Assembly (NCBI GenBank): GCA_963922205.1
Contig: CAWUHX010000061.1
Coordinates: 767,597-831,596, forward strand
Length of the DNA stretch: 64,000 nucleotides
From: Romanomermis culicivorax
Taxonomy: Eukaryota; Nematoda; Enoplea; Mermithida; Mermithidae
Reading direction: 5' to 3'
Position numbers and translations under genes: made by a program. The notes beneath the pieces were generated by a model, which was given only the letters and a program-made list of their open reading frames with translations, was not told where the DNA came from and ran no database searches. How positions within the stretch are numbered: position 1 is the first letter of the stretch; every line of letters starts with the position of its first letter. Below, piece by piece: positions 1 through 64,000 of this stretch.

Positions 1-294
1 TGTCCACTACGCTACACATTCTCCTTTTTCCGGTTTAGAGATACTCGAAGTAGAAGTAATTTGATATCGGCGAAGAAAAAAGTATGGGAAAAAAATCTAC
101 ACAAACAGGTTTCGTCCATTCTGGGCGAGTATACAGTGTATCCCAAAATTTTTTTCTCAGAAAAGTTTGTAGATGCAGCCTGCGGTACAGAGTACTATCA
201 ACAGACAAAATTTCATACGCATAGCTACGAATTTTTATGGATCTATTGAATTTAAAACCTATAGAAAAAATTTCAAGAATAATTTTGAACGGCG

Positions 295-466
295 GACTGA
301 TTTTTTAAGATTGACAAAAATTAGTACTGTATCGTCAAAATCGTCCACGCAAAGCTTTTGCTGATTGTTCTCAAACTTCCACCGTTTGGCAAAAAGTCTA
401 GAAAATTGAACAGTATTTGCTTTCCAGTTTCACTGTCTAGCAGCATTCCGCGAGAAATAGGCTATA
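295..466 (+). repeat. Degenerate copy of the 250-bp MITE (family A)
   Basis: The stretch resembles the better copies at 17208, 17628, 34804 and 40100. It keeps the central AGTACTG...CGTCAAAATCGT block and an end resembling TTTGCTTTCCACTTTCA...GACTATA, but it has many substitutions and a poor left end. It is read as an old, decayed insertion. No ORF is carried. Confidence 0.45.
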
Positions 467-3400
467 TATCACTTGATTTGCGACGATACTGATTGAGCAT
501 GAAATCAAATTTTGATTTCTCGCAAAAAGATCGATCGCTAAGTTCTATACACTTTCTATAGAATATGAAATAATCCGAACAACAATAAAATCATTTATTT
601 AGCGTCAAAGATTCGCAAAGCATGAAAATCTAATTCCGGCGTTGATCTGGCTATCAAATAATTCTAGAGTAGATTTAAATGATCACATTTATTTAGTTTA
701 ATTTTTTTTATTTTTTCTTATTTTCAATTTTTTTTGGTTCAATGTTTTATTTAACAATTTACGATAATACAAACTTTTCGAAGCATTTTGAGAATCATTT
801 TCTATAACGAAAATCCATTGTACATAGTATGATTCAGAAAATTTCCCGAATTCGTCTTTTTCGATCAAAATTGACATGATATCTCTCAACAATCTGAATA
901 ACCGTTGCCAGAAAAGATCGAAAATTGAAGCTTCGATCAAAATCTTTCCAGAGGGTTGATCCTGATTGGATATTGTTTCTCCTAATAAAAAATGATCATC
1001 TGTGTGGAAAAGATCATTTGCGTAGGGTATAAGAAATCTTCCAAAATGAAAGTTTTGCTGGGAACAGAGTAACTTGAAGGGTTACAAAGGATGTAGTAAC
1101 ATTAAATGAACTATTTTTTAAAAATTAATGCAAGGACACAGGATTGAAATTCGACCACTTCTTTTGCGAGATGGAGAATTTCCGACCTCGACTACGATGG
1201 AAATTACCGTATGACTAATTACAGTCAATTGTTGATCAACGTTGATCAAAGGTTCTAGATATGGGAAATGGAAGAATATTTTATTAGTTTGCATAGGTGA
1301 AATCAAGTTCCACAAGGCTACAGTATGAAAATTGGGTGGAGAAGATGATACCTGCTCAAAGTCATGCTCGAACCTCGCCACCGGATGTTACAAATTTCAT
1401 CAGCAGTAACTACAGTAAATTTGGAGAGATGAGAATTTAAAATTTGTACTTGCAAATCAGGTGTTCAGTAAGTCATGTATAACGCGACCAATTTAAATAG
1501 TCAACATTGGTGACTCGCATATTCCAAAGATTTGCACCTTTAGGCATGCATATACAAAAAAGGCAGACTTCCAAAATGCAAATTTCCAAATCGAATTCCC
1601 AACAGCGTTGATTCGTCTGGTTACGAACTTTTTCGGTATACTCGAAACTTGATGCGCACAAAATTCGAACCAATTTTTAACAACAAGATTTGCTGTGGCC
1701 ATATTTGGCTCTTGTTACATCAGTTACAGTAAACACCGATAACTTGAAATTGCATTATTTCGGTACATTGAGCTTTTTTCACGTTAGAAGCCTCAACTAC
1801 AGCAAAGTTCAAGATGTACTGTCTAGCAGAAATACTGTCTACCAAAAACGTTATGAATAGCCCATAGGCATGCGAATAATGTTACACTTATCTTTCCGCC
1901 CATAGACCATATTTGCCCTGACATTTGCATAAATATGCTGTTTGCATACACCCGATCTCAGCAACAGGAAAAGATCACAAGATGCTGAGACATGCATTAG
2001 ACATAAAATTTCGAACACTATATAATATCTATTAGAATCAGTGTTCATCTCTAATGCCATATGATATACACAGTTCTGAACTTTGATGAATTTCAAGATC
2101 ATTCAGATCAGAAATGGTGCAAAATCAGATTGTCCTCCGGTGAGAAACTTTTATTATGCCAGCGAGCGTTATTGAATGTAATTTTCCACTTTTGCACGTC
2201 TGTTATGTATGCCGAGATCAGATATAGGTAAACATTCGATTGTTCAGCATATGTATGGAAATTTGGTGTAAAAAAGCCTTTAAACGAATAATTTCAGAAT
2301 TTACACTTGGACATGCCGCTTAGTAAGTAGTGGTGTAGTTAGTCTGTATGATTTTTAAAAAAAAGTTCTTTTGGCACCTGATTCGCAGATTATTCCGTTA
2401 TTCTGATCATCCAGTTGAAGTCAAAAACTTCCGATAAAAAATGCGTAGATTTCTATAAAATTCGACTTCTTTTTGCAGGATTATTGTGGTTTTATTGAGC
2501 AGAATTTAAAAAAAAAAATAGTCAGATCGGTGAACTGACAATTCACAAAAAATTTTCTTCATCTTCGACGGAAATTTTTTGGTTCAAAAGCGTGAAAATT
2601 TAATTTTCTAGCGCATTTTCACTCAATTCTAAATTTCTGTTATTATAAGGTCCATAATTATTCCGTAATACAACATGCCATTTGTCAACTTTCCATCTTC
2701 ATGCATATAATTTAGCTGCGTGATGTTGATACTCGCTACTCAATTCTGATCCCAATTATAACATATTGCTATATTTCGCGCGCCATTATATCAATTGCTC
2801 GACATCGGTAGATGTAAAATTAGACAATCATACTCCATCGACAGTGAACTGGTTACATATTGAAAATCTGGTGATTCCTGTCCCTTATTCTGTCTTTTTG
2901 TCTATGAGCATACTACAACGCTCATTTCACATAGCACGGTAATATTGTGAAAAATCAATACCGGAGAAGCTCACTATTCTGCTCATGTGGAATCGTCCAC
3001 GGGTGGGTTGTGATGCAGAGCTGTAGCATACAGGGCTTTTTTCGTTTAACGTTCCATGGCAACGCACCATCTTGTCCTGCGAATGACTAGTAGCAGTGGT
3101 TCTGTTCAAAACAGGAGTCTAATTTGTATCCAAAAAGAGTATGCAGCAGAACAGGAGCCGCAATGAATGCACATTATTTGGTCTGGATTCGAATCGTATA
3201 CATCTGCATGCCGGAAATTTCGGGGATTGGAATTAGACCTCACTCAAAAATGTGTTTGATCCCACCCCATTAAATATAAACTTTTCTTGATTGAACAAAT
3301 TGTTCATCAGTATCCGTAATTCAGAAACGTAATTTAAAAAGTAACATCTATATTTTTGGCGAAATTGTGGTTGGTGAATATTTGTGGTTAAAACTCTTGC

Positions 3401-3637
3401 TGCTGATGTATTATTTGAATACATATCCCAAGCAAAGTTCATCCGACTAAATTTAAAAAAGTATATTGTTTGAAATAGTGCCTTGATTTTCACTCGAATC
3501 CTACAAACAGCAGTGAGAATTTATAAGATTAACAGAAATGTATCTCTCTTTGTTACTTTGAAATCTCGCCTTTGGTCCATTGTAAAATCAAGAATGTTAA
3601 AATATCCAATTTCTTGAATTTACACTTGGGTGTTTGT
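467..3637. other. Non-coding stretch with nothing recognised
   Basis: About 3.2 kb of AT-rich sequence. Open frames are all under 90 codons, lack recognisable domains and are not flanked by convincing splice sites. No RNA gene or clear repeat family was recognised. Confidence 0.5.
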
Positions 3638-3870
3638 TATATGTTTATTTTTTGAAATGATCGATGCAGAGAGCTGAAATTTTAATCAAAATTATGGAAA
3701 AGCTCGTTGACCCTATTCAATAAATTTTTCCTTCTTAATATAGATTCATAAAAGACCACTCTTTTCAATAATTTCAAGATTATTGAAATTGATTTCGTGA
3801 TCTCTAGCAAGGTTGCGTTTGCCAAAACTCCGAACGCTGCATAGATCATTTCAAACTTAATGGAGTATAC
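3638..3870 (+). repeat. MITE family B, copy 1
   Basis: An element of about 235 bp whose ends are imperfect inverted repeats: TGAAATGATCGATGCA near the left end and TGCATAGATCATTTCA near the right, closing with GGAGTATA. A second copy lies at 13353-13603 and a solo left end near 34738. It has no coding capacity, so it is read as a non-autonomous DNA transposon. It ends about 450 bp before the large toxin-like ORF. Confidence 0.6.
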
Positions 3871-4323
3871 GTGATTATTTTTTCACATCCTTATAGCCCG
3901 TTTATTTTACAATGACACTCGGAACGTAGAGATATGACTTTTACAAATAAAAAACCTGCAATACACGTGAATATTCTTTTAATCAACTTTCTAAGCCAAG
4001 CTGCAACAGTCAATTTGAGAAAAAATGTTCCCAAAAGTATGTTGTTTTTTCTCTACGAAGCATCTTTTTCAGTTACGAGTTCATTTAAAAGAAATTAACT
4101 ATAGATGCTAGTTTTCCAACTTGAAATAATTCAAAAACATTTTGAGCCTTACAACGGTTCTATATTTAACTTTTTGCTTAAACATTCCAGTAGCACGAGT
4201 AAATGAACGGCCGACTAAACGTAGCTGATTAAACATTCCACTCTACTTTAGTCGAAGCGTTTTTAGTTGGAAATTTTCGTCGCTCCATCGGTTTGTTCAT
4301 TGTATAATTGAGGATAACACAAG
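3871..4323 (+). promoter_or_regulatory. Upstream region of the toxin-like gene, with two possible splice acceptors
   Basis: Two nematode-type 3' splice sites precede the ATG: TCTTTTTCAG ending at 4072 and AACATTCCAG ending at 4190. Either could receive a spliced leader or end a 5'-UTR intron. No TATA box stands out. Which site is used, if either, is inference. Confidence 0.35.
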
Positions 4324-7300
4324 ATGGTAGATTTCGTGGCAAATATAGCGGGCGAAGACTTCTACGCCTACAAATCATCAAACTTCAATCCATGGGATGG
4401 AAGCAGTCTGAGGACCAAGTTGGAAATATGGGCTCATAAAAATAAGATCAACAATTTGAATCAAGTCAATAATTTATTGGTGCATTACTTTTTTGGAGCA
4501 TTATTGACGATGCCCTATACGAATGCCTATTCAGAGATCAAAATGGCAGACATTTTTTACAAGAAAACTATGTCCAGTATCAAGGTTTTGACTTTTACTA
4601 TTGATTCGGCATCTTTGCCGCAAGTAAAGGCATTTGTAATTCAAACTGGTGTTCAGCAGTCGGCTGGCGATTTCGAATTCCAACCATGTGAGATAACGTG
4701 GATGTACAATTATATAAGAAAATTGGGTGAGAACGCAATTTCATCGAAGCACTTTCTCGAAAACTTCAATTTCTACTACTTACTTGAATTCGGCCGTCCA
4801 AATAACGGGATTGAGTACGAAATTTTCACTTCGAATGGTATACTACAAATGTTCAAGTCCAATCCGAAAAGTCCATTAAGAGTGTCAGTGCAGAAAAAGG
4901 ATGTCGAATCGCTCAAGGTAGACGTTCAAATGAATGGTGATCTCGAAAATTGCGGATTCCATGTTTTACAATCATTTCCCGAACACGATTTTGATGCTCA
5001 AGTTTCCAGATTTCTTGAAGATAAAACTTCGGCATTGGATCATATAAGATCAATTTTTGAATCTTTATCCGATTGGTACATACAATATCGTACAATATTC
5101 AAAATGACTGCCAATGTAGATTCATTCTTATCATTTTGTTACGGAGCTCTAGAATATCATATAGCACAAAATTCCGACTTGGAATTGTTCAGGATGAGAC
5201 AAGATTATGGTCATACAGACGCGCTATATTTGAAATGGAGCAAACATTTAGTGACGAATGAAAATTCGCATCCTGTGATTAAGTGCGTTGTTTCAAATGA
5301 TAACGAAGTCACTCAAACTCCACATATCAGAATGCATAGTCAGGAATCTGAATCAAACCTGCCAATGTTGACATCGAAACACTCTACTATTAAAGTCGTA
5401 GTCAGTCTGACACATTTGATGCGACCTTTCGTTCAGACTCAAGAAAAAAGTTATCGTGATAGAGCATTCTCTGTTCAACAAGTCCCTGTTGAGTCTGCCC
5501 CACGAAAAAACTTTATCATAAAAATGATCGAATTGAGTCGTACTATTGATTCAGCTAGCAAAGATGCGAAAAAATATGTTGCAAGTGAAATTGAAAACTT
5601 GAAAATTTTGACTCAAACCGATAAAACAAATCATTCTATTAGCTTCCATTTACTAGGACAAATATTGGGAATTAAAGACAAAGATAACAAATCATTATTT
5701 AAAACTTTCTTCAAGCATGAGAATCCTATATCGAATCATTTCATAACAACATTTACGATAAGAGGATTGGAATCATCGACTATTGTTGTCATTAACATTT
5801 TGGAGAATGATTACGGACGAGCAAGTCTTTCGTCAATTTTCGAAGAAATTGGAAAAAGACACCCAATAATTGAAGACAAAATAATTGAAAAAGTTTTCAT
5901 GATTAATATTAGATCATCCGTGAACTTATTCCCACTACCTAGCTTTGACAAAGAATATCTATTATTCAAGAAAATAAAGTATTTTGACGGAACTATAGGC
6001 GGTCGACACGAAGAATTGCCTCATTTTGGTGTCGAGAATTTATTGAATGTTCTCGATAAAGCTAAAGAAGAAGTAATGTATGTTGAAAAGATGGAATTGT
6101 TTAGAAATTTAAAGCCACTAATAAAAAGTTCCAGTGACTTTTCGAGTATTATCCAAGGAGTTTTAACATCAAAACTCGAGTTTGATATCGACAAAATGGA
6201 TGGCAGAGTCGTTTTCAAGTTTTTTTCTCAAAGCAGAATCAACCAGATTGTAGTATTAGCGCCAGAATGGGATATAATTGACAATGTTACACACTTTGGT
6301 AAATGTGCAATGCATGCGATCCGCGGTATATTTCGAGAACTTTATGAGTCTCACAAAGATGAAAACATCACCGTTATTTCGATGGTTCACCAACATTTGG
6401 CTGATGACCAAGACACGAATATAATTCAAATCGCAAAAATTTCGAATTTGAAAGAAAGCGCGAGAAGGGTGTTAGATAGGTGTTATCCAAAATATACTGG
6501 GCGACAGAAGAGAGCAATATCCGATTGTTTCTATGTTCGGTACAGTAGACCAGACGACATGATAGAACTTCAAGAAGTAGGCTCTGTAACTGGAAGTGTC
6601 AAGACGCTGAATAGCCAACAGATGGCTGGTGTCAATGAAATGGCTGAACCACAACCGGGGCCTTCAGGGCTGCAGAGACAACCGAGTCTAACCTCCATTG
6701 ATGGTGCCGAGAGTCGAGCAGGGCCACCCATTAGCGAAAATGTGAGACAAAAAATGAAAAGCGCTTATAACCGAATCATACAAAAAAGCGTAAGCCAAAT
6801 GTCTCTTGTGAGCACAAGTCCCACTGTGAGCAACTTTTTGAGATTTTTTCCACAAGACTTGACCACTGCCAAAAAACGAGCTTTTCAAAGTCATAGGGAC
6901 AGAATGTTCAAAATTTTGAAGGCCTATATGTACTCCAGGATGGGTAGCAACATTGTAGCTGGTTTTATAAACAAAGATTACGCAATGGTTGGTATAAACG
7001 TAGGTCTCTTGTCGACCACTGCTTTGCCATATTTCACAAGGTCATTGCTGAAGAAAGGCGAAACACTGTTGGGTGCTGGTCGATTATTTGCCGGCGTTAG
7101 CAGAGTTGGTGCAGCAATAACCGCGCCTAGAGTTGGAATTATGGGTCTCGTGATCTACAGTCTTGTAGACAATGCAGGTCGACACAAATCTGGTAATGAG
7201 GAGGCCTTAGTTAGCGTGATCGGCGATTCCCTTATATTATCATTTGAATTGACGTCTATCGGGCTACAAATCGCCGGCAAATTTTTTACGAAGTTCATGT

Positions 7301-9573
7301 TAGTGGCGTCAGTAGTCAATCCCATCGTTGTATTAGTCACAACTTTTATTTTTATCGGCATCGATATATATCTGGCTGTCCGAACTGTTGACAAAATGGA
7401 CGAAATTATACCCCTCAGTTCCCGGGAAAAAGTAGACCTAGGAGTGATGGCTTTCTTCCATGTCGACCATAGACACCTAGAAAATTTACGTAGGAGTAAA
7501 ATCCACAATATCAATACTGCCATCAATGTGATGGACATTTTTCAACAAAGCAACGGCAGTGTTAAATATACGTTCAGACCAAGGACTCGTTCAAATAGTC
7601 GCGACGAAACCGTTTTCTACGAAGACAATGTATTGAATTTACGTACCAACTCAACATTAATTAGTCGAGTGTGGCCTAACCCGATTGTAGGTATGCACGT
7701 TGTGGCTATGGACGACGAATACGCTCACCTCAACGATAATCAAGGCGACAAAAGATCGGTTTTTAGTTGTAAAGACATGATTGGCTTCAATAATGATAAT
7801 GCCCATCCAAATGCTACCCAAGTTATAGTAAATTTGGGTGATGGACATGATACGGCCTATGGATTCAAAGATGCTGCTGATCACATCTTCATCCTCGGCA
7901 ATGGTAACAAATTTGTCGAGGGTGGCAATGGGATAGATAACTTTGTGCTGTCTGGGGATCAATGGACCGTTGGACAGTTATACGGAGTCGGTGGTTTGAA
8001 TATGGTCAATATGACGCTTTATGCCATGGATAAAGATATCCATATTAACATGACAGAAAACTACGGCTACATTTCGAACATCCACCAGAAAAAGCCGGAT
8101 GCAGGAAATTCACTTCTAATCAGCAATATTCAAGAATTCATCGGCCGCGAAAAAGCAGCAGATAAAATTAGTTGTTCTTGCGACACCAGGACAATATATT
8201 TGAAGGGCGGTCGAAGTGAAGAGAACATGGACAAAATCTATTTTGGAAAGAGCTGTAATTATTCAACTAAAATTATCTTGACTCCACCCGTACTGGTCAA
8301 TAATTCCGAATCGACCAAAGGAGTTTTTCATTATATAGTAGAAGATAAAGTTGGCCTATCTGAAATCCAGCTCCCCAAACAAAATACCACGACAGAGCAC
8401 GATTTTCTTTTCAACATTGAAATTTTAGATTTAGTGGACATGAATATTGATAGGTCAAATGGTAGAAGTGACCTCAGTATGTCGGTAGAAGCAGACCACG
8501 ATGATAATACAGGTCCAAAGATGTTTCACCTAATTATCAAGAATATAAATCACAACTTGATGTTTTTGTTCAATGATTTTGCATTGATGGCAATTGTTGG
8601 TGACACTGGTTATGTAAACCAGACGACACACAAAACTGTTGATAACATTTTGGCTCATTATCCAGAAGCTGCGGATCGATTGGGCCTTTCAATGCGGGTC
8701 CATTCGCTAAAGTCTAAAGCTATTGTTATTATGGGTCATTCCAAAATTGACACAAAAAGTGAAATTCATAGCAACCTTGCATTGGTCAATACTTTGAAAA
8801 ATGATCCCAAGACGACTAGTCACTTAGTTGGTTGCACTATGAAGAGCATTTACATGCTCATGTGTACACAAGATGGTTCCAATGACTTGCCCCGCACAGC
8901 CGCGGTGATAATTCACAACTATTTTCTGACTCCAAATAGTAACAACATACTATTCACGTCCGGTTTTGATGAGGCAGTAGCCAAGATTGCCAAAACTAGA
9001 CCTACATTTAAGCTCGAAGTTTCTGGAAATGATCTGTTGGTTAACGTTACCATCAAGGAAGATAATGCTAATAGATATATAACCAAAATTGTGATCAAAG
9101 ATGCTCTAGTAGAAGAGCATTACAAAAAATTAATTATCGCTCGTCGTAGGCCAATGTTCATCATCAAAAATAATGAGGGTTCCTTTCAACTGGTACCGAA
9201 ATCTCTCGAATATAATGAAACGTCTGTAATGGTCACAGAATATCAAATCGAGCCTCATATGAATATTATAGTCAATCACCCTATTGGAGCGTATACTTTT
9301 CTAAAGAGTGGCGTGAACTTGATCATCAGCAACACATTGGATACAAATTCCCACGATCATTTGTACATAATGGTTACTCTAATCGGTTTTTACGGAAGTC
9401 AAGATATGTTAACGTTGACGATAAACTTCAAAGATCGAGATTTAGTGTTGGCCGGCCATATTGATGCTATCAATTCAGCCGCCGATTTTCATTTTACATT
9501 AATGGACAGCTCCAACGATCATACCGATTATAGTATACCAGATTATGACGAAAGTGAAGAGTATACAGGATAA
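4324..9573 (+). CDS. Large toxin-like protein with Tcd/MARTX-type pore region and RTX-like stretch
   Basis: A single uninterrupted frame of 1749 codons. Residues 1 to about 720 are not recognised. A basic RQKR tetrapeptide at 727-730 looks like a furin-type cleavage site and is followed by a Ser/Gln/Pro-rich linker. Residues about 880-1060 alternate small hydrophobic segments, the strongest at about 991-1020, and end in a YLAVRTVDKMDEII...SSREKVDLG motif like the close of the TcdA/TcdB and MARTX pore-forming region. Residues about 1170-1213 are Gly/Asn/Asp-rich (LGDGHD, GGNGIDNF), like degenerate RTX calcium-binding repeats. The rest is unrecognised beta-rich sequence with many N-glycosylation sequons. 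No N-terminal signal peptide, glucosyltransferase or C80 protease motif was seen. There are no introns, but base composition is host-like and a poly(A) signal follows, so it is read as a resident nuclear gene, probably of bacterial ancestry. The ATG at 4324 is the first in the frame. Whether the protein is toxic is unknown. Confidence 0.6.
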   Translation: MVDFVANIAGEDFYAYKSSNFNPWDGSSLRTKLEIWAHKNKINNLNQVNNLLVHYFFGALLTMPYTNAYSEIKMADIFYKKTMSSIKVLTFTIDSASLPQVKAFVIQTGVQQSAGDFEFQPCEITWMYNYIRKLGENAISSKHFLENFNFYYLLEFGRPNNGIEYEIFTSNGILQMFKSNPKSPLRVSVQKKDVESLKVDVQMNGDLENCGFHVLQSFPEHDFDAQVSRFLEDKTSALDHIRSIFESLSDWYIQYRTIFKMTANVDSFLSFCYGALEYHIAQNSDLELFRMRQDYGHTDALYLKWSKHLVTNENSHPVIKCVVSNDNEVTQTPHIRMHSQESESNLPMLTSKHSTIKVVVSLTHLMRPFVQTQEKSYRDRAFSVQQVPVESAPRKNFIIKMIELSRTIDSASKDAKKYVASEIENLKILTQTDKTNHSISFHLLGQILGIKDKDNKSLFKTFFKHENPISNHFITTFTIRGLESSTIVVINILENDYGRASLSSIFEEIGKRHPIIEDKIIEKVFMINIRSSVNLFPLPSFDKEYLLFKKIKYFDGTIGGRHEELPHFGVENLLNVLDKAKEEVMYVEKMELFRNLKPLIKSSSDFSSIIQGVLTSKLEFDIDKMDGRVVFKFFSQSRINQIVVLAPEWDIIDNVTHFGKCAMHAIRGIFRELYESHKDENITVISMVHQHLADDQDTNIIQIAKISNLKESARRVLDRCYPKYTGRQKRAISDCFYVRYSRPDDMIELQEVGSVTGSVKTLNSQQMAGVNEMAEPQPGPSGLQRQPSLTSIDGAESRAGPPISENVRQKMKSAYNRIIQKSVSQMSLVSTSPTVSNFLRFFPQDLTTAKKRAFQSHRDRMFKILKAYMYSRMGSNIVAGFINKDYAMVGINVGLLSTTALPYFTRSLLKKGETLLGAGRLFAGVSRVGAAITAPRVGIMGLVIYSLVDNAGRHKSGNEEALVSVIGDSLILSFELTSIGLQIAGKFFTKFMLVASVVNPIVVLVTTFIFIGIDIYLAVRTVDKMDEIIPLSSREKVDLGVMAFFHVDHRHLENLRRSKIHNINTAINVMDIFQQSNGSVKYTFRPRTRSNSRDETVFYEDNVLNLRTNSTLISRVWPNPIVGMHVVAMDDEYAHLNDNQGDKRSVFSCKDMIGFNNDNAHPNATQVIVNLGDGHDTAYGFKDAADHIFILGNGNKFVEGGNGIDNFVLSGDQWTVGQLYGVGGLNMVNMTLYAMDKDIHINMTENYGYISNIHQKKPDAGNSLLISNIQEFIGREKAADKISCSCDTRTIYLKGGRSEENMDKIYFGKSCNYSTKIILTPPVLVNNSESTKGVFHYIVEDKVGLSEIQLPKQNTTTEHDFLFNIEILDLVDMNIDRSNGRSDLSMSVEADHDDNTGPKMFHLIIKNINHNLMFLFNDFALMAIVGDTGYVNQTTHKTVDNILAHYPEAADRLGLSMRVHSLKSKAIVIMGHSKIDTKSEIHSNLALVNTLKNDPKTTSHLVGCTMKSIYMLMCTQDGSNDLPRTAAVIIHNYFLTPNSNNILFTSGFDEAVAKIAKTRPTFKLEVSGNDLLVNVTIKEDNANRYITKIVIKDALVEEHYKKLIIARRRPMFIIKNNEGSFQLVPKSLEYNETSVMVTEYQIEPHMNIIVNHPIGAYTFLKSGVNLIISNTLDTNSHDHLYIMVTLIGFYGSQDMLTLTINFKDRDLVLAGHIDAINSAADFHFTLMDSSNDHTDYSIPDYDESEEYTG

Positions 9574-9598
9574 ATAGTGTTGAAGTAATTTTGAATTG

Positions 9599-9604
9599 AA
9601 TAAA
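9599..9604 (+). terminator. Poly(A) signal AATAAA of the toxin-like gene
   Basis: A perfect AATAAA starts 26 nt after the stop codon of the 1749-codon ORF. The short 3' UTR is typical of nematode genes and argues that the gene is transcribed as eukaryotic mRNA rather than being bacterial contamination. Confidence 0.65.
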
Positions 9605-12600
9605 GAAATAATCGTATGAAATTTTCATGTTCATGAGTCAAAGCCTGACTCCGTCACGCTAGGTTAAGAGCAATTTACTATAAAAAAATTTTGTGACACA
9701 CTTTCTGAGAAGTTCAAATTCGAGGCCGCGGGTTATCGAGATTGAACTAGGAAAGTGACAAAGGTCGCGAGAAATTCATTTCACCTTCTATGACATATCA
9801 GCCTAGCAGGTTTGAATAACATGCTGCATAAAGTTTGAAAGAACATTCACTTCTGTGTAAGAGCATTCCTTCTTTATGCGTATCAATACTGCAGAAAATA
9901 CGAAGATTTCAAAGTTTGACCCTGAATACGTATTTTTCAATTTTTGAGAGAAAAGCCGGACGGTATGGTTTTTAGCGCATAAAGTTACCTCATATGTATT
10001 AAATTTCGAGGGTACCTTAGTTTTTGATCTGTGCAGCTCGCTGTTCAACAAAGATTAATTTTCTTGTCGAAGTAAAAGTACAAGTATCACAGATGCATTT
10101 TTCTGAGAAGTTCGATTTTGTCTGTAATAAGTTAATGTAATCATCATAACTTAAAATCCCTTATTTTGAGCATTGTCACATGCTGAGTATCATGACGGCA
10201 TTCATTTTTATGTTAAAAGTTAAAATAGTTACAGTACACTATACTCCGACTTTTTTTAGCAGTTTTCAGTGTATTTACATGAGATTCAAAATATCATAGT
10301 TTGGGACAGAGCTATTTCTGTAGTGAAATGCTCATCAAATTTTACGTAAACAATATTTCTAAACCTTTTTGCGCTACACATTTCAAACATAGATGCAAGA
10401 AATTTGAGTCTCCTTTGAGTACTTAGCCCCACCGCTGGATAATATCTTTATGTCTGCAGTCAAATAGTTCAACCTATATTAAAGTTTCAATCTGATTCCC
10501 GTACCTCTTCGGGAGCTTACATGTTTTTGTATACGAATTAATCATCGGGTTTTAAGAACCTCCAAGCAACCTTACCAGATAGGTTATAAGGAGTAATGTG
10601 GATCAAAGTCCTGGTACTTTCATTGATTCAGCTTTGACAGTAGCTCAATTTCTCATCAGTCAATACAAGAGGAAGTTCTTACACCATTAGCCATAACTAA
10701 ATTTTTCAAATCAGCATTATACGATTAGAATCAATACTCGTATTGTGCATGCATGGATCAAATCCACATGAATAATTCACATGAAACGGTCAAATGACGG
10801 ATTAATTATTCTGGTTTTTAAAGGAATGCATTGTGATTTTTGTTGCATTCAAATCCAACTGGTCATTTACATGTTCATATGGTCTCGAATCAAACTAGTG
10901 TAGTTGATACTTTCAAGTTAACTACTCATGATTTATACCCCGATGTTCTCATACACTCACTAAAAAAGTAATTCTCTCTGCAGATGAAATTTATTTTTCA
11001 TTAGCTTAATCTATTTTTTTATTATAACTTCAATGATGAAACAGTAGCAGCTGGAACGAAATTTGGTGCAAATTAAATTTTTACATTAATATTACAAAAC
11101 TAGGACCATTATGAGTTTTGAACTATTCATTATTTTTGAGAATTTCGTGCTTACGTATAGTCAGTGAAGTAAGTGATGACGGTAGCATTAGGAATTGCGT
11201 TAGAAGCCCTGGAATCATCGCGAAATTAGATAACGCAATATAATTAAATATAATTTGGCTTCGAATCCCGATTCTTTCAACGAATGACGTATATGTATTG
11301 ATAATATAGGAACGAGTTTCAAATGTGAAATACCTCTGGCCGTATGTCTAGAAACTTTTGAGAGATCAAGCAATTTATTGGCTTTGATTCAACTCCAAAA
11401 TAAAGCATGTTCCCCCAAATTATCGCAATTTTTTCATATTAGACGTCTTTATGGCTAATTTTTTGCCTTTTGTGTTCGTGTGATGATCTCTTCAGTGATC
11501 AACATTTATAGCAACACTGTACATTAATCTATTACTGCCTGTGGAGTTGGAAAATCAGTTGCAGTTTTCTTCCATAGCAACAGTTGACTGTCGGTCTTTG
11601 CCGATGTACCTTTAGCATCGGGCTCAGGCCGTTAGAGGCAACTAATTGTTCAGCTCTGGACATTTCTCATGGTGTTTTAGTAGTAAAACAGGCAGGACTA
11701 TTGCAGATGCCTCAGCAAACACAATAGGGTGTGTTGCATGAAAGTCTTGTAGAACTACAAGCTATAGGCGATGCATCTGCAAAAATAGGGACTTTTAGGC
11801 TAAGAGTCTTTTAAGCATCGGGACGAAGATATTGAAGTTAAAACTGGTGGAAAATAGTGCAGTAGATAAGCTACAGTTGATATCGTGAATACACTTGATT
11901 TAACATTATCCTTAACAGTTTCTAAACTTTTCCTATAGTCTATTTTTTCGAATGATTATCAGTGATGCAAAAAATGTTTATGAAAATGAAAAAGTTGCAT
12001 TATAAATCGAGATCTAATTTGAAGGGCATAATGACATGGCATATCTTTCCCCACACTTTTTCTCATTAACGTTTTGGATTTTACGTTGCTGAAGCTTTTT
12101 TGAAATAAAATGGACAATGGTATGGTTTAAAAAATATTCCAAATCATTGTCTCGACCGCTATTTTTTTTGTACTACGTCCAACGATACAAACGACCAGGT
12201 AAAAACCGTTTTTACTTGAAACTTTTTTTTTAATCAACCCATAAATTTTACGTTTTTGAATGTTTTCCAAGCTGCTCATTACACTTGAGAACTAAAATGT
12301 TCAATAGTTGTAGGGAATTCAGAGTCGCACATTCTCGAATTACCCACCCTCAAACCTATGCGGTCATTAGATCTCTAAATATTTTCAGAACACTGAGATG
12401 GTGCCCAAAAATTTTTGAAAATTGTGGCTGATTTACGAGTACTATCGTGTGGAATGCTTCTAATGACATGCTTCTCACTGGTGCCTGGTGCCACAAGATC
12501 AGATTCTGAGATCATGTTTACTCTTAATTTCCGTATTCATATTTATTGAACAGTCGTGTCTCCTTTGTAAGTTACGTAAGCATAATACAGGCTCCATATT

Positions 12601-13352
12601 TGTAATCTCGTTGGAAAGCTCTTTCCGAAAATGCCATGAAAAATAATTTTGGCATAAGACTACAGCCATAATCCCCACTCAAAAAACTTTTGAATGCATA
12701 GCCAAAACATAAGCAAAAAAGCACGGATCTTAAGGGATTTAAGGTTGAAAAAGGTTCTGGTTGTGCAGCACCGAGAAAATTTTGCATTTCAATGTTCTAA
12801 CTGCACAAAAAAAGATTTTTTCGTTTTTTAAGAGCAGCATTGAATACAATAATGACTGCAAAAGTTCCGTCGACTTTGACTCGAATTCGGACAGGGCAAT
12901 ATTGTTTTTTTGCACCAATTTCTTGTTTAATCGTTATATAAAACGGTCAAATAGACTGGAAGATTTTCGTAAATTTATCAGTTGAGAAACCACAAACAGC
13001 CGTGGTAACATGATCGAATCATAATAGTCAAGTTCAAAAACATAGCACACTCGAAAAGCAATTGTACTTTCTCGTAGCTGTTATTAATGCTACAACTGAA
13101 CTAACTACAGTTCTTTCTTGAAGTACAAATCAAAAATTCTATGATGATATGCAAACTTGGAAGAGTTTAAAAATACCTGGTAATGAGATCAAAGTGCGAT
13201 GAATGACTTAGAAAGCAAGGGATCAGTTCGTTTTCTAATAATCTGTAGGAAGCACAAGAGTCTTTTGTTCTTACTCGCTGCCGTTTCGTAAATGAAGTGC
13301 AAAAAGCGCGATCCCTAGCTAATTGTCGTACAGTTTCTACATACACAAAAAT
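9605..13352. other. Non-coding stretch with nothing recognised
   Basis: About 3.7 kb between the toxin-like gene and the next MITE. All open frames are short and without domains. A GGCTTCGAATCCCG string near 11257 resembles a tRNA B box but has no tRNA around it. Confidence 0.5.
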
Positions 13353-13603
13353 TATACTCCATTTATTTTGAGATGATCGATGCAGCAAAATCTCAGCAAA
13401 AATTTCTATCAAAATTATGTGAGGTTCGTTGACTCGATTCAATAAAGTTTCATTTCGTGATACAGACTCTTTGATGATCATTCTTTTCAATCGTCTTAAG
13501 ACAATCGAAATTGATTACCTGATTGATTACTTGATTTCTAGTAAGGCTGCGTTCGCCGAAACTCCGACCGCTGCATCGAACATTTCAAAATGAATGAAGT
13601 ATA
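13353..13603 (+). repeat. MITE family B, copy 2
   Basis: 251 bp bounded by TATACTCCATTTATTTTG at the left and CAAAATGAATGAAGTATA at the right, which are near-perfect inverted repeats. The interior aligns with the copy at 3638-3870, including the AAATTGATT and GCTGCGTTCGCC-type blocks. It ends 217 bp before the receptor start codon, so like copy 1 it sits just upstream of a gene. Confidence 0.7.
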
Positions 13604-13798
13604 GAAACTTGAATAATCATATACTGATGTGGCTGTATATATTTTGTCATAGTAGGCTATTACGTAAGCTCATAATTTTGTCGACGAGTGGCATGATTAC
13701 TGCGGCTGATTGTTTGAATGAAGGATAGCTTATCCGTGATGATGGAATTGTTTACCTCACGTCTACTTTATCTATAGTCATTTGTTATTAATGTGTTA

Positions 13799-13809
13799 TT
13801 CTGTTTCAG
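13799..13809 (+). promoter_or_regulatory. Probable trans-splice (or 5'-UTR) acceptor of the receptor gene
   Basis: TTCTGTTTCAG matches the nematode 3' splice-site consensus closely and lies 10 nt before the receptor ATG at 13820. That spacing is typical of spliced-leader addition. A cis intron in the 5' UTR is the alternative. Confidence 0.5.
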
Positions 13810-13819
13810 AATTGTCTAA

Positions 13820-16369
13820 ATGACTCTAGTTCGAGAATCGTTGGCAAATCCAGCAATGGGTGATACCAACGTTGCTGCCATATATAAGGAGGTTAATGGA
13901 ACAATCGAATTTGATGGCAGTTCATCTTTTGTTCAATCTGCATTTTCAAATCTTACTAACCAGCAACTTTTGCCAGTGAGCACATTGAAAATTTTTCAAT
14001 CATCGGGATACATAGTCAGCGGTTTGTCTGCTGTTATTGCGAGTCTATTGATTATATTGCTAATTGCCACTAATAGGTCGTTACATACCAAAGATTTTTA
14101 TATATTGGCTGGTTTGGCAGGTAAATACTGATTACGAATCTGAAGTTTAACTCAAAAAATGCTGATGAAACACTTGAATCATGTTTCAGGAAGTGATTTA
14201 ATACGCGGCTACGGATACTTTCACGGTGGCATTGTACGCATCCTGTTTGCATTGCATGGACAGGAAAACGTGAAAGTAACGCCTCTCAGTTGCATGCTGC
14301 AGATTTATCAAACCTTTATGATTTTTGGTCAAAAAGCTTCTCCATTGGTGGTCCTGTTTTTGTCCATCGACCGACTATTGGCCGTTGTATTATTTCAACA
14401 GTATAAACACTTCGGGTTGTTATACGCAGTGGCTCTGGTGGCAATAGCATACTTTATCAGTGCGATAATAACAGTTTTAGCCTGGATAGCAGCCGTTTGC
14501 TGGATGCCCACAGGGTTGATGGTCGCCCAGACTTGCAAAACAGAGTCGGTGACACCGAATTGGTTCTTCTGTTTGGAGAGTGGAATGAGGTGAGTTTGAA
14601 AAGAGGTCAATCACTTGATAACTTCTTTCTATCATGTTTGAATTGTGATTTCTCTTTTAAACTTGATGTCTTCCAACGGTCGTATCCCTATCCCTCGAAC
14701 GTCCCCTTTTCTCGAAAGTACAGATTCTTCGAAGGTTTCGATTCCTCGAAAGTCTCGATTCCTCGAAAAATGGATAAAATTCCTGATTTCTCAAAACATG
14801 CTTTATTGCATCAAGACATTGCTTTCCCGATTCCTCGAAAAGAAGATAAAATTTGTAATTCATTGAACATTGGTGCATCACAAATCTCTGTTCATCGAAA
14901 GTGCATATACAAACAGATCGATTTTCTTGAAACGTATGTAAATTTGGTCGTAAATCCTATAATTTCAAAATAACCATATCTGATGATATGAAGACACGGC
15001 TTAGGCTTTGGCTTAGGCTTAGGCTTAGGCATAGGCATAGGCTTAGGCTTAGGCTTAGGCTTAGGCTTAGGCTTAGGCTTAGGCTTAGGCCTAGGCTTAG
15101 GCTTAGGCTTAAAATGGTAAATTTAAACCTGCGCATTTATCATTTTCGAGAAAACGGGATTTTTTCAAAAAAAAATTTTCGAGGATTGGAACTTTCGCTA
15201 AAACGCGACTTTGTAGTAAAATCTTAATCACTATTCGAAGAATCGGGACTCTCGAGGAATTGGGATGGGACTTTCGGTGAATCGGGACGTTCGAGGAATA
15301 TGGACATTCGATGAATCGACACAGCAGTAATTGTGATGCAGTTTAAATTATAGTGTATGAAATAGCCCCAAGCGAAATGAGTAACATTAAAAAAGTACTT
15401 CCCTGTGAAGCTTATTTACGCTAAAATTTGCATAAAAGTAGTGTATAATGGTAGGTACACATCAAAAAATACGACTGGAACAACATACGGGAAATTCGAT
15501 AGAGCCTACCGAGATCAAAAAAATATACGTCAGATGTTCATGAGCAGATTTAGTGTCGTTCCCAATATACAGCTGACCCGACTTGGCTGAGATTCAGGCT
15601 CATACATTTCGAAGTGGGAAACCGATGACATGAACAATATTATAATTCTCAGAAAGACCTTTCGATTGAATGTATTTACGGGATCAGGTATTTATGGGAT
15701 CAGGCGTAAGCAGACACACCATTAATGAGATAATTTATGCAAATATGAGTTTAAACAACATCATCTGAGACGAACGACTAGTGTAAAATTATTTAGTCCG
15801 CATGGGGCTATCAACCGTACTATTGCGTGAATGACGCCAGGATTTTCACTAGAAAGTATTTCCTCCATAGAAAAGTTGATTTTATCCTGAATGTTTGGCC
15901 TTTCTATTTTACAATTCATCCCGTAAGTCATAAAAATCTACTTTCTAGATTCTTTCCGGGCTTTATATGTTGCTTCGTATACATCTACGCTTTATCGATA
16001 GTGAAATCAAGATCAGCCACAATCACAAAAGGTATGCCAGAAAACGACCGCAGGAAACAATCCCAATTGACGAAAAACGTGGCTATCATAATGATCATCG
16101 AATTTCTTTTCACTACTCTGCCATTCGGCTATTCGTTTATCAGTTTTGCTGGACACTACACTCAGTCAGAATTTTTCAATACGATCTCACCGTTTTCATG
16201 GTCTTTATCGCTATTTGGCGCCGCTTGTAATTTTTTCTTGTACGCATTCAAGTATCCAAAATTCCGTCGAGCATTGGAGAAACAAATTTTGAGGAAAAAT
16301 GACGAACAATTGAGGAACATTCCGAATAAAACTGTGTTTGTCGTGCATACTTCCAAAACTAGAACTTGA
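13820..16369 (+). CDS. Nematode serpentine chemoreceptor-type GPCR, three exons
   Basis: Three exons join in frame: 13820-14120, 14190-14589 and 15949-16369, giving 373 codons. Introns are 69 bp (GTAAAT...TTTCAG) and 1359 bp (GTGAGT...TTCTAG), with matching phases. The product has about 55 extracellular N-terminal residues, then seven hydrophobic segments. TM1 is around IVSGLSAVIASLLIILLIA. TM3 ends in LSIDRLLAV, the nematode equivalent of the DRY motif. TM4 runs from LLYAVALVAIAYF. TM5 starts at FFPGFICCF. TM6 contains VAIIMIIEFLF. TM7 ends CNFFLYAFKYPKFR. This layout fits the srsx-like serpentine families, which act as sensory or peptide receptors in the plasma membrane; the ligand is not predictable. 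The second intron carries the telomere-bearing foldback element. A possible poly(A) signal lies at 16571. Confidence 0.85.
14689..15300. mobile_element. Foldback element with internal telomeric repeats, inside receptor intron 2
   Basis: The outer ends are inverted: TATCCCTCGAACGTCCCC at 14689-14706 against CGGGACGTTCGAGGAATA at 15283-15300 (16 of 18 pair). Both arms contain diverged repeats of a GATTCCTCGAAAGTC-type unit (14707-14840 on the left, its complement 15230-15300 on the right). The telomeric hexamer array sits between the arms. There is no coding capacity. It is read as a non-autonomous foldback or hairpin element rather than as unique intron sequence. Confidence 0.6.
15001..15108 (+). 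repeat. Interstitial telomeric repeat, (TTAGGC)18
   Basis: Eighteen hexamers in register: fourteen perfect TTAGGC, and four variants (TTTGGC, ATAGGC twice, CTAGGC). TTAGGC is the telomere repeat of most nematodes. The array is internal to an intron, so it is not a chromosome end. The variants show it has aged since it arose. Confidence 0.95.
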
Positions 16370-16570
16370 TGGTTGAGGTTGCCCTAACATGAATATGTGT
16401 ACATCGCATTTTGTGCGTCGTAATTTATGTTAAAAGTAAAACCAGATCAAGCATCTATTGTTGCAATATCTAATAATGAGTGATAAATTCATTGCTTTAA
16501 AATTCGAAGTCCACATAGAGTGTTCTCACCTCCAGATATTTTAGGCGATTTAACTTTGTCAAGATGTCAA

Positions 16571-16576
16571 AATAAA
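16571..16576 (+). terminator. Possible poly(A) signal AATAAA of the receptor gene
   Basis: The first perfect AATAAA downstream of the receptor stop, about 200 nt into the 3' flank. Assignment is by position only. Confidence 0.4.
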
Positions 16577-17207
16577 AGTAAGCCTCAAAAATCGATATGT
16601 GGTATAGCTTTCGACGCTAACAACGAATCTGACACGCTATTTTGAATCAAAATGGGAATTTATTGCTTTCCAGTTAACTGAAAAGTTTCGGTGCATTTTT
16701 TTACTGTTCTGATACCCTCATAAATTTTTGTCCTGTAGTACTCAAATGAGTTAGCGACAGTTTCCACTAAAATTGATCGACTCTGTGCTTAATGATGGCT
16801 TTGAACGTTTAGTAAAGTTGGTAAAGTTGGCCTTTTCAGAGGAAAAATAATTTTCCCTCCAAAAAATATTCCAACTCATCCTGCGAAGCAACAAAAAAGA
16901 TTTTTACAGTAGGTACTCCCACCAAAGGAAGCTAAGATGATAACACGAAGGGCTGGCTAGCATATAATAATTGTCTGGAAAGAGGGTGTCTTAAATAAGA
17001 GGAAACAAAATTTTCGTCTGACGGTTTTCCACAGTTTTTTTGTTGCTCCTTACTTTGCATGATCGAAGTTTATTAATAGTTGCCTATAGCGTGTAAAGTA
17101 ACCGATCGAATCGAAAGATGGCAAATTTCTCTGCAACGACAGAGTTACGACCATAAAAATAGGGAATTTGTCATTGCAAGAGTATTGACTTCGAAAATCA
17201 TATAACT
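16577..17207. other. Non-coding stretch with nothing recognised
   Basis: About 630 bp of AT-rich sequence between the receptor 3' end and the first tandem MITE. No frame, RNA gene or repeat family was recognised. Confidence 0.5.
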
Positions 17208-17457
17208 TTACAGTGCGTCTTTTATAAAATGCTTCCAAATAGAAAAGTGACACAAATCAGTATCTTATTCAAAATCGTTTACATAGAATTCTGACTGTAA
17301 AATTTTTCACTCAAAAAATTGTTAAAGGTTAGGTCAGTACGCTCACAAATTTCCATTCCTATATGATATATTGTTTATCAGAAAATCGTGAAAATCTGAA
17401 ATACTTCTTGCTTTCCACTTTCATTATTTAGAAGAATTTCAAGAAAAACAGACTATA
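17208..17457 (+). repeat. MITE family A, copy in tandem (first)
   Basis: About 250 bp closely matching the copies at 17628 and 40100 over its whole length, ending in AAACAGACTATA. The left end (TACAGTGCGTC) is slightly decayed relative to the TATAGTCTG end of other copies. The family has 25-30 bp imperfect terminal inverted repeats (TATAGTCTGTTTTT with AAAATGCTTC, mirrored as GAAGCATTT...AAACAGACTATA) and no ORF. TA at both ends suggests a Tc1/mariner-type origin. Confidence 0.7.
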
Positions 17458-17627
17458 GAAAATGGAATTAAAACAACTACCCAGTGACTATGTATGTAAG
17501 TGACGATGGATGGAACAGATTTTCTCAATAGAATTGCATGTATTTTGAAACAAAATTATTCCCCAATGTACAAAAGGTAGTTTGCTTTCGTTTGCAGAAT
17601 AGTATTCTCAAACATTATTCAAGTTAG

Positions 17628-17869
17628 TACAGTCTGTTTTTTATAAGATGTTTTTAAGTGACACAAATCAGTACTGTCGTCAAAATCGTCTACATAGAGC
17701 TTTTACTGTAAAATTTTTCACTCGAAAAATTGTCAAAAGTTAGGTCAGTGTGCTCACAAATTTCCAGTTCTACATGATATATTGTTTATCAGCAAATCGT
17801 GAAAATCTGAAATACTACTTGCTTTCCACTTTAATTATTTAGAAAGCATTTCAAGAAAAACAGACCATA
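17628..17869 (+). repeat. MITE family A, copy in tandem (second)
   Basis: About 242 bp in the same orientation as the copy at 17208 and 170 bp beyond it. It begins TACAGTCTG and ends CAGACCATA. Interior blocks such as GTGACACAAATCAGTACTG and GATATATTGTTTATCAG are shared with the other copies. Confidence 0.7.
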
Positions 17870-19084
17870 GATAGTCAATTCGACAGAATGACTTATGACA
17901 TAAATTCCCGGTTTCACTTCTACCGCTCCCATGGCCCTTTTTTCCATACTAGCCTTGCTGACGCCAAAAAAATGTTCATGCACATAGCAGCGTAAGTCAA
18001 TGTCTTTATCCCCAAATTTACTGTAGCATTCTGCAAAAAATTTCATTTAGCACTACATGACGAATAGAATGGCACGCGTTCGCGGAGTCATTTTAGAGTT
18101 ATTGAATGGAGCTTCTGCCGCAGAATTTTTAAAATTCTAATTATGAAGTCAAATTTTCGTCGTTTCGTATGTTAAAACCAGTTATAAAAAGCTAAATGTG
18201 CTGTTTTTGGTGGTAAGGTCTAGGCAACTGTTCTGTGTTTTTCCATTTGCTATGGAATTTCGCTATATGTTATATTTTTATATCATTTTTTTGTTATTTT
18301 TGGCAAGTTCCAAGGTAAGAATCACCAACAATTAGGGGAAAAAGAAACTTGACTGATTTCTCAGCCGCTCGACTAGATGTCGCGATATTTTTGTAGCGGA
18401 ATATCATCTAGCATAGTAGGGTCACCGCTGACTTTGAGCCGTAGTAATCTCATTGAAAATAAAACTAAAGTTTCTGATATCTGAAGTAGTCATTGGCTCC
18501 GGACGACGGACTCGGAAAAAAAGAGAAAAAATTCTTCAAAACAAATATTGAAATTTTTTCATTAGTCCAACCCCAAACCTTGGTATTTTGTCATTAACAA
18601 CCAAATCATATTGGTTCAACGGTATGAAGTTAGTTACTGTCTTAAGTAAATTAATATGTGGTATCGTCTGGAACCAAAAGTAGAAAGTTAGATCAATGTT
18701 CCATCAGATAAGTTAAGAAAGCCGCTTTAATTCAATTTCCAGCTTTGTGGTTTCCATTTCGAATTTTCCAGGATTAAGTGATTCTATAGGAGTATCGTTC
18801 ACATGCAGTATGAACATTGGTGATATTCCAAACTATTTCATCGTGAATAGTGAAATTAGGAACTAGAAAGCAGGTACTATTGCATATTTTTGTCATTTTC
18901 TGCTGTCACACGCTATGTGAAAATGTAAGTATTTGAGCCCATTCAACTACTACTGAAAGATTTTTGAGTAAAAAGTAATTAGCCAAATCTTCGACAATCG
19001 CCCTTGTTCCTATTGTGCACTCAGATCCTGCTCCTGATAACTTCGTGTGGCAGTATACGCATACATTGATTAAACTCTGGTCCA
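17870..19084. other. Non-coding stretch upstream of the LTR element
   Basis: About 1.2 kb in which no gene was recognised. The last four bases (TATT, 19085-19088) that follow are the target duplication of the LTR retrotransposon. Confidence 0.5.
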
Positions 19085-19088
19085 TATT
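19085..19088 (+). repeat. Target-site duplication TATT, left copy
   Basis: TATT immediately precedes the 5' LTR and recurs at 33165-33168 immediately after the 3' LTR. A 4-bp duplication fits Ty3/gypsy integrases. Confidence 0.8.
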
Positions 19089-19570
19089 TGTTGAGGTGGT
19101 CTCAGGTGCACGTGTTCAGCTTCCGGCGTCGGTGCGCAGGCGGTTGGACACGGCGAAAAGTGGCCAAAAAGAATGATATATTTGCATAGGTTTATGCTGC
19201 CACTGTTTCGCGTTTTTGGTGTCTTTTTATTAGTTGTTAAAAAAGATACGTTTTATGGAGCGTCACCGCCATCGTCTTATTTATAATATTTTTGTATATT
19301 ATTGTATTATTTGGCGTCGCCCATTAGCTACCCAATACACATTGAACCCGTAAGTGTATTGTTTTGTGAGCGTAGTGGAAGGAGTCTATAAGAATAGGAG
19401 TGGAGACTTGGGTAGGAGCTCCTGAGGTACGTGCCAAGGTGTTCTGCCTGAGGTTTAGTGAAAGTTCTGGCGAGTATCTGGTGAAACGTCTGGGAGAGTT
19501 TGGTGTTTGTTGTTGTTGTTAGCCTGTGGTCAGAACTGTTGCTTTATTGTGACCCCACAGCAGCCTAACA
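19089..19570 (+). repeat. 5' long terminal repeat
   Basis: 482 bp starting TGTTGAGGTGG and ending GCCTAACA, with a full-length partner at 32686. A TATAAGA motif at 19387, conserved in the other LTR at 32981, is a reasonable U3 TATA box. The block starting GAGACTTGGGTAGGAGCTCC just after it is strictly conserved and probably begins R. Confidence 0.95.
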
Positions 19571-19572
19571 AG

Positions 19573-19590
19573 TGGTGGACTCTTAACGCC
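19573..19590 (+). promoter_or_regulatory. Primer-binding site
   Basis: TGGTGGACTCTTAACGCC starts 2 nt after the 5' LTR. The leading TGG is complementary to a tRNA CCA tail, as expected for a minus-strand primer site. The matching tRNA was not identified by eye. Confidence 0.6.
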
Positions 19591-19678
19591 TCTCACGACG
19601 GATAACCGGAGAACCACCAGAAAAATAACTAAACCTCCTGGGTTTTATTTACAGGCACATACCGGAAAAATTAAGAAG

Positions 19679-20092
19679 ATGAGTATTCTGGTAGGAAAAA
19701 TGTTGAGGACTCCTCCTAGGTCACATGAACCTAGTGTTTCGAATCTGGACTCTGCTGAAGAACACGCAGCGGTAGAAAAGGTTCAAGCACAGGCGCCTGA
19801 GACTGAAGGAAGGAGAGAGAGTAGAAATGCCGAAGTGGCAAAAATGGAAGAGGAGTTGAGGAAGAGTAGTTTTGAGATGGCTAGGTTAGCCGAGATTGAA
19901 ACTACGGTAAGTGGTAGTGTCAGAGGTCAGCAGACCTTTGAGAGAGAGAGACCGATGTCGCCCTCGAAGTTGGTCCATCCGATGGCCGAAACGCTGGAGG
20001 AGATTAGACGGAAATCGAAACCGGCGTGGAGGTCAAACATGGTGGATATGAATTACGACGAGTATTACGAGGACGTGCCGGCCGATTTATAG
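19679..20092 (+). CDS. Retrotransposon Gag, N-terminal segment (137 aa, ends at in-frame stop)
   Basis: The ATG at 19679 is the first in the leader after the primer-binding site. The product is charged, with a Glu/Arg-rich, probably coiled-coil segment in its middle, and ends with acidic residues (DEYYEDV) before TAG at 20090. It is in the same frame as the long gag-pol ORF that follows. A TGA at 20111 is the second stop, after which the frame is open to 26329. It is best read as the amino end of Gag separated by two stop codons, either by decay of this copy or by a read-through or splicing arrangement. Confidence 0.7.
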   Translation: MSILVGKMLRTPPRSHEPSVSNLDSAEEHAAVEKVQAQAPETEGRRESRNAEVAKMEEELRKSSFEMARLAEIETTVSGSVRGQQTFERERPMSPSKLVHPMAETLEEIRRKSKPAWRSNMVDMNYDEYYEDVPADL

Positions 20093-20113
20093 GATGATAA
20101 ATATTCGAGATGA

Positions 20114-23100
20114 TATGAGCCCGAAATTACGAATTGGAGTCGACGAGAGGATCCAAGGGATCGAGTCGATCCCAAGGATTTACGATTTAACGCGCTGGAG
20201 AAAAAGGTCGAATTATTGATCAAAGTTATCGAAAGCGCGCAAGTCAAGGAAAAGGAAACGGAGGACGATCAACGGAAGAAGATAGGTGAGTCTTCTTACC
20301 TTGAGAATAGAGTTGAGAGAGTTGGTGAACCTAAGAGAGAGGTTCATTCAGAGGTTTATATAAGGTCTCAAGAGGATAGAGACAAATATTCGGCCAGAGA
20401 TAGAGGTTGGACTGAGGAGCCGCAGAGTTCGAGGAATGCTGAACAAGCACAATCGAATGCCTACGGTTACTCAGAGAATAGGAGGTCTAGGGAAAGGAAG
20501 GTGACTATTTGCGACGAATCGTCCCAGGGAGAGGATAGGTTTTCTCGTCCTACTCCTTGGAGAGATACCGCAAATAGAGCTGACCTTAGCCCTGAGAGGA
20601 GGAGAAAGAGGAGGTCAAAGAGTAGAAAGAGATCTCGTAGGTCAAGAGCTAGGAGTAGACATTACTCAGATAGTGATAATAGCAGTTCATCTACGTCGAA
20701 CTCTAGCTCAAGTGTTGAAGTTGATGTGAGAGATGTGGTAAAGGCCTTGAAACATAGACCTTTACATGATAGTATAAAGCCGACGGAGGCTTTGAAATTT
20801 TTTACTGATCTGGAAAGTGAATTTCTGGAGAATACGGCTGATAAGGTGAAGAAGGAGTGTTTGAGAAGGTTGTCTCAAAATACGGCAAGGAGGATAGCGA
20901 GAACATCCTCAAGTTATACAGAAGCGCGGAGAAATATTTTAAAGTATCTCGCGCCGACTTATGATTTGACGATGCTCAAGAGGGAGCTATTCAATATGAA
21001 ACAGGAGGAAGGCGAGTCAGCCTTAGAGTTTTTAAAAAGGTTGAGTAATCATGTGGATCTGGTCTATGCAGATCAGAGTGATCAAGTAAGGCAAGAGAAT
21101 ATTATTAATGCCTTCATTTATAAGAGTAGTCCGTTGTATCAGACGGAGTTGCAGGATGTATTGCCATCGATGAAAACATGGCAAGACCTTGCATACGCCG
21201 TAACTCAGATTGATAAGAAGTATAAGAATGTGTTTACTACTTTTGGAGCCAAGGATAAACCGATTGTAGTGAATCAAGTTGTAGCGGAGGAGATGTGCCC
21301 GGAAATTGCTTTTGTAGGGAATGCTCCGTATGGAAGTACTAAAAAGTATAACCAGACGAAGTCAAGACCACAAAATCAGTTGCAAAAGGCAGTGGAAGAG
21401 GAGAGAAGTGAGGAGAATGCTGAAGAGATGCAACATGGTCTGTCGCCTCGTGATGTCAAAAAGTCTAACGAGGAACAGGCCAAGGAGTCTTTTTTAGCTA
21501 TTCTCTCAAAGGAGTGGCTACAATTGGTTCAGAAAGTGGATAAATTACAGGTTACTCAGAATGAAGCTTTAAAAGAGTTGACTACTGTGAAGACTGCGTC
21601 TGCTGAAAAGCAGAAGCAGTTGAAGCAGCAGAGACCCTACTGCATATATCATAAGAATAATACTCATGCTACAGAGGAGTGTAAAACATTAGCATACCGG
21701 CGTCAGCAACAGCAACGCGGTGGATTTAACCGTGGCATGTCTAATCAGTATTATGGTGGTGATAGGAATGCTTCGTTTAGAGGAAGTTTTAGAGGTAGAG
21801 GTGGACCTCAGTTTGGATTTAGAGGAAGAGGAAGAGGTGCCTATTATGTAGGATTCCCCGAAGAAGATCAAATGTACGGGTATGACCCAGAGTTTGAGAG
21901 ATACAGGGAATTCTGCAGACTTAGGGAGCAAGGCATCCAGTTGCAGAGGCAGCCTCAGTTGATGCTACCTGCATCAACTAGTCAACCGGCTATTCAGGCT
22001 AGTACCGTCCAGGATCAGTCTGGATCATTTGTTTCGAACCAGTCGCAACCTAGTTCGCATAACGTAATGGTGACAAGCGGTACGGATGTGGATGATGAAA
22101 GTGATCAGAGTAGAAACAAATCTTCTAGTTTGGTTCTCGGAAGTATTATTCACCTGGATAAGGTGACACCTCTAGAGAAAGTGAAAGAAAGAGATTTGGC
22201 TCATGTGAAGTATGGAAGGAAAGCAACGGACATAGAGAGAAGGTTGTTGGAAAATTATCCGAAAACGGTTCCATTCTATATAAATGTGGTTATTAAAGAA
22301 ACGGCTACCAGAGCTTTCATCGATACAGGAGCTCAGTGTACAGTCATGTCTTCTAAGCTCCTGAAAAGGGCATTAGATGTTGATTATACAGTGTACCCTC
22401 GTATTCTTAAAGTGACTGTAGCTGATGGAAAAATTGTGCATGCCTATGGGTATGTACCAGTTTGTATGAAGACTGAATTCGGAAGTTTTCCAGTCAATGC
22501 TATAGTGTTGCCAGATGCAGGTGAGGACCTGATCTTGGGCACAGATTTTTTAGCACACCCAGATTTAGGTGTGGTGATTGATTTTAAAAGGAATGCCATG
22601 ACGATACAAGGCATTGAGAGAAAGATTGACGTAGTTCAAGTTCCTTCTGTAACTACTGTGCAAACGGTAATGGAAGAAGTAATTAAAGTCAGTGTGGCGT
22701 CGACTGATTGCATAAATCAAATTGTTTATCCAAAAGTTTGTCTACTAAAGACAACTGTTGCAATTGTTGCATGTAGTAAAACCTACATTCCATATGGAAC
22801 AGATGTTTTGATGAAGGCAAAACTTTGGGATCAACATGGAGATGCCACGTTGAACGGAATTATTGTCGAATCAAAGGATTCTGAAAGGAAGTTCAGAATG
22901 GAGAAAGCGGTTGTAGACGGATCACAAGAGGAGTTTGTAGTACTAATCTCCAATACCACAGGTTCTGGTTGTCGGTTTGAGAGAGATCAAATCATTGGCT
23001 ATACAGAATCTATGCTTATTGAAGATGATGATACGTACAAGAAGGTGAAGGAAATGAAAAAGATAAAGGAGGAAAAGGAATATCAGACCTGTATGGTAAA

Positions 23101-26100
23101 GGAAGGAATGCCTGCATTATCAAAATCTGATTCTGTAGAGTTCTATACTTCACTATGCAAGATGATATCGAAGGCGAAAATTGCGGAAGAGAAGAAAACG
23201 GAAGCTATAGAGTCTTTGTTGAGGTACAGAGATGTCTTTAGCTTGCCTGGTGATCCGGCTACTACAACCCCAGCTCTGACGTGCAAGATAGATACAGGAG
23301 ATGCAAGACCTGTAGCAAAGAGATATTACAGAGCTTCAATTAATAGTTGGCCAGGAGTAAGGCGACATATAAAGGAGATGTTGGATCAAGGAGTGATCGA
23401 GCCCTCGAAGTCACCGTGGGCTGCACCCTTGTTCCTAGTTGGAAAGAAAGATGGAACTAGGAGACCAGTAGTTGATTTTAGAGGTATAAACGAAGTGACC
23501 AAGGATGATAAATATCCCATCCCGAGAATGGATGACTATTTAGATTGCCTTGGAAGAGCGAAGTTTTATACGACTCTAGATTTGAAGTCGGGATATTGGC
23601 AGGTCCCGATGGAGGAGGAGAGCAAGGAGAAAACGGCTTTTATATGCCAAGAGGGCTTGTTTCAGTTTAAAGTGATGCCGTTTGGATTGAAGAATGCACC
23701 TGCTGAATTCCAAAGGATGATGGAGAGAATCCTTGGGGATTTGGTATGGAAAATTTGCCTAGTGTACATAGATGATATTATCATCTTCTCGAATACGTTC
23801 GAGGAACACTTAGAGAATTTGAAAATGGTGCTAGAAGTGTTGAGGAAGGCGAAGTTGACTCTTAAGCTGGAGAAATGTGAATTTCTTCCCGAGAAGGTGC
23901 ACTTTTTAGGGCACATCTTGGATGCGAACGGAATTTCTCCGGATCCTAAGAAGGTCAAGGCGATAACGGAATTTCCATTCCCGGATTCTGTTAAGAAAAT
24001 GCAAAGATTCCTAGGTATGCTACAATGGTGTAAGAAATTTATACCAGACCTAGCAGCACTAGCTGAACCCTTGTACAAATTAACAGGCAAGAAGGGAACA
24101 TGGAATGTGACGGAGTTGCATTACACAACTTTTGAGAAGCTCAAAGTAGCATTGACCTCAGTACCTTTCTTAAGACATCCAATTCTAGTTGGATCTGCGC
24201 GATTCATTCTTCAAACGGATGCCAGTGGAATTGCATTGGGAGCAGTGTTATGTCAAGAGACTGACTCGGAACGTTGGGTGATAGCCTACAATAGTCGGAT
24301 ATTGCGGGCAGAGGAAAGGAAATGGTGCGCCACCGAAAGGGAATGCTTAGCTGTGGTTTACGGCCTTAAAATTTATAAACATTATCTTTTGGGCCAAAAG
24401 GTCAGGATTCAAACTGACCACAAACCATTATTATCAATGAGGGTCAACACACAGACTAATGACAAACTCAAGAGGTGGTACGCATTCATTTGCCAGTTTA
24501 ATCACAAGTTGGAGTACGTGCCTGGCAGACAGAATGCCATGGCTGATTTCCTCTCCAGAAAAGAGGAACCGGATGAGCAGAAAGAGAAGTTGCCACCAAA
24601 ATGGGAGCTTATCTTTCAGAAAGAAGGAGTAAAATCTCTTGCTGAAGATGAAGTCCTTAACCAAAACCACAAAGTTTTAGTGAAACAACTTCGGGAACTC
24701 AGAGGAGATGAAGTGGATGAGGCTGTAGGAGTCTTCACTCCGGTGAAGATGGCCACAGCTTCAGTGGCTTCAAAGTATGGTGTTAGTGATGAGACTCGAC
24801 TTAATATTTCTCCAGAATTTGATAATTATCGAACACCTGAGAAATATGAAATTGAGGCGGTAGTCACTAGACAAATGGCAAAAAACTTGCAGCAGGAGGA
24901 AAAAGGACATCCTCCTGGGCAAGCAAAACCTGTAGAAGAGGTGAAGAGAATTTTTGAACCGAAGGAGAAGGAGTTTGAAGAAGCCCCAGAAATTGAAGAT
25001 GGTAGACCGAAAGGGCTTATCTCAAACGCCTTGATGTCAAAGTTGCAAGGAAAGGATAAAGATTTAAAAGTGATCTTCGAGAAACTAGGTGCTAATAGTG
25101 GCACTAAGTCTCAAAGTAACTTTTATATCGATCAAGGGATACTATATAGAGAGACTTTTGGCGAGGCAGAGGATCAAGTTGTTGTGCCCTCTGTTCTCAA
25201 AAAAGTTGTCCTACATCAGTATCATGGAGCAGTGATGATGACGCATCAAGGGTTTAAGAGAACCCTTGCTATTATTAAAAAGCGGTTCTGGTGGCCGAAC
25301 ATCGAGAAGGATGTTCGGAGCTGGATCAGCTTTTGTCCGATATGTCAAATTGCGACTCCAGGAAAGGCTACAATACCGCCATTAAATCCATTTATTCCTA
25401 GAGGACCATTTGACATAGTCTCTGTGGATATTGTGGGAATATCTCCCATGAGCGAGAAAAGACCGTATGTGATAGTATTTCAAGATTACTTTACAAAATG
25501 GGTGGAAGCAGAAATGATCCCGGATCAATCTGCTGTAACCATTGTGGACAGTTTTCTTCGAAATATTGTGTTCAGGCATGGAACCCCGGTGAAATTGTTG
25601 AGTGATAACGGTTCATGCTTTACAGCTGATTTGATGACGTCAGTTTGTAAATTATTGGAGTGTCAGAAGATTTTCACAACTGCCTACCATCCACAAGGAA
25701 ATGGAATGGTTGAAAGGTTTAACCAAACCTTGATCAAGCAGTTGCGAAAGGTTGCTATAGAGGATTCAGATAAGTGGGACAGATATTTGCAATCTGTTGT
25801 TTTTGCGTATAATGCCACACCTCATACCTCAACGAGATGTTCTCCATTTGCCTTATTGAGAGGTCATGAGGCTAATTTTGGCATTAGTATTGGTGTTGCA
25901 AGAAACATAGTTCTGCCAATGAACTATGAGGCTTATAAGCATATACTAACAGAAAGTTTAGTAGAAACTTATGAAGTCATTTCAGAGAATATCAGGAAGG
26001 CTGCGGAGAGCAGTAAAAAGTTTTTTGACCGTAAAGCAAAAGCTCATGATTATTCCGTCAATGATTGGGTTTTGCTGAAAGTCGATAAACAGAAAAAACT

Positions 26101-26329
26101 GGGTCTGCCGTGGCAAGGACCGTATGTTGTTACTGATAATAGGAGATTATCAGAGAATGTGCTTGAAATCGCTCACTGGAGAGAGCCGCTGAAAAAGCAG
26201 GTGGTATCCGTGAGCAGGTTAAAGCACTTTCGCTACGAGACCGGCAGATGGCTGCAGTCTAACGAAGTGTCATCTAAGGACACGCAGTTTACTGTAGATT
26301 CGAAAATTAGTAATTATAAACTGCTGTAG
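20114..26329 (+). CDS. Retrotransposon Gag-Pol polyprotein: capsid, zinc knuckle, protease, RT, RNase H, integrase
   Basis: Open from the TGA at 20111 to 26329. The first in-frame ATG is only at about 20972, inside the capsid region, so it cannot start independently as a full Gag. In order: an Arg/Ser-rich segment (about 20595-20700), a capsid-like helical region (about 20733-21240), a CX2HX4HX4C zinc knuckle (21641-21682), an RGG-rich patch (about 21716-21850), aspartic protease with DTGA at 22322, reverse transcriptase with YIDD at 23765-23776, RNase H with its first Asp at 24218, and an integrase HHCC region (about 25214-25350). The integrase core has D, D, E at 25427, 25604 and 25712 with 35 residues between the last two. 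A WQGPY (GPY/F) module follows at 26111. All catalytic residues are present. It would make cytoplasmic particles, reverse transcribe the element RNA and integrate the DNA. Confidence 0.92.
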
Positions 26330-27617
26330 CACGTAGCGCTATTTTTCGCATGTGTGTGTGTGCGTGTGATTACCCCCCCCCCCATATTTTTTCGTCCCGA
26401 ATTTTGTAATTAGGTACAAATTGTAATTAGTTGTATTTATTTATGTATTTATCATGTATTTATTGTGTATTTTTTATTTTCCCTCGCGTAAATCTTTAAA
26501 TTTTCAAAAATTCTTGGTAAAAAAAAACCACTCTTCGCAAAAAATCCAAATTCTTAAAATTTTTTCGCGGCTTAAATTTTAAATTTCCCCGAGTCCGAGT
26601 AATTTTTTCGGAGGAAATAGTTAGTTGTTGCCCCCCAATTCTGTGAATATTGGAAGAATTGGGAAACCACTGAAATTTTAGGGTGAAAATAGACAAAAAG
26701 TAGCGAAAGCGGAAAATTTGTCGATTTTTCAGCTCTTAAAAAGTTTTATCAAAAAATTTTCAAAAATTGATAGCGCCGAATTCCAAGAATTCGAGAATGA
26801 AGCGGAAGAAATGTCCTGGCCCCCCAATGGATGCCGGACAAAACAATACCTGGTCACGGACCCCCACGTGACCTACGGTCAGCCGCAGGTGCGGCAAAAC
26901 AATCAGTATTTTTTAGTCGATGGTAAGCGACCTAAGTTTTTAAACTTAGTTAATCTAAACATTATTTGGGCAAAGCAGGATGTTATAGCCCACGGGTGTC
27001 TAGATGAAGGCCTAGACAATTGTAAAAGTTTAGTGGGAACAAATTTGTTCTGTCAACTTGAAAAAGTGTGGCAAAGCTGCCCGTAGCGCAAAATTTGGAC
27101 TTTTTGCGAAACTACATCATTCCTCTACACACATAGCGAGTTGAATAAATTCGTCTATGTGATGGGGAAGAAGTGGAGCGTAGCAACTAGTCGACTAGGG
27201 GTAGATAATTTCAAAATTATTTAAATTTTCAAATTCCATCTTAATTTAATTTTCTACGAATTTCCACATTTTGGGTAAATTAGTAAATATATTTTAAATT
27301 TCTTCTTGGAAATTCTTAATTTATTAGTTGGATAGGCCGTTTTGGGCGTTGGATTGAGACGGCATGCAGTCGAATGATGGAAGACGCAGGTGGTCTGTGC
27401 GTGTACTCCCGTATAAGGTAGAAGTCGGGGCCGCACTTGTGTTTAACTATCTGCCAACACTAACCCAATATATGTTTGGTACCTTATTGTCCCCTGCTTG
27501 CAATTTCTTTTTTTTTCTTTTTCCTTTTTGTGCTTACTATCTGTGGTGAAGGTAGAATTTAACCGATGTTTGTCCGCTTTGGGAAAAACTTTCATTAAAA
27601 AGTTGTAAACATTTTGT
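26330..27617 (+). other. Spacer between pol and ORF3, with splice-acceptor-like sites
   Basis: A TG repeat followed by eleven Cs (26351-26383) opens the spacer. GTCGATTTTTCAG ending at 26732 is a strong nematode 3' splice site. It is followed by a frame open to 27086 (about 115 residues, Cys-containing, no ATG near its start) that resembles nothing recognised. An AATAAA lies at 27144. A second acceptor-like GAATTTTTTAG ends at 27629, just inside the annotated start of ORF3. The layout suggests ORF3 is expressed from a spliced or trans-spliced subgenomic RNA, but nothing here proves it. Confidence 0.5.
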
Positions 27618-30600
27618 ATGAATTTTTTAGACTACAATGTCAAGCGCATTGTCAGAGTCGGCAAATTGGAATGCTGGTTCGCCACGAATTTCGGGAGATT
27701 TCCGTTGGAATTGACGGAACCGAAAATGGTCGAAATAGGTAAGGTGGCCGAAATGATCGAAACCTTGAAGGTGAGTAGGTTTCGAGGACAGCCAATTATC
27801 GGGTTTGATACAGAGAAAGTTACTCAAGAGTATGTGAGTAAGGTTTTCGCGACTTCTGGGGTTGATAACCCAAAAGGGAAGGAGTTTGCGAGAGTCATTA
27901 GCTTCTCGACGGTAACTGGAGACACCTTTGTTGTAGATACTACGACAATCATGCCGAAGGAATGGACGCTCATTCATGAGCTCTTAGATTCGGACATGCT
28001 TCTCGTTGGATACAACTTGGTTACAGATCTGGTCGCCATCTGGAATGTTAATGGCGCAGGTAGAAAGCACCAAGATGTTGATCTAACACCGGAGATCAAG
28101 CATAGAGTAACGTCTTCGTATGGCCGTTATTATGACGTAGCCAAGGTAGGAGACCAGTTGAACGGAAGATTTTTGGCAATGTCCAGGAAGTTGGGACTTT
28201 GCCCGGAGACCTTTAAGCTGAAAGGGTTGTTCACGGAGCTGTATCTGGCGGATATCGGTTATTTCCAAATCGATTTCCGTCAGAGAGCGCAACCTGAACG
28301 ATTCTGTAGGCACACGTTGACGCAGTTTGAAATACGGTATTCAGCACTGGACGCCTACTACTCATTGTTGGTTTTCCTAGCGTTTTTCCACTATGAGTTA
28401 GCTATGGAAGTCGAGGTCGGATTCCAGTATTTTCCGCATGATTTGATGAAAGCGGATCAAATTCAGATAATGGCTTTTAGGTTGTATAGGTTTTTTAACA
28501 TGATACATGGTGAAAATTTTCCGCAGACTTTTTGCGGAAGTCCAGAAGTAGAGGAGCCGCAGTCATCGGCTATTTATCACGTGATGAGACAGGAGGTGTA
28601 TGCCCGTATGGCTGCCCAAATGGATACCTCATTTGGAGGCTATACGGAGTACAGCTTCCCTCATTACGAGTCAAATCCGAAGAGAGGGAGAGAAGTAAGT
28701 ATACCTAAAGGTATTCATCCTGATTATACCATCAAGGAAAAAAGTAAGAATGTGGACGGTAACGATACGGTAAGTGAGGATGAAGAGTTTGAAGAAGCTT
28801 TGTCCGAAAAGCAGATTAGAACTCGAATTACGAAGAAGGTGGTAGATATGGTGAATCAAGGGAAGAGTTTCAGTAGACTTGATGAACCAGTATCTATGGT
28901 TTTATACGAGAATTTCCTAAGGTATAGGAAAGAAACGAAACAGTTGTTGGAGATAACATCTCTGGAAGTTGATTACCACGAGTATGAACCAGTCAGAGTT
29001 TCGAATGGTAAAGACTCGTATGTAAGACAACACTGGAGTATGGATATCGCTCCTTATTCTGAAATATTGATTGAGGACAATTTTAAGAATTTGGAGTCAG
29101 TGTGTAACAAAGTTCCGCTCACGTTTCATTTATTTTGGCCAGCTTGTAGAGAGGAAGCGGAGGAGTACCTTACCTCTCTCCTTGACCATAACTATTTGAG
29201 ATCCTTTAGCCCTGAGGGAAAGGAACAACTCTTGAAGATGTTGTGGAGAGGAGATAGGTATGGTCAGTACTTATCATTTTTGAATAGTCTTCCAGTAACG
29301 GAGGTGCATACGCCAACAAAGGGCGATGTGATTACATGTTGGGGAAATCGTTTCGGATTTTTGCCGATCCGATTTTGGCCCAAGACAAAATCATGGGAGC
29401 AAAGACCGGAAGATAAGAGGAAGCATTTGGCGGAGTGTCCACAGTACAAAGATAATCCGTACTGCTATCAGAGGTTTTACTTCCACCAGATAGCTGTCCG
29501 AGTTCCAGGTTTGCGATACCCAATAGATATGAGTGAGGACGCAACGAAGGAGAATCAGAAGAAGAGCGTGTTAGCGTATCAACCGGAATACGTTCCAGGT
29601 TATGAGCCGCCATTTTTCGAGCCGATATTGCCGTCCGATGCTCCAGGTTTCACAATTACGCATATTGGCGATAAGGTTGTAGTGACGCCGACAGGTAAGC
29701 AGCCAGCAGTGCCGGTTACAGGCACTGAGGTAAGCACAACGGTGAGTCAGCAATCTGGAGTTGATATGAGTAGTATGGATCAGGTGCAGGGGATGCAGGC
29801 TGAGCCTGTTGCGGCGAAAGCACAGCAACAAGCGATACCTGCAGACCTCAACACCCCCATAGACTTGAATCAGGTAGGAGACGATTTAGAAGTGGACAAG
29901 GAGGTCACTGTTGAATCGTTGATACAGCCTGATCAAGAAACACAGGTAACCTCTTTACTAGATCAGACAGAAAGTTTACTTTCTGGAATGGATGTCAGGG
30001 CAGAGCAAATGTTGGATGAAAGCAATCTGATAACGATTGCTGCAAGTCCAACAATAGAAGAAATTGAAGCAAGGCTCAGGGAGCGAGCTGAAAAGGAAAT
30101 TGAAAGGCAGAAAGAGATTTTCGCTAAACAGCTTGCGGAGCAAAAAGCGAGATTAGATCAGCAGCAGAAGCAGCTGGAGCAGGTATTGGCTGGTTTTACG
30201 GCGCAGCCGACGCCTCTGGCAGCGCCTACAGTCGTGCAAGCTCCGGCCAAGCCGCCTACTGCTTATCATATCCCGAAATTGCCGGTGCAGCCTGCTAGTA
30301 CGCAGGTCATCCAACCTGCGGTCAGCAAGGTTACGCCGACAGTTCAAGTAGCGCCCAGAGATCCAAGTATGGACGGTGGTATACCAGGTATGTATACTGC
30401 CGAAGAGGTTAGAAAGTTCAGAGCGGAAGGTCGTACGGATGATCAGATTAAAAGATTAGGAAGGAGGAAGTTAGCCCGAAGGGCCAATAGGGCTAAGAGG
30501 AGAGATGAAGAAGATGTTATTGAAATTAGTGATGGTGAAGGAGAACAGACAGGGAGTTCTACGTCTGTGGACTTGAAGTTTGCAGGATCTACAACTTTAT

Positions 30601-31946
30601 TGACGGATTCAACCAAGTCCAAGACTGGAACTACGCCGACGAGCCTGATGCCTGGAACCAAAAGTTCTACGAGTCAAGTGCAGTCGACGGTTGCTTCGGC
30701 TAAAGTACCTAGTAAATCGTCTGCATCTCAGGTAAGTGCAACGACGAAAAGTACTTTGGCTAAGCCCGTGTCTAAAGTGGATAAGACTTCTCAGCAGAAC
30801 CAGAGCAGTTCCGCAGGGAAAAAAGTTGTTTCTAAACCCTCTACGTCGGAACCGACTAAATCGGTCAAGAGAAGTAGAGATAAGGAAGTAACTTTGGAGT
30901 ACCTGAGTTCTGTTTTGAGAGACTACTGGGATGTCCATAAGAAGTTTCCCTTGGTGAAGGGAAGGATAGATTTTTCGACACCGGAGGTGATCGAATTCTT
31001 TGCTCAGGATATGCCAGATGATAATAGGAATCAAATCATCTGGGCATTGGTGAATAATGGAGTAGAGGAGCTTTACGAGAACTATGGGGATCACTTTGAT
31101 GTTCAGGGTGGTTTCCTGTATGATCATGTAAACGTTCCTGAGCCCATTTGGGAGTATATTTGGCTCAAGTTCATGCCAAATTGGTTTCATCATTTTGATG
31201 CGGAAATAGTAATGGCAGCCGTGAGATACTTATGTACCATGGTGTTGCTAAAGTTAGAACAGCAGCAGTTGGGCCCGAGACACATTGGTGCAGTGGATGC
31301 ACGGGCCAAGTCATTTGTGACGGAGAGGTATTATTCTATCTACCTGCGGGGAGAAGGTAGTACTGCATTCAGGGAAGCGTATGCCAACCGAATGCAGGAA
31401 CACCAACAAACTGCAGTGGATATGGCAGCGAAAAGAAGGTTGTCAGACATGGTTCAGAAATTTTCTGGTAAATTCCAGAAGGCCGAGGATGAGGAGGGGC
31501 AACCCTTCAAGATTCCCATTTTAACGGAGAGACAACCTAGAGATACATCCAGGTCCAGGAGCCAGCACTCGCGACAATCGTCTCACTCGCAGGGTCGGCA
31601 CCAGCCTGGAGTATTCAAATTACCGTATGCAAATCAACAGAGTCAAGGAAGGTCCAGTACCTCAGCTTCTGGAGTATCTTCCGTAAGTTCCACTCAGGGC
31701 TCGTACCAGAGGGGAACTGGAGGGGGATATGGCCGAGGCTGGGGTCAGGGACAGGGTCAAGGAAGACCCTTCAAAATGGTTAATCCGCAACCGTATAGAG
31801 GACAGGCGATGGGCGGACCCCCTCGTGCGGCCCAACCTCGAGGAGTTTTTGGGGGATTCCTCAGGGGTCGTGGAGCTCGGGGTGGTCCCTACCCTCGCCG
31901 TGGTAGCTTCCAATACGGCGGTTATGGTGGCGGCGGGCAACAATAA
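27618..31946 (+). CDS. Retrotransposon ORF3: DEDDy 3'-5' exonuclease-domain protein with SIM and RGG tail
   Basis: 1442 codons in the env position of the LTR element. Residues about 55-260 carry the DEDDy signature: Exo I D64-T-E66 in IGFDTE, Exo II N133 and D137 in GYNLVTDL, and Exo III Y241 and D245 in RYSALDAYYSLL. These are the five residues expected for an active RNase D/WRN/MUT-7-type nuclease. Residues about 280-700 are unrecognised. Next come a coiled coil (about 812-862), Pro/Gln-rich linkers, a basic patch, VIEISD followed by acidic residues at 967-972 (a SUMO-interaction-like motif), and Ser/Thr-rich sequence. A helical domain of unknown type (about 1090-1260) and a Gly/Arg/Gln-rich RGG tail (about 1365-1442) close the protein. 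There is no signal peptide, transmembrane segment or fusion peptide, so it is not an envelope protein. If splicing uses the acceptor at 27629, translation would start upstream or at a later Met (about residue 37), leaving the nuclease intact. It probably acts on RNA or DNA ends during the element's cycle or against host small RNAs; both are inference. Confidence 0.85.
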   Translation: MNFLDYNVKRIVRVGKLECWFATNFGRFPLELTEPKMVEIGKVAEMIETLKVSRFRGQPIIGFDTEKVTQEYVSKVFATSGVDNPKGKEFARVISFSTVTGDTFVVDTTTIMPKEWTLIHELLDSDMLLVGYNLVTDLVAIWNVNGAGRKHQDVDLTPEIKHRVTSSYGRYYDVAKVGDQLNGRFLAMSRKLGLCPETFKLKGLFTELYLADIGYFQIDFRQRAQPERFCRHTLTQFEIRYSALDAYYSLLVFLAFFHYELAMEVEVGFQYFPHDLMKADQIQIMAFRLYRFFNMIHGENFPQTFCGSPEVEEPQSSAIYHVMRQEVYARMAAQMDTSFGGYTEYSFPHYESNPKRGREVSIPKGIHPDYTIKEKSKNVDGNDTVSEDEEFEEALSEKQIRTRITKKVVDMVNQGKSFSRLDEPVSMVLYENFLRYRKETKQLLEITSLEVDYHEYEPVRVSNGKDSYVRQHWSMDIAPYSEILIEDNFKNLESVCNKVPLTFHLFWPACREEAEEYLTSLLDHNYLRSFSPEGKEQLLKMLWRGDRYGQYLSFLNSLPVTEVHTPTKGDVITCWGNRFGFLPIRFWPKTKSWEQRPEDKRKHLAECPQYKDNPYCYQRFYFHQIAVRVPGLRYPIDMSEDATKENQKKSVLAYQPEYVPGYEPPFFEPILPSDAPGFTITHIGDKVVVTPTGKQPAVPVTGTEVSTTVSQQSGVDMSSMDQVQGMQAEPVAAKAQQQAIPADLNTPIDLNQVGDDLEVDKEVTVESLIQPDQETQVTSLLDQTESLLSGMDVRAEQMLDESNLITIAASPTIEEIEARLRERAEKEIERQKEIFAKQLAEQKARLDQQQKQLEQVLAGFTAQPTPLAAPTVVQAPAKPPTAYHIPKLPVQPASTQVIQPAVSKVTPTVQVAPRDPSMDGGIPGMYTAEEVRKFRAEGRTDDQIKRLGRRKLARRANRAKRRDEEDVIEISDGEGEQTGSSTSVDLKFAGSTTLLTDSTKSKTGTTPTSLMPGTKSSTSQVQSTVASAKVPSKSSASQVSATTKSTLAKPVSKVDKTSQQNQSSSAGKKVVSKPSTSEPTKSVKRSRDKEVTLEYLSSVLRDYWDVHKKFPLVKGRIDFSTPEVIEFFAQDMPDDNRNQIIWALVNNGVEELYENYGDHFDVQGGFLYDHVNVPEPIWEYIWLKFMPNWFHHFDAEIVMAAVRYLCTMVLLKLEQQQLGPRHIGAVDARAKSFVTERYYSIYLRGEGSTAFREAYANRMQEHQQTAVDMAAKRRLSDMVQKFSGKFQKAEDEEGQPFKIPILTERQPRDTSRSRSQHSRQSSHSQGRHQPGVFKLPYANQQSQGRSSTSASGVSSVSSTQGSYQRGTGGGYGRGWGQGQGQGRPFKMVNPQPYRGQAMGGPPRAAQPRGVFGGFLRGRGARGGPYPRRGSFQYGGYGGGGQQ

Positions 31947-32685
31947 TTTCATATAGCCGCATACTTTTTGGACCAAAATTCGTTATTTCGTACAAATTTT
32001 ATTTCAAAAAATACAAAATACAAAAACACAAATAAAATACAAAATACAAAAAAATATATATTATCTCGTTTTATTGTTGCTTTAAATTTTAAATTTTTTC
32101 TCGTTTCCGGTGCCCAAAAGTTGCCCGGCGAAATTCGTCTTTCCGTCCATCTTATTTCGGGCGTGTACATAGCCCTCGTATTTTTCTCGTTTAATTTCAG
32201 GGCCTGAAAAAGATGAAGACGTGAAAATTTTATTTGCATTTATAAAATTTATTTCGTAAATTTGAAGTATTTTATAGAAAATCTTTTTTACTGAGTAGAT
32301 TTGTATTGGACGGAGCGACGTGGCGAGCGGCCGACCATAGAGGAAGCGCACCTGGGGTACCTCATCACCGAAGCTGTAAAAACCAGTACACGGGAGAAGA
32401 GGAACGGCGACGCCCCGGATCTAGGCACAGATCGACGTCAAAGTCCAGGCCGAACTACGTTCGTGATCGTTTCCGGTAGCCTGAAAAGGAGTGCCCTGCC
32501 GAATGGATTGGTCAAGGTCGCCGTCACCTGAAGGACCTGGTAGGGGCTGGATCACATTTTGGAGGGGGTAGCCCCAAAAATTTGTTTTCCGAGGGGAAAA
32601 CTGTTATGCAGTCGGGGCCTCAGTATGAGACTCAGGCTGCAGAAAGGTTTTCACCTCCCGTTGGTTGGTTTTGAGGGCTGAGGGA
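31947..32685 (+). other. Untranslated tail of the LTR element with purine tracts
   Basis: 739 bp between the ORF3 stop and the 3' LTR. It opens with A-rich sequence including AATAAA at about 32031. A second G-rich tract (TTTTGGAGGGGGTAGCCCC, about 32551-32569) lies 120 bp before the LTR. No long open frame is present. Confidence 0.6.
32670..32685 (+). promoter_or_regulatory. Polypurine tract
   Basis: TTGAGGGCTGAGGGA directly abuts the first TG of the 3' LTR. This is the expected position of the plus-strand primer, although the tract is interrupted by C and T. Confidence 0.6.
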
Positions 32686-33164
32686 TGTTGAGGTGGTCTC
32701 AGGTGCACGTGTTCAGCTTCCGGCGTCGGTGCGCAGGCGGTTGGACGCGGCGAAAAGTGGCGAAAAAAGAATGATATATTTGCATAGGTTTATGCTGCCA
32801 CTGTTTCGCGTTTTTGGTGTCTTTTTGTCATTGTTAAAAAAGATACGTTTTATGGAGCGACGCCGCCATCGCCTTTTATACAATATTTTGTTTATTATTG
32901 TTTATTTGGCGTCGCCATTAGCTACCCAATACACATTGAACCCGTAAGTGTATTGTTTTGTGAGCGTAGAGGTTGGAGTTTATAAGAGTAGGATTGGAGA
33001 CTTGGGTAGGAGCTCCTGAGGTACGTGCCAAGGTGTTCTGCCTGAGGTTTAGTGAAAGTTCTGGCGAGTATCTGGTGAAACGTCTGGGAGAGTTTTGTGG
33101 TTGTTGTTGTTGTTAGCCTGTGGTCAGAACTGTTGCATAGTGTTGACCCCACAGTTGCCTAACA
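32686..33164 (+). repeat. 3' long terminal repeat
   Basis: 479 bp, TGTTGAGG...GCCTAACA, aligning end to end with 19089-19570. Differences are about thirty substitutions and small indels, clustered around the T-rich middle (32875-32910) and near the end. The TATAAGA motif is kept at 32981. Confidence 0.95.
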
Positions 33165-33168
33165 TATT
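33165..33168 (+). repeat. Target-site duplication TATT, right copy
   Basis: Matches TATT at 19085-19088. Confidence 0.8.
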
Positions 33169-34732
33169 TGTCTGATCCACGTCCGTCAGAAATCTTGACT
33201 CTTGTCTCATTAGATGTGGTTCAGTATTTTACACTACTCAATAGAACTAACCTTATTGTCCACGCGTTCAAGAACAGTAAATATGCTTCATATTTTTCTA
33301 AAACCACGAATTTGTTCCCCTGATGTTCACGTCCTCTTTTCAGCTCTGCTCGACAGGGGATATCCACGGTCCAATAGAACATTTTTTGCTAAATGAGCCT
33401 CAGAAGGAAAAAAAGGTGCTCATGCAAATAATAAACTATCTGCATGCGCGATCACCTTTTTTCCTCGGATTGGCTGTACCCGTTGTGGCTACAACTTGAA
33501 AATAGGAGAAGCTGGTTTGTGATACATGGAAATCTACTGTTGATACTGCGAATATTTTTGGTTTCCTTAGGTTTATTTGAAAATGAATTTTGTAAAGGCA
33601 AAGATGTTATCAGCGTAATGTCACCGAACTACGATCGCTATTGTATGCCTTTTGTGAAATCCATGTGAATTGGAAAATGAGAAAAAATGTTATTATTGAC
33701 AATATGATTTACACAAAGCTTTTAGGATAGAAAATTTTTTTATCGAAAAATTTTTAACACTTGTCCTCTTTTCATCCCCATGTACCGTCTCTACCCAGCG
33801 ACGAAAATTTGCGAAAGTTGGCCAAATTTTAATCACCCATAGTTTCGTTAAAAATGAGTGTGCAATTATGTTTTTAAATAAACCTAAAAGAGATCTATTG
33901 CCATCAACTTTGTTGCGTTTTGGTAGAAAAAATTCCTCTTTGCGACATATGATTTTGCAAAATATCTCAAAAATAGGGAAATTTGATTATTTAAAAGCAT
34001 TTCAGAAGAAACGTATGAAACAGGTCTTTAAACAAAAAGCAACGTCTGTCGGATGATCCTGACTTTTTCAGAAAACCTCCAAAAGCAGCACTAGTCGCCG
34101 AAGCGGCGTTAGAAGTTTATTGCCTTATTGTATTTGTGCCATGAAGTCGCATTCGAGTAGGCAACACTCTTTTTGTCCGAAAGTCGCTCGTTGCCGCCGA
34201 AAATCGTCTAACGAACGAAAAAATCGTGATAAAACTGAAATAGCATGGATTGGAAGAAGAAAACTTTAGATGTTACTGTATTATTTTGTAGTAAAACACG
34301 CATATTTGAGTGCATGCATGACTCATCTAAATCATTACAAGATAATACCAAATATAATTACAAAAGTGAACAATTTGTATGACTATAGTGGTGGTGGACG
34401 AAATTTGAAGAGAGCTGCAAAGTTTTTCCAAGAACGAACAACCTTATGCACCACTGGTTTGTCGCACTTCAGATCAGCAATCCACATGTAATGATATACC
34501 TGATAATTTTTGATGCTATAATGAGGGAAGGTCACTAGGCGTAAATTTCGAAAAATACATGTTAGAGTGCGTTCAAAAGACGTAACAACCTGAGTAACGC
34601 TACACTGGTAATTCCACGCCAGTAAGCCTTCTTTACAGTACAATTTGCATAAATATGGCAAACAATCCAAAATTTGTCTATACCTAGTCACAACATGCAT
34701 TCGATAAACGGTCCTGAAAATTGCAATAAAAT
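33169..34732. other. Non-coding stretch with nothing firm
   Basis: About 1.6 kb. Frames are short and domain-free. A block near 33700-33775 loosely resembles the middle of MITE family A. Confidence 0.45.
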
Positions 34733-34772
34733 TCACACACTCCATTTATTTTGAAATGATCGATGCAGTGAT
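34733..34772 (+). repeat. Solo left end of MITE family B
   Basis: CACTCCATTTATTTTGAAAT followed by GATCGATGCAG repeats the left terminus seen at 13353. The rest of the element is absent. MITE family A starts 30 bp later. Confidence 0.6.
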
Positions 34773-34803
34773 CAAATAAAAGTAAGTTTAATACGAAAAA
34801 AGC

Positions 34804-35052
34804 TATAGCCCGTTTTTTATAAAATGCTTGTAAAGTGAAAATTGAGAAAAATTAGCTCTGTCGCTGAAATCGTTTACACAAACTTTTGACGAAGAAACTT
34901 TCTACTCAAAAAATAGTTAAAGTTTGTTCGAGTTTGCCCATAGGTTTTCAGCTCTATGTGACGTACAGTTTGGAGGAAAATCTTAAAAATCGGAAATAGT
35001 ACTTGCTTTCCACTATTATTATTTAGGAACATTTCAAGAAAAACAGACTATA
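34804..35052 (+). repeat. MITE family A copy
   Basis: 249 bp from TATAGCCCGTTTTTTATAAA to AAAAACAGACTATA. The family ends and the GTACTTGCTTTCCACT block near the right end are preserved; the middle has drifted. Confidence 0.7.
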
Positions 35053-35693
35053 GTAAGCTTATTATCGTAATCGATGAAACAAATTTTTCTTCATGAAGCG
35101 GCAAACAGAACAACCGAAGGTTTTCTCTCAGTACATCGTTAAATGGACAAAATTTCTCGGGTAATACTCAAGTATCGACGCGTTCTGTCCAAATCAACAG
35201 TAGATAAAATTGATATTGTTGAATTATTTTGATCTTTCTCCTTCTCAAGTAGAAGCTTAGCGATTTTCTATAGTATAGAATTTTAATTGAGTGAAAATCG
35301 CGACCATCGGCGACTGTATAAATATGAACTGAATAAAGTTATAGACGACCGCAATAGAAAAACTCTTACTAAAACATAACATTCCATAGTCTCTTTTTTT
35401 GCTTCTAAGATAAGTAAGTCCCACTTCATGTTTTAACGATTTTCTGCTAAGCCATGTATCAAATAGGACTACGAATTTTCGACTGTACTCTGCTTGCCTT
35501 GAACACGTTTTTGATTGAAAAATATTTCTTTAAAAGCTCTGTGTTGACGATTTTTAATGGCATTTACTGATTTTGGTCATCATTTCAATTTAAAAGCATT
35601 TTATGATAAATCGACCGAAGTTCCGAATTGATACATATTTTTCATCATCAAATGTAAAATGAAACTGTTTCAAATCTTTGCAGATTGTTCAAT
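35053..35693. other. Non-coding stretch, downstream flank of the minus-strand secreted-protein gene
   Basis: About 640 bp of AT-rich sequence. It presumably holds the 3' UTR of the gene ending at 35694. No clear poly(A) signal was singled out. Confidence 0.4.
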
Positions 35694-36527
35694 TCAAAAA
35701 GGTCTGTTCCATCCATTACTCCAGCCGTTACCCCGTCCGTTGAAGCCTTTGAAACCGGAATTCCAACCATTCCTTACACCACCGAGAGGCCTTTGATTGG
35801 CTAATCGGCGTCTTTCCTGTTGGCGGAAATTGTGTTCCCGGCGTTGTTCTTCGATACGTTGATCGATGCGGCGATGTCGTTCGTTTTCCAACCGTTCTTT
35901 TTCGTTGAAAACAAAGTCATTTCGCTTGACCAAAAAGTGTGCAGCGTGCGCCGGCGCGGATGCGGTTGCTTCCTGCTAATATTGAATGGTCTTTGAAAAA
36001 AATAGAGCACAAAAATTGGACTGTGATAAATAAAGTAGAGTACAAAGTCGATTTTTTCTAGGTCAGCTTCGCTAAAATTTTCGCCCGCTCAATTTTAAAA
36101 TAGAAGACGTTGAGGCTTGAATACATTCGACGCAATTTGATTTTTGAAAACCATTTCATAGATCAGATGTGAATTCTTGGTATGAGATTCAACAGCAGAC
36201 CCATAATGGAATCTCCATGGCCAAACAATGCATCTAGTCGAAAGCGTGGCATTGTTTTGGGTCCTTGTAAAATAGTCTCTGCTAAAATTGGTCCCTTTCG
36301 GTTTACTGATCATTTTTGTCCATTTCGGTTTAGATAAGATTTTGATTTAGTTAGACTTAAGTGATGCACTTGTCAAATTTCTTGGCCCCCAGACTTATGG
36401 TGAAAATTTTTTTCAAAAGTGCATAGTCTATTCCACGGTCATAATGCAGTCACATTCACATTGCAATACGCACGCAACTTACGATTAACAAAACGCAAAA
36501 AATGCACATACAAATGACAGTATCCAT
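35694..36527 (-). CDS. Small secreted Arg/Glu- and Gly/Trp/Asn-rich protein, paralog 1
   Basis: Two exons on the minus strand: 36527-36483 (15 codons) and 35975-35694, joined in phase 0 through GTAAGT at 36482 and an ATTAG acceptor at 35976; 108 residues. Exon 1 encodes MDTVICMCIFCVLLI, a short hydrophobic signal-peptide core. Exon 2 begins QEATASAPAHA, then a conserved LVKRNDF.FNEKER block, an Arg/Glu-rich predicted helix (ENERHRR, RIEEQRR), and a tail rich in Gly, Asn, Trp and Phe. The block and tail are shared with the gene at 38297-38919 on the same strand. A TATA box lies 55 bp upstream of the ATG. Predicted to be exported; function unknown. Gly/Trp-rich antimicrobial peptide, cuticle-associated protein or secreted effector are all possible. 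Confidence 0.6.
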
Positions 36528-36580
36528 GACAAAACAAATTGTTATTCTAACGCAAATTTTGTGCAAAGCAGTCAGTGTAA

Positions 36581-36591
36581 CTATATAAATA
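36581..36591 (-). promoter_or_regulatory. TATA box of secreted-protein paralog 1
   Basis: Reads TATTTATATAG on the minus strand, about 55 bp before the proposed ATG at 36527, leaving room for a start site about 30 bp downstream of the box. Confidence 0.45.
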
Positions 36592-36688
36592 GGAAATGAA
36601 ATTTATAACATATGGAACAGTCGAGTTATGTTTTTTTTCATCTCGAAGGTTGTTTAATTGTGAGACAGTATTATTTTTTGTCTAGATA

Positions 36689-36807
36689 ATGAATGGAATG
36701 GAAACAGAAAAACTGAATTTTCATCCTGTGGGCGTTAAGAAAGATCAGAAACAATGGAAAAATTACCGCCGGAAGTGGGCCATTGATTCTTTTGAATTAT
36801 TTGTGGC
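36689..36807 (+). CDS. Possible single exon, Myb/SANT-like fragment
   Basis: An open segment starts with ATG after a good acceptor (TTATTTTTTGTCTAG, ending 36685) and ends at a GTAAGA donor (36808). Its product includes KKDQKQWKNYRRKWAID, which loosely recalls the Myb/SANT-like (zeste-type) DNA-binding helix found in host factors and DNA transposons. No neighbouring exon was found. It may be a relic. Confidence 0.25.
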
Positions 36808-36811
36808 GTAA

Positions 36812-38296
36812 GAAGAAGTCGATGAACTTTGAATGAGTAATAGATAAAATATTGAATTTTATACAAATTTGTTCATCCTAAGAAAATTATATCCAAATTT
36901 TAGGAATTTTAAGTTTTCCACCTTCTGGTATTCAGAACCACAGATCAGCATTGCTGCCAGTGCTGTTTCACCTTGCTTCTTTATGTGTATAGGTTAAGCA
37001 CATCACTGTGTATAGGTTACTCGAGTTCCACTCTCTTTTCCATTTTGGTTCCTGTTGTGGCCCCTCTGTGGGCGCAAAAATAATTTAACATGCTGGAAAA
37101 AACTTTTCTCAAGGCATTGTATCAGCTCATACACTTGGTATCTACTACTGACTCTAAAGTGATGTATCTAAGGAATCGTAGGTATTCCGCTGAAAATTTG
37201 TCTTGCTCCAATGGCTTCATGCTTAGATGTGGGAAATGATTCAATCTGATTGAACACCATGTACAAATATCAGGTTAAAATTAGTCACAATGATATTTTA
37301 TGATGGATATTTTGAAAATATATGCACGATATATATCCAGTAGCAGATCATGATGCACGCCTTCCAATTGGCTGTAGGTCTTCACCATGACTTTTTTGAG
37401 TAGCTTTGTAATTCATGTTACAGGAAATGATGCTGTTTTTGGAATCCATTGGATGATGTGTCTTTAAAAAATGATTTCCCAGAGTTTGCGGATGACAGAG
37501 CCACCAAAGTACTCATCTTTAGTCTGTTTTTCAAAAATTCATCCCAATAAAAATTCAACGGCAACTATTGTTTCATCATGATTTGGAACTGGAAACATGT
37601 GACGCAATCAACTAGCATTCAACAATTTTTTGATCGGAAAATTCTAGGGTAGCTCCGTATGATGTGAATGACTTTGACGACAGTACTGATTTTTACCATT
37701 TTTTAACTGAAAAGCATTTGAAAAAGTGTGAGATAAAATATCTAACACCCAGGCGTTGATTATATCGTGGTGAAGTATACACGGTTTTCTTTCTAGGTAG
37801 TTGATCTGAAAAGCAATACTTTGACAGTTTTAGCCACCATATGTGACATGATTGGAGATTTTTGTCGTACTGCCCTAACCTTTATCATTCTTTTGAAAAA
37901 GTACAATCATTTCATTAATTTCATTAATTTATTTTATGAGAAAAGGCCACATGTAGAAATAAAATAAGACTCGAAACGTAAAAACTTCCTATCGCAGACG
38001 AATAACCTGAAATTCACTTAGACGTCTATCTCATATATTGTTGACCTGTCTGCTACAGTTGTGAAAAAGGTTTAAAGTCTCATCCAGACAAAAAGAACTA
38101 CAGTTAATGTCAGGAAACTATGATTCCACCTGAGAATTTGATGACATACGGCCAATAGACAGAAAATAAAGCTGAGATATGTTTGATTAGGCGGATTTTT
38201 GGGCGTCTTGCAGTAAAACTGAACGTAATGAGAGAAGAAGTAGATCATGATCATGCGAAGTTTCATGTTCCATCGGATGAATTCTTTGCCAACATG
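36812..38296. other. Non-coding stretch between the secreted-protein paralogs
   Basis: About 1.5 kb; no frame or repeat family was recognised beyond the short possible exon before it. It would include the 3' flank of the gene ending at 38297. Confidence 0.4.
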
Positions 38297-38919
38297 TTAT
38301 TTCCGCCATCCACCTCCCCATCCATTGCCAAACCAACCGTTGCCAAACCAACCGTTGCCAAAACTACCACCGCCACCGAAGCCGTGATGTCCACCAAAGT
38401 TCCCTGCGTGATTGCCACCGAAGCCCCAATGATCCCTGCCGCTGCCAAAGCCGTTCCAAAAACCGCCCGCCCGATTGGTCGCGCCGCCTAATCGGCGCCA
38501 TTCTCCCTCGCGAAAGTGGCTACGGCGACGCTGCTCTTCGATGCGCTCGTGCTCGCGGCGATGGCGTTCGTTTTCGCGGCGTTCTTTCTCATTGAAAAAG
38601 AAATCGTGTCGTTTGACGAGGATGCGAGATTTTTCTATATAACGACGATCTTCCAACTTAAAGGAAAAAGTGAATGTTGAAACTGTTAAAGATGATTTAC
38701 AGTGCCCAGAAAATTTATAGTCCCAAACTTAACGGGTTATACAGTATCTAAGTATTAGACAAATATCGGTTAGATCGCAAGATGGTAGATCTCAAAAATT
38801 TCCGATCGAAAACATATTAAACAAATATCTTACTGTGAGCCTTTAACCCCAAACGCAAAAAAGCAAGATACTAACGAAACAGCTCGTGCTATACTATGTA
38901 CAATTTTCTTGTGAAGCAT
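38297..38919 (-). CDS. Small secreted Arg/Glu- and Gly/Trp-rich protein, paralog 2
   Basis: The second coding exon is 38656-38297 on the minus strand, after a TTTTTCCTTTAAG acceptor: 119 residues. It has the same VKR-DF-FNEKER-ENERHRR-RIEEQRR core as the gene at 35694, then a long Gly-rich tail (GGHHGFGGGGSF) ending in three FGNGW-type repeats and GGGWRK. A likely first exon at 38919-38848 encodes 24 residues with a signal-peptide profile (SLVSCFFAFG). It joins in phase 0 if a weak GTTAAA donor is used; the stronger GTAAGA donor 14 nt further on would break the frame, so this join is uncertain. A TTTATATATA box lies about 110 bp upstream. The high base-composition tail (GC-rich for this window) is due to Gly codons. 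Confidence 0.55.
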
Positions 38920-39379
38920 GCCTTTCGTTGTTAAAAATCACCGAGATCTTGCTTATAGTAGAGTAGAGAGATTCGTTTGACTTTTGGTGTAAGTAGTCAC
39001 ATCTGATTTTCACAAAAAATATATATAAATGGTCCTTAGGCTCAGGCATTCGAATATTGTCGAATTTCATCTCAAAACTTGTTTGATCTGATAGGTTTCA
39101 ACGGGTAGACGCTCCAGCACAGTCCTGAATTTGCATCATGTAAATTTTTGTTCATATTCAAAATGATTCTCGTTCTTTAAGTTCATAATTTCGAACGATA
39201 TTTGGCGATGCAAAAAGCGACAAGAAATGAAGAAAAATTGAGAATGAAAGAAAACCCAATGTATCACAAACTGGAATTTTCTGTCGGCCACGACTGTCAA
39301 CTTGCGAAAAATCATATTGACTTATGATGTATTGCCAGAAATAAGGTGGACACGTGTTTATTAGCACATTTTTGCTTAC

Positions 39380-39440
39380 CACATAAAACTCCATTGATGC
39401 TATCAAGGTAGAAATTATCAGGACGTATATCAGAATCATG
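39380..39440 (-). CDS. Possible signal-peptide exon
   Basis: On the minus strand an ATG at 39440 opens a hydrophobic segment (MILIYVLIISTLIASMEFYV) that ends exactly at a strong GTAAGC donor (39379). No second exon in the right phase was found nearby. It could be an alternative upstream exon of the gene at 38297 or chance. Confidence 0.2.
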
Positions 39441-40099
39441 GTCACAGCACTGCAGAGTAGTATGTGAAAAATTTTCACGTGTTAAACTTGAATAAAGAAC
39501 CGAAATGGTCTCAATTGTATTTTATGCCAAGATCCCAACCATGCAAGGTCGTTTAATGAGAACTTGCACTTTGTTGTTTGTCTGGGAACAGAATTTATTG
39601 CTGCTAGAAAAACTAAACTTACTTCCATTCTACATTTGACCTGACGGGGAAAATCGAACAGTTCTGAGAAAATTCGCAAAAAATTTATGTGAATAACGGA
39701 TAAATGCGAATGAGTTTTAGCACATAATGGCTGATATCCTAATGATGTAATAAACAGGGGAGGAGTAACATTGTTTTATGACAGAAAAATTTCAGAAGAT
39801 CTCTTCCCTAAACGGTTATCCATGATGTTTGTCAGCCTGATTGAGTCATTCATTTCTATGAAATCTTTCATTCGTTTAGCAGCCATACATGATTAAAATG
39901 ACTCACGTAACTAAGGTTCACACGGCTATGTTTCCCAGGTTCATTTTTAGTACGCTTCATGGCTGTCGAACCATACGTCATATCATCGAGTTGGCAGTCT
40001 GGATATAAACGCCATCCCTAATGGAGTTTAACGGACTGAACATCCCTCTGCTAATCTCTGACTTCTAGTTTCTGAGCCACTAGCATGACTTGGAGTTAC
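39441..40099. other. Non-coding stretch with nothing recognised
   Basis: About 660 bp ending at the MITE at 40100. No frame with recognisable content. Confidence 0.45.
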
Positions 40100-40348
40100 T
40101 ATAGTCTGTTTTTTATAAAATGCTTCCTAATAGAAAAGTGACACAAATCAGTACTGTCGTCAAAATCGTTTACATAGAACTCTTACTCTAAAATTTTTTG
40201 CTCGAAAAATCTCTAAGGATTAGGTCATTGTGCTCACAAATTTCCAGTTCAATATGATATATTGTTTATCAACAAAGCGTGAAAATCTAAAATACTACTT
40301 GCTTTCCACTTTCATTATTTAGAAGCATTTCAAGAAAAACAGACTATA
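40100..40348 (+). repeat. MITE family A, best-preserved copy
   Basis: 249 bp from TATAGTCTGTTTTTTATAAA to AAAAACAGACTATA. The terminal inverted repeats (about 27 bp: TATAGTCTG...AAAATGCTTC and GAAGCATTT...CAGACTATA) are clear. It has no ORF. It serves as the reference copy for the family in this window. Confidence 0.85.
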
Positions 40349-41647
40349 GAATCACCAACTCGTATGGTAGCCATTAGCAGCAAAAAATTGGTGAGCGTCC
40401 CAAGAAGTTTTGCTGACATAAGTTACGTAAGTTGCTGCAGGTACGCTCGGCCTCCAACGATGCTCAAATTGTCTGACTTTTGGACCTGACGGGCGAACAG
40501 GATCAAATGGGTGTGTCTGGTTGTATCCCGAGAAACATTTCGTCCGGTGCTTCATCTTCTGCAAAGAACATGACTAGCTGCGCCGATCAAGTGTAAAGTT
40601 TTCCACTTCGAAGAGTTATTGATATATGGTCGTGACTTCGGTGATTAAAATTATTTTTCCTGGGTTCGTTCAACATTGACGTGCATGAAAATTTTAATTT
40701 TCTTTTCACAAGTAAAGTTAAATTTTCTTTTCACAAGTAAATCCAAACAATGGGTTGTGGGCCTGAAGAAATCCGATTAAAGAGAAATTCACACAGCTTC
40801 GTATGTAGTCTGCTTCCGCCATATGAATGAAGTACAGGTCATTGACACTGTATTCCAGAAATTTTTGGCATAAATGTGTGTGTACTGTAAACGAGTCTGA
40901 ATCTGGGCCAGATGCATTTTTTGTGCACTTACTCCCACGGATTCTATCTGATTTAAATGATCTATTCTCGGGATACTAGCTAATGGGAAGGATGCATCAT
41001 CGATCTTATCACTCATATTTTTGCAAACAATTTCCACGTCGATAGATAAGTCAGCAGGATTCTCAAGTTATATACAGCTTGTGAAATAGTTCCTCCGTAG
41101 TAATTTTTTCCAGCACAAAAGTTACAAGGGAAAGAGCATCACAAACTGAAGAGATGACTAAAAAAAGCGTTGTCGACGAATTCAGCCAGAAAACACGATA
41201 ACTCGTACTAATTTTTGAGTTGGAATGTTTCTAGTGCTTCAATAACGGAAATCAGATTAAAGATTTTATAGAAGAGATAGTTCAAATATTTTCGCTTATG
41301 AGAAAGTTCAATAGAAATGATGTTTATGAGGATTTAATGATTGAACGATTTTTTCATTGTTTCTACAGTTGACTGATCACAATTGACATCGAGCCCGGCG
41401 TCCAAGACTGTGCTAGCAGAGTTGAAAGTTGATGTGGCACAAAACTGACAAAAATAATAAATGATATGAAAGGCACTTATAGATTACACCTAATGCAGTC
41501 CTATCCTGTAAAGTTCGCTCTCAGACTTTTCAAATCATATTAAAGGCGATAGTTCAGCGTAAAATTGTGAATGCATACTTCAATTCACGTAAAGTCACAA
41601 TGAGTAGAGAAGAAGTCTGATGTATTTCACATTGGGTTAATACAGTG
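40349..41647. other. Non-coding stretch with nothing recognised
   Basis: About 1.3 kb of AT-rich DNA with a short local duplication of TTTTCTTTTCACAAGTAAA at 40699-40740. No gene was recognised. Confidence 0.45.
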
Positions 41648-42432
41648 TCTGGGAAGTAAAAAATGAAGTGGCCATCAAAATTTGTTATGCGGGATAATTA
41701 TGTGCTGATAACAGCTGTGATATGCATTCGAGCAGAAAACGTAAATTCATCGAGCTACAGTATGACAAAGTTGCAATTTTTGTCTCATTTTGTCAAAAGA
41801 ATCCTCTAACATTATTCTGTGCCGGGCAGACATCAATTGAGCTACCTGTTGATTAAAAGGCTAATGACTATCTTCTACGAAAGAGCATAAATTTATGAAT
41901 CATCAGAAAGAACAATACAAATGCTACAAGAAAGCAAATTCGTTTATTTACTCATATTTTTATTAACAGATAAAACTGTCATAAATGAACATTGCACACA
42001 GGATGCCTCAAACGTATATCATCACATTAATGTCTGTAGTATGTTATCGTAATGAGGGCTACGTATGACAGAAGTTTCAGGTCGGGCTCTCAACAACTTG
42101 AGCTACAGCACCAAAGAAATTCACAAACTTTGTTGTGCGAGAGAACGAGGAAACTGAATTTTGATGGTGCATACAACGTAAATTATAGGGGTTTAAGTGT
42201 TAATTATAAATCGAATGGTAGAGCAATTAAAATGCTACTAGAAGCCACGTTTTAGGAACGCTAGCTCAATTGATGTAAGTCCAGTACAGAGTAATGTTAA
42301 AAAATATTTTTTTGACAAAATATGATAAAAATTGCAACTTTGTCATACTGTAGCTCATATCACAGCTGTTATCAGCGCACAAAATTACCCCGTATAGCAA
42401 GTTTTGAAGACCACTTTTGTGACTTCCAATTT
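41648..42432. mobile_element. Foldback element with about 150-180 bp imperfect inverted arms
   Basis: The left arm (about 41648-41835) contains GCTGATAACAGCTGTGATAT and CAGTATGACAAAGTTGCAAT. The right arm (about 42285-42432) contains their reverse complements in mirrored order (TTGCAACTTTGTCATACTG, then ATATCACAGCTGTTATCAGC), and the match extends to the flanking AAGTGGCCATCAAA and TTTGATGGTAGAC blocks. The loop of about 450 bp has no coding signal. Confidence 0.7.
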
Positions 42433-42524
42433 GATGGTAGACCTGATCAAAAATTGTGTCTTAAACTTTCCTCACTGTTTCAAGTTTTTAATAACAAGCT
42501 TTCGAGTTGAGCTATGAACTATGG

Positions 42525-42700
42525 TCAGGCCTCTTGAAATGCTTATCAACCGTAGTCAGTCCTCTTGAAATGCTTATCAAACTGGAAAGCAAATATCTAA
42601 TCTTCTACCATTTTCTGCTTAACCATGAGTCACATGGCAGTGAAATTTTGTGAGCATACTCAACTAAACCTTTTATAATTTTTTGAGTAAGACATTACTG
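42525..42700 (-). repeat. Degenerate MITE family A copy, reverse orientation
   Basis: Shows CTGGAAAGCAAAT, TGTGAGCATACTCAACTAAACC and a TTTTTTGAGTAA block in the order expected for a reversed family A element. The TTGAAATGCTTATCAA end is duplicated. Too decayed for exact ends. Confidence 0.4.
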
Positions 42701-42934
42701 AAATTGAAATGATTTTGAAATTATTTTCATTTCAAATCTACAAGTATTCTGTAAGAAAACACCTTATTTTTTAAATTTAACAGCTTAAACATGCTGGACA
42801 AGGGAAACTGAAAGAAGTAGTCTAGCAGAGGAAATAGGAAAATAGAAAACCAGGAATGTATTCACCGAGTGTTACTTGTAAAAAATGTGCGAAATATTCA
42901 TTTAAAGTTTCATTCAATTTTCCACTGTTTAAAA

Positions 42935-42951
42935 ACTTGTAGGCTACAAGT
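42935..42951. repeat. Perfect 17-bp palindrome
   Basis: ACTTGTAG-G-CTACAAGT. It lies 78 bp before the GCGG-rich foldback element and may be part of its outer structure. Confidence 0.4.
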
Positions 42952-43028
42952 TGATCCTAAAAAACCTACAGGGAAGGAGACAAACACGCAAGCCGTCAAA
43001 GACATGCGGCTGTAAGTTACTAAAGCCG

Positions 43029-43924
43029 TAGGCATACTTGACCGGTTTTTTTGCGGTCGCAAATTTTGCGGCCCGCAATTGCGGGTCGGTTGCGGCTCTC
43101 ACAATGGCATACTTTTCCGCGGTTCCGCAAAAATGCGGAACCGGAAAACCGCAATTGTAAGCATAGTTAACCGAAATTTCGAACCGGAAATTATTTAAGA
43201 GATGCAAGGTTGTAGGTTTCCGAATCCAAAAGCGTCAAAATGCTTGGGTATGCTCCTAATTGCATGGAAAAGCATCCGTAGGCACATCATAAACGTTTTT
43301 AAAAATGGGGAAAATGTTTGGAAAATGAGGAAAAAAATTTTGGGTCCGGTTCTCATGTGAAAAAAATCAACCGCTCTAAAAACATCATGTTTTAAAAGCT
43401 TAAAAACACTAAAATAAACCGTCTATGAGCATTTTTAAGCGAAAAAAGACTTTGAGAAAATTGGGGAAAAAATTTTTACCCCTATCGCCATTTGACGAAA
43501 AAGCCGGCGGGAAAAACAGTGTTCACCAAAATTCATCTTTTCAGTTTCCGATTCCCGAAAATTTTTTCGACAATGAGAACCTTGCATAAATTTTATTCTT
43601 TATTCCCGAATTTTTCTCCTCAAAAGATTCCTTTGCAGAAAAAAAACACTGGACAAAGCAAATTCTGGAAATAATTGAGTTTTCTAGTTGATAAAGATCA
43701 GGTATTCAGTGTTATTCAGCGCGAAACGGCATATACTGTATCAAGTGCGGCTGCCAGAACCGCAAAAAGTACTCCACTCGAGAACTCTTTGCGGGTCGAT
43801 AAACCGCACTAAACCGCAACCGCATTGCGGTTTTGCGGGTGACTTGCGGGTCGCAATTTTTGAAAACCGCAAAAAAGTGTGCGAGCCGCAGACTTTTTCG
43901 CCCGTTGCGGCTAAGTATGCCTAA
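43029..43924. mobile_element. GCGG/CCGC-rich foldback element with TAGGCATACTT ends
   Basis: Perfect 11-bp inverted ends, TAGGCATACTT at 43029 and AAGTATGCCTA at 43914-43924. Subterminal arms (43045-43165 and 43735-43910) are crowded with GCGG/CCGC units such as TTGCGGCCCGCAATTGCGGG and are far richer in GC than the surrounding DNA. The loop contains a 115-bp block (43368-43485) that recurs at 56005-56130. No transposase is encoded. Confidence 0.65.
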
Positions 43925-44112
43925 GGCTTAAAGGTTGTAAACAAGATTCACTGTGAACGACAAGTGATTCGTCAACAACTTGTAGCAAATTGCAGCTGCC
44001 AATTGCCGATTTGTATGTTCGGGCTATTATTGCTACTGAATTCTGTAATTCCAGATTGAGGTTTACAGCGTGTTTAATTATGCAATTGCATTGCACTGCA
44101 TAAGAGTTTCAC

Positions 44113-44644
44113 ATGAAGAGTTTGGAAGGATCTTTTATTTTGTGGTTCACAATCATATTTATACATTGTATTGTTTCCAGGAGTGCTATGGAGTCACATG
44201 AATTCTCTGGATATAAAAGCCTACAATTGAGACCTTTATGCGGTACTTGTAGCATCAAGGACTTTTCCTACTCGGTACATTGTTCCGTTGATTTATTTCT
44301 CCAATTTTCGGAATATTATATCTTCTTTTTTGGTACCGCGGTTTATTATCTAAACTCTTTAGCCAACAGTTCCCGCAGGGGCTACGACGTACCACAATCA
44401 ATTGGTTCAAAGCTCTTCGCTTAACTTTTTCGTAAACGCCGGTTTTACGACTGTACTCTCAAAACCAAATTGCAATAAACTGCTTTATAATACGTCTTTG
44501 TTCATTTTGTTGCCTCCAGATCCTAGAATGCCCAAATTTAATTATATAATGCCTCGACTATCCCACAAATGTGTAAGTCCACATGATAATCTTTTTTTGA
44601 ACCATCATAGCGCGCCGTTGGACTTCATCGATTTTAAGGAGTGA
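44113..44644 (+). CDS. Possible small secreted-protein gene
   Basis: The ATG at 44113 starts 31 residues with a signal-peptide profile (hydrophobic core FILWFTIIFIHCIV), then about 70 residues with several cysteines. A second, overlapping frame runs to 44644 after a TTCCCGCAG acceptor at 44378. A splice between the two frames is plausible but no clean in-phase donor was found. No family was recognised. Confidence 0.25.
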
Positions 44645-46799
44645 AGATTTGGTGGAAGTGATGTGATGTGTACGGTAACATATACTATTGCTCTAAGATA
44701 TCAGCAATTATTCCTGCTCCAATGACATGATTGTCTTTTAGTGGTTTTCTCGGGAGTGATCCTTTTTCCGGGGGATTAACATCCCAGACAGTGTTAATGG
44801 TTTTGAAAATCTGAATGTGTCATTTTACTCCACAGATCAAGTTCACTGGAGGAAATCACGCTTCGTTCGTTTCACGTTGAAAGTATGGTTTTTTCAGTTC
44901 ATTTTCCATGAAACTTTTATCCTGATCTATTCAAATTGCGGTCTCTTCCTAATACTTATAAATCCTTATTATATGTGGAAAATTTTCGGAACTTTTCGAA
45001 TTTTTGATAAACTGTAATTTGCCTCTCCCACCTTTTTCCTCTACGCTGGACAGAAAATTCACTATCTCCCAATTTTTGAGCAACATTATTCAAGGATATC
45101 GGCAAAGTTTTTTACTACATTGTGACTAGGCAATAGATAATGATTGTGACTAGGCTATAAGGTAAGTTTGTTAATTCTCAACAATGGTTGTACCAGTAAG
45201 TGCAGCCTGTGTTCCTTCAAGTGCTTGTAAATAAGGGGAGAAGCAAGTAGTATTTTCACCATTTCCTACCCCAATAGGACTTTGTGAGCCTATCCAAACC
45301 CAACTCACCTTAACCGTTTTCTTTCTTCTTGAATTTGCAAGCATTTTATAAAAAAAAGATTATATTAGTTTGTTGCCATTCGGATATACAAAAATCTCTG
45401 AACATCGCGACTCTATAGAAAGCTTGATTTTAAAACATCCGAGTTTACACTGACACTTTCAGTGAAGCGGTACAATCTGTTTCCGATCGAAAAGCATTAA
45501 ATCGATTACTGTATGGCGTTAATTTTTACACTGCTATTTTTTGCTTGATCCACGGAATATAGGTCACGTGATGTTGTACTCGTTTTACTCTTTTGGCAAC
45601 ATGTTTTCATCGCATGATTGGAGTATCACGTGACTATACGAGCTGCGATCCGAATTGTTTAAGATTCCGCCAGGTCGAGATGAAAATCACGCGACCTTTG
45701 TAGTCCCCAACGTGAATTTTATGCATTTGCCTGACTCATCACTTGACTGGCCATTTTCCATTACATTTTTGTCTCTTCGCAGTCACAAGATGAACTGTTC
45801 TTGAATTTTTATGCATTATGCTACACGTTTTCTGATCCTCGTATATGAGGATTGATTGAAATTTATACATTATGGTCATGACTTATTGTGTTGTCTGGAC
45901 TACAGTTTCTTGGATAGTCGGTAGGATCATGAATATCAGTAATAGAAAATTTTCGCAATAACGAATATCGAATCCAATATCGGAAAAATATTCAATGCTC
46001 GAACAGGTCTCGGTGCCATCAAAGAACCTTAAGCTGCAGCTGAGCTGTATTAAAGGCAATGGTATAACATATAGAGTCAAGCTATAGCTTAAGCTGCAGC
46101 TCTGCTGGAGCTTATCTCTTTTTGATGCAAAAAATTGAGCTACTAACTCAACAAGTGTTCAGTATCTTGGAAAAGTAGTAGTTTCGAAAATATTGCGCAT
46201 GAATAGCATGCTCATATTTCACAGTCATAGAAGCTCGTGATTTTCGCCAATCACGTGATTTGACCATCTAAGTGTGTGGTCATAACAAGCTATTTTGACT
46301 CATAGTTTTTATTCGCATTTTTTGCATATGTGATTTATATTTTTATTTTTTGCAAAGCTTACGAATGACGCATCTTTGTCTCTTTTGTATGTTTCAGCAT
46401 AAAAGCTTGGAACAATGTTTTTTCTAGTCACTACCATCTTCGATAAGCTTTTATTTACCCTTGACGCATTTTCTTTAGGCTTTTTGTTTGTCGTTGTACT
46501 TTTCTTATTGGTATAGCGGAAAAGTTATCGCTTTTTTATTTATCGAAAAGACTAGACAATTATCGGTGTGTTGTTGCAGCATAGATATAGCGCTATTCGG
46601 TGAATCGAGATTTCAAAATTTTGATCCCAAAATATGAATACCGAACCGAGCCGATTTTTCGACAATCAAAAAAGCCACCTCAGGTGAAAATGAGACATAT
46701 TTATCCAAATAACTATACTTACTTTTGTTCGTATAATTTTGGCATTTTTCAATTTTTTGGTCTACTCCTATCCATCCTTTAAGTATTTTTTTGCTGTCT
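44645..46799. other. Non-coding stretch
   Basis: About 2.2 kb without a recognised gene. It includes several TCACGTGA-like palindromes (45565, 45626, 46251) and two GCTTAAGCTGCAGCT blocks near 46030 and 46089. Confidence 0.45.
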
Positions 46800-48890
46800 T
46801 ATTGCAATTTTATTTTTTTCGCCTATGCAATTCTTAGAATTTTATCTTGTTCTTTGTTTTTTCTGAAATTTTCTTCGTTGTTAGCATGATCATTTTTTTT
46901 CGTCTTGATATTTTTTGTAGTTTTTACTCCGTTTTTATGTTTATTTTTTCATTTATTCTTCATTAGAATCTTTTTATTTTCGATTCTCAATTCCGAATTT
47001 CTGCTACGTTTTTTCAATTTAATTCTTGGCATATTGATTTGATTTCTTTTTCTCTATGTCCGTTTTTCTCGCAAGTCACGTAACATTCGTCAAGTAACAT
47101 TAAATATGTGTAAAAATCACATATTTAAAGTTACTTGACGCGTTAGGAACGAAAATGGTATTAATTTCTTCTGAAAACCAAAATTCGCATAGCTACAGAA
47201 AAAGTTGAAAATTTTTGATTTTTTCGATTTTTGATATTCACTCCTTTCAACTAATGCAGGTTTAGGTGGGTCGGACATCGTGTTCTGTAAATTTACCCAA
47301 TATTAGGCAAATGAATGGTCTACGATTTACTTCAGGATTTATTAGTGTAAAGCCCGCATTAAGAATGCAGCAGTGCTCGAAACATCAAATTTTGAGAGCA
47401 AAAATTGCTATTTTTAACAAAAATCACCCATCTACTGCTAATCTCAGAAGCACTAAAAATTTTGGGATTATTGCGACCTCTATCGTGAAAGAATCACAAC
47501 TTGTTGATACATTTATAAAATGAGACATTAGGACAACTTTCGTATGCTAAATACTGAATTAATTCTCATCTTGCATATAAAATTAGATTCGCTTAGTTAC
47601 AGTATTCAAAATTTTGAAATTTTCACTTTTTTTGTGATTTTTCTGTCTATTTACGAGACTTGATATGCATCGGCCTAGACATAGAGAAACCTTATGGTTG
47701 AACATTCATTAGACACGGAATACAATGCTCTATAATTTGGTTTAAATCGTTTTTATTATTTTTCATTTTACACTTTTTAGCAAGTTTTAAAATGTCAAAA
47801 ATCAGACGGTAAAAATGGTTAAAAAGTTTATTTTCCACAAAAAAGTTTTTTAACATTGGGTTCTTTATTTATCTGCTTTCATTCATCTGTTGTTTCTTTT
47901 CGAATTTATTCATTTTTTTCTAGCTTCTACATCTTGCTTTGCGCGAATTTGTCTATTTTCTTTTAAAATTCTTTTTTTTCAATATGTCTTGCTAAGAATC
48001 TTTCTCTCTAATTTTGAAATACTTCTCTTTCTTGTTTCTGGACCTTTATCCGTTTTTAGTATAGTGCAGTTTCCATGTTGTTTTTCTCATTTTTCGTTTC
48101 TCCGTTTTATTTTTCATCTCTCGTGGTTTTTTGTGTGAATTTTTGTCATTTCCATTTTAGAATTCTTCCCATTATATGTACTCAATTGGATTTTTCTGTT
48201 TGTGGTTTCTATTGCCTTTTACCGCTGTTTTTATATACCTTTTTAGAAAAATTTTGTTTTCACACGTCAAGTTCTACTTACGTTTTTTCATTATTGTCGT
48301 GTCGTTTTAATTGCTTACGGTTTTTTTTTTTATCTTTTTGTCTTCTTTTTCTGTTGTTTGCTGTCTATTTCGTAACATTCGGATTCTTCCTTTTTATTTT
48401 TGGTTTTTTGTGTTCATGTTGTCTTTCCTGATGGCTTTTACTTTCTTGAAAATTTAGAAATTTTGTTTGTTTTGAGTTTATTTTTTTGTTGTTTTCTGCT
48501 TTAATTGTTGCCTTCTCTTGTTTCGTAGCTTTTTAATTTCTGCTTGTTTCTTTTTTTGTAGATTTTTTTATTCGCGTGACTCGTATTCATTCCTCAAATA
48601 ATCAATTACGCTAATAAGTCTATTGTTTTCGATTAATTTTACTGCTTCTATTCTTCGCTTTTTTAATTTTTCTCTGTTGGCTTATGCTTTCTTAAAATTT
48701 TTTATTTTCTTTGTTTCTTTCTGTGTTACTTCAATTTTTTCATCTTTTTCGAAGCATCACGTGTTTTTTCTTTTCTATTGTTTGTTCATTCTTTTAGTCT
48801 TTCTTCTTTTTGCTTGTTTTATTATCTCTATTTTTCTTTATAGATTCTCTCGAATATTCAATTATGCTAATTGGTTCCTGGTTCCTCATT
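46800..48890 (+). other. T-rich, strand-asymmetric tract upstream of the Jupiter-like exons
   Basis: Roughly 2 kb in which T clearly dominates on the + strand, with few long A runs. Resulting open frames translate to Phe/Leu/Ser-rich strings and are not genes. The tract leads into the acceptor at 48898, so it is read as a large intron (or introns) of that gene. Confidence 0.6.
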
Positions 48891-48898
48891 AATTTTAG

Positions 48899-50496
48899 AT
48901 GTAACAATCCACCCGGCGGTCGAGCTAACGACATTTTCAAAGACGGCGGCATAGGTGCTTCGGGCGATCAACAACTTTTGTCCGTACAACAACAACAACA
49001 AGGACAAACGGCGTCGCCTTTCGGTAGCCCGCGGCGTTCGAAAAAATGCGTCGACGTCGCCGTCAAAACGTCGAGCAATATTTTTGCGGGTGATACGGAT
49101 GCCGTCGACGGCAACGGCAATATTTCGAAAGTAAGTACAATGTGCTGTCTTGATTTCATACTACAGTATGACTGCAAATTTTTACGCCAATCGACACATT
49201 AATTTTGGACATGCGTAACTTGATCCAAGAAGGAGATCCAGGTTACAAAAAAGAATTCATATCTTGATGACGTCATTGCAGACATATATGAATGTTCCCT
49301 TTGAACTTGATGGAAGAAAACTGGGCTGAAAAGCCATAATCCTTTTCTGCGGCCAACAGATAAGAAATGAGCCTAACAGGATTTACGCGTGACGCAAAAA
49401 ATAATTTGCGAGCAAATTATGCAAATTTTTTGCGGATATCGGTAATGGAAATGGGAATTAAGTTTTCGTGGTGGAAAACGGACTAGCGATGTATTTATAT
49501 TCAAAATGGATGATAAACCCTTGTTGTTTTTCCCTTAGTTTGTAATTGCTGTTTAGTTCTTTTCTGATTTTACTTATTTTTTTTGTATTTTTTTCATTCT
49601 GAGTTGATTGTGCGTTTTATGTTATATTTTTCAAACGCATTCATTGTTTTTTCAATTTTTTTTCTGAGTTTTCTTTTTTTGATTGTATTATACAACAATT
49701 TTACATTTTTAGTTTTCTGCTCCTCCTTTTCCGTTATCTTGTTGCTGTATTTTTTTTATTTTTTCCGTAATTGCTACCTGCTTATTATTTCTTTTTTTCG
49801 ACTTTTTCTTTTGTTTCTTGCATCATTCTTTAAATTACGGTATTTGGATTACTATTTCATTTTCTCCCTGAGTTTTGTGATATAGTTATTGTTTTCTCAT
49901 ACGACTTCATTTTTTAATTTTTAATGTTTTAAAATTATTCTATCTAGGTACGTTTTTGTAATTATATTTTTTTTTGATATTTCCTATTTGAATCGTGAAG
50001 TTGCATAATTTTAGATTACAATATGTAATTAAAAGTTTTAAGAATTTTAGTGTTCTGTTATTTTTTGAAAATTCTGATTTCGAAGCAAAAGTCAAGTATG
50101 ATGAACCAATTTTCTGATTGGAAAAGATTCTGATGTCACGAAAAATATATGTGATTCTTTAATTTATTCGATACTCACTTTTTGTTTTCTTTGTGTTCAT
50201 TGGATGAAAAAATATTTTTCCCAACACCTGCCACAATTTAAGGCCCGTTGCGCTTCGCCGTTATTGAGTTTGGACACTAAACAACGTTTATTCGGTTCGG
50301 CCGATGGAGATAAGTCACCTAAAAAGACTATTAGCGATACTTATCGATCAAATATATTTCGCTCCAGCGAAAATGGTAATTTTATTGGAATACTGAAAGA
50401 AAAAGTCAAATTTCAAATTTTTATATTTTCCACCATCGAATTTCAGGTCACTGCGTTCAAGAAAAAGCTTTGAGTAACGGCGGCGATCAAAATTGA
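48899..50496 (+). CDS. Jupiter/HN1-like microtubule-associated protein, 3' exons
   Basis: Three exons in frame: 48899-49130 (entered in phase 2 after CATTAATTTTAG, left at GTAAGT), 50243-50375 (after CAATTTAAG) and 50447-50496 ending in TGA at 50494; the last intron is 71 bp (GTAATT...TTTCAG). The product shows NPPGGRANDIF, a poly-Gln stretch, SPRRSKK, TSSNIFAGD and RLFGSADGDKSPKK...YRSNIF. PPGG followed by SNIF-type repeats in a short, basic, disordered protein is the hallmark of the Jupiter/HN1 (JPT) family, which binds microtubules in flies. The 5' exon or exons lie upstream and were not found. The coding exons are GC-richer than the T-rich introns around them, with many TCG, GAC and GCC codons. 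Confidence 0.6.
49131..50242 (+). other. Large T-rich intron of the Jupiter-like gene
   Basis: 1112 bp between the GTAAGT donor and the AATTTAAG acceptor. The centre (49540-49990) is as T-dominated as the tract upstream. No gene or repeat family was recognised inside. Confidence 0.55.
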
Positions 50497-50800
50497 CTCG
50501 CGATCGACCAGATCTAATACTCTCGAAAATTCAAAACATTTAGTTGTATAATTAATCACCAATTAATTAATTAGTTTATGAACTAATTGATTTATCACGC
50601 GACCCCGTTTGTACCCAAATATAATCTTTCTTTTATTTTTTCCGGCAGCTTTCGCTTTTAGCTTACGTCCTTCTTGTCTAAATGTGTTTTACAAAATTTC
50701 GATTGTGTTCCTATTTTTACTAAAAAATCTTAAAATACAGTTATTGTCAGACAAAGCTGGGCAATTTGGTTACTGATGATCGAGTTCTGTTTATACATAT

Positions 50801-50958
50801 AGTCTTGTTTTTTGTAAAATGCTTCCGAATAGAAAAGTGATACAAATCAGAAATGCCGTCAAATCGTTTACATAGAGTACTTACTGTAAAATTTTTCGCT
50901 CGAAAAATTGTTAAAGGTTAGGTCGGATGTCCACAAGTTTCCAGTCCTATGATATATT
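50801..50958 (+). repeat. MITE family A, left half of an interrupted copy
   Basis: Begins ATAGTCTTGTTTTTTGTAAA and follows the family consensus to the GATATATT block, where it stops. The missing right half resumes at about 53490, indicating later insertion of 2.5 kb. Confidence 0.7.
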
Positions 50959-52475
50959 CATCTGAAAATGCCAGGAAATGGCAAAAAGGAGAATATGTTC
51001 TTCCTTTTTGCTTGTTTCACTGGCTTAAAAGTTCGATATTAGGCCTCCCCATCATTTCATTTCAGCAAAATTCTCACTGAAAAAAACTTTCCATTTTCTG
51101 AGAAACATATACGCGCCCAGTTTTTTAGTCATTTCTGAAAATGCCTCTGCGCAAAAATGGACAAATCTTTGAAAAATTTCAGTATCAGTTATTAAAGTTG
51201 ATTTTTACAGAAGAAAAAACTTTGGTTTAATGAAAAACCCGAAATCTTTGTAACTAATTTTGTGCCATTCATTGTTAGAATTTTTCATTACTGTATACAA
51301 TACAGTGGCCTATACCTTGTTTCCGAAAAGCAGGTGGTGAACCCACAGTATTCCTGATTCGCAAGACAACGAATTTACACAATTTGAAACAAATTCGAAA
51401 AATTAATTGCTGGTAAACAGCAAAATTTTTGTTGGCGGCGTTTTTTGGGAAACTGGCGAACATTATTTGAGTAAAATTAGCTAAAGCATAGTTTCAAATA
51501 AGTTTAAACTAGCATTAATCGTATTAGAAATTTAAATTCCCGCGTTTTAAACTCAGAAAAAACAATACGTGTGAATCAAGAATACGGTGAGTTTACAACC
51601 AGGTTCTCGGAAACGAAGTATAGTATTATGCAAAGCATACATGCACGTGGGGGGGTTTGGGGGGGTTTGACCCCAGCAGACTTTGATTGACCCCCAGCAG
51701 ATTTGACCACCCCAGCCATGATCCAGAAGATGACAAAGGAAAATGAGCAAGTGAGAAGAGAAACTCATCATAAAAATAGGAATCATATTGTAGTTGAACA
51801 ATTTTTCTAAATAAAGCATACTTGAAGTCCAAAAAAGTAACATTAAAACTTTAAAAAGTGCAATGGCAAGTAGTTTCCCATATCTGACTAATATAAAATA
51901 AAGAAAATGCTGCTTGGATATTACAAGACCTATCGAAGATCTTTTTTCGTTATCAGGAACAAAAAAATTTGTATTCCACCCCCTGTCCTAGCTGACCCCC
52001 CGCAGAATTTCTATGCTGTGCAAGTATGATGCTCAGTGAAATATGGGACAGGGAGAAACATATTCATCTTTTGCCACTTCCTAGTATTAGATAATGGTTA
52101 TTGTTCTGTATAGTTTTTGTCAATTATAGCACTTTTTTGTACAAGCCTGTAATGAATTTTATACATGCAGTTAGAGGCATCACCTGTGTTCTATCATGAA
52201 AACGAAGTATGCATTGTACATACAGTAATCATGTAGATTGTAAAAATTGCTACAAGGCAAGCGAATTTCATGCGCAGAGACTTAAAAACGTTTTGTCTTT
52301 TAAAAAACTGGGCGCGTATATGTTTCTCAGAAAATGGAAAGTTTTTTTCAGTTAGAATTTTGCTGAAATAAAATGATGGGGAGGTCTAATATCGAACTTT
52401 TAAGCCAGTGAAACAAGCAAAAAGGAAAAACATATTATCCATTTTGCAATTTTCTGGCATTTTCAGATAAATATC
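50951..52475. mobile_element. Non-autonomous DNA element with about 170-bp terminal inverted repeats
   Basis: The left arm (about 50960-51128) and right arm (about 52303-52470) are reverse complements over most of their length; for example ATCTGAAAATGCCAG against CTGGCATTTTCAGAT, and GAAACATATACGCGCCCAGT against its complement at 52305. The loop (about 51130-52300) contains a G-run segment near 51650 and no transposase frame. It lies within the split MITE family A copy. Confidence 0.7.
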
Positions 52476-53489
52476 GTACTTTCAAGCTCCATTCTTTACT
52501 GAAAAAGTGTACGAACGCCACTAAAATATGGCGAATTTTACATTTTTGGCATATATCACTCATGAAAATTTTCAGTGTACGTTGAGATATTTCGAAAAAT
52601 AAAAATATGCATCAGGGAAAACAAAATACGCTCTTTGCAACGGCGCTACTTAAAATCGACGAATCGAAAAAAAATTTTTGTAAAAAACATTTATGCAAGT
52701 TTCTAACGCACTATACATTTTTACAAAAAACGAATATCAAAACTGGGGGGTAGAAAAAGAAACTCGCTTCAATGGTACAACAAAAGATCTGAAAATCGCA
52801 AAAAAAATTTTCAAATGGACATTTTCGCTTTGTTTACACTTTCTTTACACTGCACATACTAGATGTTGAAGTGGTTTACTCTGGACATTTTACTCAGCTA
52901 TCGAACAAAAAAGGAATTAGCTTTCTACGACTTGTACAACTCGAGATATTTGTGCGGTCATCTACCCCAACTCGGTAAAATTTGCATATTTTCTATGATA
53001 ATTAAGTTTACACTGCAAATTTTCAAACCGCTAGTCTGAGTCTTGTACAACTCGAGGAGCTGCATCCAACGGAACAAGAATCGTCAAGAAAGACTAAATA
53101 TTCGCAAAGTTATTACTGGTCGGAGTTTTGAGATTTTTCTTTACACTGAAATAAGGTCGCATTTGCATATTTCGAAAAAATTTTGTGGTGGTCCCGAGAT
53201 GTGACCCTACCGAAGATATTAATACCACAATCGAGCTAATCGGTTAGAATAATCGTTAGTTATGAAAAGGTGGCAAAACAGTACTCTAATTTGTCTCATA
53301 ACTTTAGCTACAGTATGTCTAGAGTATTCTAATAGGTACCACATTGTAGCCCGCATCGAGTTCTCTATTCTTGTTAAATTTCAGCTTTGAATGTCTTATA
53401 GTTTTTTAGAAATCTTGCCTTAAACGTGAAAATCGGCTTGCCCGAAACGAAACATATTGTAGTCTAGCACTAACGTGCTAGCTACGATA
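52476..53489. other. Unassigned DNA between the foldback element and the MITE right half
   Basis: About 1 kb that must also have arrived after the MITE, either as part of the same insertion or as a second one. It ends in a TAGCACTAACGTGCTAGCTA palindromic patch. No coding signal was seen. Confidence 0.4.
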
Positions 53490-53567
53490 TTGCTTATCAG
53501 AAAATCTGGAATACAACTTGCTTTTTATTTTCATTATTTAGAAGCATTTAATGAAAAACAGACTATA
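53490..53567 (+). repeat. MITE family A, right half of the interrupted copy
   Basis: ATATTGCTTATCAGAAAATC through TTTCATTATTTAGAAGCATT to AAACAGACTATA. It completes the left half that ends at 50958. Confidence 0.7.
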
Positions 53568-54658
53568 AATCTCTGAAATCGCCAACCGGTCTAGATCCCA
53601 CTTCGTATGTACGCTCGGAGTTGGTGGATTCTGAATTAGAATTCTAAATCTGAATTAGGACGACAAGTCATACGAACTCGCACTTGCTAAGCTCCCAAGC
53701 AAATTTTACTGTGTCGCACAACTCGTCCATTCATCACGCAACGCAACGCATAGTCAGTGTTGCCAAGTTAGGGGTTTTTCCCCAAATCTAGGGGTTTTTG
53801 AGGGCGTTGAGGTTTTTTTAGGGGTTTTTTGTTTCAGGGTTTTTTAGGGGTTTTTTATTTTTATTTTTGAGGTTTTGGGGGTTTTTCAACGAATTGGCTT
53901 GTTTGAATTTTGTGTGCTTGATGGAGAATTACTGTATAAAAAAAAGAAAAAAGCGTGATGAAATTGAAAAATTGAAAACTGAGATGAATATTGATTGAAT
54001 AGTCTGACCAGTTTGTGTAATTTACAATTGAATTAGCATGTTTTTAGCTTAATTACCAAATTTTGGCTTTTGGAGCAGCGTGTTTTTTTTCCAAAAAATT
54101 TCCTTAAAGTAATAATAAAATTGAATGAATTTAGGGTAAGGTTAAGTGGGGTGACTTTGATCAGGAGCGACTTTGATCAGAGTATGGCATTTGATAATTA
54201 TTTGAGATCAGCAGGTCAGTTTTGCTGTGTAGACAACCTCTTACTCTTGATCATTATCATCAAACTCAGCCGAGAATTCACGTTGGGATTGAAGTCTACT
54301 TTTTAGCTTTCAACTAAGCAGGCTTATTATAAGTATGGACAGTGTTTTTTTCGGCACAATGCAGACTTTTTAGGCTTTGTGCAAGACTTTTTTTGTGATT
54401 TCTGCAAGCAAATATAAAAAAATCCATAGAGTATTACGGTGAAACACTAAAAATATTTTTAAGATCGAACAAATGTAAAAAGAAAATACACCAAGATAGC
54501 GAGAAAAAAATATCTAGAAATTAGACAAGGTTAAAAAAACGGAAATAAAACAGAACGAAAGTTTCAACGTAATGTAAGTTCGGAATCTACAAACTACTGT
54601 AAAGACAAGTTCGACTAGTCTAGGAAGCGCAGGTTACAAAGTGTAACGAACTAACGTG

Positions 54659-55045
54659 CTAGAATTTGGAAAAATCGATCTTCATAATTTTGTTCTTAAA
54701 ACATTGCAGACTGGAAGAATTGATAGCTTCTGAAGGAAGGTTATTCCATATATTGATAAACCTGTTACAAAAATCATATAATCTCAAATTGGTTTTAGCT
54801 TTGCTAGTAATGAGCTTGAAATCATGTTGGCGACGAATGTTGTCATTGGAGTTTAGCGTAAAGAAATCATTTTTGACAATATATGTGTGATCCCTGATAA
54901 TTTTGTACATTAAAGAAAGAGCAGCTATTAATCTGCGGGTTGATTTGTACCTTCTCCATAGAGTCAACTTTTTAGAGAATGCCTTCTTAATATTTTTAGG
55001 ATAGCATATTTTATTTGATCAGGTTTTAAAATGTAGTAAAAAAAA
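54659..55045 (-). pseudogene. LINE (non-LTR retrotransposon) ORF2 C-terminal fragment
   Basis: A frame on the minus strand of about 125 residues shows the typical tail of jockey/CR1-like reverse transcriptase proteins: LTLWRRYKSTRRL, a KIIRD helix, an Arg-containing block, then FCNRFINIWNNLPSEAI...SLQCFKNKI (the conserved WN-LP and FK motifs). The catalytic reverse transcriptase domain is absent. It is a 5'-truncated relic nested in the hAT-like element. Confidence 0.75.
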
Positions 55046-55260
55046 CTATAAATTCGTTCAAATTTAACATTGAATTACACATTTAATTTGCATTTTCCTA
55101 CATATATTCACTATTATTCTATTGTAGCAGGCAGTGCTTTTCCCCCAAATCGTTCTTTTTTTGGAAAAAGTTTTAGAAGAAGAAAAAAATTTTGGTTTCT
55201 TTCCCCATTTGGGGAAGAAAATTTGGGGGGATATGATACACAAAAGACGCATTTTGGTGA

Positions 55261-55400
55261 ATTTTAGAAGATCATAATCTCCAAATTTTCTGGCGCTTCG
55301 TGCCCGTTATAACTTCAATAATCATTATTATGTATTACCTAGCTCAAGCGCAGCTTTTAGCATGTCTACCTTCACTTATCACTTTATCTATATAATAGTT
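55261..55400 (+). repeat. Dispersed repeat unit, related to 58790-58920
   Basis: Shares AATCTC-AAATTTTC-GGCGCTT, a TTATTATNTT block and CTTTTAGCATNTCTACNTTCACTTA with 58790-58920 in the same order and orientation. Non-coding. Confidence 0.5.
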
Positions 55401-55804
55401 GTCATCATCTTAAACGTATTATCTTATGTTTGTTTCAATTGGTAATCTTCATTATTTTATCTTGATATTTAATGAAGATTCGCATTTTTTCCTTGGCACA
55501 TTTTTTGAGAAAGATCGATACATCAAGTCTCTAAATTTTTTGAAGCGACTATTCTTTTCTAAACGTGAAATCAATTCAAAAGCTTCATGGAAGTAGTTTT
55601 CGGAAATTTCTACTCTTCTTACTCATTTCTATTCGACCAAGTTCATGAGAGTTTATGTATAAATTACTGGTTTCGAAATTTTTCAAGTAATAAAATTCTA
55701 GAAATTACAACTTTTGAGCACAAAATTCGAATCTATTTCTTGAAATAAATGTTTGGAAAATTGATTTTCCAGCGTCACAGAATGTCAATGCCCAAAAAAT
55801 TTTT

Positions 55805-55824
55805 CCGGCGCTTAGCGCCGGAAA
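55805..55824. repeat. GC-rich hairpin, CCGGCGCT-T-AGCGCCGG
   Basis: A 17-bp near-perfect palindrome in very AT-rich DNA. Decayed relatives (GGCGCTTAGCGCC at about 58820, GGCGCTTCGTGCC at 55291, GGCGCTACGCGC at 57407) accompany the same dispersed repeats. Confidence 0.5.
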
Positions 55825-56004
55825 GATTAATATCTTTTTTCGGGCTCTCACTTGACATCACAGAGGACTTAAGCATCGATTTCTCATGTAATTCAAAGTC
55901 AGTATGCTCCTGGATAGTTTGCTGGAAAATTTGTTCCACAATGCTTGTAGATTAGACCTCGATCAAACTCGAAAATTTCAATTTTTCCCTCAATTTTGAT
56001 AAAT

Positions 56005-56130
56005 TAACGGCTCTAAAAACACCAGAAGGTTTGAAAAAGTTCAAAAACACATAAGTAAATATGGGATCTGTAAGCATTTTTAAGCGAAAAAAACGACTTT
56101 GGGAAATATGGAAAAAATTTTGCTGGGTGC
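56005..56130 (+). repeat. Dispersed block shared with 43368-43485
   Basis: Both contain CTCTAAAAACA, AAAACAC, and GAGCATTTTTAAGCGAAAAA-type sequence in the same order (here GTAAGCATTTTTAAGCGAAA). It indicates a common element fragment inside both the hAT-like element and the GCGG-rich foldback element. Confidence 0.5.
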
Positions 56131-56911
56131 AGAAAAAACACTGAGTATGGATTAGAATTAGGATTAGGAGGCTTAGAAATTAGAGATTTTGTGTTGTATT
56201 TGTGCAAGCACTGCGAGCTGAAGCTGGCTTTGTTTAAGACGCTTCTAACTAAATTTGTGAATCTTTTCAAAATTAAAACATACATGTTTAATTTAGTTTG
56301 AGCTTTGAAGTTGGAAACCCACAATTTCCCAACAGTATTGTTGGGCAGTATTCTATGTGTGCGATATGGCTTGGCTTTTAGGAATGAAAGTTGTAGCTCT
56401 TTTACTGTAACAAAACCTATGTTCAAAAAATTTACGTCGGGCATTCAAACAGTTTGGTGCAGCAATCGGCTGAATGTGATGAAGACGAAATTTTGCAGCT
56501 AGCAGCTGAATAAAGTTGTTGATTCTTGAAAAACTTATGCTTGATTTATTTTTTCATCTATGAATCGAATTTATTCCATGTTTTCAAGAATTGGGGTTTT
56601 TCTAGGGATTTTCAAAAATTTTTGAGGTTTTCTAGGGGTTTTTTGGATTGATTGAGGTTTTTTGGCGGAAAAATTGAGGTTTTTGAAGGTGACTACTTGG
56701 CAACACTGCGCATCGTCCCACCGGCAGGTTTTTTTGCACACAGCAACCAAATTTCGGGCTGTGCAACCAAATTTTTTTTTCTGCCAAGTTGCACGGTGCA
56801 GCTTGAGGCTTGACTGCTTATTTGATTAGTTTTTACGGTTTTCTGTCCGGAGTTTATGCGTTCTAAAATGGAAAAAAGTGAAAATTTTTTTCAATTTATT
56901 TTTACTTTTTT

Positions 56912-57005
56912 AAGGTAAATTGGGGAGACTTTGATCAGGGACAGCAAAAATGACCTGCTGATCTCAAAATGCCATGCTCTGATCAAAGTCGCCCCACTTT
57001 ACCTT
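56912..57005. repeat. Very short MITE (94 bp)
   Basis: Inverted ends AAGGTAAATTGGGGAGACTT and its near complement AAGTCGCCCCACTTTACCTT leave a centre of about 45 bp. A partial, oppositely oriented relative lies at about 54128-54240 inside the hAT-like element (GTGGGGTGACTTTGATCAG and GAGATCAGCAGGTCA). Confidence 0.7.
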
Positions 57006-57839
57006 ATATTATTCTAGTGCGCGGTTAGAAAATGTCATTCTAGTTAGTACTTACAGGTTCTAATTATCAACACATTATGGATAAATGTTTGATCCTGTAA
57101 GTGTTTTTTGACGAATTTAATGAAAACTAACATTTTTCTTGGTCATTTTCTTAAAATCTTTTTGTGATCTTCACAAAAGTTTTGACTTTCATGTGATTGA
57201 AACATTTTGAATGTAAGATAATGCTAGAAATTCTTGCCGGTTGAAAATCAAAATTCTTAGTCGCTTGCCTAGTTTTTGAATTTTAGTTTGTCCAACCGAA
57301 AATTCATTATAAATTCACTGAGAAATAAAACCTGTCTGGAAAATAAAAGCTGGAAAGATTCATTTTCCAGCGTCCTAGAACATTGAAATACAGAAAAAAT
57401 TTTCGGCGCTACGCGCAGAACAAATCTCTTTAGTCGTCTACTCATATTAATATTTTCATTTTCTCTCCAAAAGTCAAAAAATTACGTTTTAAAAGCCTAA
57501 AACCGACGTGCATCGAATGAAAGACAAGAAAACTAGTTTGTGATGATTTTTCGATAAAATTAAGCAAATTTATTGATTTTATAGTGAGTGAGCAACCAGT
57601 AATTTATCAGTGCAACCAAAATTTTTCCCCAAGTTGCACATTGCAACCTGGCCTGTGCAAAAAAACCCTGCCCGCCGGACAGGAAGCCAAGCGATACCTT
57701 TAATTGGGGGGAGGGGGAATGTATTCAACACCATATCCAAATGTCTAAGCCCCTCCAAACTCCGAAAAATGTCGAAAAAAGTAGCTTTTTTTGTCTTTTT
57801 GGAAAAATTTTCTGTTTTTTTCGACTTTTTGGGATTGGA
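57006..57839. other. Non-coding stretch with repeat fragments
   Basis: About 0.8 kb with a decayed GGCGCTACGCGC hairpin relative near 57407. The open frame at 57610-58017 crosses into the next MITE and has no recognisable domain. Confidence 0.4.
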
Positions 57840-57840
57840 T

Positions 57841-58646
57841 CAGTGTTTTTTTTGTGCATTTGGCACAAAAATTTTTTTCCACCCAAATAAACATACTGAA
57901 AACCTTAGAAAAATTTTATGTAAAAAGTTTGATAAAAACATAACTAAAGATACTTTCACTGCTCTAATTTGCATAAAAATCGGGCTTTTTTACATTTTCT
58001 ACTCTATTTATTTCTAAATTTTTCCTACTCTATTTTATCTAACCATGCCAGTGAGATAAGAAAAACAGACCGAGAAAATGGTTTATATGATTTGGAATGA
58101 AATCGAATGCTGCGAGAAGTCATATATTTTTTTAGAATTTGTCAGGAAGTTTTTATTTTTCTTCAATTTTCGGCTACGAATTTCTTCCTAACAACGATAT
58201 AAAGATTATATTAAGAATGTCTATGAATGTCGCGTAAATTTTTAGTTGAAAAATTGTGCCAACAATGTCAATTTTTCTGTTCAAATCGGACACCAAAAAT
58301 AAAAATTTCCGTTCTGAATCCCACTGAATGAAAAGGATAATTTAACAATTTCTATTCTCTCACCAGTCATTGGCAATCTCAAGGTCTGTTGCGATAATAC
58401 AAATATACTTTTTTAATGGAATTCGCTCGCGTTCGAAACAAATAAAAGTAGTTAACGTTACTTACTGACTCGGCTCAAAGCGCCGAGAAAATTTTGCGTA
58501 TGCAGCCCCTGAAATAACTGAAATCAAGGAAATTCAGTCTTGAATCGGTTAAAAATTTGTGCCAATTGGCACAAACACTCAAAATTTTTTGTGCCATTCC
58601 ATATTTTTGTGCCAAAAACCATGTTTTGGCACAAAAAAAAAACACT
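57841..58646. mobile_element. hAT-like MITE with CAGTGTTTTTTTTGTGC ends
   Basis: The left end CAGTGTTTTTTTTGTGCATT and right end TTTTGGCACAAAAAAAAAAC followed by ACTG are inverted repeats of about 20 bp. The flanking octamers GATTGGAT and AATTAGAT match at 6 of 8 positions, compatible with an aged 8-bp duplication. Non-coding. Confidence 0.5.
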
Positions 58647-58789
58647 GAATTAGATTTATATGACTAAGTATACCATTTTTTCTTCAAATGAGGTCTTTTG
58701 AGGTTGGAAATGAGAACAAAATTTTGGTATGGTTCTTATTGTGGAAAAAATTTTGAGGAATTCAAAATCGAAATTACGTATTTTGGTGA

Positions 58790-58920
58790 ACTTTAAAAGG
58801 TCAAAATCTCAAGATTTTCCGGCGCTTAGCGCCATTCATGGATACACGGTACAATATTTATTATTTTGTGTCAGGCGTGCCTTTAGCATATCTACTTCCA
58901 CTTACTAATTTTACTAATTA
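58790..58920 (+). repeat. Dispersed repeat unit, related to 55261-55400
   Basis: Contains the GGCGCTTAGCGCC hairpin followed by the TTTAGCATATCTACTTCCAC block. See the copy inside the hAT-like element. Confidence 0.5.
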
Positions 58921-61080
58921 CCCATATCAGTTTCTATCAATTGAAATACATGTTCTCATTTTATAATCGTTAACAGTCAGTATTTCGCCAAAAATCGAGA
59001 TTTCCCATCTATACCTGTAAGAGGTCCGGCCAGTTGGGGGGAGGTAAACCTAAAACTTTGGGGTGGGGGTCCCAAAATTTCCAGAATTTGGGAAGGGGTC
59101 GAAAAAAACCTGAAAAAGTCGAAAAATTTTGAAAATTTGGCTAAATTTTATAATTCGGTTCCCGGCCTTGAGCCTAATTATTGTATATGAGTTGTTTGTT
59201 AATTTTGAGCATGGATTTCTGTGACTAGTGAGTATAGACATCCATTTTTCCTTTAAAATTTTCCTTAGGCTTAGGCTTAGGGTACAGCAGCTGCGCCCGA
59301 AGGGCCCAGCGCCGTTGAGGCTCTTCCAAATGAAGTTGTTAGTTAAAATAGTATCAAGGGTCTTAAAGGAATATAGTGTTTATACTTTCTGGTGAAATTG
59401 TGTAGTGGTAAACGCATTAAATCGATAGGCTGGTGAACCAGGTTCGATTCTTGAAGTAATTAGGATTTTTCTGTAGTGACAAGGAGTATGTGACATGTGT
59501 GCAGGTTTTATCCGGGTTCCTGAATGCCATGAGCCCTCGATTTTCGAACTGATCTGGGTAGCTGGCATCTTAAGGAGTCCGAAAATGCCAGTTTGGACCA
59601 TAATTGGAAAGGGAACCGACTTGTAAAAAAGTTCCGAAAATTTTCCCCAAGGAGCCCAAAAAAAGCCACTTTTTTCCACAATTTTTCATAGTTTGGAGGG
59701 GGGGATTCCGACATTTGGGTATAGGATTCGACCAAATTGGGGGGTCCCTCCAACCCCCTATTACGTATATATGTTTTCATCACCTCTCTCAATTTTTTCT
59801 CTCGGGCTTGAAACTTTTCTAACGTTTCCAACCCCCCTGCCCAGAAATCGTCGGCCATATAGCTAGTCATTGGGTGATCCCCCTCCAGAATTTTCCAATC
59901 CTATGGCTGGTCATATGGTAGTCACTTGGGGCCCCCACACTTTTGGTTGGAAAAACACTGAAAAAAGTCAATTTTTTGATTAAAATTGTCAATTTACAGT
60001 TTTTAGACAAAAATTACATTCGAACCGTTTTCGGGCTTTTTTGTTGAAAAAATCAAATTTTTTCCTTCAAAGACCCCTCCCCCTAAAATTTTGGGAATCA
60101 GATACCCCCGGCCCCAAAAAGTCGCCCATCCCCCAGACCTCAGGGCACCGTTACACGTATGGTATAGAATTTTTTGCATTTCTTCCCATTTGAGAAAGGA
60201 GTCGGCGGGGAAAAACAGTGGTGCGAATCGTCAAAAAATTACGTTAGTTTATCGTTTTAGCCCAAAAAATCTAATTTTTGATCAAAAAATTGTTATCTTT
60301 CTTTATTTGTAGTCTACTGAAAGGTATTGTGGATGTCAACAAAACAACTGTTTTGGGATCGAGAGGTTTGATGACAACTGCTCATACGAAAAGATTGTCT
60401 TGTTTTTGAGATCCCCATTACAATCCCTGTCAAAAGCAACTGGTATGATTTCAGTGCTTGTTTGTTAGAGTTTTTCGTCGAAATAGGAGTTTTTGGGACT
60501 AAAAAATGAAACTTTTTAGACTTTCAGCTGAAAAAGGATCAAGACGTTCAATATTTGGCTTAACACTTACCTGAACCTTGAATCCGAAAAAAACTGAATG
60601 TTATGTTTTTTAAATTTTTTTGATGATGTCTATTTGCGACAATTTACTTACTTGACTTGTGTTAGAATCATGAAAACCAAAAAATAAGAAGTCAGAAACA
60701 AAACCGTCCGAAGAGAATGTCAATTTAATTTAGCATGATACTATGATTCTTAATGAGCCGTGCTTGAGCTCAGTCTGGATGTGAATGAAAATTTTTCATC
60801 GTAATCTCTTAGAATTATTTGATTATGAACTTCCAAAACGCACCCGGGTGATTTAGAAAACAATTGAAAGATGCACTTTGTTTGCGCAAGATAGACTTCT
60901 GACGTAAGAAAAAAAAGCTGCATTTTCTTCACTCACTTTTCTTATCTTTTTTGGCATCTTAAATTGTCCAGATGTCGAGAAAAGGTCACTTTTTTACCAA
61001 ACCTTCACTTCTAATTTTATCTTTTCGTTAAAAATAGCGTCAAACCTTCGATCTTGTAAAATTTTCCCGTTTTTACATAC
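58921..61080. other. Repeat-derived non-coding stretch
   Basis: About 2.2 kb with G- and C-run segments (59040-59100, 59690-59760, 60065-60135), a three-unit TTAGGC remnant near 59265-59280 and short frames without domains. No gene was recognised before the ALDH acceptor at 61082. Confidence 0.4.
59402..59451 (+). ncRNA. tRNA-like Pol III promoter, possible SINE head or tRNA relic
   Basis: GTAGTGGTAAACG resembles an A box and GGTTCGATTCT, 38 nt further on, is one base from a consensus B box. The surrounding sequence does not fold into a convincing cloverleaf (the T stem and acceptor stem do not pair), so a working tRNA is not claimed. Confidence 0.3.
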
Positions 61081-61082
61081 AG
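61070..61082 (+). promoter_or_regulatory. Probable trans-splice acceptor of the ALDH gene
   Basis: GTTTTTACATACAG ends 15 nt before the first ATG. Pyrimidine-rich sequence and AG at this distance fit spliced-leader addition; a 5'-UTR intron is the alternative. Confidence 0.4.
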
Positions 61083-61097
61083 AACCTTAATAACCTC

Positions 61098-64000
61098 ATG
61101 GTTTTGGATCTTGTATATAAAGTACGGTCGACTGGTTCGATTTTATCATCATTTAAACTTTGCCGTAAAATGTCCTGTTATAAAGTTTCGACCGATTTAA
61201 AGGATTGTTTAAATTTTTTGAACAACGAACGTTCATCGCCCGCAAATTTTAGTCATAAATTTAAAGTTGTAGCGCCAGCAACGGGTAAAAATACTAATTG
61301 TTTCGAAAAAAATATTCGAATTTTTCTTTTTTTCGTTTACAGGCGAATTATTAGTCAACTGTAGCGCTTCGGGTGAAAAAGACGTCGACCGAGCCGTCCA
61401 ACAAGCGAAATTAGCTTTCGAATCATGGTCGAAATTATCCGGGTTGGAGCGCGGGCATATTCTACGCAAAGCCGGCGATCTTATAAAGGTGACTCTTGGG
61501 AGAAATTCTGTCGTTTACCCCTGGAATCGCCTACAATTTTGGCGCCACTTTTCTACTTTGAACACGTGTAAATTTTCAGCTGAGCTTCAATATGACCTAC
61601 AAAATAGCTTAAAACTTTTGAATTTTCTGGAACATGCTTGCAGCATGACAACTCTCTACGAGGCATGCGCACGGCGACTTCAAAAAATCTAGATGGCAAA
61701 AGTTCTGCTAGGAATGCGTGGATTGGAAATAAACATCATTTTTTCTTCATTTTACTTTTTGGACGTGGAATATGTCCCATTTTCGTTCATTGACCTTCAC
61801 TGCCTAATGGTTCTTTTTAGACACTCTTAAAACCTTTAAAAAAGATAAATTGAGCTGAGAATTGAAGAATCCTTTTATAGGAGGCTAAACTTTGATAAAA
61901 AATTACGTTTTTTGAACGAAAGTTAGCCGGCATCTCTGAACTGAATAAGTTGGAAATCGTAAGGTTTCCCTAAACAGACCATCGTTTGAGCTTTAAATTG
62001 GATAAAATGTGTTAAATATACTAGTAACTCGAGAAATTTCGGATAATTAAGAAAGCATAGCAAGAAATGATATCTATAGTTAGTAAATGCCGGTGATTCT
62101 ATGAACATACATAACAGTATTTTTAAGAATGATAAAGATACAAGCAGAACTTCACTACAGGAATACCATTACAATAGTTTTACAGTTATGATAGAAAGTA
62201 ATATATCAGGAAGTGGCCTGTTAGCTAGTTCTATTGTACGGGATTTTTCTCTATAGGAAAACGTTAAGGATTTGGCTCGATGGGAAGTTATACATAATGG
62301 AAAACCTATCTACGAAGCAGAATTCGATTTAACGTATGCGGCCGATACGTTGATTTATTACGGAGGATTGGCGGCTGCTGTTCAAGGTAAATTTTGGTGC
62401 AATTTTGAATTCTGACCTCAATTTCCCAATTTTGAGGCCCACAAAAAGAGAATTTTCTGTGGTGTTCATTATTTGCAAACGATCATTTCGTGAAAAACGA
62501 CAAATTCGACAAATTTTTGAGCACCGAGGTTGTGGTTGAAAGGATCAACCTCTGTTGGATTTTCATGATTGTGGTCAAGCTTTTAGCCAGGAATTTTTTT
62601 TGGGAGGCACACATTTTTTCTCTCTATTTATTGTAACATTGACATTTCTGACTTGACTTTCTCTTGAAGAAAAAACCAAAGGTCAACCTCTGCTTCTGTT
62701 AATACTTGGAAAAATTTCGGTGGCATGGCCTTCCACAACCTCTCCTGCCTACAGGCATGGATGTGGTTTTTTATGATTCGGGAAAACGTTAGAGAAAAGA
62801 GTCGGGGGATTTTTACCTCAAAGGCAAAAAAAATCGTTCGAAAAGTACATCTTGTGCATTGACGACGCGTGGTGCTTTAAAAATTGATATTTTTCATTTC
62901 CGAAATGAATTTTTTGCCAACAAATATTTTTCAGTTATTTAGTTCAAGGTGACACATTTCCCCCGCTCCGTATGAATGTGGCCTACAGAGCAAATGACAG
63001 AGTAAAAATGAAATGCATATACTTGAAATTTGATCCAGCTTAAGAAATTCAGAGTTGAAATTTTTAAGCTAAATTTTGTTATATTTGTAGAACTCAAAAT
63101 TGACACCCAAATGTAGAGTTGATGAGTCTAAGTTTAATTTTGTCAGTTTTTCTAAAAGCTCAATTTAAAAATTTTATATTCAGACGTGGTAATTGTATTG
63201 TGAATTTTTCAATTTTCTGGAATTTCTATAGAAGTTTGAATCTGAATTTAACTTACAATTATATAAGGCTGGTCTTCAGTCTTTTAAAGTCTTTTAAAAT
63301 TTAGAATTTGTTTTCTTGTATCTGTCAAAATTTTGAATTCAGTCTTTATTTTTGAAAGAGCGACTTTTAATCATCTAAATTCGAAAGCTTAGTTGAAGTT
63401 CTTAGCGCTTCAGAATTCTGAAAAAATGTTATATAGAAATTTAAAGTTCTGGTCTATATCTCAGTCATTTTTTGATGGTCTATGTCCAATTCAAAAAATT
63501 GATGTCCAAGCATTCTATTCAAGGTTCGCTTGCAAACTGTAGTTTCTGAATTTTTTTGATCGTGTATCAGAAATATGTTAGAATAATTTGAACAGTTTTT
63601 TCGATAATACTGAAAATTCGATATTCAGTTAAAGTATTGCTTTCTAGATCAGCTCGAAATGAGTCGAGATAATGTCAAAAAGTTTGAGGTTCATCACTAT
63701 AGTCAAAATTCAACTGATTTATTAGTCGAAGCATGTTTATTCAAAATTCATATATCGAATGTGGGAATAGTTCAAAAATTACCGTCCAGAAATGCGAATT
63801 TAGCTCTGTTTTTAAATTTTCTCCGTTTTTTAGGCGACCACATTCCAATGTCGGGTGGACAAAGTTTCGCCTACACGAAACGTGAACCGTTGGGCGTCTG
63901 CGCAGGCATTGGCGCCTGGAACTACCCTTTCCAGACTTGCAGTTGGAAATGTGCCCCGGCCTTGGCTTGCGGTAACACATTGGTTTATAAACCGTCGCCG
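61098..64000 (+). CDS. ALDH9-type aldehyde dehydrogenase (betaine / 4-trimethylaminobutyraldehyde), 5' part
   Basis: Four exons join in frame: 61098-61284, 61343-61488, 62257-62386 and 63834 to the window edge. Introns are 58, 768 and 1447 bp with GT-AG ends. The product runs through [28 protein letters not shown], a [17 protein letters not shown] segment and [18 protein letters not shown], ending at [16 protein letters not shown] supplies the oxyanion asparagine, and the KPSP lysine is the NAD-contacting residue of the superfamily. The spacing and wording fit ALDH9A1, which oxidises 4-trimethylaminobutyraldehyde in carnitine synthesis and betaine aldehyde. The catalytic Cys and Glu lie beyond the window. 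An in-frame ATG at 61170 offers a shorter start; the 24 extra residues are basic and hydroxylated and could be a targeting peptide (inference). Confidence 0.88.
61489..62256 (+). other. ALDH intron 2
   Basis: 768 bp between GTGACT at 61489 and CTCTATAG at 62256. No nested gene or repeat family was recognised. Confidence 0.6.
62387..63833 (+). other. ALDH intron 3
   Basis: 1447 bp between GTAAAT at 62387 and GTTTTTTAG at 63833. AT-rich; nothing recognised inside. Confidence 0.6.

What the first reader, a model, noticed from the sequence alone, without database searches (positions are those of the whole stretch)
27618..31946. LTR retrotransposon encoding a DEDDy 3'-5' exonuclease in the env position
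Directly visible: an intact 1442-codon frame lies between integrase and the 3' LTR, inside one TATT-flanked element. Its first 260 residues contain D64/E66, N133/D137 and Y241/D245 in the order and spacing of the RNase D/WRN/MUT-7 exonuclease family. Ty3/gypsy elements are known for env-like third ORFs; I do not know of one with a DEDDy nuclease. Nematodes use MUT-7, a nuclease of this fold, in transposon silencing, and some RNA viruses carry a related DEDDh nuclease that removes double-stranded RNA. A captured host-type exonuclease that blunts small-RNA defence, or trims cDNA or RNA ends, is therefore a reasonable inference. Against a chance match: all five signature residues are present and the long frame is preserved.
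Basis: partly seen in the sequence, partly recalled or inferred. Interest (0 to 1): 0.88.

Follow-up and report, generated by a model that had tools for sequence, protein, structure and literature searches.

The report
Worm retrotransposon carrying its own exonuclease
A family of jumping genes in a roundworm that parasitises mosquito larvae carries, behind its usual copying genes, a large protein that begins with a likely RNA/DNA-trimming enzyme, and related jumping genes in the same worm have kept that enzyme after losing the gene that copies them.

Summary
Observation confirmed; interpretation partly supported. Window 19089-33164 is a 14-kb Ty3/gypsy-type LTR element (TSD TATT) of the mermithid Romanomermis culicivorax. 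ORF3 (27618-31946, 1442 codons) lies between integrase and 3' LTR; its first ~270 residues carry D64/E66, D137 and Y241/D245 of DEDDy 3'-5' exonucleases. Alone it matches PF01612 weakly (E 0.0039, below the curated cut-off) and AlphaFold2 failed; relatives settle it: a sister family (ORF3 ~30% identical) keeps all five residues, and a second pol lineage has ~600-aa ORF3s matching PF01612 at up to E 1.7e-13. ORF3 was found behind 91 of 127 integrase places of this family (36 unresolved), with dN/dS 0.086. The start ATG is not conserved; a splice acceptor is. Precedent exists: bdelloid rotifer LTR elements with a DEDDy ORF3 (2017). Additions: a nematode, several ORF3 types on two pol lineages, a viral fusion glycoprotein in one of them, and non-autonomous elements without protease or RT (at least one very recent) whose nuclease stays constrained (dN/dS 0.025) while their still open pol remnant is relaxed (0.62). 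Most likely role: a nuclease acting on RNA 3' ends for the element, possibly against host siRNA silencing (inference, ~0.4).

The parts
19085..19088 (.). target-site duplication TATT, left copy
19089..19570 (+). 5' LTR, 482 bp, TG...CA
19573..19590 (+). putative primer-binding site starting TGG, two bases after the LTR (tRNA not identified)
   Evidence: inference
19679..20092 (+). gag N-terminal frame; ends at an in-frame stop in this copy, with a second stop at 20111-20113; 5 of 5 other copies are open at that place
19682..19683 (+). speculative splice donor ATGA|GTATTC right after the gag AUG; the only one of 13 donor-like motifs in 19301-20600 from which an upstream ATG reads in frame into ORF3
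   Evidence: present in 6 of 6 copies
20114..26329 (+). gag-pol frame, 2071 codons plus stop
   Evidence: Pfam
22280..22558 (+). retroviral-type aspartic protease (PF13975)
23441..23920 (+). reverse transcriptase (PF00078, E 6.1e-39)
24197..24499 (+). RNase H (PF17917)
25184..25693 (+). integrase zinc-binding and core domains (PF17921, PF00665)
26330..27617 (+). 1.3-kb stretch without a long frame between pol and ORF3
27622..27632 (+). conserved 3' splice acceptor TTTTTTAG|AC; intron end 27630
   Evidence: 8 of 8 copies of this family, 7 of 7 of the sister family
27618..31946 (+). ORF3, 1442 codons plus stop
27738..28427 (+). DEDDy 3'-5' exonuclease-like domain, residues ~41-270: D64 codon at 27807, E66 27813, D137 28026, Y241 28338, D245 28350
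28818..29567 (+). second conserved region, residues 401-650, no known relative found
31665..31943 (+). Gly/Arg/Gln-rich C-terminal tail (8 of the 12 RG pairs of ORF3), possible RNA binding
   Evidence: function inferred
32686..33164 (+). 3' LTR, 479 bp
33165..33168 (.). target-site duplication TATT, right copy

Best explanation
The element is a multi-copy Ty3/gypsy-type LTR retrotransposon of Romanomermis culicivorax whose third gene encodes a large protein beginning with a DEDDy (RNase D / WRN / MUT-7 type) 3'-5' exonuclease domain that keeps its metal-binding residues and is under strong purifying selection. It is probably made from a spliced RNA through a conserved acceptor just upstream of the domain (inferred from conservation), carries a second conserved region without known relatives and an RG-rich tail, and has no clear membrane segment, so it is not an envelope protein. 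It belongs to a pool of retroelement-borne DEDDy ORF3s found on two pol lineages in this genome and comparable to the one described in bdelloid rotifers. Shown: gene, position, residues, copy number, selection, retention by RT-less relatives. Inferred: that it is an active nuclease; that it works on RNA 3' ends; that it benefits the very element that encodes it (RT-less elements must borrow RT but keep their own ORF3). Most likely target: the siRNA/dsRNA silencing pathway proposed for clade I nematodes (about 0.4); next, 3'-end processing of the element's own RNA or cDNA (about 0.3). The confidence below is for the identity and anatomy, not the target.
For: PF01612 is the only Pfam family listed for residues 1-320 at E up to 10 (E 0.0039); NCBIfam's only match at E up to 0.1 is a 3'-5' exonuclease/polymerase model (E 0.0043, 15.4 bits, far below its full-length cut-off). 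Sister family: pol upstream on the same strand in 8 of 8 loci, D, E, D, Y, D kept in 8 of 8, PF01612 E 2e-4 to 3.2e-3. Second type: PF01612 E 2.2e-4 to 1.7e-13 in 8 scanned, 7 of 8 over the curated cut-off; with L044 added, WRN and MUT-7 are its best solved relatives (E 2.6e-6, 1.2e-4). Profile-profile, window+sister family vs second type+L044: E 1.5e-4 with catalytic residues in register; rerun score 41.7 vs maxima 28.2 and 28.6 in two sets of 200 column shuffles and 19.3 with the reversed alignment. The 19 invariant columns of an 8-row alignment of four ORF3 types include all five catalytic ones. dN/dS: exo 0.086, residues 401-650 0.083, 651-816 0.37. RT-less elements: pol remnant 0.62 vs exo 0.025 and ORF3 C-terminal part 0.106 in the same four copies; integrase 0.70 (11 copies) vs exo 0.065 (12 copies) in L009-L020. 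Chosen by integrase instead: the 14 closest places (88-100% to L031) all have an ORF3 place downstream. Host context, passages of PMC4323106: no piRNAs or 5'-triphosphate small RNAs in R. culicivorax; RdRP-Dicer siRNAs against transposons in Trichinella.
Against: The window protein alone stays below Pfam's curated cut-off (17.5 vs 23.6 bits). AlphaFold2 gave pLDDT 36.6 alone and 36.3 with four distant rows. The window+sister profile has no significant PDB match and ranks a photosystem protein (E 0.31) above EXD2 (0.42). Against the second type the window alone scores 21.4 and the sister family alone 26.1, both inside the shuffled range. The Foldseek list of the poor model (top 15 of 275 all EXD2; none at E <= 0.001, TM 0.26) is not counted. 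The sister family and L009-L040 were chosen by PF01612 match and the window copies by exo-protein score, which biases exo dN down (not the regions outside those queries). In the RT-less copies exo dS exceeds pol dS in 6 of 6 pairs, so ORF3 exchange by recombination may contribute; and their pol remnant is relaxed but not wrecked: 13 of the 14 closest integrase places have no stop, against 11 of 14 for their ORF3 matches. In the second pol lineage only 16 of 62 RT places examined have a detected DEDDy ORF3 downstream. Second-type ORF3s reach 1.66 and 1.78 in 19-residue hydropathy. No expression or activity data.
Confidence: 0.88

Rival explanations
1. Replication accessory: the exonuclease trims 3' ends of the element's genomic RNA, primer tRNA or cDNA during reverse transcription and integration; its selection reflects replication, not defence.
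For: Conserved catalytic residues. The rotifer authors name 3'-end processing of element RNA as a possible role (passages of PMC5408684).
Against: RT-less elements that must borrow RT in trans still keep their own ORF3, which suits a function needed before or outside the particle; many RT-bearing copies of the same lineage have no detected DEDDy ORF3.
Confidence: 0.3
2. RNA-binding or export factor: the DEDD fold is used to bind RNA (as in Maelstrom or EXD1), and the spliced env-position product exports or packages genomic RNA, as CERV does in C. elegans Cer1.
For: Spliced env-position product implied by the conserved acceptor; RG-rich tail; CERV is a spliced product needed for gRNA export (PMC10309623, abstract and section 9); inactive DEDD relatives keep RNA binding (PMC5408684 passages).
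Against: The four acidic residues and the Tyr are kept in 8 of 8 window-family, 8 of 8 sister and 17 of 19 second-type loci and in L044, unlike inactive Maelstrom/EXD1; no sequence link to CERV was tested.
Confidence: 0.15
3. ORF3 in the RT-less elements is not selected there: frames look conserved because recombination with RT-bearing relatives keeps supplying intact ORF3 copies.
For: exo dS is higher than pol-remnant dS in 6 of 6 pairs; RT-bearing copies with an ORF3 of these types exist (14 of 85 ORF3 places examined have RT 3.0-3.35 kb upstream).
Against: The element in L031 is 7.5 kb with 616-bp LTRs without a mismatch, TSD GGTG and an intact ORF3; the whole element incl. pol remnant and ORF3 aligns in one piece at 93-94% between L031 and L029 or L033.
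Confidence: 0.25
4. Recent capture of a host exonuclease (MUT-7 or WRN) by this one element.
For: Best solved relatives of the ORF3 pool are WRN and MUT-7.
Against: ORF3 behind 91 of 127 integrase places, 36 unresolved, in a sister family with pol ~54% and ORF3 ~30% identical, and in a second pol lineage; alignment across types starts upstream of ExoI.
Confidence: 0.05

Closest known systems
DEDDy-type ORF3 of bdelloid rotifer LTR retrotransposons Juno and Vesta and of Athena Penelope-like elements (Rodriguez et al. 2017, PMC5408684; outline, abstract and passages seen)
   Same: LTR element with a third ORF behind pol encoding an RNase D-like DEDDy exonuclease; shared between unrelated retroelement lineages; patchy presence in a lineage.
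   Different: Here a nematode; ORF3 of the window is 1442 aa with further regions; D-E-D-D intact (the rotifer paper reports DEDD changed to DEED); RT-less elements that keep ORF3; fusion glycoprotein in the same lineage. Direct homology to rotifer ORF3s was not tested.
CERV of C. elegans Cer1 (PMC10309623; abstract, sections 6 and 9, passages seen)
   Same: Non-env protein from a spliced RNA of a nematode gypsy element; its C-terminal part was once taken for an env.
   Different: CERV has H, M and G (GTPase-like) domains; 0 occurrences of 'exonuclease' in the text.
PF01612 cellular DEDDy exonucleases: RNase D, WRN, MUT-7, EXD2, Rrp6
   Same: ExoI D-x-E, ExoII ...D, ExoIII Y-x3-D in order.
   Different: Carried by a retrotransposon, with a conserved stretch before ExoI and further C-terminal regions.
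DEDD exonucleases of RNA viruses (arenavirus NP, nidovirus ExoN; PMC7968707, listing only)
   Same: A virus carrying a 3'-5' exonuclease domain; in arenaviruses tied to suppression of innate immune signalling.
   Different: Those are DEDDh-type (recalled, not from a call) and in RNA viruses.

Membership tests
DEDDy 3'-5' exonuclease (PF01612) | four metal-binding acidic residues plus ExoIII Tyr in order | tested here: met
   8 of 8 window-family and 8 of 8 sister copies; 17 of 19 second-type loci and L044 (L012 and L013 are damaged)
DEDDy 3'-5' exonuclease (PF01612) | profile score above the curated cut-off | tested here: inconclusive
   window 17.5 bits vs 23.6: not met; sister family 0 of 8; second type 7 of 8 met
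DEDDy 3'-5' exonuclease (PF01612) | DnaQ/RNase D fold | tested here: inconclusive
   AlphaFold2 pLDDT 36.6 and 36.3
DEDDy 3'-5' exonuclease (PF01612) | nuclease activity | not testable with these tools
   needs protein
Ty3/gypsy LTR retrotransposon | LTRs, short TSD, PR-RT-RNaseH-IN order | tested here: met
Bdelloid-type DEDDy ORF3 | DEDDy ORF behind pol inside LTR boundaries | tested here: met
   precedent PMC5408684
Bdelloid-type DEDDy ORF3 | sequence descent from the rotifer ORF3 pool | not tested
   no rotifer sequence was fetched
Retroviral/errantiviral env | transmembrane segment or fusion-protein match | tested here: not met
   window ORF3: max 19-residue hydropathy 1.58; no env family among Pfam matches of its four pieces at E up to 10; signal peptide not tested
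CERV-like accessory protein | spliced env-position product | tested here: inconclusive
   acceptor conserved 8 of 8 and 7 of 7; no RNA data
Non-autonomous LTR element (RT-less group) | LTRs and TSD but no own RT | tested here: met
   8 of 12 fetched second-type loci have RNase H and integrase remains but no RT and, inside the element, no protease; LTRs in 5 of 5 of these scanned; L031 LTRs identical over 616 bp, TSD GGTG

The most novel reading that the evidence does not exclude
A retrotransposon lineage has discarded its protease and reverse transcriptase but keeps its exonuclease under near-complete constraint, which would make the nuclease a cis-acting weapon of the element itself, most simply against the host's RdRP-Dicer siRNAs, and more indispensable to it than RT.
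Probability: 0.35. Interest if true: 0.82.

Novelty: new variant of a known kind. Interest (0 to 1): 0.62.

Why it matters
It extends DEDDy ORF3s from bdelloid rotifers to a nematode, shows them to be constrained (the rotifer paper's discussion reports no significant departures from neutrality for its extra ORFs; its variation section covers env- and GDSL-like ones), and offers a natural experiment: elements that lost RT but not the nuclease. Clade I nematodes lack piRNAs and are proposed, from Trichinella, to silence transposons with RdRP-Dicer siRNAs, so a transposon-borne 3'-5' exonuclease makes the question whether animal retrotransposons encode silencing suppressors directly testable. UniRef holds such ORF3s as worm proteins, so they can be mistaken for host genes.

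Tried and rejected
Structure prediction: single sequence and with four distant UniRef rows both failed; the Foldseek run on the second model is told but not used. Protein searches with the window ORF3 found nothing; the second-type alignment found 8. Viral contigs: no relative. One-off capture: rejected. Env: rejected. ATG 27618 as conserved start: rejected. Second conserved region against solved structures: no match at E up to 1. C-terminal part of window ORF3 vs second type: no match. tRNA and Rfam scans of the window: nothing. The spliced-leader pattern did not complete; phylum and species rest on TTAGGC repeats (22,615 matches vs 5 in the control), UniRef relatives 8 of 8 R. culicivorax, one identical to L039 over 260 of its 262 residues, and assembly size and scaffold number equal to R. 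culicivorax v2 (359.1 Mb, 595).

The integrase-chosen control was unanswered and answered as places only (loci not cut), so dN/dS could not be redone on integrase-chosen copies. In one search two pol frames (L024, L025) were out of frame; one search replaces that row. In one search the ExoII site of the second type was misplaced; one search replaces it. In one search copies were trimmed at their first stop (L004 at residue 802, L008 at 584), so residues 651-816 rest on 21 of 28 pairs. In one search one of 55 integrase pairs fell below 30 codons.

Full report
WHAT IS THERE. The window belongs to a nematode genome of 359,112,060 bases in 595 contigs, the size and scaffold number given for the second assembly of Romanomermis culicivorax (passages of PMC10879605); TTAGGC repeats abound and a UniRef protein of that species is identical to locus L039 over 260 of 262 residues. 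At 19089-33164 lies one LTR element of 14.08 kb: LTRs of 482 and 479 bp, 95.2% identical, K2P 0.050, TSD TATT. [quoted passage not shown] After 1.3 kb without a long frame comes ORF3, 27618-31946, 1442 codons. The window copy is not intact: two in-frame stops lie between its gag N-terminal frame and the gag-pol frame; five of five other copies are open at that place.

THE DOMAIN. By itself the window protein gives only a weak profile match: PF01612 E 0.13 for the whole ORF, 0.0039 for residues 1-320, below the curated cut-off but the only Pfam family listed at E up to 10; NCBIfam's only match at E up to 0.1 is a 3'-5' exonuclease/polymerase model, E 0.0043, far below its cut-off; against solved structures the best of 177,635 sequences is EXD2 at E 1.1, aligned over ExoIII, with haem oxygenase second at 2.1. 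AlphaFold2 failed twice.

RELATIVES DECIDE IT. A PF01612 search of the genome gave 119 places; I fetched 20 regions. Eight (L021-L028) are a sister family: pol upstream on the same strand in 8 of 8, 53-55% identical to the window's in the five loci with one long match of 1700 residues or more, ORF3 about 30% identical. All eight keep D, E, D, Y, D; N133 is A there; none of the eight passes the PF01612 cut-off. The other twelve (L029-L040) carry ORF3s of a second type, 454 to 614 codons; PF01612 E-values of the eight scanned run from 2.2e-4 to 1.7e-13, and profiles find WRN and MUT-7 among solved structures. A further type, L044, found through a protein search, stands behind a complete gypsy pol. 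In an eight-row alignment of the four types 19 columns are invariant and all five catalytic positions are among them. The window+sister profile aligns to the second type plus L044 with E 1.5e-4, from a stretch upstream of ExoI through ExoIII, catalytic residues in register; rerun, the score is 41.7 against maxima of 28.2 and 28.6 in two sets of 200 column shuffles and 19.3 for the reversed alignment, while the window alone (21.4) and the sister family alone (26.1) are inside the shuffled range. Without the second type, the window+sister profile finds nothing significant among solved structures. In the second type 17 of 19 distinct loci keep all five residues.

COPIES AND SELECTION. The exo part of the window ORF3 has at least 126 places at 93% identity or more (a capped list). 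Of 127 integrase places (capped) 85 have a listed ORF3 place at 2199-2228 bp on the same strand; of the other 42, six were fetched and 6 of 6 hold ORF3; 36 are unresolved. Among eight copies dN/dS is 0.086 for residues 41-270, 0.083 for 401-650 (outside the search query), 0.37 for 651-816. Sister family: exo 0.161, pol frames 0.172.

EXPRESSION. The ATG at 27618 is in 3 of 8 window-family copies and 0 of 7 sister copies, but TTTTTTAG|AC is in all 15 (L023 not included). This points to a spliced RNA. Of 13 donor-like motifs in 19301-20600, one, right after the gag AUG, lets an upstream ATG read in frame into ORF3; it is present in 6 of 6 copies, but with 13 motifs tried this is weak evidence. 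CERV of Cer1 is made from a spliced RNA too (PMC10309623, abstract and section 9).

THE RT-LESS RELATIVES. In 8 of 12 fetched second-type loci RNase H and integrase remains are present but no RT and no protease inside the element; two (L039, L040) have RT; two (L035, L037) show no pol. These are mobile elements: direct LTR repeats about 6.9 kb apart in 5 of 5 of them scanned; L031 has 616-bp LTRs without a mismatch, TSD GGTG and an intact 608-codon ORF3. In L029, L031, L032, L033 the pol remnant has dN/dS 0.62 and the exo domain 0.025; the ORF3 C-terminal part, outside the PF01612 match, has 0.106. In L009-L020 exo is 0.065 (12 copies) and integrase 0.70 (11 copies). These copies were chosen by PF01612 match, which favours intact exo domains. 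A search by integrase remnant gives places only: the 14 closest (88-100% identical to L031) all have an ORF3 place downstream on the same strand, 11 of 14 without a stop in the match; but 13 of 14 integrase matches have no stop either, so the remnant frame is relaxed, not wrecked, and may still be translated. Exo dS is higher than pol dS in 6 of 6 pairs, so recombination from a selected ORF3 pool may share in the contrast.

NOT AN ENV SUBSTITUTE. The window ORF3 has no 19-residue window at or above 1.6 hydropathy (max 1.58; second-type L031 1.66, L044 1.78). In L044 and L039 a frame upstream of the protease holds a mononegavirus-type fusion glycoprotein (PF24664, E 7.6e-15 and 2.9e-9), while the DEDDy ORF sits behind integrase. 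In that lineage DEDDy ORF3 is patchy: found behind 16 of the first 62 of 142 RT places, 3 of 30 among the closest; candidate limits of the search may hide divergent ones.

MECHANISM. Shown: gene, residues, position, copy number, constraint, retention without RT. Inferred: activity and target. R. culicivorax showed no piRNAs and no 5'-triphosphate small RNAs, and in Trichinella RdRP-Dicer siRNAs are directed at transposons (passages of PMC4323106). A nuclease made and kept by an element that borrows RT is best explained by a role before packaging, at the RNA or silencing stage (0.4); 3'-end processing in replication (0.3) and RNA binding or export (0.15) are the rivals.

KNOWN OR NEW. Bdelloid rotifer LTR elements with DEDDy ORF3 and sharing of such ORFs between retroelement classes are published (PMC5408684, outline and passages). 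My literature searches (the listed part of each) showed no paper on such an ORF3 in nematodes; some searches listed 20 of 336, 28 and 26 papers. So this is a new variant of a known kind; the RT-less, nuclease-keeping elements are the part that would surprise a specialist.

Noticed in passing
L044:62-697 and L039:7576-8766: A Monjiviricetes/gB-like fusion glycoprotein (PF24664) upstream of the protease of a Ty3/gypsy-type element, in L044 in the same frame as pol; chuvirus glycoproteins are known from BEL-Pao elements of mosquitoes (PMC7642597 passages), the hosts of this worm.
   Followed up: partly
L029, L031, L032, L033: exo-domain dS exceeds pol-remnant dS in 6 of 6 pairs, as if ORF3 were exchanged between elements or older than the rest.
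   Followed up: partly
L026: One sister-family copy has raised dS in ORF3 residues 1-650 against the five others compared, a likely recombinant.
   Followed up: no
4324-9573: Single 1749-codon frame without a Pfam match above cut-off, with a Gly/Asp-rich stretch that looks RTX-like by eye.
   Followed up: no
14998-15111: Interstitial telomere-type array, 19 copies of GGCTTA.
   Followed up: no
UniRef P0001 and P0006: Retroelement ORF3s are listed in UniRef as R. culicivorax exonuclease-domain proteins; P0006 looks like a chimeric gene model joining an unrelated exonuclease to ORF3 pieces.
   Followed up: no
21641-21682: The gag zinc knuckle (residues 510-523 of the frame) reads C-x2-H-x4-H-x4-C instead of the usual C-x2-C-x4-H-x4-C (usual form recalled).
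   Followed up: no
G000 places C81:1173201, C167:26632, C150:377415, C60:736144: Further ORF3s 33-35% identical to that of L044 behind lineage-B RT places: probably another ORF3 type, not fetched.
   Followed up: no
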